64,000 nucleotides of DNA from a virus. The notes beneath the pieces are model-generated. The model did not search any database, had not been told where the DNA came from, and saw nothing but the letters and a program-made list of their open reading frames with translations. The position numbers were made by a program, and so were the translations under genes. Positions 1 to 64,000 of this stretch are shown here, piece by piece. The stretch is taken from positions 254,165-318,164 of IMG/VR virus record IMGVR_UViG_3300042465_005589. One strand, written 5' to 3'. Positions within the stretch are counted from its first letter, which is position 1. Every line of letters begins with the position of its first letter.

Positions 1-84
1 GTAATAAGTTCTAGTGAAGTTTATTAATTCAGTTCTAATTGATTGGAAGTCTCTCGTAGTATACGATATTTTTTTATTAGCCAT
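1..84 (-). CDS. 6: Baseplate wedge protein gp6-like, N-terminal fragment
   Basis: Only the first 28 codons are inside the window; the gene runs off the left edge. The visible N-terminus contains YTTRDFQSIRTELINF, which resembles the conserved start of gp6/baseplate J-like wedge proteins of T4-related phages. The gene begins 5 bases after the stop of the gp25-like gene, the gp25-gp6 order found in T4. In T4 gp6 forms the wedge ring that joins the hub to the tail-fibre attachment proteins. The ATG at 84-82 is the only start nearby. Identification rests on a short segment and on gene order. Confidence 0.6.
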   Translation of the reverse strand, partial: MANKKISYTTRDFQSIRTELINFTRTYY

Positions 85-89
85 ATTCT

Positions 90-548
90 TTAAATATTTA
101 GGATTACAAAATCACTAGCGTTAAACACGTCATTATTTATTTGATAATCTATTTTAACTTTCGCAGTATGTTCTTTAGTTCCAATACCCGGTACTCTAAA
201 AACACGAGTATCGTATTGGTCAACATAAGTACCTTTATCTTCTTCACCATCAGACGCTGCGGTGATACTTATATTTTTTATTGTTATTCCCGGTATATAT
301 TCTTCAACAGCATCTCTAATTTCCGCATCAATATCTGAAAAGGTTGGACCATCTAATGGTTCAAAAATAAATTCATATAGTCTTGTTCCAAAATCGGGTA
401 AAAAATATCTACTTCCTTTTCTAGTTAATAATAAATGTATTAAATCCGTTCTTGTTTCTTGAGTACTGTCTGTAGAAAGGTCTAAATACTTCCCATCATA
501 AGAATCCCTAAAAGGGAAATTAATACCATATGTTTTTCCATCTGCCAT
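90..548 (-). CDS. 25: Baseplate wedge protein gp25-like
   Basis: A 152-aa protein of the gp25/GpW family, a small lysozyme-fold-like wedge component conserved in contractile tails and type VI secretion. Typical family features are INFPFRDS near the N-terminus, then RTDLIHLLLTRKGSRYFLPDFG, in which the RxDLxxLLxTxxGxRxxxPxFG pattern is diagnostic, and LYEFIFEP. An upstream in-frame start at 605 would add 19 residues (MIFYFTLFIRNN...), but those codons overlap the TATTTATAA box and the terminator of the preceding unit. The ATG at 548, giving MADGKTYG, is therefore preferred. It is followed directly by gp6, so the two are probably co-transcribed wedge genes. Confidence 0.88.
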   Translation of the reverse strand: MADGKTYGINFPFRDSYDGKYLDLSTDSTQETRTDLIHLLLTRKGSRYFLPDFGTRLYEFIFEPLDGPTFSDIDAEIRDAVEEYIPGITIKNISITAASDGEEDKGTYVDQYDTRVFRVPGIGTKEHTAKVKIDYQINNDVFNASDFVILNI

Positions 549-577
549 ATCTATAAATATAGTGTCATAATTATTTC

Positions 578-586
578 TTATAAATA
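578..586 (-). promoter_or_regulatory. Recurrent TATTTATAA box before the gp25-like gene
   Basis: The minus strand reads CTATTTATAAG, 29 nt before the chosen ATG at 548 and just after the nrdA terminator. The same box precedes most first genes of transcription units in this window, so it is read as a phage promoter element. This is inference from recurrence. Confidence 0.5.
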
Positions 587-599
587 GAGTAAAATAAAA

Positions 600-621
600 A
601 ATCACGACCGAAGTCGTGATT
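600..621 (-). terminator. Intrinsic terminator after nrdA
   Basis: A 9-bp perfect stem (AATCACGAC / GTCGTGATT) with a 4-nt CGAA loop (UUCG on the minus strand), followed on the minus strand by a T-rich tract. It lies 25 bases beyond the nrdA stop and closes the helicase-nrdB-nrdA unit. Confidence 0.85.
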
Positions 622-645
622 AATGTTATAATTATTTTATTTTAA

Positions 646-3060
646 TTAAGAACCACATCCAAAACACTCAAATTCAGTATCTGTTGGTTTTGTAGTCAAA
701 TCAACTGTTGGTTTCTCAACTGTCTTTGGTTGTTGAATTTTTGTAATGTCAACCGCCAAGTGTTTTGCTCCGGTAGATATCGCTTTTGTTCTAACATAAT
801 AACAAAGAGTTTTCAATCCTTTACCCCAAGAATGGAAGTGAGATGATGAAATCTTTGATAATGTTGGTTCAGACATATAGATATTCATCGATTGTGATTG
901 GTCTATGAATGGTGCTCTGTCTGCCGCCATATCAATAAGTTCTCTTTGTGATATTTCCCAAATCGTTCTATATTTTGGAATCAAATGTTCAATTCGTTTT
1001 ACCTTCTTATTGTAATTCTTATCTTCCGGGTCCAAATAGTGATTAAAGTTAATATTTTGAACAGACCCTTCATTCATAATGATTTCATTCTTCAAATCCT
1101 CACACCAAACACCTAACTTTTCAAAATCGTTAATTAAGTATTTGTTAACTATTAAGATTTCACCCCCAACTACACGACGATTAAATAATGCTGAGTGAGC
1201 TGGTTCTGTCATTTCAAATGAACCTGTAATCTTAGCAGAAGATGCTACTGGCATCTGAGCTGTGAATAACGAGTTACAAACCCCGTGATTGGATACTTCT
1301 AACTTAAGTGAGTCCCAATCCCACATTCTTCCTAATCCTTCGTAATCTAACCCCCACATATCAAATTGGAATATACCTTTTGACATTGGTGACCCATTAA
1401 AGAAGTCGTATGGTTTGTATTCACCTGTTTTACATAGGTTCATACTTTCGGTGATTGCTGCGAAGTAGATTGTTTCAAAAATCTCTTTATTAAGTTTCTT
1501 CGCTTCTTCAGTTGTAAAGATATAATCCATTAAGAAGAATACATCAGCAAGACCTTGTGTTCCAATGGCAATCGCTCTTTGTTCCAACCCACCTTTTCTT
1601 CCTTGTTCAGTTGAATAACTATTGATGTCAACAACTTTGTTAAGTGCTCTAACAACCTTTCTAACTTCACTATAAAGTAATTTGAAATCAAACTCTCCTT
1701 TTATGATGAAGTTCTTCAATACCATAGATGATAACGTACAGATTGCTGTGGTATTCTCATCGGTGAATTGGTAAATCTCATTACATAGGTTAGATTGTTT
1801 AATCACTCCAATGTTTTGATGGTTTGTCTTTCTGTTGGCACTATCTTTAGAACATAAGTAAGGAACTCCGGTTTCAACCTGAGATTCAATAATCTTATTC
1901 CAAATTGTTTGTGCTTTCACTTTCTTACCTAAACCAAGTTCAACCGCTTTGTTGTAATTTGATTCATACTCATCACCGTAAGCTTCTTGTAATGGTTTGA
2001 TACCCGCTTTGATAATGTCGTTAGGACAGAACAAATACCAATCATCATTGTTCTTAACTGCGTTCATAAAGTTGTCCGGTAACCAAATTGAGGTAAATAA
2101 ATCTTTAGCTCTCAATTCTTCTGCCCCCGTATTCTTTTTGATTTCAAGTAAATCAATAATGTCTTTATGCCAAGGTTCAATATAGATAGCTGCACTTCCC
2201 GGTCTTCTACCTTGTTGATTAAAGAATCTTAACCCTTCATTAACAATCTTTAGGTATTTCAATAAACCACCCGCAAATCCTCCTGATGAGTTAATACGAC
2301 TCTCTTTACTACGAATGTTAGACATACATAAACCAATTCCAGCCGCATCTGACGAATAGGTTGAAATGTCATTAAATGTATCCAACAAACCTTGTCTTGA
2401 ATCTCCGTTATTGTACTTCAATACACAAGACGCTAGTTGAGGTGTTTTGGTACCTGCATTAATCATAATTGGTGTTGCCGGAGAGATAAGTTGATTCGAT
2501 AACGAATTATAGTATTCAACCGCCTCTTCAAATGATTTAGTCACCCATAAAGCAACTCTCATATACATATGTTGTGGTCTTTCAACTACAACACCTTTAG
2601 GTGTTTTCAACAAATACATTTCCTGTAATGATTTCCACGCAAAATAATCAAAATTGTAATCATTCTCGTGATTTATTACAGAATCAATATCACCCCAACC
2701 ATATTCGTTAATTGTATCGATTAAGATATCGTTAATAACTCCATCCTCGTGTAAACGTTTCATAGTATTACAGAAACTTTCATCAGTCTCTTTGTGATAC
2801 GCAGATATTGCCACAGATGACGCTAGTCTTGAGTAATCGTGATGACTACCGGTATAAGCCGCAGCAATCTCGTAAACCAATTTATCTAACTCTTTAGTGG
2901 TAATAACACCTTCAGTTGGAACCGAAGTGATTACTTTAATGAATACCTCATCAGCATTTACGTTCAACCCTTTGGCTGCTCTCTTTACTCTGTTGTATAT
3001 TTTTTGGGGGTTAAAGGAAACCTCATCTCCCCCTCTTTTTCTTATTTTTAGTGACATCAT
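646..3060 (-). CDS. nrdA: Ribonucleoside-diphosphate reductase class I, large subunit
   Basis: This 804-aa subunit reduces ribonucleotides to deoxyribonucleotides for phage DNA synthesis. An N-terminal ATP-cone (about residues 3-90, KIRKRGGDEVSFN) precedes the catalytic barrel. Key residues are visible: Cys212 in LASCVLKYNNGD; the NLCNEI motif with Asn424, radical Cys426 and Glu428; the partner Cys441 in TAICTLSS; and a C-terminal CFGC pair (799/802) for re-reduction. The spacing 212-426 equals the 225-439 spacing of the E. coli enzyme, while the 426-441 loop is shorter than E. coli 439-462. Two adjacent ATGs begin the gene, 1 base after the nrdB stop, with an AGAGGA ribosome site. It is the last gene before the 600-621 terminator. 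Confidence 0.97.
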   Translation of the reverse strand: MMSLKIRKRGGDEVSFNPQKIYNRVKRAAKGLNVNADEVFIKVITSVPTEGVITTKELDKLVYEIAAAYTGSHHDYSRLASSVAISAYHKETDESFCNTMKRLHEDGVINDILIDTINEYGWGDIDSVINHENDYNFDYFAWKSLQEMYLLKTPKGVVVERPQHMYMRVALWVTKSFEEAVEYYNSLSNQLISPATPIMINAGTKTPQLASCVLKYNNGDSRQGLLDTFNDISTYSSDAAGIGLCMSNIRSKESRINSSGGFAGGLLKYLKIVNEGLRFFNQQGRRPGSAAIYIEPWHKDIIDLLEIKKNTGAEELRAKDLFTSIWLPDNFMNAVKNNDDWYLFCPNDIIKAGIKPLQEAYGDEYESNYNKAVELGLGKKVKAQTIWNKIIESQVETGVPYLCSKDSANRKTNHQNIGVIKQSNLCNEIYQFTDENTTAICTLSSMVLKNFIIKGEFDFKLLYSEVRKVVRALNKVVDINSYSTEQGRKGGLEQRAIAIGTQGLADVFFLMDYIFTTEEAKKLNKEIFETIYFAAITESMNLCKTGEYKPYDFFNGSPMSKGIFQFDMWGLDYEGLGRMWDWDSLKLEVSNHGVCNSLFTAQMPVASSAKITGSFEMTEPAHSALFNRRVVGGEILIVNKYLINDFEKLGVWCEDLKNEIIMNEGSVQNINFNHYLDPEDKNYNKKVKRIEHLIPKYRTIWEISQRELIDMAADRAPFIDQSQSMNIYMSEPTLSKISSSHFHSWGKGLKTLCYYVRTKAISTGAKHLAVDITKIQQPKTVEKPTVDLTTKPTDTEFECFGCGS

Positions 3061-3061
3061 A

Positions 3062-4012
3062 TTAAAAATCCTCTGTGAATGTTAATGACTCTCCTAACTT
3101 AGCTTTTTGGTACTCCATAGTTCTTGATTCAAAAAAGTTACCTTTTGTTTCAACAGCAATTTGTTCCATAAATTTGAATGGTTGTTCAACATTAAAATGT
3201 TTCTTACATCCAAACTTAACTAGTAGTCCGTCAGTTACGAATTCAAGATATTGTTTCATCAAGTTTGAATTCATACCAATTAAAGATACAGGTAATGATT
3301 CAGTAATAAACTCTTTTTCAATCTCTAACGCTGATAATAAGATTTCTTTAATTCTTTTCTCCGTTGGTTTGTTTTCAACGTGATTGTTAATCAAATGAAT
3401 TGCAAAATCACAGTGTAAATTCTCATCTTTGAAAATAAGACTATTAGCGTTACATAATCCCTGCATAATTCCTCTTGATTTCATCCAAAAAATAGAACAG
3501 AACGACCCTGAGAAGAAAATTCCTTCAACCGCCGCGAACGCAACTAATCTTTCTTGGAAAGAAGCGTTCTCAATCCAATCAAGAGCCCATTTAGCTTTCT
3601 TTTGAACCGCTGGTAATCTATCAATTGCGTGGAAACATTCGTCTTTCTCTGTCTCATCAGATACATAAGTATCAATCAATAATGAGTACATTAACGAGTG
3701 AATGTTCTCCATCATAATTTGGAATCCGTAGAAGAATTTTGCTTCAGCATACTGAACTTCTTTTAAGAAATTCTCCGCCAAGTTTTCATTTACAATACCA
3801 TCAGACGCTGCGAAAAACGCTAATACATTTTTAAGGAAAAATCTTTCGTTATCAGATAGGTTTTCCCAATCTCTAATATCGTTAGATAAATCCACTTCTT
3901 CAGCTGTCCAAAACGCTGCTTGGTGTTGTTTGTAATATTCCCAAATGTCGTTATGTTCTATTGGGAAGATAACGAATCTGTCATTGTTTGGTTCTAATAT
4001 TTTTTCTTTCAT
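3062..4012 (-). CDS. nrdB: Ribonucleoside-diphosphate reductase class I, small subunit
   Basis: A 316-aa ferritin-like protein that houses the di-iron centre and the tyrosyl radical passed to NrdA. All six expected metal ligands can be placed: Asp71, Glu102, His105, Glu163, Glu197 and His200. Tyr109 lies four residues after His105, as the radical Tyr122 does in E. coli, so it looks like a classical class Ia/Ib enzyme and not a radical-Tyr-less type. The C-terminal tail ESLTFTEDF matches the peptide by which R2 docks on R1. It lies 1 base after the helicase stop and 1 base before nrdA, in one tightly coupled unit. Confidence 0.97.
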
Positions 4013-4013
4013 A

Positions 4014-5399
4014 TTAATTATTTTGTTGTTGGTTTTTTTCTTTTCTCTTGTCTAACAAGTCCTTGATTCTCTGTCTATTTCTTTCTTCGGTTTGTTCTTC
4101 TAAACCTAAGAATGTTACCGAACTTTCAGTATCAATCTCCAACATACCATTATCAAATTTACAATTCTCAAATACAACACCATCATCACCAATACGGGAT
4201 TTAGTTATTGCTATCGTCGCCAATTTCATTTCTTTTTGTTGTAGAGATTTAGCCACGGAAATAATTACGTGTCCAACCTGAGCTTTCTTGATAGAACCAC
4301 CCATTTGGTCGGTTGTTACAACATCTGACGATATTGAACTTCTATTACCCTGAGTTGCTGTCCATCCTACCAAATCAAGTTCGTGACACATAGATTCAAA
4401 ACCTCTCATCACAGACCCTTCAGATTTCCATTCATCCCCCAAGTTTTTATCCGGAACCACACAATCAATGTAGTCTAACAATACCATATCAATTTTGATT
4501 CCTTCTGAAATCATTTTTCTGATTTGATTCTTAATCTGCATCATTGTTATTGTATCAGAGGGTAATTTTTTAAGTATCAATTCATTAGGCATTTTCTCCT
4601 TAATTTCTTGAACTTTAATCATAACCTCTTCTTTTTTTATCGACAATTCATCCGGATGAATCTTTGTCCATAATGTAATGTGTTTACGTTGGATAATCTT
4701 TGGGTTATCCTCAAAGAATATTTGTAAAACGTTATACCCCAAATTAAATGCGTGATTTGCAATTTTTGTAAGTAAGGTAGATTTACCTACCCCTGTTGGT
4801 GCTAAAATAACACCGATTTCACCCTTAGCCAACCCCCCTTTTAAGAGTCTATCTATACCCGGAATACCCATCGGTATCGGATGACGATAATCTTCGTTTA
4901 GAACATCATCTAAGTTACTAAAAACACTTTCCGTTCCCTTATCGTGTTCCCCAACTTGTAATGCCTTACTAACCATTTCCTCTAATGTGTCATAACTCTC
5001 AAATTCACCGGTGTCGATGATTTTTTGAGCTTTAACCATTACTTTCTGTAACTCCTGTTGCTTACAGAACTTCATCGATTTTTCTTGTACAAATTCAGCA
5101 CCTTCAAGCGTGGACTCCTTAACTTTTGTAAGGGTATCAATAATGATTTTAGCCGCTAGAGGTTGTTGTATCTCAGATTTTGTAATTTGTTCTAATGTGT
5201 CAAAGGTTGGTGTGTGTTCGTATTTTGTGTAATATTCTTTAATCATTTGAATGATTAATTTGAAGTATTTATTCTCAAAATAACTTGTTTCAATCACATC
5301 TATAATAGACCTTGAGAAGTCTTTGTCGATAATGATTTGGTTTAATAATTGTATCTGAAAGGTACTCCCCAGATACTCGAAATTTTTGTTTGACGCCAT
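4014..5399 (-). CDS. 41: Replicative DNA helicase, DnaB/T4 gp41-like
   Basis: A 461-aa hexameric-type helicase expected to unwind the fork 5' to 3' with a phage primase. The N-terminal helical domain (about 1-110) is followed by a RecA-fold motor: Walker [10 protein letters not shown] (200-208), a Walker B strand VLLDYID, and an arginine/glutamine region near [18 protein letters not shown]-like segment ([13 protein letters not shown]) just before Walker A is typical of the DnaB family. It is the first gene of the helicase-nrdB-nrdA unit and is preceded by the recurrent box at 5418-5427. No separate primase gene is in the window. Confidence 0.92.
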
Positions 5400-5417
5400 A
5401 TTTTTTCTTTTAGTGTA

Positions 5418-5427
5418 TTAATAAATA
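5418..5427 (-). promoter_or_regulatory. TATTTATTAA box before the helicase gene
   Basis: The minus strand reads AGTATTTATTAATACAC, 18 nt before the helicase ATG and directly after the stop of the upstream 150-aa gene. It is the same element as at other unit starts; promoter function is inferred. Confidence 0.5.
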
Positions 5428-5880
5428 CTATACACTTAGGTTAACTTCTAAATATTTTTTGGTTAAATCTTTTGATGAAAAAATGTCAGTTAAGTTCATC
5501 AACAAGTTTTTTAGGTGTGGGCGTACATCCACAGTATATCTTATCTTTGGAGGGTATACTTTAGCATCCACCTGTCTATGACAAATTGTCACATCATTTT
5601 GTTTGATGAAGATGTTAAAGTACTCCGGACCGTCAGTATAAGACGTTTCCAAAATAGCAGGATTGTTCACAATTTCGTACATATTGTCTGTCATATATGT
5701 TACGGTTTTCAATGATAATTGTGTTTGAATATCGTCTTTAAATTCACGAAGTAATTCATAAAGTTCTAACGAATATTTCGCCTCATTGTTGAACTCTCTC
5801 ACGTTAAAAAATCTTTGTACAATGATGTTATCATTTACCATCATTAAGAATTCTAATTTTACCGATTCTTGGTCTTTCAT
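5428..5880 (-). CDS. Hypothetical protein in the replication cluster
   Basis: A 150-aa protein that I do not recognise. It has no signal peptide or membrane segment. The sequence is mixed alpha/beta with an acidic-hydrophobic middle (LYELLREFKDDIQTQL) and a beta-rich half (VDAKVYPPKIRYTVDVRP). It sits between RNase H and the gp41-like helicase, 8 bases from the RNase H stop. In T4-like phages such positions often hold helicase-loader or accessory replication factors, but nothing in the sequence proves that role here. Confidence 0.7.
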   Translation of the reverse strand: MKDQESVKLEFLMMVNDNIIVQRFFNVREFNNEAKYSLELYELLREFKDDIQTQLSLKTVTYMTDNMYEIVNNPAILETSYTDGPEYFNIFIKQNDVTICHRQVDAKVYPPKIRYTVDVRPHLKNLLMNLTDIFSSKDLTKKYLEVNLSV

Positions 5881-5888
5881 AGTTTTAA

Positions 5889-6890
5889 TTAATTGTTTTT
5901 ATAATTTCTTTTTTCTTTTCTTGTTAGTTTCATAAAGGGTCTAACAAAGTTTACCCACGCATCATCTCCCTTTGGTAGATACTTAAAAAAACCGTCTTCC
6001 ATCATCATTTTAATAAGACCCCTATGACCCCTTCCATCAGGGTCTAAGGTTTCTTTATAATACAATTCAACAAGTTCCTTAGCATCATCACTAATTAGAG
6101 GGTTTGATAAATTTATGATTTTTTCGTTAATCACAAAATATTCATCACCATAAACACCACTTTTAGTTTTACCAGATAACAAATTTTGTAAGGTCTTGTT
6201 ATCCTTGTTCTCTTTCAGAAGGATTTCCGCCTTTTCTAAAATATCGGTAAATGAAACCGGTTTTTCAAGTAGCTCAGGAAAAAACTTTATAAGTGTCTTT
6301 TCACCCAACCCATATATCCCATCAATATTGTCCGATTTATCTCCTGACAATATCTTATAAGTTTTAATGTTTTCGTGTGGAAATTCGTAAAATTCACATT
6401 TGATTTTACTACCTAAATGATAAGTTTCTTTAGTTCTTGGATAAAATACCGATACCTTGTCTGATATTAGTTGGGTTAGGTCTTTATCCCCCGAATAGAT
6501 GGTTTTTTGTTCGTTCTCCGAGATTTGGCAATAATAAGCAATCAAATCGTCGCCTTCGTTATTATCTACGTTGATTTGTCTTATATAACATTCCTCCAAG
6601 TATTGTTTGATTCTCTCTTTCTGTTCTTCAAAAGATTCATCTTTGAAATCTTCGGTTATACGTCGTTTTTCTTTATATTGGGGGTAAATAAGTTTTCGGG
6701 CGGATGAATTATTATCTCCATCCCACATAACAACAACCTTATCAAAATTTTGTTCGTCTATAAAACGTCTAATTGTATTGATAAAATGCCATAATCCTCC
6801 TATGTGTTTTCCGTTGTGGTAAAAGTCTTTAACCCCACAAAATCCAATCTTAAGTAGATTGTTTCCATCCACTAATAGTGTTTTAGTCAC
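5889..6890 (-). CDS. rnh: RNase H / 5'-3' exonuclease, FEN-1 family (T4 rnh-like)
   Basis: A 333-aa flap endonuclease-family enzyme that should remove RNA primers from lagging-strand fragments. Acidic metal ligands are all visible: Asp8 (LLVDGNN), Asp57/Asp59 (MWDGDN), Glu112-Asp114-Asp115 (NEGDDLIAYY), Asp135/Asp137 (YSGDKDL) and Asp184/Asp187 (SGDKSDN). The helix-three-turn-helix DNA-binding segment follows at about 189-200 (IDGIYGLGEKTL). The length matches T4 RNase H (305 aa). It lies next to the helicase and just downstream of the HNH cassette. Confidence 0.93.
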   Translation of the reverse strand: MTKTLLVDGNNLLKIGFCGVKDFYHNGKHIGGLWHFINTIRRFIDEQNFDKVVVMWDGDNNSSARKLIYPQYKEKRRITEDFKDESFEEQKERIKQYLEECYIRQINVDNNEGDDLIAYYCQISENEQKTIYSGDKDLTQLISDKVSVFYPRTKETYHLGSKIKCEFYEFPHENIKTYKILSGDKSDNIDGIYGLGEKTLIKFFPELLEKPVSFTDILEKAEILLKENKDNKTLQNLLSGKTKSGVYGDEYFVINEKIINLSNPLISDDAKELVELYYKETLDPDGRGHRGLIKMMMEDGFFKYLPKGDDAWVNFVRPFMKLTRKEKRNYKNN

Positions 6891-6911
6891 TTGGTTTGTT
6901 TGTATTCGTTA

Positions 6912-7640
6912 CTATAAAATTTTGTTACTCTTTTTCAAATTATCTTCCGCCCATAGTGGTTGGAGATTTTCATAATGACACAACTTATAAAGTTCGTCTT
7001 CTGTTTTTGCCGATGATAGTGGAATGATGTGGTCAATATGCCACTCACTCCGGTTGTCCCAACTCATACCATCAGTAAATTGGGTTTCTAAATGTTCTTT
7101 TAGAAATTGGGGGGAACAACCTACAATATCAAAAGTTTTGTTTTTTTTGGTGATGTTTCGGGTTTTAAGAAACGATAAAAGTCTAGACCTCATCACACAT
7201 TTTAATCGAAAAATAACATCATTCTTTAATCTTAAAGAATGATAAAGATTTCTTTTTACTTTAACTTTCTCCTTATTTTTTTCTGACCATTCTTTTTTAT
7301 AAGTTAAAATATTTTCTTTATTCTTCTCATAATATATTTTATACCTGTTTGGGTCTTTTTGGTATCTTTTTTTTGACCTATCATTATCTTTTATCCTAAT
7401 AACATCAATATTTTCTTCTCGGTAATTTTTAACTTTTAATAATATTTTTTCCCGGTTATCAACATATTCTTTTCTTTTTTGGTCTTTTATTTTTTCATCG
7501 TTATTATCCCTATATTTTTTCCAAACTAAATAAGAACATTGTTTACATTCAGTTCTAAACCCATCTTTAGAATCTTTTCTTTTTCTAAAATTAGACAATT
7601 CTTTTTTAAGATTACACTTACTACAAACTTTAGTTTCCAT
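6912..7640 (-). CDS. HNH endonuclease with N-terminal zinc ribbon (homing-type)
   Basis: This 242-aa protein has a four-cysteine zinc finger at Cys6, Cys9, Cys32 and Cys35, a long Lys/Arg/Asn-rich helical linker (about 45-135), and a C-terminal HNH nuclease with HIDH (201-204) and Asn225 in HYENLQPLW. This architecture is typical of free-standing phage HNH endonucleases that copy themselves into relatives. Base composition is even more A/T-biased than that of its neighbours. Its start codon overlaps the 3' end of a 50-aa ribbon-helix-helix gene, suggesting translational coupling and a two-gene mobile cassette between uvsX and rnh. Confidence 0.88.
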   Translation of the reverse strand: METKVCSKCNLKKELSNFRKRKDSKDGFRTECKQCSYLVWKKYRDNNDEKIKDQKRKEYVDNREKILLKVKNYREENIDVIRIKDNDRSKKRYQKDPNRYKIYYEKNKENILTYKKEWSEKNKEKVKVKRNLYHSLRLKNDVIFRLKCVMRSRLLSFLKTRNITKKNKTFDIVGCSPQFLKEHLETQFTDGMSWDNRSEWHIDHIIPLSSAKTEDELYKLCHYENLQPLWAEDNLKKSNKIL

Positions 7641-7782
7641 TTTTAATATATTCTTTTAATAATTTATTAACAAGGGAAGATAAATTTATAGATTTATCCT
7701 TAAAGTATTGTGGTAATTCGGGGTCAACCGAAACACCAATTTTAACTTTTTTTTCAATTTCTTCTTTTTTCTTTCTTCCCAT
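7630..7782 (-). CDS. Small ribbon-helix-helix protein upstream of the HNH gene
   Basis: A 50-aa ORF not broken by stops: a Lys-rich N-terminus, then KVKIGVSVDPELPQYF (beta-strand with alternating residues and a helix cap) and INLSSLVNKLLKEYI, the shape of Arc/CopG/MetJ-type DNA-binding proteins. The last 11 bases overlap the start of the HNH endonuclease gene. It may repress its own cassette or help the nuclease bind. An AT-rich GATATTTATTAG box lies only a few bases before its ATG. The fold is inferred from pattern alone. Confidence 0.65.
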   Translation of the reverse strand: MGRKKKEEIEKKVKIGVSVDPELPQYFKDKSINLSSLVNKLLKEYIKNGN

Positions 7783-7784
7783 AC

Positions 7785-7794
7785 TAATAAATAT
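7785..7794 (-). promoter_or_regulatory. GATATTTATT box before the RHH-HNH cassette
   Basis: The minus strand reads GATATTTATTAGT immediately before the ATG at 7782. The spacing is much shorter than elsewhere, so either the transcript is nearly leaderless or the box is coincidental. Confidence 0.35.
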
Positions 7795-7833
7795 CTACAA
7801 ATTATAAAAAAGTAGAATTATTACAACTTTTTT

Positions 7834-8823
7834 TTATTCGTCAGAATCATCTTCACCTATCTCATCTAACACCAATTCACCTGTACCACTAAGGATTGCT
7901 CCCCAATAACTAGAATATTGTTTTTTATATTTCTCCAAAGCCTCTTTTGTGTCCGCAATATATCCTTGAGGTACAGCAATAATTTTACCATCTTTATAAG
8001 CAATACCATTTACGTGATTTTTTAATATAGACACTTTTGTTCTGACCGCGTAAGATATGGTTCTCCCATTTTTAGTTGCGGTAATATGACTAACACCAGC
8101 ATTTTTTTGATTACCAAATAAAAACACCAAAGAAGCCGCAAGATATAACGCATTTCCCCCTTTAGGTTTTATAGTCGCTTGGCCGAAAGGTGAGTCAGGT
8201 AATTCAACCCAAGGTTGTACAATAACAGTTAAAGTGTTATAGTAAGGATAGTCCTCTTTTTTAGATTTTGAAATTCTAGAATGAATACCCATACCTATTT
8301 TATCCGCAAGAACTTTAGCATTGTGCATTCCTCCACCTTTTCCGTCAAATGTCATTTGACAGGGGATGCTACCAATACTATCAAAGAAAAAAGGAACACT
8401 ATAAGGTAACTCCCCTTTTTCTTGAGCATCAAGTATATCATTTATAAAATCAGTTGACTGTTCAATTGTTTCAAAACTATCATTAAAGATAAATTGACCA
8501 TCCCACTCACCATTTTCATTTTGTTCAGCCTGTAAACCCAATTCAACGGCATGTTCCCAACTCCATTTCTTTTCTGTTATTATAAACACAGGTAGATGAC
8601 CCTTTTTTTGAGCATCAACTGCCGCTAATATCATTGCCGTTGTTTTTGAAGAATTGGAATGACCCAAGAACATATTAATACCCCCCATTACAGGTCCGGG
8701 TAAACCACAAGCATCCATAAAAGCTTCACCGCAGTTATAGAAACTTTCAGGTTTGTATTTTGTTTTTGTAGAGAATTTACCCTTTATATCCTCTAACGAG
8801 AATGTTTTCTTTTTAATCGCCAT
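7834..8823 (-). CDS. uvsX: UvsX/RecA-like recombinase
   Basis: A 329-aa RecA-fold ATPase expected to catalyse strand exchange in recombination-dependent replication. Walker A is GHSNSSKTT (54-62); the second glycine of the usual GxxxxGK is replaced by Ser, as UvsX proteins commonly deviate here (T4 has GPSKSFKS). A Walker B-type strand PFFFDSIGSIP follows at about 142-152, and an acidic C-terminus (LDEIGEDDSDE) is present as in RecA/UvsX. It lies next to the gp32-like SSB gene, its functional partner. Confidence 0.9.
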   Translation of the reverse strand: MAIKKKTFSLEDIKGKFSTKTKYKPESFYNCGEAFMDACGLPGPVMGGINMFLGHSNSSKTTAMILAAVDAQKKGHLPVFIITEKKWSWEHAVELGLQAEQNENGEWDGQFIFNDSFETIEQSTDFINDILDAQEKGELPYSVPFFFDSIGSIPCQMTFDGKGGGMHNAKVLADKIGMGIHSRISKSKKEDYPYYNTLTVIVQPWVELPDSPFGQATIKPKGGNALYLAASLVFLFGNQKNAGVSHITATKNGRTISYAVRTKVSILKNHVNGIAYKDGKIIAVPQGYIADTKEALEKYKKQYSSYWGAILSGTGELVLDEIGEDDSDE

Positions 8824-8863
8824 ATATCTATGTTAATTTAATTTTTTAGTTTTTGTAGACAAG

Positions 8864-8892
8864 TAGGACACTAAGTATGTCTTAGTGCCCTA
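8864..8892 (-). other. Hairpin between gp32-like SSB gene and uvsX
   Basis: A 12-bp stem with one mismatch (TAGGACACTAAG / CTTAGTGCCCTA) and a 5-nt loop lies in the 91-bp gap after the SSB stop. No T-run follows on the minus strand, so it is a poor intrinsic terminator. It may be an RNA processing or attenuation element controlling the SSB/UvsX ratio. Confidence 0.45.
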
Positions 8893-8914
8893 TATTTATG
8901 TCTAAGTTATTTGA

Positions 8915-9769
8915 TTAGAACGGCATATCATCGTCCTCTTCAGCACCCGCTTGTGGGTCAATCGGAGCAGATGGTTTAGAACCACCAAACGATATTTCAC
9001 CTGAATCAGAGTTACCATAATCGTAACCTCCTTTATCAGTATTCCATTTTGGAGTTTCACCTCTTGCGATAGCTTCTAAGTACTCAACCGGTTTTTTAGA
9101 GTAAACATCTTCCCAAGTTAACTCATCGTTAATCCAAGAATCAGCCAATACTTTGTCTTCGTGAACCGGAGCCGCATCATCATACATTACTGTTTGAATT
9201 ACGGTGTAATAAGCCCCTTTTGGTGTTTTTGCCTTAGTTAATTCAAGAATAAGGTCTCTACCTGTTTCAGGGTCAGCAATATCTCCCTTGTTTCTGTAGA
9301 TTGGGATAATTTTGTCGAAAATGCCTTCATTCTTGTAGTTAGATTTAAATCTCCAAAATTTAACTCCGTCCGCTTCGTTATCTCTATCGATAACTTTTAC
9401 GATATAGAATTTACGAGCCAAGTAATTTGATGCCAATTTTTTATCTTCCTCTTTTCCTGTTGAACGAAGTTCCTCATAAACTTCAGTCAAAGGAGAACGT
9501 TCGTTGTCGTTTTTTCCTGGGTCATAAAATTTTTGGAATTTTCCGTCTACTTGAATCTCGTGATAATAAACCACTTTAAATGGTGAAGAACCATCGTTTG
9601 TTGGTAAGATTCGTAATCTTCGCTGACCTTGAGTTTCCTTATCCATAAGGATTGCCGCGAAGTATTTTTTCATTCTTTCTTCTTGTGTGAATTTTGAGGT
9701 AGAAGAAGTACTACCTTGTTTTGCTTGCTCATATTGAGCCAAAACTGCGTCTAATGAATTTGTCGCCAT
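8915..9769 (-). CDS. 32: Single-stranded DNA-binding protein, T4 gp32-like
   Basis: A 284-aa protein with a gp32-like layout: a basic/polar N-terminal region with QEERMKKYFA, a core with the OB-fold segment GQRRLRILPTNDGSSPF, aromatic-rich strands (VVYYHEIQVDGKFQKFYDP, KFWRFKSNYKNEG), and an acidic C-terminal tail ending in EEDDDMPF, the partner-docking tip seen in SSBs. Unlike T4 gp32 it contains no cysteine, so the structural zinc site is absent. It is expected to coat ssDNA and organise helicase, UvsX and polymerase. It is preceded by a 97-bp gap carrying a terminator for the upstream unit. Confidence 0.9.
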   Translation of the reverse strand: MATNSLDAVLAQYEQAKQGSTSSTSKFTQEERMKKYFAAILMDKETQGQRRLRILPTNDGSSPFKVVYYHEIQVDGKFQKFYDPGKNDNERSPLTEVYEELRSTGKEEDKKLASNYLARKFYIVKVIDRDNEADGVKFWRFKSNYKNEGIFDKIIPIYRNKGDIADPETGRDLILELTKAKTPKGAYYTVIQTVMYDDAAPVHEDKVLADSWINDELTWEDVYSKKPVEYLEAIARGETPKWNTDKGGYDYGNSDSGEISFGGSKPSAPIDPQAGAEEDDDMPF

Positions 9770-9842
9770 AGTGTTTAAAATATTTAAAGGTTTATAAAAG
9801 TATAAGTGTCAGCCGTGTGTTTGTCAAATTGTTTTGTAAAAA

Positions 9843-9864
9843 AAAATGGTCCGGAGACCATTTT
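9843..9864 (-). terminator. Intrinsic terminator after the 221-aa gene
   Basis: A perfect 9-bp stem (AAAATGGTC / GACCATTTT) with a CGGA loop, followed on the minus strand by a run of Ts. It starts 2 bases after the stop at 9867. Confidence 0.88.
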
Positions 9865-9866
9865 AA

Positions 9867-10532
9867 TTATCTTAGTTGCTTAAATGGTTTTGTTTCATCT
9901 TCAAAATTTCTGAAGGTTTTCTTGATTTCATTTGGAGAATATTCTTCAACTTCATCTTGAGTTAAAATATATTCATTTTTTCCCGATTTTTCCATATCTT
10001 CTTCCTTGTCATCAAAGAATTGACTTAGTTTTTGATTAAAAGGACCTGAATCCAATGTTCTTAACTCTAATCTTTCTTGTGGCGTTTTTTCTCGGTATTT
10101 TTCAACTTTAGCCTCTAAATCATTTAATTTAGTCATGATTCCATCCATTTCTCCTAATTTAGATTCTAAATCCGTTAAATGTTGGAATAAGTTAGTAAAA
10201 TATTCTTCCTGTTTTTCTTCCACTTTTTTCTGTGACTTTACTAAATCAGTGATGTCCATTTCTTCAGTTTTTGATTCAGATTTTTCATCTGCACCAATTT
10301 TTTCAACATCAGGGTCAGTCGCAACATCCACAGGTTGTGGACCTGCAGGAGCAGTTGGTGGAGCCATACCCGCATTTGGGTCTGCCGGTGGAGCCGTTTC
10401 AGGAGCCGGTGCAGCATTTGGGTCAACCTCACCAGGTGGTGGGGGTAACGTAGCGTCTTGTTCTACAATATAATTATTAATTGAATTATATCTGGCGATT
10501 TCCTCTAAAATCTGATTGTCTATTTTTTTCAT
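9867..10532 (-). CDS. Pro/Ala-rich coiled-coil protein, probable virion or assembly protein
   Basis: This 221-aa protein has no function I can recognise. The N-terminus (MKKIDNQILEEIARYNSINNYI) is followed by a Pro/Ala/Asp-rich flexible stretch (about 28-70, PPPPGEVDPNAAPAPE), an acidic-basic coiled coil (about 85-155, with TDLESKLGEMDGIMTKLNDLE), and a charged tail. The N-terminal amphipathic segment carries Ile-Leu-Glu and Ile-Val-Glu sites, which match the I/L-x-E rule of T4-type prohead protease cleavage. It could therefore be a head-internal or scaffolding-like protein; this is speculative. It is co-transcribed with the 74-aa gene upstream and ends at a strong terminator. Confidence 0.7.
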   Translation of the reverse strand: MKKIDNQILEEIARYNSINNYIVEQDATLPPPPGEVDPNAAPAPETAPPADPNAGMAPPTAPAGPQPVDVATDPDVEKIGADEKSESKTEEMDITDLVKSQKKVEEKQEEYFTNLFQHLTDLESKLGEMDGIMTKLNDLEAKVEKYREKTPQERLELRTLDSGPFNQKLSQFFDDKEEDMEKSGKNEYILTQDEVEEYSPNEIKKTFRNFEDETKPFKQLR

Positions 10533-10536
10533 GTTA

Positions 10537-10761
10537 TTAACCGTTTAATAGTTGTTTTACACCTGTTAAAGTTTCAACTTGAATTTTTTTATTTTTATTT
10601 AATGTGTTATCAACTCTTTCTATTAAACCATCTTTCATTCTGATAGTATAACAGTCACCAGTATCTAAATCACATACTTGTTTAGAACCATCTCCCAAAT
10701 CTTTTTCGGTACTTCTGGTATTTTTACCTAAATAGTTGTCTAATATTAATTTCGTGTTCAT
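10537..10761 (-). CDS. Hypothetical 74-aa protein
   Basis: An unrecognised small protein with a central hydrophilic beta-hairpin-like segment containing two cysteines five residues apart (QVCDLDTGDCYTIRMKDG). It is preceded by a clear recurrent promoter-like box (10771-10782) and lies 4 bases before the 221-aa gene, so the two form a short unit ending at 9843-9864. Confidence 0.65.
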   Translation of the reverse strand: MNTKLILDNYLGKNTRSTEKDLGDGSKQVCDLDTGDCYTIRMKDGLIERVDNTLNKNKKIQVETLTGVKQLLNG

Positions 10762-10770
10762 AATCTTTTA

Positions 10771-10782
10771 TTTATAAATATC
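10771..10782 (-). promoter_or_regulatory. GATATTTATAAA box before the 74-aa gene
   Basis: The minus strand reads GATATTTATAAATAAAAG, 9 nt from the ATG at its nearest point. One of the best matches to the recurrent box. Confidence 0.55.
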
Positions 10783-10804
10783 TTTTATTTTGAAAAAATT
10801 TAAT

Positions 10805-13800
10805 TTAACATGTTGTTCCGTTTCTTGAACACGGTTTTCCGTCCCAAATAATCTCTGAACCTGTATATGGTTCACTATAACAATTACAACAAATATTATC
10901 TTTAATTGCCTCCCATTTACCCACCTCAACTATTTGACCATATTTATAATCTTCATCCGGACAACTAATTGGTAAAAGAACTCTTGAATATCCATACCTA
11001 ATATCCGGAAACGCATTAATTTTAATTATAAGCGTAAATTCATATGTTTTGTCATTTCTAGCCGTTTCTAAAATTTCATTAATATTAGTAACAGAAACAA
11101 ATGTTCCAACATTTTTATTAGTTGTCGGTTTTATTGTAAAAGCACCAATTTGCACATTATTCATTCCTCCTGAAATATATAATTTAGCGGGATAGTCTTG
11201 GGTTAATAATTCATCTTGATTGCCAACCTCAAAACTACCACTAAGAACATCATTTTTTATTACAAGATTATCTAACGAATCCGTATTAAATTTTTTAGCA
11301 TTTTCAAAAAGTGCCTCATTACTATTTGTAGTTGGTGGTGTATTTGGTGGTGGCGTCCCACTTACATTTCCACTACCGGTTTTAAATAGGTCAATAGATT
11401 GTTGAACACTAGTTTCCATCTGACTTAATTGACTCGGATTATCTTTAACCAATTTGTTATAAACATCAATATTTTCAGCATTTGCCGAAAAATATAATGT
11501 ATAAAATTTAGTAATCTCTTTAGCAGTTATTTCAGGTAATTGTGTAACTCTACCTTTCCATCTTTGAATTAAAAAGGTAACGTGTTTTGATAAATCTGAA
11601 AAAATTGAATAAGGCTCATCACTTGAAATACAATAATATTGTTGATTAAAGTACGATTCTCCTGTGGCACCCCAATTTTGTAATAAATTAACACCTGAAT
11701 AGTTATTTTCTTTTGTTTCTAATTCAGTTCCATTTGACGAACCTAAATAAATCGCCGCAAAAACTAAATACCTTAATTTTTGGTCTTGAGTTTGAACTAT
11801 AATTGTACTGATAGCATCTTTATATTTAGATTTAGTTGTTGTTGGAGAACTAACATTAACATATTTTTCATAATTACTTATTTTTGGTTTACAATTTGGA
11901 TTAGTTGACACACTATTAGCTTCTTTAGATGATGCTTGTTTAACCTTGTCATTAGCTTGACTAATAACATCAGTTCCTTTTGTACCACTTTCTTTTATCG
12001 CCGCTTGTTTATCTTGTTTGTTTTTCTCAATAATAGACGTTAATAAATTAGTTTTTAATGTTTGGATGTAACTATCAATTTCCGGTAAATTTGAAATGGA
12101 TTGCCTAATACCTTTAAAAACTGTCTCAAATGTTCCCGGACCAATACTATGATTAACTTCCTGAATCATATATGCCCCACTAAACATTGGTACATGTCTT
12201 AAATTAAAATACATTGTTGGTTGAATCATTGCATTACCCATCATAGATACAGTACAAGCATAACTTCTATTTTTATATAAGTTATATAATGAAACATTTT
12301 GAGTACCAGCCGCTTTACCTGACGATTGTTTAACTAATTCATCTGTTTGTTGTAATGACTCCGCAGTTGCTTGCCCCGCACTTTGGTCTATTTGGAACCC
12401 ATGAAAAATTGATTGATTTTGTGGTCCCACATCAACATTAAACCCAACAACTTTATTAGATTTATCCCAATCTTGTTTACCTATTTGGTCTTCAATTAAT
12501 GGATTATCACTCGCTCTTCTTAAATCAAAGGAATCCCCTTTAAATCTTACGTTAGCATTATTTTTAAAATCCGGTTGTTCACTTGGTTTTCCAGCATAAA
12601 AACAAACCATTTTAGCCGAAGAATTTCTATAATCAACATTTAAAAATGTTCCAAACATTGTATTCGCAAAATCAATAGTCCCTTCCGGTTTTGGTACAGG
12701 ATTTTTAACGGCATCTTGTACATTATAAAAATTAACATAAGACGGTATATTCATAACAACAAAATTATTTGTTACTAAAATATCTTGGACAAAAATCAAC
12801 ATACTTGTTTTAGGATTTATATTTGTCAACGTTTTTTTCAATTTATGAATATCTACTAACACTTTATCCCCAATATTTCTATTTGCTCTATCCATCAATA
12901 AAATATCTTCAAAAAGTGTCTTAGTTTTAAAATCATTTCCCGCAATCCATTTATCATTTAATGCTTTAAATGATTCCCAATATTCTAATTTTGTTTGAGG
13001 ACCTTCTAAAGCTGTTGCCAAAACAGCGTCTGGTGTACTACCAACATCCGGTAATTGTTTTTGTAATTTAGGCATTAATTTATTAATAATAATACTTTGA
13101 AATTTATCCGTACTCGCAATATACTCATTCATTAATTTAACAAATTTATTATATGTTAAAGTATTATCATTTAATTTTTGAGTCGCATAAATTTTAATAA
13201 TTGGTGCAAAAGTTTTAATATTATCAACACTAAAATCTATATTACAATCAACAAAGAAATCAGTTATATAAGAACCATTATTACTATAACGTAATTGAGG
13301 TATCTCTGAAAACCCTACATATAATTGTAACGCCTTCCATTCGTTTGGATAGTTAGTAATAGATTGAGATAGTGTAACTGTACCACCTGATGTCGGCAAT
13401 GGAGTTGGTATTTGAAATGAGTATTTACTCCACGTATATGGGTCAGCAATCAACCCATTTGAAAAAGTATAAAATAATCTTTTATCAAAACTTGCCGGAT
13501 TACCATATTTAAAAACCACGTCATAATTTAAAAATGATTGTAAAAGGTTAGATAAAACAGTTAATTGAGATTCTTGGACAGCCGAAACTAATTCAGTATT
13601 TATTGTCGTACCAGTTATTTTAGGTATTTTCATTAAATTTCTCATTAACATTTGAAAATTCTTAAAGGATTTTGTACTTTCTGTATCACTGTTTGATATA
13701 AACTCACTATCAAAATCATAAATTGATTTTGAAAAATTTAAAAATTCTGACTCAAAACTATCTAAAATTTCTTTTTCAAATACTGAGAACATTTCACTAA

Positions 13801-16800
13801 TTTCTGTGTAATCATCTTGTTTTCCATTAATAGAAAAATTTTCTTGTTTAGTATTTCCGGTAAGATTAAAAACTTGTTTTAAATATTTTAGAGGTGTTGG
13901 TTTTACAACTTTAGTAATATCAAAATACCCATAGTTAGGCGCCGACCAAAATAATCTAACAGAACCATTATACATTGCCGTATTTCCAGTTATCTCATAT
14001 TTTAATTGATTTGTTTCCTCAGTAATACATTCATTACTTGTCTGATTTATTAAAGCACCTTGTGATGGGATAATATATGATGAAGTTTTATCTAATGTTG
14101 TAATATAAACTGACCAGGGAATAACCCTTAAATCTCTTTTTGGATTATTCGGGTCAAACCCTTCTGGCATATTAATAATCGCTTCAGGCACATAATTTAA
14201 TGTAACACCTGAACTAAACCCATTTTGAATATCGGTATCGGTATAACCTGAATAAATTTGGAACCCTTGATAAAACACATTAAAATCATTAATCAATAAT
14301 GGGTAAAATCCGGTATTCATTAATGATGATGTCTCAAGACCTAATGTTGTATTTTTTTCTAATACAATATCCATTTGAGCTCCGTTAATTGTTAACCCAT
14401 AATTTCTAGATGCAGAATTTGTAACAGGGTCATAATTATGCACATAACTAAATCCGGACCACGATGTATCAATAATATCAACACCTGTCTCAACAAAATT
14501 TTTATATCGGTTCCAAACAGAACCAATTTTTAATATCCAAGCATATGGTAATTTATGTACCGCACCAAATTTTTTAAGCGTTGCAAAAATATAGTCTAAA
14601 TCCGTTACGGAATTTGTCTCATAAGTTTTGTACTTTTCTCTAAGCGTTGATAATGGTAAACTATTTAAAAACAAATAAGCTGACGCCACAAATGGATATT
14701 CACTCCCATTTCTAAAATTTTTAACACCTTCTTGAATTGAATTAGTAAAATATGGAGTGTTTAACATTGACACAGTTTGGTTACTTGACACCAATCCTGA
14801 ATAATTTAAATATCTTAAATTACCTTCTGTCGGTAATTGAGAATCAAAACTTCTATTTTCATAAAATAATTTTAAATCAAAATAATAAATTGGGGATTTA
14901 ATATTATTAAATAAAAAGTTAGTAAAAGGTCTTCTATTATCATCATTAGTAATATCTAAAAAATTAGATATTATTTTTTTATTAGTATTATACGTTAACA
15001 CTTTTGTTGTATTATACGATGATTTAATATCAGAAATTGAATTACCATTCGCCAACTCACTTTTAACCCAAGCAAAATTTGTAAATGGATATGTGTCAGT
15101 TAAATTAAAAACATTACTTGATGTTGAATTTGATATAAAATCATTAATATTTTTTTCACCCGGTAAAGAAACTAATGGTTGTGATTTAGATTCATTTAAT
15201 AAATTTTGACTTAAAAATTCAAAACTAGAATTATTAACTTTGTTTTTAATATATGATGTATTAAAGATACCTCTAATAAAGTTCTGCCAACTCTCACCTG
15301 TTCCATCATTTGAGATATGTCTCATCAAAATTTCAAAATTACCCGCATTAACACCAAACTCTTTTAATTTTTTAATAATAAAAGGATTATCATTTGATAA
15401 ACTTTGAATAATATTAATACTTTCTGCTTCAGCGATAACGTCTGTTACTTTATCCGCATCCTGAGTATTACCATTACTTCTTAATAAACCTGAGTAGTTA
15501 GATGTTAAAAATATTCTTTCAAATATTTCATAAAAATATTTAATTTCTTCTTTATTATCATAAACAGCATTACTAATTGGAAATTCAATTGCGTCTAACG
15601 AAACTCTTTGAATGTCGGTTACAGGATTTGAGGTTTCTGTCGGGTCAGCCGGTGGTTTTACTGTTTGAGTTGTTGCTCTAATAAATTCTTCAACAAATTC
15701 AACTTCAGGCCATAAATCTGTTAAATACGCTTTAGTTTGACTTATAACATTTTTATCTCCCGGATAAGTTAATTCAAATTTTTCACGACCATCTTTACCT
15801 GAAGTCGCTGTCAACATTTGAGGCCAAGGATATATTGGTAATGTTTTATTATCACCAGATGTTAAATTATCTACAGAAGCATTTGCTGTTTCAGGATTTA
15901 AAATTGAGTTTCTTCTGGCTTTAATTTGTGTATCATTTAAATTCCAAGCTTGTACATGAACATCATCCATTAATCTTAGGAATGCTTCACCATTTGCAAA
16001 AATAACCGCCAATACATTTCTAATATTTGGAACAAATCCAATACCATTATCTTTCTTTTGTAATAAATTAGTTAAAGCCTCTGTTAATTCTTCTTGAATA
16101 TTTTCTTTAGCTTTTTTAACAAGTGTAGCCATTTGATTAATTAAATCTTCAAATCTATCTTTACCCTCAAATATATAAAATAGGAATTTTTTTTCTTCAG
16201 AACCTTTTTTATTTACTATCACTAATGAATTAAAAATTCCTTCAGTTGCTAGTTGATTTTTAAATTCCTGAAGTTGTAATGGTGTTGGTTGTGTTGATAA
16301 TTTTTTTCTTTGACGATAGGTTTCTTCAACATTAACATCGTTTTCTTTTGGTTCTACGGGAAATATACTTGGTTTAATTTTAAATGGTACTTTTGAATCA
16401 GTATTTGTTTTACCATCAATGGTATATTTACCATTAACACCACAAACAGGATTTTTATCCATTTTTTCTTGAGCTTCACTAATAATACCTTGTAGTTTAG
16501 CCAAAGCGGCATCTCTTTTTGTAGCAGTATTTATTTCAGGTTTAAATGTATACACCTTACTACCTTCAGTAATTCCATTAACACCATTAACACCTTTCAT
16601 AACTAAATAATTTTCAGTATCCATATATGTATAAAACCATGAAGTTCCGGCACCGGCATAAACATCCTTATCTAAATTACCCAACAATCTTTGATATTCT
16701 TCAACATAAGTTAATGGGTCTAAATTTTGTTGTGAAAATGAAGATAAAATATTTTTAATAAAATTTTCAATCCTATTTTTCATTTGTACAACAGTAATTT

Positions 16801-17707
16801 CAGGAAAATCATCAGGTATCATACCTTTTGATTTATATTCACTATATAACTCTCTAACTTTTTGATACCCTCTTGAAACAATAGAATCTTGGACGTTTGA
16901 AAAATTACTAGAACCCCCTTTAACTGTTTGTATATTAACTCTAGATTGATACATATGTGGGACAGCAATTAATGCCGCCATAGGTACCTCACTTAACAAT
17001 GTATATTTGTAAGTAAAAAATTGTAATTTAATTTTAAAATTTCCATTAGATGTGTCATATCTAGTTGAAAATGTTTGTAACATTAATTTTAATTTAACCG
17101 CTTTACCATAAAACCCTTTTATTGTTAATTGAAACATTGGATATGGTAAATTAAAAAATGCGGCGTATGGTGAATTATCACCCGCCTCAAACATGGCTCT
17201 ACCTTTAACATCTTCTAATTCAATAGTGATTGAAGGTAAAAAATCTAAACCTTGTCTAATATTAATTGATGTAATACCCAACAATCCATTATCAACTGAG
17301 GCTTGTTTACCCCCTGAATTAATAGTTTGTCTAATGTAAAAATCGCTACTTTTATTTGGGTTTGAAACTGATGTTAGTTTTGGTTGATTTACACCATTAC
17401 CTTTTATCGTATCTTTACCGGTTAATTCATCTGTATACGAATTATCTAGAAATGTTTTATCACCCGGTTTTAAAAAATTAATAGTGGCTATTGAAACTGT
17501 TTGTACTTGGTCGTTATTTGCAACACCAAGTGCTAATTTGGTACGAGGTAAAACTTTACACTCCAAATTAGCATACATTACTAAATTTTCCTGCTTAACA
17601 TATCGTTCTTGTACTTTTCCGTCATTATCTATAACTTTATTTGGGTCAATGATTGATATGTTATTATAATCAAACTCAACTAATATATTTTCCGATTTAT
17701 CTACCAT
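10805..17707 (-). CDS. Giant baseplate hub-type protein (2300 aa)
   Basis: The N-terminal 350 residues contain INIRQGLDFLPSITIELEDV, then GDNSPYAAFFNLPYPMFQLT and GFYGKAVKLKLMLQTF, patterns known from hub proteins of T4-related phages. Around residues 1830-1930 a second hub-like block reads TMYFNLRHVPMFSGAYMIQE and NHSIGPGTFETVFKGIRQ. Near 2010-2120, LRYLVFAAIYLGSSNGTE and ENNYSGVNLLQNW resemble a glucosaminidase/lysozyme-like domain, though catalytic residues cannot be assigned. At nearly four times the length of T4 gp5 (575 aa), it probably fuses hub (gp27/gp5-like) and other baseplate functions. It overlaps the gp53-like gene upstream by 11 bases. The Cys-rich C-terminal tail (CCNCYSEP) is unusual. 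Confidence 0.75.
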   Translation of the reverse strand: MVDKSENILVEFDYNNISIIDPNKVIDNDGKVQERYVKQENLVMYANLECKVLPRTKLALGVANNDQVQTVSIATINFLKPGDKTFLDNSYTDELTGKDTIKGNGVNQPKLTSVSNPNKSSDFYIRQTINSGGKQASVDNGLLGITSINIRQGLDFLPSITIELEDVKGRAMFEAGDNSPYAAFFNLPYPMFQLTIKGFYGKAVKLKLMLQTFSTRYDTSNGNFKIKLQFFTYKYTLLSEVPMAALIAVPHMYQSRVNIQTVKGGSSNFSNVQDSIVSRGYQKVRELYSEYKSKGMIPDDFPEITVVQMKNRIENFIKNILSSFSQQNLDPLTYVEEYQRLLGNLDKDVYAGAGTSWFYTYMDTENYLVMKGVNGVNGITEGSKVYTFKPEINTATKRDAALAKLQGIISEAQEKMDKNPVCGVNGKYTIDGKTNTDSKVPFKIKPSIFPVEPKENDVNVEETYRQRKKLSTQPTPLQLQEFKNQLATEGIFNSLVIVNKKGSEEKKFLFYIFEGKDRFEDLINQMATLVKKAKENIQEELTEALTNLLQKKDNGIGFVPNIRNVLAVIFANGEAFLRLMDDVHVQAWNLNDTQIKARRNSILNPETANASVDNLTSGDNKTLPIYPWPQMLTATSGKDGREKFELTYPGDKNVISQTKAYLTDLWPEVEFVEEFIRATTQTVKPPADPTETSNPVTDIQRVSLDAIEFPISNAVYDNKEEIKYFYEIFERIFLTSNYSGLLRSNGNTQDADKVTDVIAEAESINIIQSLSNDNPFIIKKLKEFGVNAGNFEILMRHISNDGTGESWQNFIRGIFNTSYIKNKVNNSSFEFLSQNLLNESKSQPLVSLPGEKNINDFISNSTSSNVFNLTDTYPFTNFAWVKSELANGNSISDIKSSYNTTKVLTYNTNKKIISNFLDITNDDNRRPFTNFLFNNIKSPIYYFDLKLFYENRSFDSQLPTEGNLRYLNYSGLVSSNQTVSMLNTPYFTNSIQEGVKNFRNGSEYPFVASAYLFLNSLPLSTLREKYKTYETNSVTDLDYIFATLKKFGAVHKLPYAWILKIGSVWNRYKNFVETGVDIIDTSWSGFSYVHNYDPVTNSASRNYGLTINGAQMDIVLEKNTTLGLETSSLMNTGFYPLLINDFNVFYQGFQIYSGYTDTDIQNGFSSGVTLNYVPEAIINMPEGFDPNNPKRDLRVIPWSVYITTLDKTSSYIIPSQGALINQTSNECITEETNQLKYEITGNTAMYNGSVRLFWSAPNYGYFDITKVVKPTPLKYLKQVFNLTGNTKQENFSINGKQDDYTEISEMFSVFEKEILDSFESEFLNFSKSIYDFDSEFISNSDTESTKSFKNFQMLMRNLMKIPKITGTTINTELVSAVQESQLTVLSNLLQSFLNYDVVFKYGNPASFDKRLFYTFSNGLIADPYTWSKYSFQIPTPLPTSGGTVTLSQSITNYPNEWKALQLYVGFSEIPQLRYSNNGSYITDFFVDCNIDFSVDNIKTFAPIIKIYATQKLNDNTLTYNKFVKLMNEYIASTDKFQSIIINKLMPKLQKQLPDVGSTPDAVLATALEGPQTKLEYWESFKALNDKWIAGNDFKTKTLFEDILLMDRANRNIGDKVLVDIHKLKKTLTNINPKTSMLIFVQDILVTNNFVVMNIPSYVNFYNVQDAVKNPVPKPEGTIDFANTMFGTFLNVDYRNSSAKMVCFYAGKPSEQPDFKNNANVRFKGDSFDLRRASDNPLIEDQIGKQDWDKSNKVVGFNVDVGPQNQSIFHGFQIDQSAGQATAESLQQTDELVKQSSGKAAGTQNVSLYNLYKNRSYACTVSMMGNAMIQPTMYFNLRHVPMFSGAYMIQEVNHSIGPGTFETVFKGIRQSISNLPEIDSYIQTLKTNLLTSIIEKNKQDKQAAIKESGTKGTDVISQANDKVKQASSKEANSVSTNPNCKPKISNYEKYVNVSSPTTTKSKYKDAISTIIVQTQDQKLRYLVFAAIYLGSSNGTELETKENNYSGVNLLQNWGATGESYFNQQYYCISSDEPYSIFSDLSKHVTFLIQRWKGRVTQLPEITAKEITKFYTLYFSANAENIDVYNKLVKDNPSQLSQMETSVQQSIDLFKTGSGNVSGTPPPNTPPTTNSNEALFENAKKFNTDSLDNLVIKNDVLSGSFEVGNQDELLTQDYPAKLYISGGMNNVQIGAFTIKPTTNKNVGTFVSVTNINEILETARNDKTYEFTLIIKINAFPDIRYGYSRVLLPISCPDEDYKYGQIVEVGKWEAIKDNICCNCYSEPYTGSEIIWDGKPCSRNGTTC

Positions 17708-18023
17708 AATAAAAGAAGTAATTTTCTAGGTCATTGTTGTAATCCTGTAAAGACGCTATTAAAGGATAGGGTATTGTCAAGATAGCCCCATCGGGGATAT
17801 TCCACTCTTGACCAGCATATAGTGGATTTGCTTGTAATATTAACCAACTAAAGAAAGGACTACCATAATATTGTTGAGAAACTTTATCTAATCTAGATTG
17901 AGCAACTTTAAAAATATATCTTTTGTCTGTAGATTTACTTGGCAGAGCAATATATGGTACAACTGTTTGTTGTCCATTAACGATAAAATTATTGTATCTA
18001 TTATAATAATCTTTAGTACCCAT
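17697..18023 (-). CDS. 53: Baseplate wedge protein gp53-like (LysM-like)
   Basis: A 108-aa protein with a LysM-like core: YIFKVAQSRLDKVSQQYYG, then FFSWLILQANP and EWNIPDGAILTIPYPL, matching the gp53/tail protein X type in which a LysM-like fold binds other baseplate subunits. It overlaps the giant hub-type gene by 11 bases and follows the 1671-aa gene by 2 bases, so all three baseplate genes are translationally linked. It is shorter than T4 gp53 (196 aa). Confidence 0.75.
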   Translation of the reverse strand: MGTKDYYNRYNNFIVNGQQTVVPYIALPSKSTDKRYIFKVAQSRLDKVSQQYYGSPFFSWLILQANPLYAGQEWNIPDGAILTIPYPLIASLQDYNNDLENYFFYYGR

Positions 18024-18025
18024 AA

Positions 18026-21000
18026 TTAATCAAATTTTATTTTACCATCAAACGTTAATTTATCATTATTAACATTTACAGTTTTATATAAATTAGCAAT
18101 ATCTGTTTTTTGTTGTGTTTCAGTTGCAGGGTCAGGAACCGTAGTATAAGTAAACTTTCTCAATTTACCTTTAGGATAAGCCGGTTGATTTACAAATTTT
18201 AAATAAGATTCTTTTCCTTTAATCGTTTTAATAAATTTTTCTTCAGCAATTAATTCTTTTTTAGTTAAATCGGCAAAATCATCACAAATATTATTAAATT
18301 TTCTAACTAATTTATTATCACTTTTTAATTCTCCGCTAATGATAGCATTCTTAAATTGTGTTAATTTATTTTTATCATTAAATATTTGAGCCATTACCAT
18401 AAATTGTCTTTTATCCTGAACTGACGCTGTTGCAAAATCTTTTGAAATTGGTTCAAATTCACCAGGACCTTCATATGGTACAGTAACTGTTGTAATTATT
18501 TTTTCAGCATCCATTAACACATTAAAATCGTCTAATCTAATACCAACTAAACGATAGTCATCACACAATTCTTGATATGTGTCTAATGGAGACCCAAGAC
18601 TAGCGGTATTAACTTCGGTTGTACCTGAAATAGTATAAACACGAGGAATCCCGGTGTCTAAAATTTTACCATCCGTTTTAGTTGTTACTAAATTTATTTT
18701 TCTAATAATTTGAACCATACTTTGTTCTAATATTACAATTTCTTGAATTTTAGTGAATAAACCACTACTATAACCCCCTTTTAATGTGGTAATATATTGA
18801 TTCATATTTGTTTTAACTCGTTGAATTGTCGCATCTGTAAATTTATAACCCACTAATCTTGATATTATATAATTTTGATTAGTTGGATTATCAGCATTAA
18901 TATCTGATATAAATGTACTAAATAATGAATCCACTTTAGTTTCAACACCTTCCGGTTTTCCATAAATTGGAGCTAATATACTACTAGAATTTAAACTTAT
19001 TTCTCCCGAAGTATACAATCTATCCTGAGTTATTAATTGCCACACACCATAATTGTATGATTTCACAATACTATCACTTTGATTTAAAACATTTGTATAA
19101 TATTCTTTCGTAGCATCTAATATTTTATCCATAATACTCATATAGGTAATTTCCCCTGTTTGACCACTAGTAACCGGAATGTTAGTTAATATGTCACCAA
19201 TAGTATTTCCACCATCATTAGTAATTTCATTTTGAACATTATTAACAGTAACCGGTGGTTGAGCATTTAATATTGATTGGATTAATGTAGCATCTAACGC
19301 TGAAGTATCTTCTGTCCATTTAGCCCTTTCATCATAAATTTCAGTATTTGCGTAGAAATTAAATGACAACGCGTTTTGTAATTGTTCGACAGGTCTAGCA
19401 AGTCCCATACCACCAATCATATCAAAACTTAAATTTACGTTAGCTAACATCGGTTGAATACCAATTCCTTCCGGATTCATATCCAACAATAATGGTTCAT
19501 ATGTAAATGATATTGTTTTTGGAATTATTTTTCCGTTATAGAAATCCCCAATTCTCAATACTAATACCGGTGGCGCTCCAAATGAAGTATTAACCGCATC
19601 ATTATATTTTGGTTTACCGTCCGCGCCTATCACAGGAATTGTTTCACCAGGTCTAACACATTGATTTAAAAATGTAAGTCTAGAATTTAAACCTTCAGGT
19701 GTCATAGAGTGAAAAGCGGGATTGAAAAATTTAATTTTATCCGCTATAGACCCATATACCATAGGATTAGTTTCTTTAATAACATCAAAATAGTCACATT
19801 CAGTTAATAATTGTCTAATAATTCTTTTCCCAATACCTTCTTTTAATTTTTGTTCAATTGTAACTGTCTGAACAGGTTTAATCGTATTAATTGTTGTATT
19901 GGTCACTTCAGGCGTTATTATTTCCGCCTTTTCAGGTGGTTTTACTATAGTTGTTGGAGCAATTGGTGCAATTGCAATACTATTAATTTTAACTCTTCTA
20001 CATGCCATAGCATCTGTTGAATATGTCTCAGCTTTTTTGTTAGAAACATCTGTACCCGATGATGATACAACATTTTTAGTACATTCAACTTGCGTTCCCG
20101 TACCAGACTCACTTTGAGGAATAGATATTTTTTCACCTTCACCACTTTGTAATGTAATTTGTAAAGTTCCATTTTCAAAAAATGGTGCTAAATTAGCTTC
20201 ACCTATTTTATACTCTTTCAAAAATTGGATAACCGAATCATTTCTTCGTTTAGATAAATTTGTGTTATACGGTACACTAGCAGTTGCTGATGCTGAACCA
20301 ACCATCTGAATATTTATAGTACCTTTTTTTTCTTTTAATATGTTATAAGCGTCAACAATGAAGTTTTTATCATTAAGTGCAATTTTTTTATAATTATCCT
20401 TAACAATATTAGTAAAGAACTCCCCAACATTTCTATTAGTAACACCAACATTAAAAATTGCGCTTGCAGTATCAACATATGTTTTAATATTTCCGTCACT
20501 AGTATATGTTTCATATGTTTCATTATAAGGAACTGAAGAAACAACACCTTTTGAGTTTGGGTCAGGAATATCATTATCAAAATAAAACGCTAACTGAGAA
20601 TAATTCTTTTTGAAATCGTCAATTGAAGTATCCGGATTTGTCGTACTATTTGTTGCATCACCAGGCGTTCCCGCACCTCCTTGAGTTACAGAATTTTCTC
20701 TTGGAATACTAGCACTTACACTTTTTAATTCTTCATTCGTTAAATTTGGTTTACTTAAAATCTCTTGATACGTATATAAATCCTTTGTTGGTATAGTATT
20801 AAATTTTAACGCCAATTCATAAATATCATACTTAACACAACCAGCAAAAAATGAATCAATAATTGAATTAATCCTTTCTTTATTTTGTCCTTTTAATTGT
20901 TTTTCCACAACAGCATTCATTACAGATGGACTATCAACAATAATCTTCCAACTTAAACTCCCTGTTCTACTTGTATTTTTATATGTGTAAATTGGTTCAG

Positions 21001-23041
21001 GTCTACCTAAGAAAGAAGTATCATTCCAATTAGCAGTACTACTATCTGAAAACTTTAAATCATACGGAGGAAACCACATAACTCTACCACCATTTGGACC
21101 TTTCTCACAAACAGGTAATTCATCATAAGTAAATCCAGGTCTACTTGATGTTCTCCAAGCTAAATTCTCAATTGAGAACATATATTTTTTAGCATATCCC
21201 CCCGTTCCATTAACATTATTCGCAATAATGTTTGTTGAGCCCGGATTTCTTAATGGAGTAATATTCAAATTATATGTGTTATCCAAAACAGAATGAGTAA
21301 ATCTTCTACCTGATGTAGTTATACCATCTGTTTTTTGTAAATCATTATATGCGTAATAAGGATTATCTTTTGTGAAAACTCTACAATATTCAATACCGGC
21401 AGCCCCACCTGTTGTATTATCAGTATACGATAAAACTTGAGAACCTTTAGTAATTTCTTTATAACCATCATTGAATACCTTACTAATCTGATTCATTGCG
21501 TTACCAACGTGTTTCAATCGAGCAATACCCGTAACACTATCAGCCGAATCAATTAATCTTTGAGTTTGGTCTAATATTGATGTTGATTTAAATTCAATGT
21601 TTGTTGATTCATCTCTAGTGATGTTTCCACTAACCAATTGATAGTCCTCATCCATAGTTCCGGAACCACCACCCGGTATCGCTCTGAATCCAGCATTGGC
21701 TTTATATTTTGGAGATACCCAAACAAATCCTCCGTCAATACCCCCACCGTCACTATAGGACTTACCTCCTAAACCAAAATTGTTAAGTGTTGATTCATTA
21801 CCTTCATATAAAATACCCATCTCTGATGGACCATATACAGGTGAAGGGTCTTGTTGACCAAATGCGTTAACCGGTATTTGATTTGGGGGTGATGTAATGT
21901 AAGAAGGTTCAGATGTTCTATTACCAACATAATAACCTCCAACTAATGTACCATTACCCGGATTAATATTTGGAACTAATAAATTAACAAGACCTTGAGC
22001 AACCCCAAATAATAAACCATAATCTTTATCGTATGATGGTTGATATCTATTATAATTAATATTTGCAAATAAAACTGACCTTTGTCCGTTACCTGTGTTG
22101 GCTAAAAATATTTGTGAACCACCTCTACTAAGATTTAATATTGGACCTAATAAACCACCTGTTAATTGATTAACAGTACTTAAAGCATTTGATGTTTGTT
22201 GTGTTTGACTATTTTCGTTATTATCATTGAAATAATCTCCCGGTATTAATGAAACTGGCCAATAAGCACCCGCCAATCTTGTTAAGAAGTCGGCAGCGGC
22301 AACAACAGGGTTTTCAGGCACTGTAATCTTCCAATTTTTATAAATTAAAGGTTGTTGACCTGACAACATCATACTAATCTCAAACGGGTCTTGTAGAGAT
22401 TGTAAATTTATTTGACCTAATGTGTTTTGAAATAATTCAGCATCAATTCTTTTTTTCAATAACGAATTTAATTCAAGAGCTCCAAATCTCGCAATAAAAG
22501 AATCCTGAGATAGCAACCCATTACTTCCAATAGGATTATTTGATAATAAAATATTATAAGGCGAATAAGTTGATGGAGCAAAACTTGGTGGTTCCCAATA
22601 AGGTTGATATATCTTATTGTTATTTTCAACATCTGTTATAATAACTAAATCATTATAACCACCCGACGGTCCATACCCATTTTGAATATAAGCAGCATCA
22701 ATAAAAAATTCATTAAGTAAGTCTAACGCTGTGTCGTTGGGGTTATATTCCCCCTGATTTGAATTTACAGGTAAAGGAGGTCCGTTAAAATTAATTTCTA
22801 AATTATACCCACCATTAGGTCCATATTCGTTTAATGGATATAATAAATTACCATATGGGTCATTCGTTATTAACTCACCTGGTGAATCAATAACATTACT
22901 TACACCTAAAATGGTTTCGTAATTAACTTGATTTGCCGGTGGGGTGTACACTCCTTGAACACTATAAGGTGCCAAGTTTTTCGCCATTAGAGAATTTCTA
23001 AAGGAAGACGTGGACGCAAATGATAATGAACTCTCTGCCAT
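18026..23041 (-). CDS. Giant tail/baseplate protein with OmpA-like domain (1671 aa)
   Basis: I recognise no whole-protein family. The first 600 residues are rich in Asn/Gly/Pro/Tyr (YGPNGGYNLEI, YGPSGGYND), typical of structural beta-rich virion proteins. Around residues 640-720, WFPPYDLKFSD and FLGRPEPIYTYKNTSRTG lead into a segment echoed near 1160-1240 (DFYNGKIIPKTISFTYEPLL), which suggests an internally repeated baseplate fold. Residues about 900-990 match an OmpA-like peptidoglycan-binding domain: INIQMVGSASATASVPYNTN, then LSKRRNDSVIQFLKEY. That domain could dock the baseplate on the periplasmic peptidoglycan. The gene sits between tape measure and gp53, so a baseplate hub/wedge role is inferred. 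Confidence 0.72.
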   Translation of the reverse strand: MAESSLSFASTSSFRNSLMAKNLAPYSVQGVYTPPANQVNYETILGVSNVIDSPGELITNDPYGNLLYPLNEYGPNGGYNLEINFNGPPLPVNSNQGEYNPNDTALDLLNEFFIDAAYIQNGYGPSGGYNDLVIITDVENNNKIYQPYWEPPSFAPSTYSPYNILLSNNPIGSNGLLSQDSFIARFGALELNSLLKKRIDAELFQNTLGQINLQSLQDPFEISMMLSGQQPLIYKNWKITVPENPVVAAADFLTRLAGAYWPVSLIPGDYFNDNNENSQTQQTSNALSTVNQLTGGLLGPILNLSRGGSQIFLANTGNGQRSVLFANINYNRYQPSYDKDYGLLFGVAQGLVNLLVPNINPGNGTLVGGYYVGNRTSEPSYITSPPNQIPVNAFGQQDPSPVYGPSEMGILYEGNESTLNNFGLGGKSYSDGGGIDGGFVWVSPKYKANAGFRAIPGGGSGTMDEDYQLVSGNITRDESTNIEFKSTSILDQTQRLIDSADSVTGIARLKHVGNAMNQISKVFNDGYKEITKGSQVLSYTDNTTGGAAGIEYCRVFTKDNPYYAYNDLQKTDGITTSGRRFTHSVLDNTYNLNITPLRNPGSTNIIANNVNGTGGYAKKYMFSIENLAWRTSSRPGFTYDELPVCEKGPNGGRVMWFPPYDLKFSDSSTANWNDTSFLGRPEPIYTYKNTSRTGSLSWKIIVDSPSVMNAVVEKQLKGQNKERINSIIDSFFAGCVKYDIYELALKFNTIPTKDLYTYQEILSKPNLTNEELKSVSASIPRENSVTQGGAGTPGDATNSTTNPDTSIDDFKKNYSQLAFYFDNDIPDPNSKGVVSSVPYNETYETYTSDGNIKTYVDTASAIFNVGVTNRNVGEFFTNIVKDNYKKIALNDKNFIVDAYNILKEKKGTINIQMVGSASATASVPYNTNLSKRRNDSVIQFLKEYKIGEANLAPFFENGTLQITLQSGEGEKISIPQSESGTGTQVECTKNVVSSSGTDVSNKKAETYSTDAMACRRVKINSIAIAPIAPTTIVKPPEKAEIITPEVTNTTINTIKPVQTVTIEQKLKEGIGKRIIRQLLTECDYFDVIKETNPMVYGSIADKIKFFNPAFHSMTPEGLNSRLTFLNQCVRPGETIPVIGADGKPKYNDAVNTSFGAPPVLVLRIGDFYNGKIIPKTISFTYEPLLLDMNPEGIGIQPMLANVNLSFDMIGGMGLARPVEQLQNALSFNFYANTEIYDERAKWTEDTSALDATLIQSILNAQPPVTVNNVQNEITNDGGNTIGDILTNIPVTSGQTGEITYMSIMDKILDATKEYYTNVLNQSDSIVKSYNYGVWQLITQDRLYTSGEISLNSSSILAPIYGKPEGVETKVDSLFSTFISDINADNPTNQNYIISRLVGYKFTDATIQRVKTNMNQYITTLKGGYSSGLFTKIQEIVILEQSMVQIIRKINLVTTKTDGKILDTGIPRVYTISGTTEVNTASLGSPLDTYQELCDDYRLVGIRLDDFNVLMDAEKIITTVTVPYEGPGEFEPISKDFATASVQDKRQFMVMAQIFNDKNKLTQFKNAIISGELKSDNKLVRKFNNICDDFADLTKKELIAEEKFIKTIKGKESYLKFVNQPAYPKGKLRKFTYTTVPDPATETQQKTDIANLYKTVNVNNDKLTFDGKIKFD

Positions 23042-23055
23042 ATATTCTAATTTAT

Positions 23056-23065
23056 CTATAAATAG
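23056..23065 (-). promoter_or_regulatory. CTATTTATAG box before the 1671-aa gene
   Basis: The minus strand reads TCTATTTATAGATAAATTAG, 14 nt before the ATG at 23041. It is a recurrent box and would drive the three-gene baseplate unit. Confidence 0.5.
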
Positions 23066-23078
23066 ATTGTACTTTATT

Positions 23079-24974
23079 TTATGTTGTTAATGTTGAACTT
23101 AAATTAGAGTTCATTAACTGTGTTTTGTTTGCCGTTGGAGCCAATAAACCATTACTAAACATTCCCTCTTTTATCGCCATAACAATACCTTGTTGAACAT
23201 CCGTATTCTTAAGTGCCATAACAATTTGATTAGTATCTACATTACCATTAGTCTTTAAATCAACATTATGATTTAAAGTGATTTCAATTGGTGTTTTTGT
23301 TGTATTACTATTTGAACTTTGTTGTTCATTAGTCGACATTGTTGACGTATTTCTAACATTACTAATATCTCTTTTAACATTTGTTGGATTAGCATCCGAT
23401 GATTGTTTTTTAGCACTAGAGGTGGCTCTTAAATCATTTTTCATCAATTGTTCCATTCGGGCAACATTAGGAAAATCTTTATTTAACTTTTCTTGTTCTT
23501 CTTTAGCGGTATTCATTCCTGTTTGAAATGCTGATTTAATCAATGTATTTAACTTTGATAAATTTTCCCCAACTTCCTTTCTAGCCTCAGCAGCTGTTAT
23601 TTCACCATCTGTTAATCTTTTAAGAGTGTCTAAACTTCTATCAATCCCTGTATCAATTGTCCCTCTAAGATTTTTTGAGTCTAATTCTTTTGGTGATAGA
23701 ACTTTTCTTGCACTTGTTGTTGCTGCTCTAGTATATTTTTGAACACCAGTCATACTTTTACTACCGGCGAGAGCTAATCCCGGTTTATCAGCCAATGATT
23801 TAATGTCGGCAGCAATAGACACCAACGTAGATAATTGGTCTTTAGCCAACTCCTCCATAGTTTTTGGAGCGGTATTAGCCATTTTTTCAAGATTTGCAAC
23901 ATCTGTAGCATTTAATTCATCTATAGCCTTTGCAACTGTTTTTCCTGTTTCTGGGTCAGTTACTTGTACCTCATATTTACCTCCAGCACCCATTTCAGAC
24001 ATATTGGCTATCGTCTTTTGCATCTTTTCGTCTAACTCAGGTAACTCAGGAAAACGAATTTTACTCATTTTATCCTCTAACTCCGCACTTGCCAAAGACA
24101 TTTTTGCCAATTCACCTGCGGGTAATCCCATCGCCTTCTCTAACTCCCTCATTTGACGTTTTGCTCCCGGCATAATTTCAAATTGACCTTTTTCATTTAA
24201 TTGAGTAAATGATTTACCCATCTCCGCCATTTGATTTTGTAATTCAGCGGGGTCATTCTGAGCTAAGTCCATTAATTTTAACGGGTCAAGTAAACTACTT
24301 TGAGTAACACCTAATCTTTGCATAGCTGCCGCCATTTCAATAGCACCTTCAGGGTCAAAAACTTTTTCAGCAAAACCTAACGTTGTTTTCATATCAATTC
24401 TTAACATAGCCGCTTGTGCCGCCATTTTTGCTAAACCTGATACACCACCTTCAAAATTATATTTACTAAGAGAGTCCATATTTTGTAAAACAGCTGAAGA
24501 CACTTTTTGTGCATTAACACCTGATTGAGCAGCAATATCCACAACATTTTTCATTTCCTTAGCGACTTGTCCCGCACCATATCCCGCATCTTTAAATCCT
24601 TTAACTAATGGACCAATTTGTTCACCAGTAACTTTCATTGTTGCGTAAAGGTCTTTATTTACTTCAGCAGATAACACAACATTTCTACCTAAAGCTGATG
24701 ACGCCTCTTTTTGAGTCTCAATTACATCTTTGATATCACCACCTAAAACTCTAACACTACTAACTGCATCCGCCATTGTTGCACTTAATGTTTGAGCCAT
24801 TTGTTGACCAAGACCAAATTGTTTTAAAAGTTCACTTGACCCCGCATCTAGTTGTGCAACAACCTTACCAACCGCATCAACACTAAAATTACTTTCTAAA
24901 GCATCTCCTAACGACTTAAGAATATCCTTACCTTTTTTTTCACTAGCCTCTAAATTACTTCCAGCATCTTGCAT
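23079..24974 (-). CDS. 29: Tape measure protein (T4 gp29 position)
   Basis: A 631-aa, largely helical, Ala/Gln/Met/Lys-rich protein without membrane segments of the transporter type, lying directly downstream of the gp26-like assembly gene and its frameshift extension, the standard place for a tape measure. The N-terminal half has small-residue helices (GLGQQMAQTLSATMADAV, AAQAAMLRIDMK). The C-terminal third is Thr/Ser/Asn-rich and ends in a beta-like segment (IEITLNHNVDLKTNG). At about 0.15 nm per residue the length predicts a tail of roughly 95 nm, close to T4 (gp29, 590 aa). Assignment rests on composition, length and position. Confidence 0.78.
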   Translation of the reverse strand: MQDAGSNLEASEKKGKDILKSLGDALESNFSVDAVGKVVAQLDAGSSELLKQFGLGQQMAQTLSATMADAVSSVRVLGGDIKDVIETQKEASSALGRNVVLSAEVNKDLYATMKVTGEQIGPLVKGFKDAGYGAGQVAKEMKNVVDIAAQSGVNAQKVSSAVLQNMDSLSKYNFEGGVSGLAKMAAQAAMLRIDMKTTLGFAEKVFDPEGAIEMAAAMQRLGVTQSSLLDPLKLMDLAQNDPAELQNQMAEMGKSFTQLNEKGQFEIMPGAKRQMRELEKAMGLPAGELAKMSLASAELEDKMSKIRFPELPELDEKMQKTIANMSEMGAGGKYEVQVTDPETGKTVAKAIDELNATDVANLEKMANTAPKTMEELAKDQLSTLVSIAADIKSLADKPGLALAGSKSMTGVQKYTRAATTSARKVLSPKELDSKNLRGTIDTGIDRSLDTLKRLTDGEITAAEARKEVGENLSKLNTLIKSAFQTGMNTAKEEQEKLNKDFPNVARMEQLMKNDLRATSSAKKQSSDANPTNVKRDISNVRNTSTMSTNEQQSSNSNTTKTPIEITLNHNVDLKTNGNVDTNQIVMALKNTDVQQGIVMAIKEGMFSNGLLAPTANKTQLMNSNLSSTLTT

Positions 24975-24986
24975 ATTAAATTTCTT

Positions 24987-24999
24987 TTATAAATAAATA
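24987..24999 (-). promoter_or_regulatory. TATTTATTTATAA box before the tape measure gene
   Basis: The minus strand reads GTATTTATTTATAAAAG, 13 nt from the tape-measure ATG. Its first bases are also the last bases of the terminator hairpin arm at 24996-25009, so the end of one unit and the start of the next are overlaid. Confidence 0.5.
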
Positions 25000-25037
25000 C
25001 ACCAAAGACATATTTTAATTTACGTCTTTGGTGTATT
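24996..25037 (-). terminator. Long hairpin between assembly-factor extension and tape measure
   Basis: A perfect 14-bp stem (AATACACCAAAGAC / GTCTTTGGTGTATT) with a 14-nt loop. The right arm lies inside the last codons of the +1-frame extension and the stop codon lies in the loop edge (25020-25022). The following minus-strand sequence is T-rich but mixed (TTATTTATAAAAG), so termination may be partial. Confidence 0.65.
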
Positions 25038-25917
25038 ATCTTCTATTATTCTGTTTATTAAAAATTTTCTAACATAAGTGGGCATCTCGTTGAAATCATT
25101 ATAAGAAGTCCTTATAAATTTAGCCATCAAGTAATATTCCTCAATTAGAAGTTGCCGATAGTTAAAAGAAAGGCCGAAAAAACTCCACCCCAAAGGTTAT
25201 CTCGAAAGATACCAGTTCTCCTGACGGGGCGTTTGCTGTTCTCTTAAGGTCCAATGACGGTTCATTCTCCCTTAAAAAAGTTCTTATGTATTTAGAGTCC
25301 ATAATTGGTAAAGTATCTACAAACATAGCTATTTTACCTCTATCGTTATCCCCATCAATTTCAACAATTTGTTTTTGTAATTTCCAAGTAATTCTTGGTG
25401 CCTGTCTTCCTGCAGGATATTGTTCAACCATTTTATCTAACTCAATAGTATCATAGAAAGTTGTTGGTCTTAATTTAACAGTAATACCTGTTTTAGGTAA
25501 TTTAGTTAAGAAAAATCCATTTTCATCCGGTTGATTTTGGGTTTTTTTAATATTTAACTCATCCAATATAACAGTATGAGTAAATAATTTGTTAGTTTGT
25601 GGGTCAGTTAAATTAACTGTGTATTCAGCGCCAAACGAAGTATTTCTTAAAAATATCAAAATAGCTTCAACATCACCATCAAGTAGTTCTTCAGGACGTA
25701 AATCATGTTCATATAATTTATTACGTAATAAAGTTAATACCACATTTTCTTTACCCGCTAGCGCACCAATTAAATAATTTTCATCAGACGCTGTTAAGTA
25801 ACCGATTTTAACCGATTTTCTTTTAGATTTATAAAAAATTCCACCACTAGGTAATGATACCACATCATGTGGTAATGTGAAATTTTCTGTTCCTGCATTA
25901 ATTAAACTCTCATCCAT
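25020..25917 (-). CDS. Predicted +1 frameshift product of the gp26-like gene (298 aa)
   Basis: The frame +1 to the gp26-like gene is open without a stop from the overlap near 25178 down to a TAA at 25020-25022. A +1 shift at either TTT-CGG (25179-25174) or TTT-TAA-C (25167-25161) would add a tail containing NYRQLLIEEYYLMAKF and IRTSYNDFNEMPTYVRKFLI. Short helical segments of this kind form the second half of tail assembly chaperones, which in many tailed phages are made by frameshifting just before the tape measure gene. The same extension could be made separately from the ATG at 25127 (35 aa), which has a GAGGAA sequence before it. The open frame is seen; the frameshift is inferred. Confidence 0.55.
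25161..25182 (-). promoter_or_regulatory. Candidate +1 frameshift site
   Basis: The minus strand reads GGAG-TTT-TTT-CGG-CCT-TTC-TTT-TAA-C. Two +1-prone sites occur: TTT followed by CGG, with an SD-like GGAG three bases before the slip codon (the spacing used in prfB), and TTT followed by the stop TAA and a C. In both, tRNA-Phe can re-pair after a +1 move (to TTC or TTT). Confidence 0.5.
25162..25917 (-). CDS. 26: Baseplate hub assembly protein, gp26-like
   Basis: A 251-aa zero-frame product. The N-terminal pattern FTLPHDVVSLPSGGIFY followed by KIGYLTASDENYLIG is characteristic of the T4 gp26 type (LPS-x-G-x-xY followed by a M/LTAxDE motif), a hub assembly factor that in T4 is needed before the tail can polymerise. 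The middle has GDVEAILIFLRNTSFGAEY, also typical. The protein ends EITFGVEFFRPFF, right at the candidate frameshift site. It lies between tube and tape measure genes and is preceded by a recurrent box at 25933-25942. Confidence 0.8.
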   Translation of the reverse strand: MDESLINAGTENFTLPHDVVSLPSGGIFYKSKRKSVKIGYLTASDENYLIGALAGKENVVLTLLRNKLYEHDLRPEELLDGDVEAILIFLRNTSFGAEYTVNLTDPQTNKLFTHTVILDELNIKKTQNQPDENGFFLTKLPKTGITVKLRPTTFYDTIELDKMVEQYPAGRQAPRITWKLQKQIVEIDGDNDRGKIAMFVDTLPIMDSKYIRTFLRENEPSLDLKRTANAPSGELVSFEITFGVEFFRPFF

Positions 25918-25932
25918 ATAAATTTGTTTTTA

Positions 25933-25942
25933 TTATAAATAA
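25933..25942 (-). promoter_or_regulatory. TTATTTATAA box before the gp26-like gene
   Basis: The minus strand reads ATTATTTATAATAAAAAC, 15 nt before the ATG at 25917; recurrent box, function inferred. Confidence 0.5.
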
Positions 25943-25978
25943 TAATTGTATACTTTTTTTTATAAATAGTTAATAAAA

Positions 25979-26005
25979 AATCCACATATTTTTGATATGT
26001 GGATT
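25979..26005 (-). terminator. Intrinsic terminator after the tail tube gene
   Basis: A perfect 11-bp stem (AATCCACATAT / ATATGTGGATT) with a 5-nt loop and a T-run on the minus strand, 26 bases beyond the tube stop. A strong stop here would keep the abundant tube mRNA separate. Confidence 0.88.
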
Positions 26006-26031
26006 CTTAAATTTAAATATAAAATATTATT

Positions 26032-26520
26032 TTAGTAAACTAATATACATCTATCCATACGTAATGTTGTAGAAATAGTTGCTAAAGCATCTTGACTATA
26101 CCCTAAAGCGTCAAAATTAACATCAGATAAGAAAGTCCCTTCTAATATCCATTTTTCCACAACAACACCTGTTGGGTCCAACATTTCAAGGTCAATATTC
26201 TTTTTATATCCCGCAGCATATCCCATACGTCCGGTAACTGATTCAGCACATAAACGTACCCACTCCATAAGAGCTTGTGACGCTGACGGACCAATTGGGT
26301 CACGAAATTTAACGTTAATTGTACCCCATGTAAAACGACCTGCAACATATGTTTCAGTGTTTAAAAATGGAATCGCAACAGGATTAATTGTTATATGTGG
26401 TCTTGCTGCCGATTCTACGAACCATTCATTAATTCCTAATGTTGAAGGAAAACGTAGAATAAACCTATTTTGTCTTTTAGGTTCGTAAGGTATGGGCATT
26501 TTCATTAATAAATCAGCCAT
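26032..26520 (-). CDS. 19: Tail tube protein gp19-like
   Basis: A 162-aa protein matching T4 gp19 (163 aa) in length and pattern: RQNRFILRFPSTLGINEWFV near the N-terminus, a middle strand FTWGTINVKFRDPIGPSASQ with the family's conserved DP, and the C-terminal LEGTFLSDVNFDALGYSQDA segment. Hexameric rings stack to make the inner tail tube through which DNA passes. The gene stands alone between a 179-bp AT-rich leader and its own terminator, as expected for a highly expressed virion gene. Confidence 0.93.
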   Translation of the reverse strand: MADLLMKMPIPYEPKRQNRFILRFPSTLGINEWFVESAARPHITINPVAIPFLNTETYVAGRFTWGTINVKFRDPIGPSASQALMEWVRLCAESVTGRMGYAAGYKKNIDLEMLDPTGVVVEKWILEGTFLSDVNFDALGYSQDALATISTTLRMDRCILVY

Positions 26521-26699
26521 TTCAAATTGTTTTTAATTTTATTTTATTTATCTTTATTTAATAAATATCTCTATTTAAAAAATATTTATCTTGACTTTTA
26601 GAATTTAATTTATTATAATTATAATCCAGTCTAGTTTATTTAATACTAGTTTTTTTTTAACTAGTTTTTTTTTATTTAATTCTATTTTATTATAAGTAT
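26521..26699 (-). promoter_or_regulatory. 179-bp AT-rich leader upstream of the tube gene
   Basis: No gene was found. The stretch contains at least two copies of the recurrent box on the minus strand (GATATTTATTAAA at 26557-26569 and an adjacent GATAAATATTTT block near 26580) and a tandem 15-bp repeat ACTAGTTTTTTTT(A) at 26645-26674. The duplicated boxes suggest strong transcription of the tube gene. Confidence 0.45.
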
Positions 26700-27518
26700 T
26701 TAATATTCTTTTTTTATTCCTCCTGCTGTTGAATAAGTTTTAATAATATTTTCTGGGTCTTGCTCAAAATGTTTCTTTACTACATCCACATTTTTTATGT
26801 CGTCATCTGAAAAACCTACTTTAGGAACAAAATAATTATTTATTTTATTTTTTAAGAACGCCTTTTTTTGAATATGTTGAGACATTGCTTTAACATATTG
26901 AACAAATTCTTTTAAAGCTTTAATTTTCCCTTCTTCCGGATTTGTTGCGGAACCTTCTCCATAACTTACAGGATAAAATTTACATAAATCTAAATATTCT
27001 CTAATCATCTCCTTTTTAGAAACATTTTCTTCATCAGCTAAATCTCTATATTTTTCTAAATTTTTAACTAACTCAGTTGAATTAATTCCATTACGGTTTG
27101 ATACAATATAATTATAACAAGCCTCTTTTAATACTGATGGTGTGTGCCCTCTCGCAGTAACTATAGAAAAAATTGACCCATTATTAATTGCTTCAACAAA
27201 ATCAGCCCAAGCCGGTCCCGGTTTTGCTAACATAGAATCAACAATAAATTGTTTATCACCTTTAACCCCGAAATATCTAAAAGGGTCTTCTGAAAATCCA
27301 ACAATGGTGTGTTTATCAAATTCAAATGGTTCCTTACCTATAATTTCTCTATAAGTTGCGAAATCTTCAGTTGACATTCCAACCTCATCACCATCTTCAT
27401 CTTTTAAGATTATTTTAGTTGGCATTGAAACTATATTATCGTCCCAATCAAAAGCGTAATACTTCTCATCCGGAGCACCTTCCTCGTCAATTCCTTCAAT
27501 TATTTTATTTTTTAACAT
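26700..27518 (-). CDS. HAD-superfamily phosphatase-like protein
   Basis: The motifs of the haloacid dehalogenase fold are visible in this 272-aa protein: motif I YYAFDWDDNIV with nucleophile/acid pair Asp24/Asp26, motif II FSIVTARGHTP, a later Lys-rich helix, and motif IV VGFSDDDIKNV. It could be a phosphohydrolase acting on a nucleotide, sugar phosphate or nucleic-acid end; the substrate is unknown. The N-terminus (MLKNKIIEGIDEEG) includes an I-I-E-G site like those of the tagged proteins elsewhere in the window. Its place between sheath and tube is unexpected for an enzyme. A weak leader (ACAAAAATATG) and no strong box precede it. Confidence 0.78.
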   Translation of the reverse strand: MLKNKIIEGIDEEGAPDEKYYAFDWDDNIVSMPTKIILKDEDGDEVGMSTEDFATYREIIGKEPFEFDKHTIVGFSEDPFRYFGVKGDKQFIVDSMLAKPGPAWADFVEAINNGSIFSIVTARGHTPSVLKEACYNYIVSNRNGINSTELVKNLEKYRDLADEENVSKKEMIREYLDLCKFYPVSYGEGSATNPEEGKIKALKEFVQYVKAMSQHIQKKAFLKNKINNYFVPKVGFSDDDIKNVDVVKKHFEQDPENIIKTYSTAGGIKKEY

Positions 27519-27536
27519 ATTTTTGTTATAAGGCTT

Positions 27537-27569
27537 AATTATGACCCACTATTACAATGGGTCATAATT
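27537..27569 (-). terminator. Hairpin terminator after the sheath gene
   Basis: A perfect 12-bp stem (AATTATGACCCA / TGGGTCATAATT) with a 9-nt loop begins 8 bases beyond the sheath stop. The downstream minus-strand bases are AT-rich but not a pure T-run. Confidence 0.75.
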
Positions 27570-27576
27570 TTATTAA

Positions 27577-30500
27577 TTATATATTCTCGAAAGAAGCTCC
27601 GGTTGGAGTAATATAGAACGTAATGTCTATAAATTCTAACGATTTGGTTGGTTTGATATAAATCTTACCAGTCATTTGATTTCTGTCTAAATCAGCTGCG
27701 TCAGACGAAACAGTTACACGGAAATCATAAAGACCTCTATCTCTTCTAATAGAGTCTAATATTGGGTTAACAGAATCTAAGAAATCTTGTCTTACTTTAG
27801 CATCGTTTTGTTCAAATAATAATCTAACAGAAACTGCCGATATTAATTTACGTGCTTGAAGTAATAATCTTCTTACGTTGATTCTGTCAAGAGCTGATTG
27901 TCTAACTTGAAGAGTTTTATTACCCCAAATTACAGTTCCAACATCAGAGAACGTTGCGATTGGATTTAAACGACCTTGATATAAAGTATCTCTATTCTCT
28001 TGTGTCAATTTAACTCTCGCTTTAACAGCGTTTACGATACCTCTTGTGTAACCCGCCGCAGCGAACCAAGGAAATGCAATATTATCCGTTAACGCTAAGT
28101 TTCTTGTTACCTCAGCAGTTGCCGGTAAGTAAATCTGAGTATTGTTAACAGTATCTCTCATTAACACCCAAGGGTAATAAGTAGCGGTATAGTTAGAGTC
28201 AATACCTGAATTTGCCAAATTATCTACAGCTTCTTGTGGGTAAATAAAATCTAATTGATTACCTGTTGACGGAACATACATATTGTAGTCAGGAGTTGTA
28301 CATACGTACAACGAATCCGCTCTACTATATTCAATCATATCAATAGCACTCTCAACTAAATTAGAGTTATTAACATAATCAATACCCGGTGTTACAAACA
28401 CATTGATGTTTACCGCCTCAGGATTCGCAAATGTTTGTTGACCTAATAAATAAGCGTAATAATCGGTGTTTGCCCAATCTTGAGTGTTACCAGCAACAAT
28501 AATTTGTTTAAATGCTCCCCAACCTGATGCCGTAGGATATTTGATAGTAGGACAGGAACCATTTAAATAACCTTTTCTACCTAACATAAACTCATCTTTA
28601 TTTGTTCTAAATTCTCTATAGATATCCCAACCATCAAAACCACCTTTTACTAAGAATGTGAATTTACGTGCGTAAATTCTATAATAAGGGTTAAGTTCAC
28701 TATCAGGGTCTGATGTAAATGGTGCGTCACCACAAAAGAATGCCGGAGTACCACTTGTTACAAATATATTTGGAATTGTAATACCACTTGCGTTTTTGTC
28801 CATGTGGAAACCTCTTGTTCTAAAATTCCAAGGATTACCTTCAGTATCATTACAAATATCTAAAGGAAGTTGAGTTCCTTTATATTGGAAGAAATCAACA
28901 TCAATACCTTCAGTATCTGAAATACCTAAATAAGTTCTTCTTACATTATCACCAGCACTTGTTGTTGAATCATCCGCTCCTGAAGCTAACCCAAACGGTG
29001 GATTATAAACTACTTCACCAGGATAATAATATTTAGATTTAATTAATGGGAATGGTGGTCTTACACCAGCATATTCTCTATAATCGTATCCTAAGAATCC
29101 ACAAGGAAGAGCATCTATTGGTGCATCCTCGTTAATTTCAACCATAACATAACTTGACAATAAAGGATATTCTCCATCTAAACTACCAATTTTTTTACCA
29201 ACAAATGAATTATCTTGAGGGTTCATACTACAATTAGTGTATTTTTCAAGAACAACAGGTGATGAATCAGTATCAAAGAAATCTCTAATTAATACATCAA
29301 AAGTACCATTGTTAAATGACATATTTGCAATTGATATTTTAATATCAATATTTGCTGAATCACCATCTGCAATAGTTGTAAATTTAAATAAGTTATAAAC
29401 TTTATTACCTCTTAATTCTGAAACAACCCACGGAGAAACCGGTGATTGGAATTTTTCTAAGTAAAAAGCTATTGATGTTGGGTCAATCGATTGACGAGCA
29501 TCAGGTAAAGCTGTTAATTCACAATTTAAACCTCTAATATAACCCATTCTCCAAGCATTCGTTAATAAAGCTTGGAATCTTTCTTCAACAAATAATGGAA
29601 CTACTGTTCTTGGTTTTGAGAAGTTAGTTGAACCAAACACTTTACTAATATATTTTGAATCTGAATTTGATAATGATGTTTCAAAGAAATATTGGTCACC
29701 ATCTTTACTTGTAATATTAACACCAAAAGTTGAAAATGGGTTCTTAGTTACACCTGAATATGTCCCGGTACAATCTAAACTAACATCCGTTAAACCCGAA
29801 ACTTCATAAACAGGTCCATTTTCCAAACCATATGTTGACAATCCTCTTGAACGAAGTGTTGCAACAACTAAGTCATCATAATCTGTATATGCCGTACCCG
29901 AATAAATATAAATCACCCCAATCAATGTACCTGTATAACAATTAACAGGTTTTGCTGTTGTTGTTGACGTAGTTGATGTTGATGTTGTTGTTGTACAAGG
30001 GTTTGTTGTTGATGTCGTCGTTGAAGTTGATGTTGTTGTTGTAATTATTGGTGTCAATGTTAATCCTGTAACAACAGACCAAAATGAAAATCCTGTATAA
30101 GAAGCATTACCAACATTATCAAATAATGAGTAATACCAAGGGTCATTTTGAGGTGCTGAATAATTACATAAATTTGAACTTACATTATCCACTCCGTAAA
30201 CATTAGTTTCACCAGTATATACTGAACTTAAACCCGAATAAACACTAGTTGGTATTGCACCATAATAATTAATTGAAGTGTCTTCTTTAGCCGGTGTTGA
30301 AACGATATCAAAAATTTGACTTGACATATCATCAAACAATGTTGACATTGAACCATCAAATTGTTCGTAAGGTTCATACAAAATTGAAGATATTTCAGAT
30401 GGTAAACTAGATGTGTTTGTAAAACTAACAGTGTTAATACTATTAGTACACGCTGAAAATTCAACAGAATAGTTTATAGTTTTAAAGTCTATACATTCAG

Positions 30501-30903
30501 TAACACAATTAACTGTAGTTGCACTTTCACAAAAGAAATCAACCGTTGTCGGGTTAACATTCGCTTTTGTGGTGATAGACCAAGATGGTCCTGCGTCGTA
30601 ACCAGATAATCCTAACACTCTTGTTACGAATAATTGGTTAGATTGTTGTAAGTATGATTTAGCAATATAAGCCGCTTCGTACTTTGGAATTTGTGTATTT
30701 ATAAATTTTTCTGGAGAAGTTCCACCGAAGAAATTTGTGAATTCATCAAAATTTCGTATAAAGATAGGCTCGAAAGCGGGACCTTTTAAGGTCTCACCCA
30801 CAATACCCAACGTGGTAACTCCCACACTTTGTGCTACGAAACTTAAATCAACTTCAGAAGTATATACTCCGGGAGATACGAATACTTTTTGATTTGATGC
30901 CAT
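27577..30903 (-). CDS. 18: Tail sheath protein gp18-like, enlarged
   Basis: A 1108-aa contractile sheath subunit. The N-terminus is typical (VFVSPGVYTSEVDLSFVAQ, then GETLKGPAFEPIFIRNFDEF and FGG), and the C-terminal 250 residues carry the conserved sheath core (WGNKTLQVRQSALDRINVRR, then RLLLQARKLI and FYITPTG). T4 gp18 has 659 residues; the extra length is an insertion of several hundred residues after about residue 120, including a Thr/Ser tract with TTSTSTTTSTTNPC and TTSTSTTSTTTAKPVNC bracketed by cysteines. These inserts should project from the outside of the tail. The ATG at 30903 (MASNQK) is chosen; an upstream in-frame start at 30963 would add 20 Lys/Phe-rich residues across the promoter-like box. 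Confidence 0.92.
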   Translation of the reverse strand: MASNQKVFVSPGVYTSEVDLSFVAQSVGVTTLGIVGETLKGPAFEPIFIRNFDEFTNFFGGTSPEKFINTQIPKYEAAYIAKSYLQQSNQLFVTRVLGLSGYDAGPSWSITTKANVNPTTVDFFCESATTVNCVTECIDFKTINYSVEFSACTNSINTVSFTNTSSLPSEISSILYEPYEQFDGSMSTLFDDMSSQIFDIVSTPAKEDTSINYYGAIPTSVYSGLSSVYTGETNVYGVDNVSSNLCNYSAPQNDPWYYSLFDNVGNASYTGFSFWSVVTGLTLTPIITTTTSTSTTTSTTNPCTTTTSTSTTSTTTAKPVNCYTGTLIGVIYIYSGTAYTDYDDLVVATLRSRGLSTYGLENGPVYEVSGLTDVSLDCTGTYSGVTKNPFSTFGVNITSKDGDQYFFETSLSNSDSKYISKVFGSTNFSKPRTVVPLFVEERFQALLTNAWRMGYIRGLNCELTALPDARQSIDPTSIAFYLEKFQSPVSPWVVSELRGNKVYNLFKFTTIADGDSANIDIKISIANMSFNNGTFDVLIRDFFDTDSSPVVLEKYTNCSMNPQDNSFVGKKIGSLDGEYPLLSSYVMVEINEDAPIDALPCGFLGYDYREYAGVRPPFPLIKSKYYYPGEVVYNPPFGLASGADDSTTSAGDNVRRTYLGISDTEGIDVDFFQYKGTQLPLDICNDTEGNPWNFRTRGFHMDKNASGITIPNIFVTSGTPAFFCGDAPFTSDPDSELNPYYRIYARKFTFLVKGGFDGWDIYREFRTNKDEFMLGRKGYLNGSCPTIKYPTASGWGAFKQIIVAGNTQDWANTDYYAYLLGQQTFANPEAVNINVFVTPGIDYVNNSNLVESAIDMIEYSRADSLYVCTTPDYNMYVPSTGNQLDFIYPQEAVDNLANSGIDSNYTATYYPWVLMRDTVNNTQIYLPATAEVTRNLALTDNIAFPWFAAAGYTRGIVNAVKARVKLTQENRDTLYQGRLNPIATFSDVGTVIWGNKTLQVRQSALDRINVRRLLLQARKLISAVSVRLLFEQNDAKVRQDFLDSVNPILDSIRRDRGLYDFRVTVSSDAADLDRNQMTGKIYIKPTKSLEFIDITFYITPTGASFENI

Positions 30904-30937
30904 TAGTTTGTCTTTTTTATTTGTAAATTTATTTTTA

Positions 30938-30950
30938 TTGATAAATATTA
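30938..30950 (-). promoter_or_regulatory. TAATATTTATCAA box before the sheath gene
   Basis: The minus strand reads TAATATTTATCAATAAAAA, 35 nt before the ATG at 30903. It is a recurrent box with A-rich downstream sequence. Confidence 0.5.
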
Positions 30951-30983
30951 TAAAAAAAACCAAAATACTTTACTTCATAAGAA

Positions 30984-30996
30984 GTATTTATAAATT
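30984..30996 (+). promoter_or_regulatory. Rightward box before the RHH gene
   Basis: The plus strand reads AGTATTTATAAATT, followed within 2 bases by an 11-bp palindrome and then the ATG at 31027. It is arranged as a promoter that could be blocked by a protein bound to the palindrome. Confidence 0.45.
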
Positions 30997-30997
30997 A

Positions 30998-31026
30998 GGT
31001 AGAATAAATTCTGCCTTTATTCTACC
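30998..31026 (+). promoter_or_regulatory. 11-bp inverted repeat abutting an RHH start codon (operator candidate)
   Basis: GGTAGAATAAA (30998-31008), a 7-nt spacer, then TTTATTCTACC (31016-31026), perfect, ending at the base before the ATG. As DNA it looks like an operator for the adjacent ribbon-helix-helix protein; as RNA it would form a hairpin that occludes the start region. Confidence 0.6.
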
Positions 31027-31191
31027 ATGGCAGACAACGAAAAAAAGATAAAGAACCTAAAGATATCAATTGAGGTTCATAACGTCCTAAAGACCTATTG
31101 CGAAAAGAGGGGTATCAAAATGTATCGTTTTTTAGAAAGAATGATTGTTGAGAATTGTAAAGAAAAGAAGGATATATACGGCGAGAATTAA
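31027..31191 (+). CDS. Small ribbon-helix-helix regulator (54 aa)
   Basis: The only rightward gene in a 34-kb leftward block. The protein reads as a basic N-terminus, a strand NLKISIEVHNVLKTYC and a second helix GIKMYRFLERMIVENC, the beta-alpha-alpha layout of Arc/CopG repressors. It starts at an ATG immediately after a perfect inverted repeat, and it diverges from the sheath gene, whose promoter-like box is about 90 bp away. Its stop overlaps the 3' end of the opposite-strand 345-aa gene by 4 bases. It may autoregulate and could affect sheath transcription. Confidence 0.68.
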   Translation: MADNEKKIKNLKISIEVHNVLKTYCEKRGIKMYRFLERMIVENCKEKKDIYGEN

Positions 31192-32225
31192 ACTAATTGG
31201 TTTTCTAACACAATTGAACCCTCTTGAGTATCATTAGATTTAACTACTATAATTTTTAAAACATCATTGGTATTGATTTGTATTTGATACAAATCTGACC
31301 CATAATATTGATTATTAATGTACACATCAAACGAATCTATATTAGTTGTTTCACCTAAATTTAAATCAACAGTATAATCAAAAACTTGTGAAATAATATT
31401 ATTTCCAACAACGAATAAAATATTTGTTGATGTAGATTCATCGGCAATATTTTTTCTTCTTCCACGCATGAACGATTCTTTTTCAAATTCAATAACAGTT
31501 AAAACTCTTGAAACCGCCGGAGCAACTTCAAATTCATTTTCATCAATTAAGAATCCTAACATTGTAAAATCATAACTTTGAATATAATATTTTCTTTTAT
31601 CAATATTCATAACTGACTCATCAGTAATGTTATTCATGATGATTGGAATATAATGACCTTTGATAGTTGTATATGCTTGACGAGAGGAAAACATTTCAAG
31701 AATATTTTTATTAAACTCGTTTAATTCTCTCATTCTATTACAAATTATTTTAACACTATATGTAATATCAACAGGTACCGGTTGAGGTATTTTATAAATA
31801 TCCATACCATTTCTATTACCATCCCACGTTGGTACTTGAGCATAAAAATATTGTTTTCTATTTGGTATGTTATATAGTAATGCAGGGTTAGTACCAAATT
31901 TAACTTCGGGATTTCTAACAACCGTAATAAATGGGGGTGAGACATTAGAATCCAAATCTTGAAAATTCCAAGTTTCAGTAAATTGAGACCAATTTTGAGC
32001 CGTTATTAAAATATCAATTGATGGTATAACATTACCATCCACAATAGTCTGTAATTCATTCTGAACAAAGTTTAACATTCCCCCATCCAAATCGGCATGT
32101 AAAATGGACTTAGGTAAATAAGTTCCGTCTTTATTAATTTTCTCCAACAACTCTTCTCTTCGTGGATATAGAGTTTTTGGAAACGTTAAGGGAATTGTTT
32201 TCTTTATTTTGTTTGGTAAACCCAT
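31188..32225 (-). CDS. Putative tail completion/sheath terminator protein (gp15 position)
   Basis: A 345-aa protein without a certain family. It has no membrane segment and is a mix of strands and helices with VPVDITYSVKIICNRMREL and DFTMLGFLIDENEF. The latter resembles segments of T4-type tail completion proteins in which a GF-I pattern follows a long partner-binding region. The gene lies between neck-type genes and the sheath, where T4-like genomes place gp15, the ring that caps sheath and tube below the neck. It has its own recurrent box at 32238-32248. The assignment is positional with weak sequence support. Confidence 0.55.
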   Translation of the reverse strand: MGLPNKIKKTIPLTFPKTLYPRREELLEKINKDGTYLPKSILHADLDGGMLNFVQNELQTIVDGNVIPSIDILITAQNWSQFTETWNFQDLDSNVSPPFITVVRNPEVKFGTNPALLYNIPNRKQYFYAQVPTWDGNRNGMDIYKIPQPVPVDITYSVKIICNRMRELNEFNKNILEMFSSRQAYTTIKGHYIPIIMNNITDESVMNIDKRKYYIQSYDFTMLGFLIDENEFEVAPAVSRVLTVIEFEKESFMRGRRKNIADESTSTNILFVVGNNIISQVFDYTVDLNLGETTNIDSFDVYINNQYYGSDLYQIQINTNDVLKIIVVKSNDTQEGSIVLENQLV

Positions 32226-32226
32226 T

Positions 32227-32673
32227 TTATTGTTTTGTTATAAATATTTTGTTTCTTGAATTTATCATTTCTACTTCACCGGCACGGTATATTGGTTCTT
32301 CGGTGTCTTTCATAACATAAGAATTATATTTGTAAGGGTTATAGGTTACAATATTATTATTAGGTTCACTTGGTAAATTTTCACAAGGGAACTTACAATA
32401 ATCCATTAATGTTCCAATCACAAATGAATGAACATTCTTTCTTTTTTCTTTTATAACCTTTTCTCTACCTCCCGGTCTAACTCTAAATTCAACGTCAGAT
32501 AATTTAACATAGTCACAATGATTAACAACTAATCCTTTATAGATAATTGAGAATGTCTGTTTATGTAAGTTATAATAAATCATAACTTTTTTACCTATGT
32601 AATCATTTTCTTCTTCATCTGAAAAATTTTCAAATATTCTTCTATATTGATTTTCGTTAATTATAATTTTCAT
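32227..32673 (-). CDS. Hypothetical protein with MKIIINEN-type N-terminus
   Basis: The protein has 148 residues from the ATG at 32673, which is preferred to the upstream in-frame start (32724) because it gives MKIIINENQYRRIF, the same N-terminal signature as the next two genes. The rest is charged and Tyr/Asn-rich (KVMIYYNLHKQTFSIIYKG) with RVRPGGREKV; no family was recognised. It overlaps the preceding gene by 17 bases and ends 1 base before the 345-aa gene, so it belongs to a coupled neck/tail operon. Confidence 0.65.
   Translation of the reverse strand: MKIIINENQYRRIFENFSDEEENDYIGKKVMIYYNLHKQTFSIIYKGLVVNHCDYVKLSDVEFRVRPGGREKVIKEKRKNVHSFVIGTLMDYCKFPCENLPSEPNNNIVTYNPYKYNSYVMKDTEEPIYRAGEVEMINSRNKIFITKQ
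32238..32248 (-). promoter_or_regulatory. AATATTTATAA box before the 345-aa gene
   Basis: The minus strand reads AATATTTATAACAAAACAATAAAATG; the box lies 12 nt before the ATG, inside the end of the upstream coding region. It is one of the cleanest copies. Confidence 0.5.
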
Positions 32674-33076
32674 AATTGTAATATGTTGACACGGTTTTAA
32701 CCGGTAATTTAAAATTATCTTCAAACCATCTTTTCATTGGTTCTTCCCAATGGTTACCAAACATAGTATCTAAATTTTCTCCATATTCACCCATAACCTC
32801 TAAAACAGGTGCTTTTTCTCTAAAAGGTTTTTGTGCAACATCATTTTCATCATAGAAATCAACATCAAAATAATGAAAAACGACATCTGAATCATATTCA
32901 CCTTGCCAATCACCTTTAAAGAAAATTAAAAAATTCTCATTATATTTGTCCATATCAGAATCGTCATCATCTTCATCTATACCATAAACCCAATCCATTT
33001 CATTTGGGTTAAAGGTTTTATCCAAATATTTATAGATTGTTTCAAATACTCTATTCTCTGTTATTATTACTTTCAT
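32657..33076 (-). CDS. Hypothetical acidic protein with MKVIITEN N-terminus
   Basis: A 139-aa, strongly acidic protein (runs such as GIDEDDDDSDMDKYN) with a C-terminal WEEPMKRWFEDNF segment. The first 15 residues (MKVIITENRVFETIY) are nearly the same as those of the neighbouring 101-aa protein, while the remainders differ, pointing to a shared N-terminal tag. The start overlaps the upstream stop in an ATGA junction. Function unknown. Confidence 0.65.
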   Translation of the reverse strand: MKVIITENRVFETIYKYLDKTFNPNEMDWVYGIDEDDDDSDMDKYNENFLIFFKGDWQGEYDSDVVFHYFDVDFYDENDVAQKPFREKAPVLEVMGEYGENLDTMFGNHWEEPMKRWFEDNFKLPVKTVSTYYNYENYN

Positions 33077-33378
33077 ATTTCATTTACTCTATAAAAGGCT
33101 TTTGCTCTAAACCCAAATTTATTATTACACCAATTCAATAAAATTTTTCCCGTTTCTTCATAATCTAAACTAAACACCTCACTAATAAAATCCCATAATT
33201 CATTAACAATATATAATTGTTTCCCTCTCAAATTATACATAATTTTAAACAATCCATTTTTGGATAAATAAATTTCTCTAAATTCAGTACGATTAAATCT
33301 TTCTAAATCACTATAATTTTTATTTAACCAATTTGTTATAATTGAATTTAATTTATTTTCTGTAATAATTACTTTCAT
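33073..33378 (-). CDS. Hypothetical protein with MKVIITEN N-terminus
   Basis: A 101-aa basic protein beginning MKVIITENKLNSIITNWL, sharing its N-terminal segment with the next gene downstream; the body (IYLSKNGLFKIMYNLRGKQL) suggests a small alpha/beta domain. It is coupled at both ends: TAATG with the upstream neck gene and ATGA with the downstream gene. Function unknown; a head- or neck-associated accessory protein is possible from position. Confidence 0.65.
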   Translation of the reverse strand: MKVIITENKLNSIITNWLNKNYSDLERFNRTEFREIYLSKNGLFKIMYNLRGKQLYIVNELWDFISEVFSLDYEETGKILLNWCNNKFGFRAKAFYRVNEI

Positions 33379-33893
33379 TATAATCCTCTAAATTCATTCT
33401 CCGTTACCGGAGTCGCTACATATGATTTATAAAATGGTTTGTAACCGGCATATGTGTGTTTATTATCTGAATTAATTCTTCCATCATCGCTAACCACATA
33501 ATATCTAACTTTGGTTTCAGTTTCATAATAACCAATATAGTCACCATAATTAATTTGAATACCCAAATCATTAAGTTGTGCGGCATAAATTGAGAATTTC
33601 ATATTACCAGGTTCTGATTGAGTAATTTTAGAGTTACCTAAATATTTGGTCTCAGGTGGGAGTATTTGAACATAAGCTTTAATTTCAATTGGTGGTAAAT
33701 ATTTAATACCATCAGTCATAACCTCACCATAAACATCATCTGTTTTAGTTTTTAATCTATCTATCTTATATAGTACTAACGTAAAGTTCATATCACCATA
33801 TAACCATTCCTCCCCCATAGAGATGTCTAAGTCGTAATCCTCCGCTCCGAAGAACTTACCTATTCGTGTAATTGGTACTAATTGTCTGCTCAT
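33378..33893 (-). CDS. Neck/head-tail connector structural protein (gp14-like position)
   Basis: The protein has 171 residues from the ATG at 33893 (MSRQLVPITRIGKFFGAED). The stretch DYDLDISMGEEWLYGDMNFT followed by LVLYKIDRLKTKTDDVYGE is a recognisable block of virion neck proteins in distant T4 relatives, and LGIQINYGDYIGYYETET is a second such block. An upstream in-frame start at 33947 would overlap the preceding gene more deeply and adds a Lys/Asn stretch without family support. It is co-transcribed with the 119-aa gene upstream and the tagged small genes downstream. Confidence 0.65.
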   Translation of the reverse strand: MSRQLVPITRIGKFFGAEDYDLDISMGEEWLYGDMNFTLVLYKIDRLKTKTDDVYGEVMTDGIKYLPPIEIKAYVQILPPETKYLGNSKITQSEPGNMKFSIYAAQLNDLGIQINYGDYIGYYETETKVRYYVVSDDGRINSDNKHTYAGYKPFYKSYVATPVTENEFRGL

Positions 33894-34215
33894 CTTGATA
33901 TTTTTTTTGTCTTTCGTAATATGATTCCGATTGAATACTTGAATCATTGATTATAACTCTAACATCAAAATAATCTTTTATTGTTTTAGTAATCTCAGTG
34001 TTCCATGATTTTCTATTAAAATCTGAATTTCTCATATTTGAACTTCGTAAATATTCGCTATCATCAGGGACAACATATGTTACCCTCATATAATATTCGT
34101 CACCAGTATCATCAGTAGGTCTTAATTCATAAATAAGTTCAGACACACCATTAGGTTTAATGTGCTTTATCATTTTATTTATTAATCTTTCTAATGTTTC
34201 TTGTTCCATTCTCAT
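33856..34215 (-). CDS. Hypothetical protein heading the neck operon
   Basis: A 119-aa hydrophilic protein (LERLINKMIKHIKPNGVSEL, YYMRVTYVVPDDSEYLRSS) without a recognised family. Its C-terminus overlaps the neck gene start by 38 bases in another frame. A recurrent box 4 nt or more before the ATG and the divergent SNF2 helicase gene 50 bp away mark the start of the leftward operon. An internal ATG at 34209 is an equally plausible start. Confidence 0.6.
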   Translation of the reverse strand: MRMEQETLERLINKMIKHIKPNGVSELIYELRPTDDTGDEYYMRVTYVVPDDSEYLRSSNMRNSDFNRKSWNTEITKTIKDYFDVRVIINDSSIQSESYYERQKKYQDEQTISTNYTNR

Positions 34216-34218
34216 ATA

Positions 34219-34230
34219 TTGATAAATATT
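34219..34230 (-). promoter_or_regulatory. AATATTTATCAA box in the divergent intergenic region
   Basis: The minus strand reads TTAATATTTATCAATATATG upstream of the 119-aa gene. The 50-bp gap to the rightward helicase gene must hold promoters for both directions. Confidence 0.5.
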
Positions 34231-34265
34231 AAATAATTTATTATATTTCTATTAAAAGATTAAAT

Positions 34266-36041
34266 TTGGAAAACAATACATCTGAAAATTCTAATTTAAC
34301 AATAGAACAACGAGCAATATCTATCCTTGAAACTTATCAGGGGGCGAATAACTATATCCTAAAATTAAAACACCAAAAGGAAACTAATAAAAGATTCTTC
34401 CCAACTCGGGCACAATCTGACTACATTATGAATTTTAATGAAGTAACTCCTAAGGTTGCAAAAAGATGGGTTGATTTAGACCCTTACTTCGCTAAAAAAA
34501 TTGCTGATGAAAAATTATTAATTAAAATCCCTGAACAGATATGGGTGGAAAAGTTATTAGTTGAGAAAGAAAAATCCTATCATGTTTGGGGAAAAGTGTT
34601 AGAATCCGAGACAATCCACGATTTTTGGTTACCAAAAGGAGCTTTGATTAAAACACACACAATAAAGAATATTGTTGTGGATTATTCAAAATACTCCAAT
34701 AGACCACCGTTAGAACATCAAAAAGAAGCTATTGAAAAACTTGCTGGGTCTAAAAGGTTTATCCTTGCCGATGATATGGGATTGGGTAAGACTACCGCAA
34801 CCATTATTGCTGCTTTAGAGACAGGTGCGAAGAAAATACTAATAGTTTGTCCGGCATCTCTGAAGATTAACTGGCAAAGAGAAATTGAGAACTACACCGA
34901 TAGAAGTGTTTACATCTCCGAAGGTAAGAATTTCTCAATAGAACACGATTTTGTGATTATTAATTACGATATTCTTAAAAACTTCTATGATTTAAAAAGT
35001 AAAACAGAATCTTTAATCTCACAAGGAAACTTTGATTTAATTATTTTGGATGAGGCACATTATGTTAGTAATGGACAAGCAGCAAGAACCAAACTTGTTA
35101 ATAGTTTCTCTAAAAGTTGTGAAAGAGTGTGGTTATTAACCGGAACACCGATGACTAACCGACCGATGAATTATTTCAATCTATTGGCACTTATTGAAAG
35201 TCCGGTGGCTCAGAATTGGATGGCTTACGCTATTAGATATTGTCAAGGTTATCAATTCACAGCGGGAACTCGTAAGATATGGAACGTAACCGGAGCTTCT
35301 AACTTAGAAGAATTGAGAGACAGAACATCAAGACAAGTTTTACGTAGATTAAAAACGGAAGTTTTAGATTTACCTGAGAAAATTATTACACCGGTTTATC
35401 TAAGGTTAAAGTCAAAACTTTATGAAGGGTTGATGGGAGAATACTATGATTGGTACAATAAAAACCCCGATGAGTCAACATCTCTAACAGTTCAGTTCAG
35501 TAAATTAATGAAGGTTCGTCAAGTGATTGCTGAAGAAAAAATTAAAGATACCATAGAATTAGCTGAGAATATTTTGGAACAAGATAAAAAAGTTATCATC
35601 TTTACCAACTTTACTGAGACATTAAACAGAATTGCCGACCATTTTGGAAAACAAGCGGTGAGATTAGATGGTTCAACATCAAAACCTCAACGACAATATG
35701 CGGTTGACCAATTCCAAGACAACGAAAAGATTAAAGTATTTGTTGGAAACGTAAAAGCCGCTGGTGTTGGAATCACACTAACCGCAGCCGAAGCTGTAAT
35801 CATTAATGACCTATCATTTGTTCCGGGTGATTTAGCACAAGCGGAAGACCGAGCATACAGATATGGACAGAAAAATTCGGTGTCAGTTTACTACCCAATA
35901 TTTGATAACTCAATAGAAGGAATCATCTACGATATGGTAAATCAAAAGAAACAAAATATTGGAACCGTGATGGGGGACAACATCTCTGAAAGAGGAGATT
36001 TTATCGGAGAACTTATGAATAAGATAAACAATCGGGGATAA
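34266..36041 (+). CDS. SNF2-family (superfamily 2) DNA helicase/translocase
   Basis: A 591-aa ATPase with the full SNF2 motif set: I DDMGLGKTT (about 169-177), II LDEAH (262), III LLTGTPMTNRP (about 290), and in the second lobe IFTNFTETLNR, LDGSTSKPQRQ and VI AEDRAYRYGQ (about 525). The compact form without large insertions resembles SMARCAL1/HARP-type annealing translocases and the phage proteins that may restart forks or drive branch migration as UvsW does. No in-frame ATG precedes residue about 55, so the TTG at 34266 (MENNTSENS) is taken as start. It is the first gene of a rightward unit. Confidence 0.88.
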   Translation: MENNTSENSNLTIEQRAISILETYQGANNYILKLKHQKETNKRFFPTRAQSDYIMNFNEVTPKVAKRWVDLDPYFAKKIADEKLLIKIPEQIWVEKLLVEKEKSYHVWGKVLESETIHDFWLPKGALIKTHTIKNIVVDYSKYSNRPPLEHQKEAIEKLAGSKRFILADDMGLGKTTATIIAALETGAKKILIVCPASLKINWQREIENYTDRSVYISEGKNFSIEHDFVIINYDILKNFYDLKSKTESLISQGNFDLIILDEAHYVSNGQAARTKLVNSFSKSCERVWLLTGTPMTNRPMNYFNLLALIESPVAQNWMAYAIRYCQGYQFTAGTRKIWNVTGASNLEELRDRTSRQVLRRLKTEVLDLPEKIITPVYLRLKSKLYEGLMGEYYDWYNKNPDESTSLTVQFSKLMKVRQVIAEEKIKDTIELAENILEQDKKVIIFTNFTETLNRIADHFGKQAVRLDGSTSKPQRQYAVDQFQDNEKIKVFVGNVKAAGVGITLTAAEAVIINDLSFVPGDLAQAEDRAYRYGQKNSVSVYYPIFDNSIEGIIYDMVNQKKQNIGTVMGDNISERGDFIGELMNKINNRG

Positions 36042-36053
36042 TCCGGTTGTTTA

Positions 36054-36071
36054 GATATTTATCATAATAAA
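36054..36071 (+). promoter_or_regulatory. GATATTTATCATAATAAA box before the nuclease-like gene
   Basis: The plus strand box lies 9 nt before the ATG at 36081; this is a rightward example of the recurrent element, showing it follows gene orientation. Confidence 0.5.
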
Positions 36072-36080
36072 CAAGCCTAC

Positions 36081-37010
36081 ATGAAAAATATTAAAAATAA
36101 AATTAAACTCATTATAGAAAAGATTAAATCGGTGGAAAACCTTAGTAATCAAAAACCCTCCATTAATGAAATGAAAAAAATAGAAATTGAAAAACTTAAA
36201 TCTATTATATCTGAAGGTAAATCGGAAAGATGTAGTAGGGAAATGAACGAATCAATTAGAATGGTGTTTAACATTAACCCTAAAGTTAAAACAATTTTTA
36301 AAGACGGTATTAATCGAATGATGAAAGAAGTCTTCCCTGATAACTATTATGGAAATAATGAGTATAGTGAAGGAGAAGTTGCCGGAGTATATGATTTAGA
36401 AAAAGATGGTCGTTCTGTTTTAAATAAATTAAACACAAACTATAGTTGTTTTTGTATCTTATTAAACGATGTTAATCAAGTCTTAAAATCAAAAAATGAA
36501 CCCGAAATAAAAATTATTGGTTTAAAACCTTTTGAACAAATTAGTGAAGTTAAAAAACTTGTTAATGTTTTAGATGAATATAAGTCTAGAATTTTTTCAC
36601 AAAAATCCTCAACATTTCAAAATCTTATGAAAGTTTTAACTCAAACGGATAGTTGGGGTCAAGCTCGTGAAGATAGAACAATTCAAATATTGAAAAAACA
36701 ATTTGGTGAAAAAAATGTTAACGCCATTGGTAAACTTGGTAGTAAAGAAGATATGATTGGTGGTATTGATTGTGAAGTTATTATTGATGGAGTTAAAAAA
36801 ACCGCACAAATTAAACCTTTTACGGGGGAAAAAGAAATTGATAATTCTGTTATGATTTTAGGAACCGCAAATGTTAAAAGATATTCAACCGATTGGTTAA
36901 TTTTTACTAGAAATAATAAAGAAGTATTGGTCTTTGATAATAAACACTCAAAAATAATGGGTGGTCAGTATATTTTCCCTAAAGAAGACCTGATTTATAC
37001 ATTAAGTTGA
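36081..37010 (+). CDS. Possible PD-(D/E)XK nuclease-fold protein
   Basis: A 309-aa protein. Residues 1-50 are Lys/Ile-rich helices with an IISEGKS segment, similar in style to the tagged small proteins. The C-terminal 120 residues look like a restriction-endonuclease fold: a helix WGQAREDRTIQILKKQFGE, then Gly-Gly-Ile-Asp, a strand CEVIIDGV, and QIKPF, giving the D-(x)n-QxK signature in place of (D/E)xK. If active it would be a DNA endonuclease, perhaps in repair or packaging. It stands between an SNF2 translocase and a neck protein gene with its own promoter box. The fold assignment is tentative. Confidence 0.55.
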   Translation: MKNIKNKIKLIIEKIKSVENLSNQKPSINEMKKIEIEKLKSIISEGKSERCSREMNESIRMVFNINPKVKTIFKDGINRMMKEVFPDNYYGNNEYSEGEVAGVYDLEKDGRSVLNKLNTNYSCFCILLNDVNQVLKSKNEPEIKIIGLKPFEQISEVKKLVNVLDEYKSRIFSQKSSTFQNLMKVLTQTDSWGQAREDRTIQILKKQFGEKNVNAIGKLGSKEDMIGGIDCEVIIDGVKKTAQIKPFTGEKEIDNSVMILGTANVKRYSTDWLIFTRNNKEVLVFDNKHSKIMGGQYIFPKEDLIYTLS

Positions 37011-37026
37011 TATTTATAAAATAAAA
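37009..37026 (+). promoter_or_regulatory. GATATTTATAAAATAAAA box before the gp13-like gene
   Basis: The plus strand box overlaps the stop of the upstream gene and ends 5 nt before the ATG at 37032. Confidence 0.5.
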
Positions 37027-37031
37027 ACGTT

Positions 37032-38174
37032 ATGGGAATATTAACAGGGGCTACATATCAAACAGCTATTATACCGGAACCAGAAAGAACTAAATTATAT
37101 ACAAGAATTAAACATCTTTTAGGAGCACCATTAAGGAGTGTTGAATTAGATGATGAACAAATGGATAGTTTATTAGAATTATCTATTGGTGATTATTCTC
37201 AATATATACAAGATTGGTTAATTGAGTCTCAATGGACTTCATTGTACAATTTAAATTTGGACACAGAATCATTATCAAGAGCTTTTGTAACCAAAAGTTT
37301 AGATTGGGAAACAAGATACACTTACGCATACTCTAAAATTGTCGGATTACAAGCCGGTGGTGATTGGGTTTTGAAAAAAGACTTTGTTCAATTAGTACCA
37401 AACCAACAAATATACGAAATTCCCGCAAACCGAGAGATAAATGAAGTATTATGGTTTACACCTTCAGAATTAAATGGGTTATTATTTGACCCCTGGACTT
37501 TTGGTGGTTTAGGTGGTGGTGGTTTTGGTGGACCCGGAGGTTTTGCTCAAATGGGTGCGTCAGGGTCATATTTTATGATGCCAGCATTTGACATGTTATT
37601 GAGAATGCAAGAAATTAATATTCAAAGAAGAATTATTGCGGGAGATTTAACTTACACAATAACAGCGTTACCTGAAGGTAAAAAAGCTCTTCACTTAATG
37701 AATACACCCGGTGGTAAATTTGATTTTGGTAATCAACAAATGGCTAGAGGTAAAGTTTGGTATTGGTATTATGATGTTGGTCCGGCAGATAGAGACAATT
37801 GTTTAAAAAACAATCCGGATATCATTAAACTTCCATCAGACGTTCCAATTGATTCAATGTCTTGGATTGATTTAAATAATCCCGCACAACAATTTGTGAG
37901 AAGATGGTTTACTGCTTATTGTAAAGAAACATTATCAAGAGTTAGAGGTAAATTTAGTGGTAATATTAAAACACCTGATAGTGAATTAACAATGGACTAC
38001 GCAACTTTGGCAACAGAAGGTAAGGATGAAAAAACAAAACTTGAGGAAGAATTAAAGTTAAGATTAGAAAGATTACGACCTGAAAAAATGATGGAACGAG
38101 AAGCTTTACTTGCGGAAAATTTAAATAAACAACTTAAGTTTAGAGCAATGCCAAGACAAATTTATGTAATATAA
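37032..38174 (+). CDS. 13: Neck protein gp13-like
   Basis: A 380-aa virion protein. The N-terminal IKHLLGAPLRSVELDDEQMD followed by LLELSIGDYSQYIQDWL is the typical gp13 neck pattern (LGAPxxxVExxDEQxxxxLxxAxxxY), and the C-terminal WIDLNNPAQQFVRRWFTAYC and a Glu/Lys/Arg-rich helix complete it. A glycine-rich insertion (about 157-175, GGLGGGGFGGPGGF) is unusual. In T4 gp13 seals the filled head with gp14 before tail joining. It is encoded rightward, separate from the gp14-like gene on the other strand. Confidence 0.75.
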   Translation: MGILTGATYQTAIIPEPERTKLYTRIKHLLGAPLRSVELDDEQMDSLLELSIGDYSQYIQDWLIESQWTSLYNLNLDTESLSRAFVTKSLDWETRYTYAYSKIVGLQAGGDWVLKKDFVQLVPNQQIYEIPANREINEVLWFTPSELNGLLFDPWTFGGLGGGGFGGPGGFAQMGASGSYFMMPAFDMLLRMQEINIQRRIIAGDLTYTITALPEGKKALHLMNTPGGKFDFGNQQMARGKVWYWYYDVGPADRDNCLKNNPDIIKLPSDVPIDSMSWIDLNNPAQQFVRRWFTAYCKETLSRVRGKFSGNIKTPDSELTMDYATLATEGKDEKTKLEEELKLRLERLRPEKMMEREALLAENLNKQLKFRAMPRQIYVI

Positions 38175-38177
38175 TTT

Positions 38178-38564
38178 ATGAATAAAATATCTGATAGATT
38201 AACAAGAAAAACAATTAACGAAAAACGATTTTTAGGAAACACTTTAATCGAAATAGAAGAAACTAAAATAGAGATACCTAAAACAACCCCAATGAAAAAA
38301 ATAATTAATAACTTAGAATATAGAACAAATGGTGAAATATTAATCGTTATAAAAGATGTTGAGGCTTGTCATCTTACATTAGACTCAAATACGACCGAAC
38401 GTATAATTGTTAAAGCATTTACTAAAGTTTATATCCGACCAAGTTTTGGTAAAATAGACGAATATTACGATGAAATATTTATCGATTTAGGTGCGTGTGT
38501 CGAATTTTATTCGTTAGAAAATAATTGGTATATAGTTTCCTCAGATGGTTTAAAATTAGAATAA
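38178..38564 (+). CDS. Hypothetical beta-rich protein
   Basis: A 128-aa protein that I cannot assign. It has no membrane segment; alternating hydrophobic strands (GEILIVIKDVEACHLTLD, ERIIVKAFTKVYIRP, YDEIFIDLGACVEFYS) suggest a beta-sandwich or beta-helix such as found in virion decoration or fibre-tip domains. It begins 3 bases after the gp13-like stop and ends at a bidirectional terminator. Confidence 0.65.
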   Translation: MNKISDRLTRKTINEKRFLGNTLIEIEETKIEIPKTTPMKKIINNLEYRTNGEILIVIKDVEACHLTLDSNTTERIIVKAFTKVYIRPSFGKIDEYYDEIFIDLGACVEFYSLENNWYIVSSDGLKLE

Positions 38565-38565
38565 A

Positions 38566-38591
38566 AAAAGGTGTCGAATACGACACCTTTT
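38566..38591. terminator. Bidirectional terminator between convergent genes
   Basis: A perfect 11-bp stem (AAAAGGTGTCG / CGACACCTTTT) with an AATA loop. A/T runs on both sides serve the rightward gp13 unit and the leftward polymerase gene. Confidence 0.88.
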
Positions 38592-38596
38592 CTGTT

Positions 38597-41386
38597 TTAA
38601 TTAATATGTTCTTCCCAACCAGGTTCCGCTAACTCATAAATGTATTCAGAACTAACACCAACTCTATCCCAAAACTTTAATTCTAAGTCGGTTATTGTTA
38701 ACAAGTCCTCAATTGTGTCTTGGTCACCCTCTTTATTTGGAACCCCACCAATTAACTCACACTGAGTTTTAGTAAAGAATCCTCTTTCTTCAGGGTTAGC
38801 AATTAACAAACTTTCTCTTAATTCTTTATTGAAAACAATCAACAATGGTTCAACCTTTTTATTAAATGTTGAGATTGCTCTTGGAACATTATATTCTCCG
38901 GTCAAATCAGGATTATTTTCTATTTCAGTTTGGTCTAACATATAACAATTAAGTTGAATTGTTGAGGTAGATTTATCTTCGGGTTCTACACCATTTACTG
39001 ATGTAAACAAATCTAACGCTTTTTTAGTATAATTGTTTTTAGTAATTTTTTGAACATCCCCGTGAGACGCTTTAACCCCATTATTAACATAACTAATTAC
39101 ATCACCTAATGAAACTTTTAAATCGTGTTTGATGGCCAATTCCATATGAGCCATTCTACTCATTAACGAACCAGCTTTAGTTTTCATCCCACATCTTTTC
39201 TTATAATCTTCGACAGACAATTTAACTCTTGCTCTTTGAGCGATTTGTTTTAATGGTATTTGTTGGTCGTATATTCTTTGGTGATATTCAAAATACCATT
39301 CAACAAATTCCTGACCTTTTCCTTCCAATAATAATCTCACCCCTTTATCTAAAAACACCTCAATATACAGTGGCAATTTTTTAGACTTAATTGAATTTCC
39401 GGTTAATTTAATTTTACCGTTAGATTCCATTGTTGCGTAATTCTTTCTACTTAAATTAATACAAGAATCCCAAGTTCCATCACAATCTAACCCCATCTCA
39501 CCTTTCATAAACAAATCGTTGTATTCTGCGGTGTCTGCGTAATAACCTCTATATTCTTGACCCTCTTTAACTAACCAATTTAATCCTTTTCCAATATAAA
39601 CTCTATCTTCAACACCGCCTTCAGGTAAACTAAAGTTGACACCATCCGTATCAAGTACCAAAGGTGTATATCCTCTCTTAACAAAGTATTTCACCATCTG
39701 ACGAAGATATTGTCTTCCGGTACAAGTAATTCTTTCTCCACTATTCATTTCGCCCCACTCATAAACGTGTGGTGCCGATAATCCACCAAACATAGAGTTA
39801 ATAAAGATTTTTAATGGTAATTGTTTTCTATCATATGAAAGTGATTTTTTAGAATCAGTTGACTTATACTCAGACGCCAAGTTTTTATACATAATACGAG
39901 CGTTACGGAAATAAGTTAACATTCCTTTCATTCCACCCATAACATCACACTCAGGGAACACGTCGTGAACTAACTGAATAGATGGGTATAGGGAAGAGTA
40001 ATCGAGTTTTAGTACGTTGGTAGAGTAACCTACCTTAAGTAGTCTTGAAAGTCCTCCTACGAAGTCTGTCTTCTCTTCTTTTGCGGGAATAGCCAAATTG
40101 TTCTTGAATGACCAAGCTAACATAATCATTCTCCATAGAGTTGCGGTTCCCATAGTCGAAACTCTTTCATAGGTTGTTGGTACCATCGATGCTAAAAGAA
40201 ACGTTCCCTGATTGAATTCATCATCCACTGTTAACGTTTCCTCTAAATCGTCATCAAGATATCTCTCCACAACATTATCCCCTGTTACTTTAATATATTT
40301 TCCGGGAAATCTTGTGTCTAAGTTATTAAAGTCCGGATTGTCGGCTTTCTTATATTTTCCATTTTCAACATTTAACCAATACTCCTCTTTTTTAGCATAC
40401 ATTGGTCCAATTTCTAAGTGGTCAATATAAACTCGGTCGGGAGCTTCCGCTTTAATGTATTGAGTAATATATTTAAGACCTGCTGACTTAATACTTGAAT
40501 TAATCGCCTGAGCTCTACGAACGGAGTGAATAATATCTATAATGTTATAACCCCATAATTGAGTTTGTGAGAATCTCTCCACCTCATTAGCAAGTTTTAA
40601 CATACCATCCTTTTGAGATATAGGTCTTGCCGGGTTTAGTGATTTAGCAATCTTTTTGATGTCTAAGTTAAGAGCTTTACATCTCTCGAATATCCAAAAC
40701 CAGTCAAAGTTCGCTGAATTATATCCACCGATGATAGATGGTTTAAGTTCGTCAATAATGTTGAAGAACTCCACCAAACCTCTTCGTTCTTGGTCTTCGT
40801 CGGCACACTCAATAACTTTTTGATATCCTTTATTTGTTTTGATTCCAATCATAAATATACGACCATCTTTAGGTTCTAAAGCGGTCGTCTCCAAGTCAAA
40901 TCCGAGTCGGGTGATGTCGTTATACTCTTCATATCCTTTGAATAATCTTTTTTCTCTTGAAATAAGGAATTGTTCTACCGGTGGAAGTACCGTTAATTTA
41001 CCTTTTGTTTTTTCTCCCCACGGGTCTACACCACCATCTCTGAAGAATTGGATAAGTGAACGATACCCTTTCATTGACTTAACCATAAACTTAAGACCTT
41101 TTTCTAATCTCTCATTACCTTTGGTTTCTAATTTCTCAATGATGATACCATGTTTCTTCATCGCCTCTTTTTGTTGGTCTTTAGATTTTGAATAAAAATT
41201 CAAATCTCTTAAATCCCCAACCCAAGCAAATGCCGTAAATGTGTCTTTTTTGATTATCTTTCCCTGACCAGGGATTTCTTTAATTTTGTAGATAGCGTCT
41301 GACGCGTAATCATACTCGATAGCAACGATGTGCTCTTCAGGGTCATTCCCCTCAAGGAATGCTTTAATTTCTTCTTGTGTTACCAT
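38597..41386 (-). CDS. 43: DNA polymerase, family B (T4 gp43-like)
   Basis: A 929-aa replicative polymerase with proofreading. Exonuclease motifs: Exo I GFDLETTAL (Asp164, Glu166), Exo II GGYNSANFDWFW, and an Exo III-like IIDIIHSVRR region. Polymerase motifs: A KLDYSSLYPSI (about 460), B KIFINSMFGG (about 527) and C VLDTDGVNFS (about 580), where Gly replaces the Ser of the usual DTDS. The length is close to T4 gp43 (898 aa). It is a single-gene leftward unit with a recurrent box at 41445-41455 and a leader of about 60 nt, longer than others here. Confidence 0.96.
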   Translation of the reverse strand: MVTQEEIKAFLEGNDPEEHIVAIEYDYASDAIYKIKEIPGQGKIIKKDTFTAFAWVGDLRDLNFYSKSKDQQKEAMKKHGIIIEKLETKGNERLEKGLKFMVKSMKGYRSLIQFFRDGGVDPWGEKTKGKLTVLPPVEQFLISREKRLFKGYEEYNDITRLGFDLETTALEPKDGRIFMIGIKTNKGYQKVIECADEDQERRGLVEFFNIIDELKPSIIGGYNSANFDWFWIFERCKALNLDIKKIAKSLNPARPISQKDGMLKLANEVERFSQTQLWGYNIIDIIHSVRRAQAINSSIKSAGLKYITQYIKAEAPDRVYIDHLEIGPMYAKKEEYWLNVENGKYKKADNPDFNNLDTRFPGKYIKVTGDNVVERYLDDDLEETLTVDDEFNQGTFLLASMVPTTYERVSTMGTATLWRMIMLAWSFKNNLAIPAKEEKTDFVGGLSRLLKVGYSTNVLKLDYSSLYPSIQLVHDVFPECDVMGGMKGMLTYFRNARIMYKNLASEYKSTDSKKSLSYDRKQLPLKIFINSMFGGLSAPHVYEWGEMNSGERITCTGRQYLRQMVKYFVKRGYTPLVLDTDGVNFSLPEGGVEDRVYIGKGLNWLVKEGQEYRGYYADTAEYNDLFMKGEMGLDCDGTWDSCINLSRKNYATMESNGKIKLTGNSIKSKKLPLYIEVFLDKGVRLLLEGKGQEFVEWYFEYHQRIYDQQIPLKQIAQRARVKLSVEDYKKRCGMKTKAGSLMSRMAHMELAIKHDLKVSLGDVISYVNNGVKASHGDVQKITKNNYTKKALDLFTSVNGVEPEDKSTSTIQLNCYMLDQTEIENNPDLTGEYNVPRAISTFNKKVEPLLIVFNKELRESLLIANPEERGFFTKTQCELIGGVPNKEGDQDTIEDLLTITDLELKFWDRVGVSSEYIYELAEPGWEEHIN

Positions 41387-41444
41387 AAATATATTTTTTA
41401 GAATGACATATTAGCACTGACTTTAAATCAGGTTTGTCTTGTTT

Positions 41445-41455
41445 CTATAAATATA
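41445..41455 (-). promoter_or_regulatory. TATATTTATAG box before the polymerase gene
   Basis: The minus strand reads TTTTATATTTATAGAAACAAG, 58 nt before the ATG. A weak dyad (CTGA-n7-TCAG) lies between box and start. Confidence 0.45.
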
Positions 41456-41485
41456 AAAGATAATAATTAATAAATCAATTTTAGA

Positions 41486-42331
41486 TTAATGACATGGAAG
41501 TAAATTGTTAAAATTAACTATTCCGGTAATAACAGAATTAAACACTGAAATTATTTGATACCCATTTATTTGAGTAACATAATTACCATCGTTAATTAAT
41601 GATATGGTTTGCCCATTAGGGTCACTATAAATTGTTGCACCTATTTGTAGTGGAGTGTACATATAATAATTCTCACCACCAATTATATAAAAAGGAGGGG
41701 CCAATACATAATCTTCAACAATACATTTAATTAGTTGAGGACCATCAGCAATAAAATCAATAAATAAATGACCAATATCATCATAAATACCTGAACCCAT
41801 ATTAACTTCAGATAATACAGGAATTGTTGTTGTTGTAGTTGTAGTATGATTAATTGTGGTAGTAGTTGTCGTACAAGGACAACATTCTGTAGTTGTTGTT
41901 GTAGTATAAGGACCATTGATACAACAAGGGAATTCTGACACATAACAACTATCGTAAACTAAATCGTCTGCAATAAACGAATCTTGTACATTTATAAATA
42001 AATCTTCCCTAATTGGTAATATAAGAACTCCATCTGAATTTCTTAACATAAATTGACCAGCGTATCTACCAACTCTATTTGTATCTCTCGGAGTAAATTG
42101 ATAATATATATAATATTCAGGACCAGCATTTAAATCAACAAAAGTTTTTTCAACAAACCCCGCAGGTCTTGAACTTATTTTTGGAATACCGGTTTCTACG
42201 TCAACCATTGAGAAGAAAATGGCAGATTCTTCAATCATATCCATAAACTTATTATAGTCACTTCTTCCGTCTTTAACTACTTGTAATTTTAATACCGGTA
42301 AGGTTGCGTTTTTCTTTATAAAAAAATCCAT
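41486..42331 (-). CDS. Virion structural protein with Thr-tract linkers
   Basis: This 281-aa protein is divided in three. The N-terminal 130 residues (FFIKKNATLPVLKLQVVKDG, then ESAIFFSMVDVETGIPKI) form a beta-rich domain resembling upper-baseplate/receptor-binding adaptors of Bacteroidetes phages. Next is a Cys- and Thr-rich linker with three runs of six or seven Thr separated by CCPC and INH (about 140-172). The last 110 residues form a beta domain. Thr runs of this kind are classical O-glycosylation targets, and a bank of glycosyltransferase genes begins 83 bp away. A recurrent box lies at 42344-42354. Confidence 0.68.
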   Translation of the reverse strand: MDFFIKKNATLPVLKLQVVKDGRSDYNKFMDMIEESAIFFSMVDVETGIPKISSRPAGFVEKTFVDLNAGPEYYIYYQFTPRDTNRVGRYAGQFMLRNSDGVLILPIREDLFINVQDSFIADDLVYDSCYVSEFPCCINGPYTTTTTTECCPCTTTTTTINHTTTTTTTIPVLSEVNMGSGIYDDIGHLFIDFIADGPQLIKCIVEDYVLAPPFYIIGGENYYMYTPLQIGATIYSDPNGQTISLINDGNYVTQINGYQIISVFNSVITGIVNFNNLLPCH

Positions 42332-42343
42332 CTATTGTTTTTA

Positions 42344-42354
42344 TTTATAAATAC
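42344..42354 (-). promoter_or_regulatory. GTATTTATAAA box before the Thr-tract gene
   Basis: The minus strand reads AAGTATTTATAAATAAAAAC, 12 nt before the ATG at 42331; a close match to the recurrent box. Confidence 0.55.
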
Positions 42355-42414
42355 TTTGATTTACAAAAATAAACAAATTAACTTTCTTTTCTTAAAAACT
42401 CATGATAAATATTT

Positions 42415-43518
42415 TTATAATATTGTTATGTCATCTAATTTACCCCAGTCAATTTCGCCATACCATTCATAAGTGTGGTATAATTCAAAATTAGGTTGTT
42501 TAATGTTAATTATGAAAAAACTATTTTTATTTGATTGAAATTTATGAATAAATTCCTCATCACCCATCTTAACTTTAAAAATATGGTCAAGAAACTGTTG
42601 GTCGGTTTCTTCCAATCCCCAATAAAATTCAACATTCAAAAATTTGTCAAATTTGTACATTTTAATATTTAATGGAATATTTTCCCCTTTAAATTGTACA
42701 AAATATTTTTTATTAAAAACTTCATCACCTTGAGACATTTCTATGTAATCTAAATAAGATTTGTAGGTATCTCTAACTGCCGGATAACTTACAAAATGTA
42801 AACATTCTACTTTAGAGATGTCTATATTTTGAAAATATGGTATTCTATGTTTTTCTTCGTCTAATGGGACGTATCTACCATCTTTTAAAAACATATGAGC
42901 ATATGCCGATTGTTCAATCCATGAAGGAAAATAATTCACACCTTTTCCAATGAGGTTAGTTAGGGCAAATTCAAGAGAATTTATATTATAATAATCTTCA
43001 GATGGTATATAAATAAGTCCGGTATTAACTTTTTCAGGAACTAACACTTCACTTTTAGGTTCATTAAAACAATATGAACTTTGACAATCTGGAAAATAAA
43101 ATGGTGTATTTGTATTTATTAAATTAATAACATTATCGGGTCTTCTAATAAAAAGAAGGTCGGTATCCATACCCAATATTTTTTTAGATTTAGAAAAAAA
43201 GAAATAATCAAAGGTTTTAATTTTATGCCATAAATTTATTGGGTTATTCCCAAGACGGTAACTCAAACAATTAGGATAATTCTTAATATATTGTTCAATT
43301 TCTTTATCAGCATCCGCTCGTTTAATTATTATTACATTTCTTATATCTGATAATAATTCAATATCCGAATCAGTTAAAGACCCGTCATCGTGAAGATAGA
43401 CCGGAAGAGATTTAAATTCTTCAAACTTCTGTAATGATTTAAAATTATTTATTGCTAATAATATATCTCTATTACATATTAGTGTGTGTATTTCTAATCC
43501 TTCAAAATTTTTATTCAT
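42415..43518 (-). CDS. Glycosyltransferase, GT-A fold (GT8-like) with C-terminal module
   Basis: A 367-aa protein. The N-terminal GT-A domain has a DxD metal site at 118-120 (KKILGMDTDLLFI), a nucleotide-sugar binding region before it, and an acceptor-side SWIEQSAYAHMFLKDG segment. The last 90 residues (VEFYWGLEETDQQFLDHIF ... YHTYEWYGEIDWGKLDD) form a separate module also found at the end of the 576-aa glycosyltransferase two genes upstream. Donor and acceptor are unknown. It is the last gene of a four-gene leftward glycosyltransferase cluster. Confidence 0.75.
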   Translation of the reverse strand: MNKNFEGLEIHTLICNRDILLAINNFKSLQKFEEFKSLPVYLHDDGSLTDSDIELLSDIRNVIIIKRADADKEIEQYIKNYPNCLSYRLGNNPINLWHKIKTFDYFFFSKSKKILGMDTDLLFIRRPDNVINLINTNTPFYFPDCQSSYCFNEPKSEVLVPEKVNTGLIYIPSEDYYNINSLEFALTNLIGKGVNYFPSWIEQSAYAHMFLKDGRYVPLDEEKHRIPYFQNIDISKVECLHFVSYPAVRDTYKSYLDYIEMSQGDEVFNKKYFVQFKGENIPLNIKMYKFDKFLNVEFYWGLEETDQQFLDHIFKVKMGDEEFIHKFQSNKNSFFIINIKQPNFELYHTYEWYGEIDWGKLDDITIL

Positions 43519-43541
43519 AATTAATTGTTTTTTGTATTATA

Positions 43542-44315
43542 TTATCCGGCGATATTCCATGGTTTAGTTCCATTAAGTTTCTCTTCATAATTTGAAATAA
43601 AAATTTCATTTATTTTTGAAGATAACGGACTAACACCATTACATGTTATCCCACTATTATAACTGGCAATTGACATAGACGAGCCTTCACCGGAACCAAT
43701 TGTTTCTAAATAGTTGTGACGAATATCAAACTCTTCAGTAAACACAGATAGGTCATCCCATATTTTAAAAAAATTTTCTTCAGTTCCTCTGTCTTTTTTA
43801 ATAATCCATTTACCTTCCAAATAGTGTTCTATATAATCTTCAGGATGACCTTCATGAAACACTTTTTTTAATTTAAAACCATTTTTTTCCGCAAAATCAA
43901 TACCTTCTTGACCATATTTAGTATTTCTTCTACCTTGTACTTCACAAGTACTAACATCGTCTGAACAATATGTGAACCCTATATTACCAAACGTTGCAAA
44001 AATATGTAGACCAGAGTTTATATCTGATAAAAAATCAATGTTATCAGTATCTTTAATAAAGACATCAGCATCTAAAAAAACTGCAGTGTCATAGTATTTT
44101 AAACATTCTTTCATCACCACTTTTTTTTCATGAAATGAAAAATATGGTTTAGTATATTCTATTACTGTTAACAAATTATTTGGTGTATAATGTTCCGGAG
44201 AATTAGTCATTACAAAAATATGATGTCCCATATCATTTATTTGTTTAATTAATGAATCTCCAAATGTTACATATTTTTCACCATATGTTAATGTACAAAA
44301 CGCAAAATTACTCAT
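43542..44315 (-). CDS. Glycosyltransferase, GT-A fold
   Basis: The protein has 257 residues from the ATG at 44315, which overlaps the upstream stop in an ATGA junction; a start 7 codons earlier (44336) would lie deeper in the upstream gene. It begins NFAFCTLTYGEKYVTFGDSL, a typical GT-A first strand, and carries DxD as Asp82-Ala-Asp84 in TAVFLDADVFIKD. A histidine-rich YFSFHEKK region and a His-Pro-Glu (EGHPEDYIEHYLEG) segment follow. It probably transfers a sugar to a polysaccharide or protein; the specificity is not visible. Translational coupling points to joint function with its neighbours. Confidence 0.7.
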   Translation of the reverse strand: MSNFAFCTLTYGEKYVTFGDSLIKQINDMGHHIFVMTNSPEHYTPNNLLTVIEYTKPYFSFHEKKVVMKECLKYYDTAVFLDADVFIKDTDNIDFLSDINSGLHIFATFGNIGFTYCSDDVSTCEVQGRRNTKYGQEGIDFAEKNGFKLKKVFHEGHPEDYIEHYLEGKWIIKKDRGTEENFFKIWDDLSVFTEEFDIRHNYLETIGSGEGSSMSIASYNSGITCNGVSPLSSKINEIFISNYEEKLNGTKPWNIAG

Positions 44316-46042
44316 ATTTCCTCTATTAATGTCCAATCTTTATCCCCATACCAATCATAAGTGTGGTAAATTTTAATTTTATCTTTTTTATCAAAAAATA
44401 ACTCATTTGTTTTTTCACTATTAAAGTGATATACAACATCATTAATTTTAAACTCATGGTCTAAAAACTCAACATTATTTTTTAAATTCCAATTAAAATT
44501 TAAAACAAATAGATTATCATTTAATTCAAAAATTGAATAACTTAAATCTATCTTGTGTTCTTTAAATTGAATGTCTGATACCTTTTTTGAAATTAGTTTA
44601 CCCTCACTTAATTGTACTGTTTTTCTATCAGGAAAATTTTTAATATAATCACTAATAAACCCACCATAAAAGTTATATTTAATATCTTCACCAAGTTTAT
44701 TAGATATGTTGTGTGAATTAATTTTAAGTCCGCTTTTAGCTACACATAAACCAACAATATTACCCTCACCAACACCTATTTTATCCACCCCATTAATCAT
44801 TTCATGAGCATCTAAAGATGATGATAATTCTTTCCATGTATCTAAAAAAACTTTCCATTTATTTTCTTCTTTTGAAACAATTAAAACACCTTCTTGATAG
44901 TGATAAGCATCATTTATTGGGATATTTAATTTTTCGGATATACTTAACGCTAATTCACCATAACCCACAACCCTATTAGTAATGTCTTTACTTTCAAAAA
45001 AACCTCCGGAAGGTCTTGATATTAATCCCCAATCCCAAGATGGGTGAAATCCTGGTTTAATTATTCTAATTAAATTGGTGTAACAATTTTTATAATTTTT
45101 AAAAAATAATCTACAATCAGAATCAACATATACAACAGCATCTTCATATTTAAATCCCTCTTCAAAACAAATTAATTTATCATTATATGAGAATTTTTTA
45201 TTAGGATAATCTACTAATATAACATTATCTAAAGAATCATAGAATTCTTTTTGGTCTGTAACTATTAATATTTTTTGTTTAAAATAATTTAAATCAAAAG
45301 CCAATTTAACCGCGTTTTTATTAGCTGTTTCACCATGAGCAATAGTTGTAAAAATATAGTTTTGTTTTTTATAGTTTTTTTTACAACTATTATTTCCTTG
45401 TATATCTGTTGTAAAATCATTTTTAACTTTTACAATTCTTTCATTTGAAACATACACATTGAATTCAGATAATCTAATATATAATGCGGTATCAATTTGA
45501 TTATCTATATTAGTAAGTTTTTCGATTAATTTTTTTGCACCATTTGGGGATATTATTAAAGATGGTAAACACGTTACAATACCTTTAGGTATAGATAAGT
45601 TTTTACTAAATGGATGTTTTTCTACATCAGTATCACCATGACCTAAATAACAATAATCAAAATCATTAGGTAATTCAGATAAAATCATCTTTAATTTATC
45701 ATCAAATGAATTATCAATTTCCACATCATCTTCAAAAGTTATTGCAGGAGAATCTAATTCTGATATTTTTTGAAATAAATTAAGATAACTCATTAAAACC
45801 CCCAAACCACCTTGAGTCATTGATAATCCCCAAGCGGTTACTGTATCCATTAAAATATCTTGGATTGCATTTTCACTTAATATACCTTCTTTTAAAGTTC
45901 TTGGATTTATAGTAGACCCATCAACTGCGTCAAACCTTTGATAAATATTTTTTAAAATAGTACTTTTATTTAATTGATTTTCTATAAATAACTTCCTATC
46001 CGTTCTTTTTTCTAAATTAATATAAAAACAATGTTTTAGCAT
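44312..46042 (-). CDS. Two-domain glycosyltransferase (GT25-like plus GT-A)
   Basis: The first 210 residues of this 576-aa protein resemble GT25 (LPS beta-1,4-galactosyltransferase/procollagen galactosyltransferase family): HCFYINLEKRTDRKLFIENQ, RFDAVDGS, GVLMSYLNLFQKI, then the metal site ITFEDDVEI and the late ISPNGAKKLI. A second GT-A domain (about 220-490) has YVDSDCRLFF as its DxD. The C-terminal 80 residues are the module shared with the 367-aa enzyme (IYHTYDWYGDKDW). GT25 members act on lipo-oligosaccharides in bacteria and on collagen hydroxylysine in animals; a collagen-like fibre is encoded nearby, but a link is only a suggestion. Confidence 0.75.
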   Translation of the reverse strand: MLKHCFYINLEKRTDRKLFIENQLNKSTILKNIYQRFDAVDGSTINPRTLKEGILSENAIQDILMDTVTAWGLSMTQGGLGVLMSYLNLFQKISELDSPAITFEDDVEIDNSFDDKLKMILSELPNDFDYCYLGHGDTDVEKHPFSKNLSIPKGIVTCLPSLIISPNGAKKLIEKLTNIDNQIDTALYIRLSEFNVYVSNERIVKVKNDFTTDIQGNNSCKKNYKKQNYIFTTIAHGETANKNAVKLAFDLNYFKQKILIVTDQKEFYDSLDNVILVDYPNKKFSYNDKLICFEEGFKYEDAVVYVDSDCRLFFKNYKNCYTNLIRIIKPGFHPSWDWGLISRPSGGFFESKDITNRVVGYGELALSISEKLNIPINDAYHYQEGVLIVSKEENKWKVFLDTWKELSSSLDAHEMINGVDKIGVGEGNIVGLCVAKSGLKINSHNISNKLGEDIKYNFYGGFISDYIKNFPDRKTVQLSEGKLISKKVSDIQFKEHKIDLSYSIFELNDNLFVLNFNWNLKNNVEFLDHEFKINDVVYHFNSEKTNELFFDKKDKIKIYHTYDWYGDKDWTLIEEI

Positions 46043-46048
46043 ACTTTA

Positions 46049-47296
46049 TTATAAATTACCGGTTATTCTATCACGCCAACCTTTTGACGTACTATATGGC
46101 CATACAACCCAATATTTTGGTTTTGATGTTGTTTGGAAATCTCTCCAAACTTTACAATATCCGTCATGGTCTTTCATCATAGCATTTATCTCATTAATAT
46201 CGGCATCTTTTCTATAAAGAGTTTCATCATTTTCATTATGAAATGCTACAACCCAAAATTCATAATCTTTTTCCGGTACTTGTTTAAATGAGATATCGAT
46301 ACAATGTTTGAAAATACTCGCAAAACTTGATAACCATTCTTCTTCCGTCTCATATATGGTAGGGTTTGGTGCGTATTTTTTATCTAAAGTATATTGTTGG
46401 ACAGCTCTATTTGAAAATTTAAGACCTGAATAAATTTCATAATCTTTTAATGTTCTTTCAGTTCCAAATCCATACTTACTAAAATCCATAGTAACTTCTT
46501 CACCGTCCATTCCAAAAAGCTGTCTATTCTTTTTGTGAGATAACTCATTCTTTTTACCCCACTCTTTATCATCATCCCATTGTTTGGTTCTACCCTTACG
46601 AGTATATTCGTGCCAAATAACGGTCTTATGTGGGTGGAATAAATCATATCCGTGAGTGAATGCTCTAACAGCAATTGATATTTCTTCCCCGTGAAAATAA
46701 AATTCAGGGTCGTGTTGAACCTCCACACTAAATTGACCTAATGTGAATGCCATGTGAGCAGAATAAAAACGAGAAGTGATTGGTTGTTTTAATTTTTCCC
46801 AACCAGGTATTGTTTCAGGTAAGAAGAATACCGCACCTTCAGGAATGAATCTATCAAAAGACATTCTCCACGGCTCTTTAACTCTACCTGCCGGGTCATT
46901 CTCGGGGTCAAATGATGAAACATACCCCGTTAACAAAGGTTTCTTAAATCCTTTCTTTTGAAGTTGTTTAATCATTTTGATTAAGGTAGTATCCCAATCT
47001 TTTTCAAATCTCATATGAGAATCTATTTGAAGTGTATACTCCTCACCATCATATAATTGTTGTACTTGATTTCTTGCCCAACAAACACCTTTAGCGTCGG
47101 AATACAAAACATCCTTAACTCTAAATCGTTTATCTTTTTTAAATTTTTCTAAATTATCAAACCCATCTTCAGGGTGATATTGACGACATATACCTATTCT
47201 TAAGTTTTTAGGTCTTTTAGCATTTTCAATCATGCTATCAAGTGTCGGGATAAGCTGGGGGTCACGATAGGAGGCTATCTGTACAAATATTTTCAT
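46049..47296 (-). CDS. GlcNAc-type glycosyltransferase (PF11397-like)
   Basis: A 415-aa protein matching the GlcNAc glycosyltransferase family that includes the Skp1 polypeptide GlcNAc-transferase: IFVQIASYRDPQLIPTLDSM at the N-terminus, CWARNQVQQLYDGEEYTLQI, a DxH metal site (Asp92-Ser-His94 in QIDSHMRF), then EFYFHGEEISIAVRAFTHGY and VIWHEYTRKGR. Family enzymes characterised in eukaryotes attach GlcNAc to a hydroxyproline of a protein; bacterial and viral ones are mostly uncharacterised. It is next to genes for Thr/Pro-rich surface proteins and 6 bases before the GT25-like gene. Confidence 0.82.
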   Translation of the reverse strand: MKIFVQIASYRDPQLIPTLDSMIENAKRPKNLRIGICRQYHPEDGFDNLEKFKKDKRFRVKDVLYSDAKGVCWARNQVQQLYDGEEYTLQIDSHMRFEKDWDTTLIKMIKQLQKKGFKKPLLTGYVSSFDPENDPAGRVKEPWRMSFDRFIPEGAVFFLPETIPGWEKLKQPITSRFYSAHMAFTLGQFSVEVQHDPEFYFHGEEISIAVRAFTHGYDLFHPHKTVIWHEYTRKGRTKQWDDDKEWGKKNELSHKKNRQLFGMDGEEVTMDFSKYGFGTERTLKDYEIYSGLKFSNRAVQQYTLDKKYAPNPTIYETEEEWLSSFASIFKHCIDISFKQVPEKDYEFWVVAFHNENDETLYRKDADINEINAMMKDHDGYCKVWRDFQTTSKPKYWVVWPYSTSKGWRDRITGNL

Positions 47297-47435
47297 TTAT
47301 CTCTTGTTTTACACAAAAGATAATAATCTATAATCAAATATAAATAATATTATTTTAATAATTTATTAAGGGGATGAAACAAAAGTTGATGGATTTATTA
47401 ACCTAATTTTAAGATTATAAGTTTATTGATTTTAG
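47297..47435. other. Intergenic region between glycosyltransferase and adhesin genes
   Basis: 139 bp, about 80% A/T. An ATTATTTATAT box on the minus strand (near 47338-47350) may drive the glycosyltransferase cluster. No convincing terminator hairpin and no gene was found. Confidence 0.4.
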
Positions 47436-49364
47436 TTAGTTTATAAAAGAAAGAAATTTTTTATTACTACTACTGTAAAGTACCCAAGAAGCACCATAGT
47501 TAGAAGATATTTGAGTTTGAAACGCAATTGTAGTTCCAAGCATATATTGTCCAGAATTAGATATATCTGTTTTGATAATAGAACTACCAAAAGTATTCGT
47601 AGTCCAACTAACACCAAAATTATTTGTGGTAATAACTCTATTATTAGTAGCACCTACTATTCCATATCTTCCATCATAACTTAACTTAAGGTCTTCATTA
47701 AAATCTTGACTAACAATACTCATTATTGACCAAGTTGCACCAAAATCAGTACTTCTGTAACTATTTCCAACTGCTGAAACTAACATCATATATAATCCAT
47801 TTCCTGATACTGCAACACCTTGAAAATTACTAGAATTTGCGGCTGATTGCGAAGGAAAAATATTTAATGTTATATTTGTAAAAGTTATTCCATAATTTGT
47901 AGATAGTAAAACATATTTTAATGAACTTGAATCATAACCTGCAATAATAACATATTGACCATCCCACGATACACTAGATTGGATAATTAATGTAAAAGCC
48001 ACAGGAAATGATGCAGGACTCCAACTTGTTCCAAAATCACCACTTCTTAAAAGAGTGCCTCCTGATTCAACATACATATATTGTCCATTTTTAGATATTG
48101 AAGTCTCCCCAATAAAACCAGAACCCACCCCAATAGGTGTTGAGTAAGAATTACCATAATCTGAAGATATCTTTACTTGTAAAGGAGAAGTTGCTCCTGC
48201 AGCCGCTATAGAGTATTGGTAATTATCGGAAGCATTTATTCCATAATTTGTAGTGACGCCAACAGACGTTAGTTGACTTATTTCAACAAGTGTATCATCA
48301 TATATTCTAAAAAATGGAGATGAATTAGATGTACCTAACATATCCCCTACTCCAAAAACAGGTGTAGGTATTGATGTTGGAGTAGGTGTTGGAGTCGCAG
48401 TTGAGGTTGGTGTTGCCGTTGGTGTAGGTGTAGATGTCGGAGTAGATGTCGGAGTTGATGTTGGCGTCGCAGTCGGTGTTGGTGTGGATGTCGGAGTAGA
48501 TGTTGGTGTTGATGTTGGTGTTGCCGTTGGAGTTGATGTTGGAGTCGCAGTTGGTGTAGGTGTAGGTGTTGGAGTCGCAGTTGGTGTTGCCGTTGGTGTA
48601 GGTGTTGGTGTAGGTGTAGGACAAGGATTTAAAATTTGACAAGTATTAATATCCGGTTGACTATTTAATAAAATGTATGAATACTGATTCGTTGAGGTTA
48701 TTGGTGATATTGATGTTACACAACCAACATATCCACTACTTTGAACATAATAAACCCCTGACAATGGAGAATAAGATGTAGGAATATTATAAACTATAAA
48801 AGTGTTTGATGGGTTACAACTATCTTGGAAATACCCCACAATAGGTGCTAATGTTTGTGTTGGAGTAGTTGTTGGTGTTGCAGTAGGTACTGGTGCACAA
48901 GTATTATCAACACACACCTCATTAATCAGAATGTTTACCCCCACATCAGCAGAAGGTAATCTACCGCAATAATATAAGGTAGTCCCTGATTGAATAACAC
49001 TGTTTAACACAACGTTATTACATTGGGTTAAACTAAAGTTTAAAGTTCCCGAAGTTGTATTTTCAAATGATATACAATTACAAACAACAACCATTGTTGG
49101 AGTCGGAGTTGGTGTTGTTGTTGGAGTTGGTGTTGGTGGTAATGGACAACTTTCTAATAAAAATTCTTCACACCCTATTGAATCAGTCACAACAACTAAA
49201 ACCTGACTAGCACCTTCTAATTGAGAAGGGATTGGAAGTTCTAATGTTGGAGGAACAGAAACAACACCGGTTGCAACCACATAACAATACGTTAATGTTA
49301 AATCACATATTGATATATCAAATGGTGAGTGTCCGTTTAAACTGGTTATTTCTATTACTTGCAT
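47436..49364 (-). CDS. Tail adhesin with mucin-like Thr-Pro tract and Asp-box beta-propeller
   Basis: The protein has 642 residues from the ATG at 49364 ([11 protein letters not shown]). The N-terminal half consists of small Cys-containing beta domains joined by short Thr-Pro linkers. A long (TP)n/(TS)(TA)P tract follows (about 250-335). The C-terminal 300 residues contain six Asp-box motifs ([54 protein letters not shown]), the hallmark of sialidase/VPS10-type beta-propellers, so a six-bladed propeller that binds glycans is likely. No catalytic sialidase residues can be assigned. It is probably a receptor-binding or decoration protein. An upstream in-frame start at 49409 adds 15 hydrophobic residues but lies across the promoter-like box. 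Confidence 0.75.
48355..48625 (-). repeat. Thr-Pro coding tandem repeat
   Basis: Degenerate 6- and 12-bp units (plus strand GGTGTT/GGAGTC/GGTGTA) encode about 85 residues alternating Thr/Ser/Ala with Pro. The repeat is codon-diversified, which would limit slippage. Confidence 0.85.
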
Positions 49365-49392
49365 TACAATAAATATAGTTAGAATTATTTTA

Positions 49393-49404
49393 CCATAAAT
49401 ACTT
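49393..49404 (-). promoter_or_regulatory. AAGTATTTATGG box before the adhesin gene
   Basis: The minus strand reads TTAAGTATTTATGGTAAAATA, 28 nt before the ATG at 49364. It lies in the divergent 104-bp region shared with the rightward decoration operon. Confidence 0.5.
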
Positions 49405-49468
49405 AACAATATTAAAGTTTACTATGGAACTTTATTAGTAATTTATTATTTTTATAATAAAAAAAAAT

Positions 49469-52400
49469 ATGTCGTTAAAGATTAACCATTACGATTTTAT
49501 TGAAATTGGTACGTCAGATTTTGATACTTTAATTGAAACCTCCAATGACAATACTGTCGGTATTAGTATTGAACCTATAAAATATTACATAAATAGATTA
49601 CCTGATAAACAGAATATTATTAAAGTCCAAGCGGCATTATCAACAACAGATGGTGAAGTCGATGTGTACTATATTGAAGATTCTAAAATAGAAGAGAATA
49701 ACTTACCTTGGTGGGTTAGAGGAAGTAACTCAATAAATAATCCTCACCCTTTTGCTATTAAAGAATTAGGTGAAGAATTATACAATAGTTTGGTAACTAT
49801 TGAAAAAGTTCCAACAATTAGTTGGGAAACATTAATTAAAAGATATGATGTTGGTTCAATCGGTTATCTAAAGATTGATACTGAAGGTCACGACCATATC
49901 ATCTTCAGAGATTTTTTAAACTATTGTAAAGAACATTCATTTCCAATCCCAAACAAAATAACACTAGAATATCACGATGGTGTGTCAAACAAAGTTGAGA
50001 TTGATAAATTAATATCGGAATTACCTGAATATCAAATTATCAAACACATTAGTGATATTACATTAATGAAACCTCTAATACCGAGAGTAATACATCAAAC
50101 ATATAAAACTAATGATTTACCAACAGAAATAAGTGAGGTAGTTCAAAGGTTAAAAGATATGAATCCAACTTTTGAGTATAAATTCTACAACGATAACGAT
50201 TGTGTTGAATTTATTAAAGAAAATTATGATGAAGAAACTCTTAATCTTTATTTAAGTATTAACCCAAATTATGGGTCGGCTAAATCTGATTTTTTTAGAT
50301 ACCTTTTAATGTATAAAGTTGGTGGTGTTTATTTGGATATTAAAAGTTGTACTACTAAACCTTTGGAAGAAGTTTTATTACCAACCGATGAATATCTATT
50401 AACTCATTGGGAAGGATTGGATTGGGCAGATGAATTAAAATATTATTTTGGCGAATTTCAAAATTGGCATATTATCTGTAAACCAAATCACCCATTTTTA
50501 AAAAGGGTAATTGAAATTGTTAAAGACAATATTAAAAATTATATTGGTGGGTCGGATAAATATTCTGTGTTAAGATTGACAGGTCCAATCGCTTATAGTA
50601 AAGGAATTATTGAACTTATATCTCAACATAAGAAAAATAGTGTTGATTCACCCGTTAGAGAATTTTTATTAGAAAACGAGATTGGGTTACAATATATGTC
50701 AACCACAATACATCATCATAATCTAATTGATAGTTCGTATTCAAAAAGAGAACCTTTAATTTTAAAAGATAAGGTTGAGAAATCATATCTATTATATGCA
50801 ACCGAAAACTATTTGGATGTTGCAAAGATGTGTATTAAATCAATCCGAGAATATAGTGATTTACCAATTTTCTTATATCTTATTAATTCTAATAAAGTTG
50901 TGGATATTAAAGATGTTGCAACCATAAATTGGAATGTAGAATTAGTTGATGATAATTCTGATAGATACATTCAAGAGGGTGACAATTTTTACATTAATAG
51001 AACCAATAAAACGATTTATAACATCTTAATACAAAAACCATTAATCACTAAAGACGTTTTATCTAAATACACTAAAACGGTTGCATTTATTGATTGTGAT
51101 TCAATTGCAACACCATATGTTGATAGAATCTTTGACTTATACGATAATGATAAAGATTACCCTTATTTTGTTGAAGGGATTTATGATTTTCTACACGTAG
51201 GTGAACGAGGTGGTGCTATGACTAGAGATGATATGTCAACCACGTTGGAACATCCGGCGTGTGAATTATTTAATGTTAATCAGTATGTTAGAGAAAAATA
51301 CCGACAAACAGGTTATTATGTTGCAAATGAAAAATGTATTGATTTTTTATACGAATGGTATCAAATGTGTTCTCACCCTGAAGTATTAAATAATATACCA
51401 TATTATGCGGCATATAATGAGGAGACCATCCTAAATGTGTTATTGTGGAAAAAATTAATATTTGATGGATTACCTTACATTTACGCTAACGGAAATTTAG
51501 AATTGATTGATAATATCTATTCAAACTACAATATTAGTGAAGAAAGTTTATGGATTAAGATTCCAAATAAGAAAGATGATTTGTTATTTATTCACGGAGA
51601 AAAGAACATTTTAGAAATGGGTAAAATAATATCAAAAATTAAAAACCATAATAAAGAAAAAATTAAAGTATTATTCTTGGCACCACATCTGTCAACCGGA
51701 GGGATGCCATCATTCCTATTAAAACGAATCGAATCGTTATTAGAATATTATAAAGATAAAACGGAATTATTTGTTGTGGAATATTCTAACCATAGTGACC
51801 ACTATGTGGTTCAAAAAAATAGAATTAAAAAATTAATACCTCCATCACATTTTTGGACGTTAGGTGAAGATAAAAACGAATTAAAGAAAATTATTGAGGA
51901 AAATTATTTTGACATAATTCACTTGGATGAAATGATTGAAGATTTTGATGCTCATAATAAATTATCAAATGAGTTAATGAATTTCATTTATAAAAATGAC
52001 CGAACTTGGAGAGTAGTGGAAACTTGTCATAACGTTGTATTCCAACCGGAAAAAGATAAAGTGTTTCATCCTGAAGCATACGCTTATTGTTCACCATTTC
52101 ATAAAGAATCAACATTCTTGAATATGCCATCGTATGGTGAAGTAATTGAATTTCCGTATAACCCTACAATTGTAATAGATAAAGAAAGTAATAAAGAAAA
52201 ATTAGGTTTAGACCCAAATAAAATTCACATTATAAATGTTGGATTATGGACACCAGGTAAAAATCAAGAAGAAGGTGTTGAGATTGCAAAATTAGTTGAG
52301 GGTATTCACCCTGAATTAGAATTCCATTTCATTGGGAATCAAGCACCTAACTTTCAAGATTATTGGATACCAATTATGAAAGATTTACCATCAAACGTTA

Positions 52401-53812
52401 AAGTATGGGGGGAGAAAGATAATGTTAGTGATTTTATGTGTGCCGCTGATGTATTGATGTTTAACTCAACTTGGGAATGTAATCCGTTAGTATTAAGAGA
52501 AGGTATTTCTTATGGATTAAAAATTTTAGCAAGAAACTTACCTCAATATATGGATATGTTTACACCTTATATAACACAATTGTCAGGTGATATTTTTGAC
52601 ATGAAAAATCAACTTTTAGATTTAATTAAAGATGAAAGTTATTACGAATTCCCAACATATAGAACAAAAGAATTTGCTGAAAAAAATTACGAGTTATACC
52701 AAAAAATATTAAACGAACCAATTAAAAAACAAACCATGATAGATAATGAAGTACAAATATTCCAACATTTTGTTAAAGAACCATTTTTAGAAATAAAAGG
52801 AACTGGAGACAAAGATTACAATGTTAAATTCTTTGATGAAGAAGGTATTTGTCATTATGAGAATACCATAAAACCAAATCATTGGGTTAAATTAAATAGA
52901 AGTTATTACACCAAATGGAGAGCAGTTGTTACTCGAGATAATGAGGTAATTTATGATAACACTATGGATTTAACAAATAAAAGAGTTTACATATCTTTCG
53001 ATAGTAAATCTTTAGGTGACTCGATTGCTTGGATTCCTTATGTTTTAGAATTTAAAAAGAAACACGATTGTAAAGTTATTGTATCTACATTTTGGAATCA
53101 TTTATTTGAAAATGAATATCCTGAAATTGAGTTTGTTGTACCGGGAACGACCGTACATAATCTTTATGCTATGTACACAATCGGATGGTTCTACAATACA
53201 GATAAAGAACCTGTATTACCAAACACAATACCATTACAACAAACAATTACTAACATATTAGGATTAGAATTTAAAGAGATTAAACCTAATATACACAACA
53301 CCATTCACCCAAGACCTTATCAAAAGAAATATGTTACCATAGCAACTAACTCAACAGCAGGGTGTAAATTTTGGACAAGAGAAGGATGGCAATCACTAAT
53401 TAACTATCTTCATAATTTAGGATATAAAGTAATAAACGTATCCAAAGAAGATAATCCGTTTGAAAATGCAAACAAGATTAAAAACACCTCAATTCATCAC
53501 ACAATGAATGTAATTCACCATAGCGAATTCTTTATCGGATTATCTAGTGGTTTATCTTGGTTAGCTTGGGCGTTAGGTAAACAAGTTGTAATGATTTCTA
53601 ACTTTACAAATGAGGAACATGAGTTTATGTTTAATTGTACTAGAATTGTAAATCATTCTGTTTGTAACGGATGTTGGAATAAACCTGAATTTACCTTTGA
53701 TAAAGGTGATTGGAATTGGTGTCCTGTTAATAAAGGAACTGAAAAACAATTTGAATGTCATAAATCGATAACACCGGAAATGGTTATTAATCAAATACAA
53801 CATTTACTATAA
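49469..53812 (+). CDS. Five-domain methyltransferase/glycosyltransferase with autotransporter-type heptosyltransferase domain
   Basis: A 1447-aa protein made of enzyme modules. Residues 1-200 resemble FkbM methyltransferases (YDFIEIGTSDFDTLIE, YLKIDTEGHD). Residues 204-430 are GT32/OCH1-like (IPRVIHQTYKTNDL, DxD in GGVYLDIKS). Residues 435-725 are GT8-like (DxD in FIDCDS). Residues 730-1085 are GT4/GT-B (LAPHLSTGGMPSFLL, NVGLWTPGKNQEEG). Residues 1090-1447 match autotransporter O-heptosyltransferases of the TibC type: FISFDSKSLGD-like SLGDSIAWIPYVLEFKKKH, FFIGLSSGLSWLAWALG, and the iron-finger cysteines CNGC-x15-C-x11-C ending GDWNWCPVNKGTEKQFECHK. The spacing of the first three cysteines equals that of TibC (358, 361, 377). 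It heads the rightward decoration operon. Confidence 0.82.
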   Translation: MSLKINHYDFIEIGTSDFDTLIETSNDNTVGISIEPIKYYINRLPDKQNIIKVQAALSTTDGEVDVYYIEDSKIEENNLPWWVRGSNSINNPHPFAIKELGEELYNSLVTIEKVPTISWETLIKRYDVGSIGYLKIDTEGHDHIIFRDFLNYCKEHSFPIPNKITLEYHDGVSNKVEIDKLISELPEYQIIKHISDITLMKPLIPRVIHQTYKTNDLPTEISEVVQRLKDMNPTFEYKFYNDNDCVEFIKENYDEETLNLYLSINPNYGSAKSDFFRYLLMYKVGGVYLDIKSCTTKPLEEVLLPTDEYLLTHWEGLDWADELKYYFGEFQNWHIICKPNHPFLKRVIEIVKDNIKNYIGGSDKYSVLRLTGPIAYSKGIIELISQHKKNSVDSPVREFLLENEIGLQYMSTTIHHHNLIDSSYSKREPLILKDKVEKSYLLYATENYLDVAKMCIKSIREYSDLPIFLYLINSNKVVDIKDVATINWNVELVDDNSDRYIQEGDNFYINRTNKTIYNILIQKPLITKDVLSKYTKTVAFIDCDSIATPYVDRIFDLYDNDKDYPYFVEGIYDFLHVGERGGAMTRDDMSTTLEHPACELFNVNQYVREKYRQTGYYVANEKCIDFLYEWYQMCSHPEVLNNIPYYAAYNEETILNVLLWKKLIFDGLPYIYANGNLELIDNIYSNYNISEESLWIKIPNKKDDLLFIHGEKNILEMGKIISKIKNHNKEKIKVLFLAPHLSTGGMPSFLLKRIESLLEYYKDKTELFVVEYSNHSDHYVVQKNRIKKLIPPSHFWTLGEDKNELKKIIEENYFDIIHLDEMIEDFDAHNKLSNELMNFIYKNDRTWRVVETCHNVVFQPEKDKVFHPEAYAYCSPFHKESTFLNMPSYGEVIEFPYNPTIVIDKESNKEKLGLDPNKIHIINVGLWTPGKNQEEGVEIAKLVEGIHPELEFHFIGNQAPNFQDYWIPIMKDLPSNVKVWGEKDNVSDFMCAADVLMFNSTWECNPLVLREGISYGLKILARNLPQYMDMFTPYITQLSGDIFDMKNQLLDLIKDESYYEFPTYRTKEFAEKNYELYQKILNEPIKKQTMIDNEVQIFQHFVKEPFLEIKGTGDKDYNVKFFDEEGICHYENTIKPNHWVKLNRSYYTKWRAVVTRDNEVIYDNTMDLTNKRVYISFDSKSLGDSIAWIPYVLEFKKKHDCKVIVSTFWNHLFENEYPEIEFVVPGTTVHNLYAMYTIGWFYNTDKEPVLPNTIPLQQTITNILGLEFKEIKPNIHNTIHPRPYQKKYVTIATNSTAGCKFWTREGWQSLINYLHNLGYKVINVSKEDNPFENANKIKNTSIHHTMNVIHHSEFFIGLSSGLSWLAWALGKQVVMISNFTNEEHEFMFNCTRIVNHSVCNGCWNKPEFTFDKGDWNWCPVNKGTEKQFECHKSITPEMVINQIQHLL

Positions 53813-54489
53813 TGGATTATAATAATTTTGATTGGGGATGGATGGGACAAAGTGAAGAAGGTTTGTTTCATAAAGAACAAATAACTCAAGAAACATTTGT
53901 TGATAAAATATATGAAAAGTTTTTTGAAGTTTCTGAAGGTGATATTGTTTTAGATTTTGGTGCTAGTGTTGGACCATTTACGTATAGTATTTTATCAAAA
54001 AAACCAAAACACGTATATTGTCTTGAACCAAGTGAATTTGAATTTCCCACATTAGTTAATAATACAGTTGGTCATCCGGTAACACCAATATTGAAGGGTG
54101 TCTCAAATACCAACACATATACTGAGGGTAATGACATTTATGGTGGTTCAAAACAAATGGAAGGAATTACTTTTAAAAAACTTTGTGAGTTATATAATTT
54201 AAAAACCATAGATTTTTTAAAAACAGATTGTGAGGGTGGTGAATACGATATTTTTAATGATGAGAATTTTGAATTTATTAAAAATAATGTCAAAAAAATC
54301 ACCGGTGAGTGGCATTTAGGTACACCAATTTTAAAAGAAAAATTTAAAAAATTCAGAGATACTTACTTACAATACTTTATAAATGTTGAGGTGTACTCAA
54401 TAGATGGTGTTAATGTAAAATGGAATTTAATGTCTGACAATTTTTTAGAACACTATACAGAAATAATAATACACATATATAACGTTTAA
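53812..54489 (+). CDS. FkbM-family methyltransferase
   Basis: A 225-aa SAM-dependent enzyme: SAM-binding motif I IVLDFGASVGPFTYSIL (about 45-61), acidic ribose-binding CLEPSEFEF, and the FkbM hallmark IDFLKTDCEGGEYDIF. FkbM proteins O-methylate sugars and other hydroxyl groups, commonly on surface glycans. Its ATG shares a base with the stop of the giant glycosyltransferase (TAATG), so it is tightly coupled. It may cap or modify the glycan made by that enzyme. Confidence 0.85.
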   Translation: MDYNNFDWGWMGQSEEGLFHKEQITQETFVDKIYEKFFEVSEGDIVLDFGASVGPFTYSILSKKPKHVYCLEPSEFEFPTLVNNTVGHPVTPILKGVSNTNTYTEGNDIYGGSKQMEGITFKKLCELYNLKTIDFLKTDCEGGEYDIFNDENFEFIKNNVKKITGEWHLGTPILKEKFKKFRDTYLQYFINVEVYSIDGVNVKWNLMSDNFLEHYTEIIIHIYNV

Positions 54490-54493
54490 TTAA

Positions 54494-55312
54494 ATGAAAC
54501 AAATATTTTTTAACTCTTCCCTACCTAGAAGTGGAAGTACATTAATTCAGAATTTATTAGCTCAAAATCCTGAAATTTACTCAACACCAACATCAGGGTT
54601 GGTAGATTTTGTAATCGCTTGTAAAAACAATTACAATCACTCACAAGCATTCCAAGCTCAAAATCAAGATGAAATGACCAAAGCCTTTGTCGATTTTTGT
54701 CAAGATGGTATGCAAGGTTATTTTAAAAGACTTACTGATAAACCAATCGTAATCGATAAAAGTCGAGAATGGGGAATCAATTATGGTTTATTGGAAATGC
54801 TACAACCAAACCCAAAAATTATTTGTATGGTTAGAGATGTTAGAGCTGTCTATAGTTCAATGGAAAAGAATTTTAGAAAAAACCCTCATAGAGAAAATGG
54901 GATTCAAAGACCGGCAGAATTAATTGGGACAACCTTAAACAAACGTGTTGATATTTGGGCTAGTGGTGTTCCTGTTGGTGTTGCAATTGATAGGTTATTA
55001 GATACCATTCAACAAGGTATTGCCGAAAAAATGTTATTTATTCGTTACGAGGATTTAATGAGTAATCCTGAAGAAGAAATGAGTAGAATATACAATTATT
55101 TAGAACTACCATATTATGAAGGACATGACTTTGAGAATATATCTCAACTAACTCATGAAGATGATAGAGTACATGGGATATTTGGTGACCACCAATTAAG
55201 ACCTAAATTTGAAAGAAAACCGGATGATTACATGGAAGTGTTGGGGTATGAGATATCAATGAACATTAAAAATCATTATAAATGGTTTTATGACTATTTT
55301 GGATACGTATAA
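54494..55312 (+). CDS. Sulfotransferase (PAPS-dependent)
   Basis: A 272-aa protein with the 5'-phosphosulfate-binding loop at residues 11-16 (SSLPRSGSTLIQNLL) and the 3'-phosphate-binding segment CMVRDVRAVYSSMEKN, followed by FIRYEDLMSNPEEEMSRIYN, a standard late motif of the family. It should transfer sulfate from PAPS to a hydroxyl of a carbohydrate, peptide or lipid. The APS kinase gene that makes PAPS begins 12 bases downstream. The acceptor is unknown; phage glycans or host surface sugars are candidates. Confidence 0.88.
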   Translation: MKQIFFNSSLPRSGSTLIQNLLAQNPEIYSTPTSGLVDFVIACKNNYNHSQAFQAQNQDEMTKAFVDFCQDGMQGYFKRLTDKPIVIDKSREWGINYGLLEMLQPNPKIICMVRDVRAVYSSMEKNFRKNPHRENGIQRPAELIGTTLNKRVDIWASGVPVGVAIDRLLDTIQQGIAEKMLFIRYEDLMSNPEEEMSRIYNYLELPYYEGHDFENISQLTHEDDRVHGIFGDHQLRPKFERKPDDYMEVLGYEISMNIKNHYKWFYDYFGYV

Positions 55313-55324
55313 AAAATTTTAATT

Positions 55325-55777
55325 ATGGCAATATATTGGTTTACAGGTCAGCCCGGAGCAGGTAAGACCACATTAGCAAAACAACTTAAAGATTATCTAC
55401 ACCCAAGTAATGTAATGCTTGTTGATGGAGATGACATTAGAGATGTGTTTCAGAATAAAGATTACTCTGAAAATGGCAGAAGAAAAAATATTGAGAAAGC
55501 ACAAGACATCTCATTATTTTTAGATTCAAAAGGATTTGATGTAATAGTTTCATTAGTATCTCCTTATAAAGACCAACGTGATGAATTTAAAAACAAACAT
55601 AATGTTTTAGAGTTTTACATTCACACCGAAGATATTAGAGGAAGAGAAGATTATCACGTATCTAACTATGAACCACCAACTGAAAATTTTGTGGATGTGG
55701 ATACAACAAATGTTATTGAACAAATCTCTATAGGAATAATTATAAATAAAATTAATGAATATAAATTAAATGGATAA
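55325..55777 (+). CDS. cysC: Adenylylsulfate (APS) kinase
   Basis: A 150-aa P-loop kinase: Walker A GQPGAGKTT (8-16), then VDGDDIRDVFQ and SENGRRKNIEKAQDIS, the APS-binding signature of CysC, and VIVSLVSPYKDQRDEFK. It makes PAPS from APS and ATP, the donor for the adjacent sulfotransferase. It is somewhat shorter than bacterial CysC (about 200 aa), lacking N- and C-terminal extensions. Its end overlaps the nucleotidyltransferase gene by 8 bases. Confidence 0.9.
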   Translation: MAIYWFTGQPGAGKTTLAKQLKDYLHPSNVMLVDGDDIRDVFQNKDYSENGRRKNIEKAQDISLFLDSKGFDVIVSLVSPYKDQRDEFKNKHNVLEFYIHTEDIRGREDYHVSNYEPPTENFVDVDTTNVIEQISIGIIINKINEYKLNG

Positions 55778-56180
55778 TTGGGAAAGAAAAACACACGTAC
55801 AAGCAGCATTCGCTTCATCATCGTCAAATAAAAAATATTCAATGTTTGTAGGTAGATGGCAACCGTGGCATCATGGTCATAGAGCATTAATTGACCAACA
55901 ATTGAATAGAGATAAAAATATCCTACTATGTGTTAGAGATGTTGAAATTGATGATAAAAATCCGTTTTCAACAGAATGGGTTATTGAAAACTTAAACAAA
56001 GAATTAAAAGACCTAATTGATGAAGGAAGATTAGTGATTCAGGTTATTCCGGATATAGAAAGTGTTAATATTGGTAGAGGTGTTGGATATGATGTTTATG
56101 AACATTTCCCTCCTGAGGATATTAAAAACATTTCTGCAACAAAAATTAGAGAACAAATGAAAAAAGACGGTAAACTATAA
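55770..56180 (+). CDS. HxGH nucleotidyltransferase-fold protein
   Basis: A 136-aa protein with the cytidylyl/adenylyltransferase signature FVGRWQPWHHGHRALI (HxGH at 34-37) and a C-terminal ISATKIREQM, equivalent to the ISxTxIR motif of this superfamily. ATP sulfurylase, which makes APS, belongs to the same superfamily but is much larger. Here the context (sulfotransferase, APS kinase, DUF2061) hints at a step in sulfate activation, while adjacent heptosyl-type glycosyltransferases would also fit a sugar-nucleotide role. The reaction is not determined. It is overlapped at both ends by neighbours. Confidence 0.75.
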   Translation: MDNWERKTHVQAAFASSSSNKKYSMFVGRWQPWHHGHRALIDQQLNRDKNILLCVRDVEIDDKNPFSTEWVIENLNKELKDLIDEGRLVIQVIPDIESVNIGRGVGYDVYEHFPPEDIKNISATKIREQMKKDGKL

Positions 56181-56395
56181 TGGTAGAAGTAAAACGACAC
56201 ATAGGTAAAGCCGTTAGTTATAGAATGTTAGGGACATTACAAACCTGTATAATCTCATACTTATTTACAGGAAATTTTTTGATTTCAGGTAGTATCGGAT
56301 TAACAGAATTATGTATAAAACCATTAATATATTTCCTACACGAAAGAGTGTGGTATAAATGGATAAAGTTTGGATTAAAAGAAAATAAAGAATAA
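56180..56395 (+). CDS. DUF2061 small membrane protein
   Basis: A 71-aa protein: KRHIGKAVSYRMLGTLQTCI, a membrane segment IISYLFTGNFLISGSIGLTE and a C-terminal FLHERVWYKWI match the DUF2061 pattern (KaxSyRxxGtxxT...HERxW). In bacteria DUF2061 genes are often next to sulfate-assimilation genes such as cysC/cysN/cysD, and it sits next to an APS kinase here too. Inner-membrane location and an unknown role, perhaps sulfate-related, are inferred. Coupled by TAATG with the preceding gene. Confidence 0.8.
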   Translation: MVEVKRHIGKAVSYRMLGTLQTCIISYLFTGNFLISGSIGLTELCIKPLIYFLHERVWYKWIKFGLKENKE

Positions 56396-56396
56396 T

Positions 56397-56432
56397 ATGA
56401 ATGTAATTTTTCAAATCAAACTATTTATATAA
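56397..56432 (+). pseudogene. Duplicated 5' remnant of the GT9 gene
   Basis: ATGAATGTAATTTTTC here closely matches ATGAATGTAATATTTTC at the start of the intact GT9 gene (57143); the fragment encodes MNVIFQIKLFI and a stop against MNVIFSIEGG. It begins 1 base after the DUF2061 stop, the usual spacing for this operon. It thus looks like the original start of the GT9 gene left behind when the GIY-YIG gene inserted. Confidence 0.55.
56421..56430 (+). promoter_or_regulatory. CTATTTATAT box before the GIY-YIG gene
   Basis: The plus strand reads AACTATTTATATAATAAAATAAG, 17 nt before the ATG at 56448. The inserted endonuclease thus carries its own copy of the recurrent box. Confidence 0.5.
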
Positions 56433-56447
56433 TAAAATAAGTTTAAA

Positions 56448-57146
56448 ATGGAAAATAATATTTGTGTTTATTTACATAAAAAACCTAATGGTGATATATT
56501 TTATGTGGGAATTGGGACTAATAAAAGACCTTATGAAAAATTTAGAAAAAATGTATATTGGAAAAATATAACAAATAAATACCCTAATTATATTATTGAA
56601 ATAATTGAAGAAAATTTAACTTGGGAAGATGCCTGTATTATTGAAAAACAATTAATTAGAAAATACGGTAGAAAATGTGATGGTGGTATATTATGTAATA
56701 TAACTTTAGGTGGTGATGGGGTTTATGGTTTAAAACATTCTCAAGAAACTAAAGAAAAATTAAAAAAATTATCAACCGGAAATAAAAATTGTGTTGGATT
56801 TAAACATACTGAAATAACTAAAGTAAATATGAGTAAATCTCATTTAGGTAAAATAACACCAAAAGAAGTTAGAGAAAAAATGTCAAAAACTCATTTAGGT
56901 AGACCAGGTAGAGAATCAGATAAATTAAATGTTAAAAAGGCACATATTAAAAATATAGGTAGAGTTCAAAATGAGGATGAAAAAGAAAAAAGAGCCAAAA
57001 AATTATGTAAACCAATTGAGGTTAATGGTGTAATATATGAATCAATAAAACAATATTCTGAAATAACTAATATTAACCGAAGTAAAGTTTGGCGAAATTT
57101 AAAAGACGAAAAAAATAAAAACTACAAATACATAAATAAAAAATGA
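56448..57146 (+). CDS. GIY-YIG homing endonuclease with NUMOD repeats
   Basis: A 232-aa protein with a GIY-YIG-type catalytic domain (about 1-95: NICVYLHKKPNGDIFYVGIG, EIIEENLTWEDACIIEKQLI, ITLGGDG), then three NUMOD3-like elements (LKHSQETKEKLKK, KHTEITKVNMSKSHLG, TPKEVREKMSKTHLGR), and a NUMOD1-type helix-turn-helix end (IEVNGVIYESIKQYSEITNI). This is the usual layout of free-standing Seg-like phage endonucleases. It separates DUF2061 from the GT9 gene, whose start it overlaps by 4 bases, and is flanked by a short duplication of the GT9 start. Confidence 0.88.
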   Translation: MENNICVYLHKKPNGDIFYVGIGTNKRPYEKFRKNVYWKNITNKYPNYIIEIIEENLTWEDACIIEKQLIRKYGRKCDGGILCNITLGGDGVYGLKHSQETKEKLKKLSTGNKNCVGFKHTEITKVNMSKSHLGKITPKEVREKMSKTHLGRPGRESDKLNVKKAHIKNIGRVQNEDEKEKRAKKLCKPIEVNGVIYESIKQYSEITNINRSKVWRNLKDEKNKNYKYINKK

Positions 57147-58018
57147 ATGTAATATTTTCTATAGAAGGTGGATTAGGAAAATCCATAATGGGTACGGCAG
57201 TATTAAAAGCAATAAAAAAACAATATAGTAAAGCTAACATAATTGTTGTTAGTAGTTATCCGGATGTCTTTATTGGTAATCCAAACGTTAATAAAGTTTT
57301 GACTCACGAAACAATGAGTGGGATATATGAAAAATATATCATGGGTAAAGAAGCAAAAGTATTTGTTTCTGACCCATACTCAACTTCAGATTATATTACC
57401 GAAGAAAAACATCTAATTCAGTTATGGTGTGAAATGTATGGTCTAAATTACAATGGTGAAAAACCTGAATTATTTATAAGTAAAGCCGAAAAACAATACT
57501 TTGAAGGGTTCTATAAGTTAGATAAACCAATTATGGTTATTCAACCTCATGGGGGTGCATTTAACCAACCGTTAAAATATAGTTGGACAAGAGATATACC
57601 TCAACCAATTATGCAAGACATTATAAATCATTTTGCAAATGATTACGCTATCTTACACGTTAAACGAGAAGACCAAATTATTTACGAAAATACGTTCCAA
57701 GCATTAGATTCATTTAGAAGTATTGCTGTATTATTGAGTATGGCAACAAAACGATTATTAATCGATAGTAGTGTTATGCACATTGCGACGGCATTAAATT
57801 TACCATCAGTGGTGACTTGGGTTGGGACAAATCCGGAAGTATTTGGTTTTGATATTCACAATAATATTGTTGCCAATGAACCAACCAAAACACCTGATTT
57901 AAATCATCCACATTATTCTAAATATCTGTTATTCCAAGATATTAGCACTATACCTTATAACGACCTATATGAAGTATTTGATACTCAAAAAATTATAGAA
58001 GCGATTAATCAACAATAA
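57143..58018 (+). CDS. GT9-like glycosyltransferase (heptosyltransferase family)
   Basis: A 291-aa GT-B protein: MNVIFSIEGGLGKSIMGTAV at the N-terminus (GxGD/K-S acceptor-side loop), VIQPHGGAFNQPLKYSW in the donor domain, and LLIDSSVMHIATALNLPSVV with VTWVGTNPEVFGF, the GT9 donor-binding signature (DSSxMHxAxAxxxPxVxxxG). GT9 enzymes transfer heptose or related sugars from ADP- or dTDP-sugars. This compact form resembles the C-terminal heptosyltransferase domain of the giant enzyme in the same operon. It is the last rightward gene before a bidirectional terminator. Confidence 0.82.
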   Translation: MNVIFSIEGGLGKSIMGTAVLKAIKKQYSKANIIVVSSYPDVFIGNPNVNKVLTHETMSGIYEKYIMGKEAKVFVSDPYSTSDYITEEKHLIQLWCEMYGLNYNGEKPELFISKAEKQYFEGFYKLDKPIMVIQPHGGAFNQPLKYSWTRDIPQPIMQDIINHFANDYAILHVKREDQIIYENTFQALDSFRSIAVLLSMATKRLLIDSSVMHIATALNLPSVVTWVGTNPEVFGFDIHNNIVANEPTKTPDLNHPHYSKYLLFQDISTIPYNDLYEVFDTQKIIEAINQQ

Positions 58019-58021
58019 TAA

Positions 58022-58048
58022 AAAACCCCTCTTTATCGGAGGGGTTTT
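58022..58048. terminator. Bidirectional terminator between decoration operon and fibre gene
   Basis: A perfect 10-bp stem (AAAACCCCTC / GAGGGGTTTT) with a 7-nt loop, A-run on one side and T-run on the other, 4 bases after both convergent stops. Confidence 0.92.
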
Positions 58049-58052
58049 CTTT

Positions 58053-61000
58053 TTATTTATTTATTTTATTTTGTAATATTTCAATACCATTCCAATTTTT
58101 AATAGCATCTTTATCTTTTCTTGTTCCTATGATAAGAACGTTGTATTCTAAATCCTCGTTAGCAAATATAGTTACTTTTGTTAAATCTTCATCTACTTTT
58201 CCATAAGCAATTCCAAAACCTTCTTTGGGCGTTACCCAAATTTGAGTGTTTTCATTTAGGAATTTGAAATAATCTGGCAATTCAATTTCAGCAACACCAT
58301 CTACTACTTTAACAACATATCTATAAATATTATCTCCAGCAGTAGGCGATTCAACAAACGAGTGTTGTAAGTAATGAGTTTTGTTTTTTATAGGTTCTGG
58401 GTGCTTAATTCTAAACGTACCACTTGTTTTTGATAATGCTTCAACAAATGTTGTGTTATTCGCAGATGCAGAAAGGTTACTACCAATGATATGTGAGTTA
58501 TAAAAACCAGTTATATTATTATTTGTACCACCTATAATAGAATTATACTTGGCTTTATAACCACTTGAAGAACAAATTGCATTACTCTTACCACCACCAA
58601 TAAAATTAGAACAAGTATATTCAGAATTATATGCAAATATTTGGTTGGATATTCCGCCAGTTATTGTATTATTTTGAGATTCCGTAGCGTAACTTATATT
58701 GTTTATAGCGTTATTATAACCTCCCAAAATAGAGTTACCACAAGTATAAGAAGAATTAGCACTATTTCCACAAATTGAGTTACTCTGACCTCCCCCAATA
58801 ATACTTTTGATATTATGAATCATTCTATTTGTATAACCACCACTAATGGTATTCCAAGTTCCGTAATTTGTATAATTACTTCTACCACCGCCAATTATTG
58901 AATAGTCAGAACAATTAACGTTATATTGACCACCACCAATTGTTGAAAGACCACCAGATGCAGTATTACCACAACCACCACCAATATTTGAAAGAGTACC
59001 AAAAGCAATATTGCCTTGACCTCCACTAATAGTTGATTTACTACCAGAAGCAGTATTAGATTGACCACCACCAACAGTTGAATCACTATTAGAAGCAGTA
59101 TTATTTCTACCACCACTTATTGTTGAAACTAAACCAGAAGCTACATTATATTGACCACCACCAACTGTTGATGAATTGCCAGAAGCGGTATTAGGAGCTG
59201 AATAATAAGCAGAATTATAAAAATTTAATCCGCCACCACTTACTGTTGAACCAATACCAGAAGCAACATTTGATTGACCACCACCAACTGTTGAACGACC
59301 ACCAGAAGCACTATTTTGATAACCACCTCCTATTGTTGCATATGAACTTGAAGCAGTATTATTAAAACCTCCACCAACTGTTGAACGATAACCAGAAGCA
59401 GTATTTAATCTACCCCCACTAACTGTAGAATAACCATTGGAAGCAATATTACCACAACCACCTCCAACTGTTGAATAATTACTTGAAGCAGTATTATTTC
59501 TACCACCACCAATTGTTGCGTATTGATTTGAAGCAATATTACCACAACCACCTCCAATTGTGGCATAATTAGAAGCAGTATTTTGATAACCACCAGAAAC
59601 TGTTGAAAAACTACCATAAGAAGTGTTACATCGACCACCACCAATTGTTGAACAAGGACCTGAGGCGGTATTACATAAACCACCAGCAATTACCCCTAAA
59701 GTTCCGTTAACAGAATTACTATCTCCACCACCAATAAAACCTTTTACACAAATAATACTATTTGAAATACCTCCACCAATTGTGGAGTATGATGCTTTAC
59801 TACAATTTAATTTACCACCACCAATCGTTCCAAAAGTTGATGCTGTTGAACGGTTCTGTTTTCCACCACTTATGGTTGAACCTCCCGAATCATTTTGAAC
59901 AAAATTATCGGAACCACCACCAATGAAAGATATCTCACCTTCCGAGCAGTTTCTATAACCTCCACCTATTGTTGATAATCTTCCTGCGTTAAGACAAGTA
60001 ATAGCGCCTGTCAAATTTCCCGTTGTTACATTAAATGTTCCACCTGATGAATTATGTCCAATACCACCACCAATCGTTACACCTAAAGAGCAACATTCGT
60101 TTGTAGGCGATTGAATTATATTTCTTTGACCACCAGAGATTATAGAGTGTCTTGAATTTGTAATATTACAAAAACCTCCACCAACTGTTGAATATGCCCC
60201 TGATGTAGTATTTTGAAAACCACCACCAATTGTTGAATATTGACAACAAGCTGTGTTAGATTTGCCACCACCAATAAATGAGAAAACACCACTAACTGTG
60301 TTACATCGACCACCACCAATTGTTGAACTATTGCCAGTAGCAATATTAACACTACCACCCCCTACTGTTGATTGATAACTACAAGCAGTATTGTTTTGTC
60401 CACCACCAATTGTTGAACTACTACCCCAAACAGTGTTAGATTTACCACCTCCAATTGTTGCAAAACCAATAGAAGGATTTGCAACATTACAATAACCACC
60501 TCCAATTGTATTACCACCAGACGCACCATAAACTACCAAAGAGTTTGTATAAATAAGGTTACAATTACCACCAGCAATAACATCCCCAATTTTTGGGTAA
60601 GCATTATTATAATTTTGTGATGGAAATATTCTATTATATTTACCACCACCAATAAATGAAAAATAACCAGACGCCAAATTACTACAACCACCACCTATTG
60701 TTGAATAATTACAAGAAGCAGTATTAATAAAACCACCACCAACTGTTGAAGCAATATTTGAAGCAATATTATCATAACCACCGCCAATTGTTGAATAAGT
60801 ATTAGAAGCAGTATTAGCTTGACCACCACCAATTGTTGAACGAGTACCAGAAGCGATATTAGTAACACCACCACCAATAAAAGAATAAGCACCTGTTGCA
60901 CAGTTTCTAAATCCTCCACCAATTGTTGATAATCTACCAGCATTACAACAAGCAATCGTTCCGGTTAAAGTTCCTGTAGTCGCATTAAATGTTCCACCTG

Positions 61001-64000
61001 ATGTATTGTGACCAATACCACCACCGATTGTTACACCTAACGAACAACATTCGTTTGTTGGTGATTGAATTATATTTCTATGTCCACCACCAATAAATGA
61101 CATTCTAGCGTTTGTTCTATTACAATATCCACCAGATATTGTTGAGGTATTTCCAGAAGTATTATTTCTAAATCCTCCACCAATAAACCCACAACGAGCA
61201 TTGTTTACATTACAAGAACCACCAACAACTGTTGAATCATAACAAGAAGAGGTGTTAAAACGACCCCCGCTAACAGTTGAAAAACATCCTGATGCTGTAT
61301 TGCAACAACCTCCACCAACTGTTGCTCGTCCATTAGAAGCAGTATTATATAAACCACCCCCTACTGTTGAAGAGTAACAAGAAGAAACATTACATTGTCC
61401 TCCACCAACGGTTGCACGACTACAAGAAGCGGTATTCCATACTCCTCCTCCAATTGTTGAATAAGCCCCTCCAGAACAATTTAATGACCCACCACCAATT
61501 GTTGCCCCTGTTATAGAAGCATAATTACAATATCCACCAGCAATTGTTGAATAGTTAGCCGTTGCACGGTTTCTAAATCCACCACCTATGGTTGATAATC
61601 TACCACCTTCAAAACAAGTAATTGTACCTGATAAAATACCTGTTGATGTTGTAAATGTCCCTCCGGATGTGTTATGTCCAATACCTCCACCAATAGTTGC
61701 ACCTAAAGAACAACATTCGTTTGGTGTTGATAGAAGTATATTTCTTTGACCACCACCAATTGTTGAGAATCTAGAATTTAAAATATTACGACATCCTCCA
61801 TTAATTATTGAATAATTACCACGAGATGAGTTAAAGCTACCACCACCAATAAATGTATAATCACCTATGGCACAGTTTCTAAAACCACCGACAATAGTTG
61901 ATAATTTACCTGCATCACAACAAGCAATCGTTCCGGTTAAAGTTCCTGTAGTCGCATTAAATGTTCCACCTGATGTATTGTGACCAATACCTCCACCGAT
62001 TGTTACCCCTAAAGAACAACATTCATTTGTTGGTGATTGGATTACATTTCTTTGACCTCCACCAATAAATGAGAATCTAGCATTTGTCGTATTTCCACTA
62101 CCTCCTAAAGATGCGGAATAATTTCCTGATGCAGTATTTCCCACACCACATCTAATTGATGAGTTAGAACAAGTTCCTGTTATAATAACCGCAGATGAAC
62201 CAACATTTATACCTGAAGTTCCACTTGTACCTCCGGTACCATTCGTTCCCGAAGTTCCTGATGTTGCACTTGTACCTGATGTACCGCTAGTTCCCGTTGT
62301 TCCTGAAGTTCCACTTGTACCTCCGGTACCATTCGTTCCCGAAGTTCCTGATGTTGCACTTGTACCTGATGTACCGCTAGTTCCCGTTGTTCCGGAAGTT
62401 CCACTTGTACCTCCGGTACCATTCGTTCCTGATGTTCCTGAAGTTCCACTTGTACCTGAAGTACCGCTAGTCCCTGTTGTTCCGGAAGTTCCTGATGTTG
62501 CACTTGTACCTGATGTACCGCTAGTTCCCGTTGTTCCTGAAGTTCCACTTGTACCTCCGGTACCATTCGTTCCTGATGTTCCTGAAGTTCCACTTGTACC
62601 TGAAGTACCGCTAGTCCCTGTTGTTCCGGAAGTTCCTGATGTTGCACTTGTACCTGATGTACCGCTAGTTCCCGTTGTTCCGGAAGTTCCACTTGTACCT
62701 CCGGTACCATTCGTTCCCGAAGTTCCTGATGTTGCACTTGTACCTGAAGTTCCTGAAGTACCGCTTGTCCCTGAAGTTCCTGAAGTACCATCTGTACCGC
62801 TAGTTCCCGAAGTACCATCTGTACCGCTAGTTCCTGATGAACCACTTGTACCTGAGGTACCTGTAGTACCACTTGTTCCACTTGCTCCGTTAACACCTGA
62901 AGAACCGCTAGTTCCTGATGTTCCACTTGTACCTCCGGTACCATTCGTTCCCGAAGTTCCCGTTGTTCCTGAAGTTCCACTTGTACCTCCGGTACCATTC
63001 GTTCCCGAAGTTCCTGATGTTGCACTTGTACCTGAAGTACCGCTAGTTCCTGTTGTTCCTGATGTTCCTGATGTTCCTGATGTTCCTGAAGAACCACTTG
63101 AACCTGAAGTTCCACTAGTCCCTGACGAACCGCTTGAACCTGAACTTCCACTAGTACCTGATGAACCACTTGAGCCAGATGTACCTGAAGTTCCACTAGT
63201 CCCTGACGAACCTGATGTACCCGAAGTCCCACTAGTCCCTGAGATAAATGGTGATAATGATGTTGTTACTTGAGAAACTGTAGCATCCTCAAAATAACAA
63301 GTCATTGTTTTCGATGCTAAATCACGAGCATAAAATTTAACAACAATTCTATCTGTTACAGACACATTTGTTGCTGGTACTGGTACTGAAAATAAATAAA
63401 GTTCAATTACAGTACCTTCAGTTATTGAATGTGGTACTACACTATTTGAGGCAATTAATGTTTCAGTACCACCTGTAGTTCTAACATAAATCTCAGCATA
63501 TATTTTCGGTGTACCTCCATTTGAACTCATACTCACATATTGCTCAAAATTCCAATTACCCGCAGGTATTGTTGTTACACTTGGGTCATTAGATATTGTC
63601 GCAAATGAACCAATAAATTGGTTCCCTCCACCTGTCGCGGTTAAGGTTGTTCCAGCACCAATATAGATATCTCTATCCATCACATAATATGTTGGAATTG
63701 TAGATGCCGACGATGGGTTAAAATAATATACTAATCCCGTTGAAAATCCATCTTGCCCTGACGTTCCTGACGAACCACTTGTTCCACTAGAACCTGATGT
63801 ACCACTTGAGCCAGATGTTCCCGAAGAACCACTTGAACCTGACGTACCCGAACTACCGCTTGAGCCAGATGTACCTGACGAACCACTTGTTCCACTAGAA
63901 CCTGATGTACCACTTGAGCCAGATGTTCCCGAAGAACCACTTGAACCTGACGTACCCGAACTACCGCTTGAGCCAGATGTACCTGACGAACCACTTGAAC
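58053..64000 (-). CDS. Giant collagen-like/YadA-like tail fibre, N-terminus beyond the window
   Basis: The frame stays open to the right edge, so the ATG near 63683 is internal and at least 1982 residues are encoded. From the N-terminal side: collagen-like Gly-x-y repeats (GSS/GTS, 63740-64000); a beta domain (63240-63735, with [20 protein letters not shown]); a second Gly-Thr-Ser shaft (62208-63240); and several dozen units of about 17 residues of the type STIGGGxxNTASGxx (about 58500-62150), a YadA-head-like left-handed beta-roll. The C-terminal 120 residues ([34 protein letters not shown]) resemble C-terminal tips or chaperones of fibres in Bacteroidetes phages. It is probably a trimeric receptor-binding fibre and by far the longest surface protein here. 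Confidence 0.85.
58500..62150 (-). repeat. YadA-like beta-roll repeat array
   Basis: Units of about 51 bp code for xSTIGGGxxNTASGxx-type repeats, each ending near an Asn-Thr-Ala-Ser or Cys-Asn turn. A longer module containing [17 protein letters not shown] is inserted four times (plus-strand CAACATTC marker near 60088, 61048, 61706 and 62013), each with a following TCACC or TCACL-type cysteine pair or single. Units are diversified, not identical. Confidence 0.85.
62208..63240 (-). repeat. Collagen-like Gly-Thr-Ser shaft repeat
   Basis: Nine-base [12 protein letters not shown] codon triplets are arranged in higher-order direct repeats. A 90-bp unit is repeated at 62211-62300 and 62301-62390, and a 144-bp unit recurs (marker GTACCGCTAGTCCCTG at 62461 and 62605). 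There is no proline at all, unlike animal collagen. Confidence 0.88.
63766..63996 (-). repeat. Perfect 108-bp tandem duplication in the fibre shaft
   Basis: The 108 bases at 63781-63888 are identical to 63889-63996, with identity also extending 15 bases to the left of each. It encodes 36 residues of Gly-Ser/Thr-Ser triplets and probably arose by a recent duplication. Confidence 0.9.

Follow-up and report, generated by a model that had tools for sequence, protein, structure and literature searches.

The window analyzed here, a stretch of 64,000 nucleotides from the 318-kb IMG/VR record IMGVR_UViG_3300042465_005589, contains on its plus strand a gene (49469..53812) for a 1447-aa multi-domain protein, in which an FkbM methyltransferase and three glycosyltransferase domains precede a C-terminal domain of the TibC type. 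The chain is composed of (i) an FkbM-type methyltransferase domain (residues 1-204, 49469..50080; PF05050, E 2.3e-8), (ii) a DXD sugar-binding glycosyltransferase domain (residues 205-430, 50081..50758; PF04488, E 1.2e-10), (iii) a GT-A fold glycosyltransferase domain (residues 431-742, 50759..51694; AF2 pLDDT 87), for which the sequence search gave no family match and the best Foldseek matches were GT6-type enzymes (E about 1e-7, TM about 0.5), (iv) a GT4 (group 1) glycosyltransferase domain (residues 743-1088, 51695..52732; PF00534, E 4.6e-10), and (v) a TibC/AAH-type O-glycosyltransferase domain (residues 1092-1447, 52742..53812). The fusion of a TibC-type domain into a phage glycosyltransferase, proposed in the first-pass annotation, is thus borne out, with a corrected boundary: position 52740, given there as the start, is out of frame and leads into stops. 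The stand-alone gene that is usual for TibC/AAH is not what is found here. Low dN/dS values against close relatives (0.03-0.13) show that the TibC-type domain is under purifying selection.

Downstream on the same strand follow a second FkbM-type methyltransferase gene (53812..54489; TIGR01444, 40.5 bits, cut-off 37.7), a sulfotransferase-like gene (54494..55312; PF13469, E 1.5e-22) and an adenylyl-sulfate-kinase-like gene with an overlapping nucleotidyltransferase-like gene of NMNAT or ATP-sulfurylase type (55325..56180; PF01583, E 5.5e-17, and PF01467, E 3e-5); the series at 54494-56180 is possibly a phage-borne set for sulfate activation and sulfation. A GIY-YIG / NUMOD3-type homing-endonuclease-like ORF lies within this glycosylation island at 56448-57146, and a separate GT9-like gene at 57143..58018 (+; PF01075, E 3.4e-5). 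Two candidate acceptors flank the island, namely, a fiber of 1981 aa with collagen-like and YadA-type repeats (58053..63998, minus strand; PF01391, E 3e-43), open at the record end, and, as an alternative, a Thr/Pro-rich stalk-like protein (47436..49409, minus strand), whose gene is divergent from the fusion gene at a distance of 60 bases. The window also carries genes for a tail sheath, a baseplate hub, a DnaB-like helicase, a DNA polymerase and a ribonucleotide reductase, a large myovirus-like complement that argues against bacterial DNA having been mistaken for phage.

The homology to TibC-type heptosyltransferases, suspected from the letters alone, was confirmed by both profile and structure comparisons. 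In the NCBIfam profile search, TIGR04414 (autotransporter strand-loop-strand O-heptosyltransferase) scored 282.6 bits when the full chain was searched and 287 bits with the domain alone, exceeding the curated cut-off of 200 bits, while TIGR02193 (LPS heptosyltransferase I) reached 29.4 bits, below its cut-off of 185.3; a closer fit to some GT9 family lacking the finger, against which the first-pass annotation was to be judged, was thus sought and not found. By sequence, TibC was the sole match in the PDB (E 9e-51). The AlphaFold2 model of the domain (pLDDT 90.4, alignment of 25 sequences) matched TibC with a Foldseek TM of 0.90 and a Z score of 38.1 over 347 residues, the alignment starting at residue 3 and taking in the N-terminal beta-barrel (model residues 3-72, 52748..52957, plus strand). 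The next-best structural group, the GT9 enzymes, gave TM values of about 0.5 and Z scores of 18-20.3 and aligned only from about residue 73, with the barrel excluded. GT9 LPS heptosyltransferases, such as WaaC and WaaF, share the GT-B core and a weak PF01075 match with the domain, but have neither the beta-barrel nor the iron finger (Z 18-20 versus 38 for TibC), and, with profile, TM and Z scores far below those of TIGR04414 and TibC, an ordinary enzyme of this kind was rejected. TibC and AAH (bacterial autotransporter heptosyltransferases, BAHT, TIGR04414; PDB 4rap and 4rb4), iron-binding enzymes that attach heptose to surface adhesins, on the other hand, have in common with the domain both the fold with its N-terminal beta-barrel and the GT-B core, at about 31% identity. 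Judged by sequence and predicted fold, the domain belongs to the protein O-glycosyltransferases of the TibC/AAH family, within a viral branch that diverges from the members described so far.

The residues retained in the domain (residue numbering of TibC as in PMC4358343) include Asp1184, the predicted catalytic base (TibC Asp110; 53018..53020), Thr1296 and Lys1300, predicted to bind the sugar phosphate (Thr226 and Lys230; 53354..53368), and Trp1364 (Trp305), a further predicted sugar-binding residue, all on the plus strand; the equivalent positions show no variation among 124 unique viral domains. The tryptophan belongs to the motif GLSSGLSWLAWALG (residues 1357-1370, 53537..53578), which also holds Ser1359 at the position of TibC Pro300 and AAH Ser294; AAH, with Ser at position 300, uses both ADP-heptose stereoisomers (PMC4358343). 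The cysteine set noted at first reading proved to be of the iron-finger type: C1399, C1402, C1418 and C1430 (53663..53758, plus strand) form a putative finger with a CxxC-x15-C-x11-C spacing identical to that of TibC 339/342/358/370. None of the four varies among the 124 unique viral domains or the 89 other homologs, and when the domain was shuffled 100,000 times, the pattern arose in 3 cases; both results speak against a chance occurrence.

Two elements of TibC are missing. The 10-residue beta-hairpin thumb is absent between residues 1329 and 1330 (53453..53458), and Arg286, the adenine contact of TibC, is replaced by Thr1345 (53501..53503). The stretch around the thumb, 34 residues in TibC (250-283), is down to 24 residues in the window's clade and to 30 in most members of a second viral clade, and is shortened in all 124 viral domains, 121 of which also lack the arginine (kept in 3). 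In contrast, all 89 domains from GTDB genomes, 88 of them counted as cellular and one (L106) set aside as probable phage DNA, have Arg286 and 33-34 residues in this stretch. The assignment to the family therefore stands as to homology and cysteines, but the domain is not a canonical member, since both the thumb of the dodecamer and Arg286 are lost. In TibC, Arg286Ala abolished or largely diminished the activity, and thumb mutants eluted as dimers and were inactive (PMC4358343). It follows that thumbless viral enzymes must assemble differently, and the dodecamer ring of TibC is predicted to be absent; fusion to other domains would make ring assembly less likely as well.

The first-pass annotation regarded such a domain in a phage as unusual, a view that the distribution contradicts. 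The TIGR04414-type domain was confirmed in 218 and 300 viral stretches in two IMG/VR scans, which may overlap and from each of which the best 80 sequences were used, so the domain is not rare in phages, being encoded by hundreds of viral contigs. Among the phage records that contain it are those of Microcystis phage Mel-JY01 and of uncultured phages with genomes of 636-735 kb. A second TIGR04414-related copy is present in the records of two loci, L190 (G014) and L072 (G010), the copy in G010 scoring below the curated cut-off. A maximum-likelihood tree places all viral sequences in a single group (96/96) and the cellular sequences in another (100/99), with L106 between them. The domains of Mel-JY01 (PP395634, annotated as 'methyltransferase FkbM'), LR756501 and LR756504 fall into the same viral group as that of the window, to which they are 36-47% identical; the domain is fused in the first two and stand-alone in LR756504, Mel-JY01 retains more of the thumb loop than the window domain, and LR756501 keeps Arg at position 286 and has an SGTSG collagen-like gene nearby.

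Fusion and gene order tie the domain to other glycosyltransferases. Fusions make up 76 of the 97 non-redundant full-length viral proteins, 69 of them with the domain no more than 60 residues from the C terminus, and a GT4-containing ORF precedes 11 of the 12 stand-alone viral copies checked: two of these (L072 and L080) have the same modules divided over two overlapping ORFs, and 9 of the other 10 lie behind such an ORF, the exception (L162) having none nearby. The domains from GTDB genomes, L106 excepted, belong to proteins some 400-580 aa long that have no fused glycosyltransferase domains, many of them adjoining large Ser/Thr-rich repeat proteins. L106, a contig of 4.4 kb from a bacterial MAG, encodes a GT4-TibC-FkbM fusion that has the full-length thumb loop and Arg286, and its TibC-type gene lies directly downstream of a collagen-like fiber gene with an S74 tail-fiber chaperone (both within 1-4230). 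This neighbor indicates that the contig is probably phage DNA, and a cellular fusion was rejected on the same ground; its features suggest an early branch and an apparent intermediate. Bacterial genes of the family adjoin their autotransporter (PMC4358343) much as the gene of L106 adjoins the fiber.

The large fiber gene that had been noticed near the fusion gene is indeed present. Its product combines SGTSG repeats at residues 1-590 with about 59 YadA-type repeats at residues 643-1798, and the only Pfam match was to Collagen, with no autotransporter pairing. In the 318-kb record, collagen-like matches were confined to this fiber and to an ORF at the record start (about 1-2800), both on the minus strand and each open at a record end. 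The two are probably halves of a single gene (about 2900 aa) that the assembly severed, and such a split hints at a circular or permuted genome whose ends were placed within the repeat. Across 23 contigs, taken as linear and some of them perhaps related, a collagen-like Ser/Thr-Gly stretch was found within 10 kb of the TibC-type gene in 18, versus 4.6 expected from random placement, a level reached in 0 of 20,000 randomizations; for G005, G015 and G019, the collagen positions are those among the matches listed, and the interval of G005 was set by hand from the ORF length. No collagen-like gene lay within 10 kb in 5 of the 23 contigs and in 6 of the 28 non-redundant loci of the window's clade, and gene linkage alone does not prove that the fiber is the acceptor.

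Taking these observations together, we lean towards the reading that the viral TibC/AAH branch starts O-glycans on the phage's own collagen-like fiber and that the fused domains extend and modify them; the activity, donor, acceptor, order of steps and oligomeric state of the viral enzyme are what we infer. The steps would be as follows: (i) the TibC-type domain attaches a sugar, perhaps heptose, from a nucleotide-activated donor to Ser of the collagen-like fiber; (ii) the remaining glycosyltransferase domains in that chain lengthen the sugar; and (iii) the methyltransferase domain and the nearby sulfotransferase modify it, with the thumbless enzyme acting as a dimer or monomer within the long polypeptide, not as the dodecamer ring of TibC. 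The residues glycosylated by TibC were Ser, not Thr, with N-S-G-G among the sites (PMC4358343); to such sites the SGTSG repeats of the fiber bear no more than a loose resemblance.

As to the donor, the search of the 318-kb record for ADP-heptose genes covered GmhA and HldE domain II: GmhA was not found, and the single HldE-like match (131490-131825 of the record, minus strand), in the manner of HldE domain II, scores better as a glycerol-3-phosphate cytidylyltransferase. A phage-borne ADP-heptose pathway was discarded on the strength of these two components, so ADP-heptose, if used, would be supplied by the host. Since Arg286 is missing, however, the enzyme may use a donor other than an ADP-sugar. 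Heptose is often absent from cyanobacterial LPS; taken with the missing Arg286, this puts heptose in doubt for some members at least. In a bolder form that we advance tentatively, as possible rather than probable, large phages would possess O-glycan assembly lines built as a single polypeptide: thumbless TibC-type domains would initiate on Ser of collagen-like tail-fiber repeats, in most members from a donor other than ADP-heptose, and the fused domains would extend and modify the product.

The fusion protein might instead alter the surface polysaccharide or LPS of the infected host, for instance, to keep other phages out. Such a role has been argued for GT8-rich hypervariable regions beside the tail fibers of pelagimyophages (PMC7029224), and the several further glycosyltransferases and the GT9-like gene in the window would fit it. 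We nevertheless consider it unlikely, as the nearest family targets protein Ser and has an iron finger reported to help substrate recognition (PMC4358343), LPS heptosyltransferases lack this finger and score far lower, and the linkage observed is to collagen-like fiber genes.

Within the fiber itself, the first-pass annotation took the YadA-like part to be the natural acceptor. TibC and AAH target beta-helical repeats, and the YadA-type repeats contain Ser and share a chain with the collagen-like part, so that this beta-roll, or another beta-solenoid, could in principle be recognized. The counts of neighboring genes point the other way: in the window's clade (28 non-redundant loci), SGTSG-type collagen-like repeats occur near 22 loci and YadA-type repeats near 5, and in the second set (31 non-redundant loci) the numbers are 16 and 1. 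Because the collagen-like repeats co-occur far more often, they are the likelier acceptor, and the YadA-type part appears improbable in this role. Still more doubtful is the Thr/Pro-rich stalk-like protein, even though its gene is adjacent and such proteins occur near 12 of the 28 loci of the window's clade, several of them without a near collagen-like gene; only 5 of the 31 loci in the second set have one nearby, and it was Ser, not Thr, that TibC glycosylated. That the TibC-type domain is catalytically dead and now acts in binding or as a scaffold, as the loss of two elements needed for TibC activity might imply, is very improbable in view of the low dN/dS and of the catalytic Asp, Lys, Thr and Trp, which none of the 124 unique viral domains lacks.

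If glycosylation of the collagen-like fiber is correct, the viral enzymes offer a concrete candidate for protein O-glycosylation of phage tail fibers, which could affect adsorption, fiber stability and host recognition. Two phage studies, PMC7029224 among them, read phage glycosyltransferases as acting on DNA or the host surface. TibC and AAH have been described as bacterial, stand-alone, paired with autotransporters and dodecameric; a separate and widespread viral branch, in which the thumb is lost, the nucleotide contact is changed and the domain has become the C-terminal module of multi-domain glycosyltransferases beside phage fibers, makes the family broader. A search of the open-licence literature, outside of which most subscription journals fall, returned no paper on a phage enzyme of the TibC/AAH family. 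The window contains, in addition, a second glycosyltransferase-like cluster on the minus strand (42415-47296), with members of GT25 type (PF01755) and GlcNAc type (PF11397, E 9e-72) and others without a match, which sits between two Thr-rich proteins.

Follow-up and report, generated by a model that had tools for sequence, protein, structure and literature searches.

Three small consecutive genes of a virus, for a shortened putative APS kinase, an HxGH nucleotidyltransferase (NTase) and a DUF2061 protein, probably form (a probability of about 0.78) a compact module that makes PAPS and feeds it to the sulfotransferase encoded just upstream, with the NTase as a candidate ATP sulfurylase by its predicted reaction. 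The genes lie in a window of 64 kb that makes up the final part of a 318-kb virus record. In the proposed route, the NTase would carry out the reaction of ATP sulfurylase and move AMP from ATP onto sulfate (ATP + sulfate = APS + PPi), using a NadM-related core of about 115 residues instead of Sat or CysDN. The kinase would turn APS into PAPS by phosphorylating its 3'-OH, and the sulfotransferase would then transfer the sulfuryl group of PAPS to an acceptor, which is probably a glycan made by glycosyltransferases encoded nearby. The DUF2061 protein may act as an auxiliary membrane protein.

Inspection of the open reading frames confirmed the four genes as one tight run, all on the plus strand (Table 1). 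The claim of an earlier note on this DNA that the genes are tightly coupled, the last three overlapping by 1 to 8 bases, held: the kinase and NTase genes overlap by 8 bases, the NTase and DUF2061 genes by 1 base (TAATG), and 12 bases separate the sulfotransferase gene from that of the kinase. Upstream, the run starts with the large glycosyltransferase protein, which probably builds the glycan that would become sulfated, and continues through the FkbM methyltransferase almost without gaps into the cassette, the latter gene ending 4 bases ahead of that of the sulfotransferase. The methyltransferase is a probable part of the modification operon and is also kept beside the cassette in L001-L003, L041 and L046-L048.

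Table 1 Genes of the cassette and its surroundings in the window
Feature	Position	Strand	Length	Profile matches
FkbM + glycosyltransferase multi-domain protein	49469-53812	+	1447 aa	PF05050, PF04488, PF00534, PF01075
FkbM-family methyltransferase	53812-54489	+		TIGR01444 40.5 bits, above cut-off
Sulfotransferase (Sulfotransfer_3)	54494-55312	+	272 aa	PF13469 1.5e-22, PF00685 2.3e-15
Minimal APS kinase (predicted), shortened lid	55325-55777	+	150 aa	PF01583 5.5e-17
HxGH nucleotidyltransferase (NTase), candidate minimal ATP sulfurylase	55770-56180	+	136 aa	PF01467 3e-5
DUF2061 small membrane protein	56180-56395	+	71 aa	PF09834 5.6e-19
Heptosyltransferase-like protein (GT9)	57143-58018	+		PF01075 3.4e-5

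Judged by its sequence, predicted fold and conserved residues, the kinase is a putative APS kinase. It scores 62.6 bits against PF01583 (cut-off 21.1), and this family was matched at E ≤ 0.1 by all 41 relatives in the kinase alignment A3. A profile built from A3 retrieved APS kinases first from the PDB (2.8e-20), other chains scoring lower or, like adenylate kinase 9, matching over the P-loop part alone. Of its AlphaFold model (pLDDT 91), the top 44 Foldseek matches were APS kinases or APS-kinase domains (5e-9, TM 0.80-0.87). The PF01583 match spans only positions 4-106 of the 152 in the profile, and the lid half is therefore reduced: the lid is about 16 residues shorter and does not have the full-length form (KGLYKKARAG...FTGID). 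As the protein also stays at 65 bits against the apsK equivalog TIGR00455 (cut-off 138.7), it is a variant of the APS-kinase family rather than a standard equivalog. The substrate-site set D36, R39, Y47, R52, N55 and P80 (DGDxxR, F/Y, R, N, SPY) is present in the window kinase; D36, R39, R52 and P80 are invariant among the 41 relatives, all of which have F or Y at position 47. We take the counterparts of these positions in PAPSS1 to be the catalytic Asp, the APS-binding Arg residues and the adenine-stacking Phe. In a more divergent marine subfamily NADExR replaces DGDxxR, and some of its members (L219, L285, L287) keep the APS-kinase hallmark DLGFS.

By sequence and modelled fold the NTase belongs to the HxGH class, which leaves its acceptor unnamed. 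Its motifs are GRWQPWHHGH, GRGVGY and ISATKIR. The members in alignment A2 form a tight family in which GRxQPxHxxH, R56, NP, P94, GR-x-x-GY and, within ISATKIR, the S and the R never vary; the catalytic set G28, R29, Q31, H34, H37, R56, N64, P65, R103, S122 and R127 is likewise invariant. The nearest relative is NadM of the archaeal type and of phage NadM-Nudix proteins, with which GRxQPxHxGH is shared: against solved structures the family profile reached high significance for NadM only (4e-11), and the NCBIfam NadM models match every member. The likeness to NMN adenylyltransferase is concentrated in the first 70-80 or so residues, and the window protein falls below the NadM equivalog cut-offs (34.9 vs 397 for NF003786, 30 vs 181 for TIGR01527). 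Structure comparison was tried as a way of picking the acceptor and rejected, as Foldseek matched the model (pLDDT 91.5) to NadM, then PPAT and then ATP sulfurylase without a decision among them.

With NadM as the best profile and the best structure match, the pair could be read as serving NAD salvage in the manner of NadR, the kinase phosphorylating nicotinamide riboside and the NTase being an NMN adenylyltransferase; the fused copy in phage Bhz60, which adjoins a gene with a NADAR domain, would fit. Such a role is nevertheless quite improbable. The kinase is of the APS-kinase family, unlike that of NadR, and in the alignment NadM has about 20 residues more between the NMN-side strand and ISxTxxR, the acceptor region being replaced in the NTase (GR[G/D]VGY). 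True phage NadM (NadM-Nudix) genes adjoin that of nicotinamide phosphoribosyltransferase (NAMPT), which was found beside the pair in none of the loci seen; the only other match in the NAMPT check, L282, is a weakly scoring frame of 383 residues that is probably a NadM-Nudix protein. NAD salvage would also leave the aprMBA, cysHI and sulfotransferase neighbours unexplained.

Two enzymes, Sat and CysDN, are known to activate sulfate, and they are unrelated to each other. With Sat (PF01747) the NTase shares an HxGH-class fold, a late ISxTxxR, GR[D/G] and a weak local profile similarity: in 32 of the 41 NTase members PF01747 comes second among the Pfam families, always weakly (best 6e-4), and the window protein matches it at E 0.0033 with 17.3 bits, under the gathering cut-off of 24.3. 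Among the viral records tested, none had a PF01747 match above the cut-off. The NTase differs from Sat in having no further domains and in carrying GR[WF]QP (41 of 41 members) where Sat has QTRNPxHxxH. With CysDN it would share the expected reaction and the place in a sulfate-assimilation operon, but the folds are unrelated: the NTase has neither a PP-loop ATPase nor a GTPase, and profile searches of the window protein gave no match to PP-loop CysD.

It is the genomic context that makes the NTase most likely an ATP sulfurylase candidate of a type other than Sat. Of the two readings that had been offered for this 136-residue protein, a minimal APS-forming enzyme or a sugar nucleotidyltransferase, context favours the first and lends little to the second. 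SAR11 bacteria are the most abundant in the ocean, and a genome scan found the NTase family in Pelagibacterales, where 84 of 117 sampled genomes encode it and 6 of 117 encode Sat; CysD was found in none of the 31 SAR11 genomes tested. Of 399 Pseudomonadota genomes in a generic scan of the phylum, only 2 had the NTase. Mutual exclusion of NTase and Sat was considered and rejected, since most Sat-bearing SAR11 genomes carry the NTase too. Co-occurrence of NTase and sulfotransferase in SAR11 was set aside as weak proof (sulfotransferase in 63 of 84 genomes with the NTase vs 20 of 33 without). Part of the Pelagibacterales pairs lie in a cluster of one-carbon/glycine-betaine type, with genes named by eye.

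In four genomes (L289-L292) the genes cysG-cysI-cysH-DUF2061-kinase-NTase form a single run, in which CysH, of the CC...CxxC type, and CysI pass their NCBIfam cut-offs. Because this run requires activated sulfate and the kinase-NTase pair is its only candidate, the pair is expected to activate sulfate. Neither Sat nor CysD was found in G018, the one of these genomes that was checked for both, and no Sat in two others (G707, G795), absences that are provisional in draft genomes; Sat is present in G591, in a glycan cluster.

In 26 SAR11 loci the NTase lies beside aprA-aprB-aprM, where AprA (995 bits) and AprB (189 bits) exceed their equivalog cut-offs. In L249-L251 and L255-L271 the NTase gene and p116-aprA are convergent; in L132, L134 and L143-L145 the NTase gene reads in the same direction as aprM-aprB-aprA and lies just 5' of it, with no kinase gene nearby; a third arrangement, kinase-NTase-TenA-like-aprM-aprB-aprA, is seen in L141. 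On the NTase tree, which is built from few columns and weakly resolved, linkage to apr needs at least three separate placements. An APS-converting enzyme is expected beside aprBA and the kinase is sometimes absent; the NTase would therefore be the one that handles APS. The aprBA and cysHI contexts thus point to an NTase that handles APS in the manner of an ATP sulfurylase; the aprBA context could also accommodate an APS:phosphate adenylyltransferase, which biosynthesis could not. The L132 cluster also encodes a sulfoacetaldehyde acetyltransferase (Xsc, over cut-off), a CysQ-like protein and a sulfite exporter of the TauE type, and so outlines a route from sulfonate via sulfite to APS with the NTase in place of sat. 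A conserved protein of 116 residues that matches no Pfam family adjoins aprA in all SAR11 apr loci seen (L132:11603-11953, L249:6019-6369) and is possibly an accessory protein of AprBA.

The apr loci without a nearby kinase also bear on whether the phage boosts the second step alone, its kinase using APS made by the host and the NTase being accessory or regulatory. Hosts with CysDN or Sat would already supply APS, and canonical APS kinases occur in phages without the NTase (L064, L065). Against this stand those apr loci and the NTase itself, which is the better conserved partner and has its catalytic set intact, so that such a role is highly improbable. The window clade forms its own branch on the weakly resolved NTase tree, apart from the apr- and cys-linked members; homology, the common DUF2061 partner and its own sulfotransferase tie it to the sulfur contexts. 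In an alphaproteobacterium (L284) the pair is divergent from a TPR-sulfotransferase gene.

The neighbourhood survey that the earlier note had proposed found both kinase-NTase pairing and sulfotransferase linkage in viral loci. The arrangement of the cassette is not due to chance, since in 47 of 52 dereplicated viral loci kinase and NTase are encoded side by side or as one fused protein; PHROG 10255 is itself a fusion of this kind. In 32 viral loci (not dereplicated) the kinase start is -10 to +45 bases from the end of the sulfotransferase gene, and 22 of these junctions overlap, mostly by 4 bases. The placement of the sulfotransferase gene is one-sided: it lies upstream, most often as the gene just preceding the pair, and the sole downstream motif match (L063) is a spurious reading frame. 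In L030 a sulfotransferase-like frame that matches no Pfam family lies downstream of the NTase. The pair-linked sulfotransferases are of more than one type (PF03567 in L036), and in L009-L011 and L013 a sulfotransferase is present in the record, far from the pair. Whole-record searches of the complete phages DLP6 and Bhz60, which carry the fused pair, found no PF13469 sulfotransferase, a point against the proposed route.

The window sulfotransferase scores 81.4 bits against PF13469 (cut-off 27), the sole match in the 318-kb record, and has PAPS-binding motifs of the 5'-PSB (PRSGST, residue 11) and 3'-PB (RDVRAVYSS, residue 114) kinds. With an APS kinase next to a sulfotransferase that carries such motifs, the phage set is therefore most simply a PAPS supply line, and the idea that the phage provides PAPS for its neighbouring sulfotransferase gains support from the independent genomic context.

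Glycosyltransferases surround the cassette, and the pair might instead activate another small molecule or sugar for glycan decoration, the kinase giving X-P and the NTase NDP-X, much as for phosphoramidate or CDP-alditols. A HAD-type phosphatase encoded between kinase and NTase in L025, L030, L036 and relatives could belong to such a pathway, yet is equally readable as a PAP phosphatase. The SAR11 clusters for sulfite oxidation and sulfate assimilation hold the pair without glycan genes, and the kinase retains its APS-kinase substrate-site residues; an NDP-X product is thus unlikely. The inserted HAD protein has 112 residues (L025, 5663-6001) and a weak match to PNKP 3'-phosphatase (4e-4); as a possible PAP 3'-phosphatase it would recycle the by-product left by the sulfotransferase.

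Some phage pairs adjoin metK or thyA/DHFR. These neighbours might point to a pair that serves only to modify DNA or in nucleotide metabolism, a reading that was rejected as it leaves the apr and cys contexts unexplained. In one phage lineage (L053, L058, L196, L199) the fused pair lies beside a gene that by eye resembles S-adenosylmethionine synthetase, and no sulfotransferase was seen near it. In the marine phage loci L146, L167, L059 and L170 the sulfotransferase-kinase-NTase set occurs near structural genes together with genes that by eye resemble 2OG-Fe(II) oxygenases, which suggests hydroxylation and sulfation of virion proteins.

The DUF2061 protein of the window scores 68.8 bits against PF09834 (cut-off 23.1) and has a hydrophobic core at about residues 13-53. 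A DUF2061 gene lies near the kinase-NTase pair in 13 of the 52 dereplicated viral loci, and in L289-L292 a relative sits between cysH and the pair; the window protein and its close relatives are about 32-35 % identical to the cys-operon proteins (E about 1e-6 to 1e-7). These runs agree with the earlier assertion that DUF2061 is linked to sulfate assimilation. In the portion of the open-licence PMC literature that was available, no relevant paper on DUF2061 was found.

The reactions proposed here are known ones; what is apparently new is the NTase as a minimal enzyme class. The known system most like the phage pair is the animal PAPS synthetase (PAPSS), which has the same order of kinase and NTase, is a fusion as in some phages and bacteria, and would likewise provide PAPS for sulfotransferases. 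PAPSS joins APS kinase to an ATP sulfurylase of the Sat type in about 620 residues, whereas the phage pair has about 266, with a shortened kinase lid and an NTase that by Pfam cut-off and motif is not of the Sat type. Phage-borne sulfur-activation genes are already known as viral cysC and cysH auxiliary metabolic genes; the reports, as far as available, deal with single canonical genes, and none was found that names the NTase or the trio. Nor did the available part of the open-licence PMC literature yield a paper naming the NTase, the trio or a third ATP sulfurylase, an earlier description elsewhere being possible.

The NTase family is quite probably a third, minimal class of ATP sulfurylase, which in phages would be part of a PAPS synthase of about 270 residues with a mini kinase, and in SAR11 would be the missing sat, turning sulfite-derived APS into ATP and sulfate. 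A third and much smaller sulfate-activating enzyme would alter the annotation of sulfur metabolism. With such an enzyme the phage would also need no sulfate assimilation by the host, as its own proteins would cover every step between ATP plus sulfate and a sulfated component of virion or host. The fate of APS in SAR11 has been open because these bacteria were described with APS reductase and without sat or cysDNC; in Ca. P. ubique AprBA is present and sat and cysDNCHIJ are absent (PMC5069961). The pair or the NTase occupies the spot of the missing sat beside the SAR11 APS reductase.

Two further features of the window lie downstream of the cassette. In close relatives such as L001 the GT9 heptosyltransferase-like gene directly follows DUF2061. 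In the window a GIY-YIG/NUMOD3 homing endonuclease gene (56397-57146), absent from L001, lies between the two; a stub of the heptosyltransferase gene at 56398 consists of its first codons (ATGAATGTAATTTTTCAAAT), and the full copy has its own start at 57143. Further on, the minus strand (58053-63683) encodes a protein of 1876 residues containing long GTSGTSG repeats and numerous GGG(x)N repeats, which is probably tail-fibre or adhesin-like and a possible carrier of the glycan.
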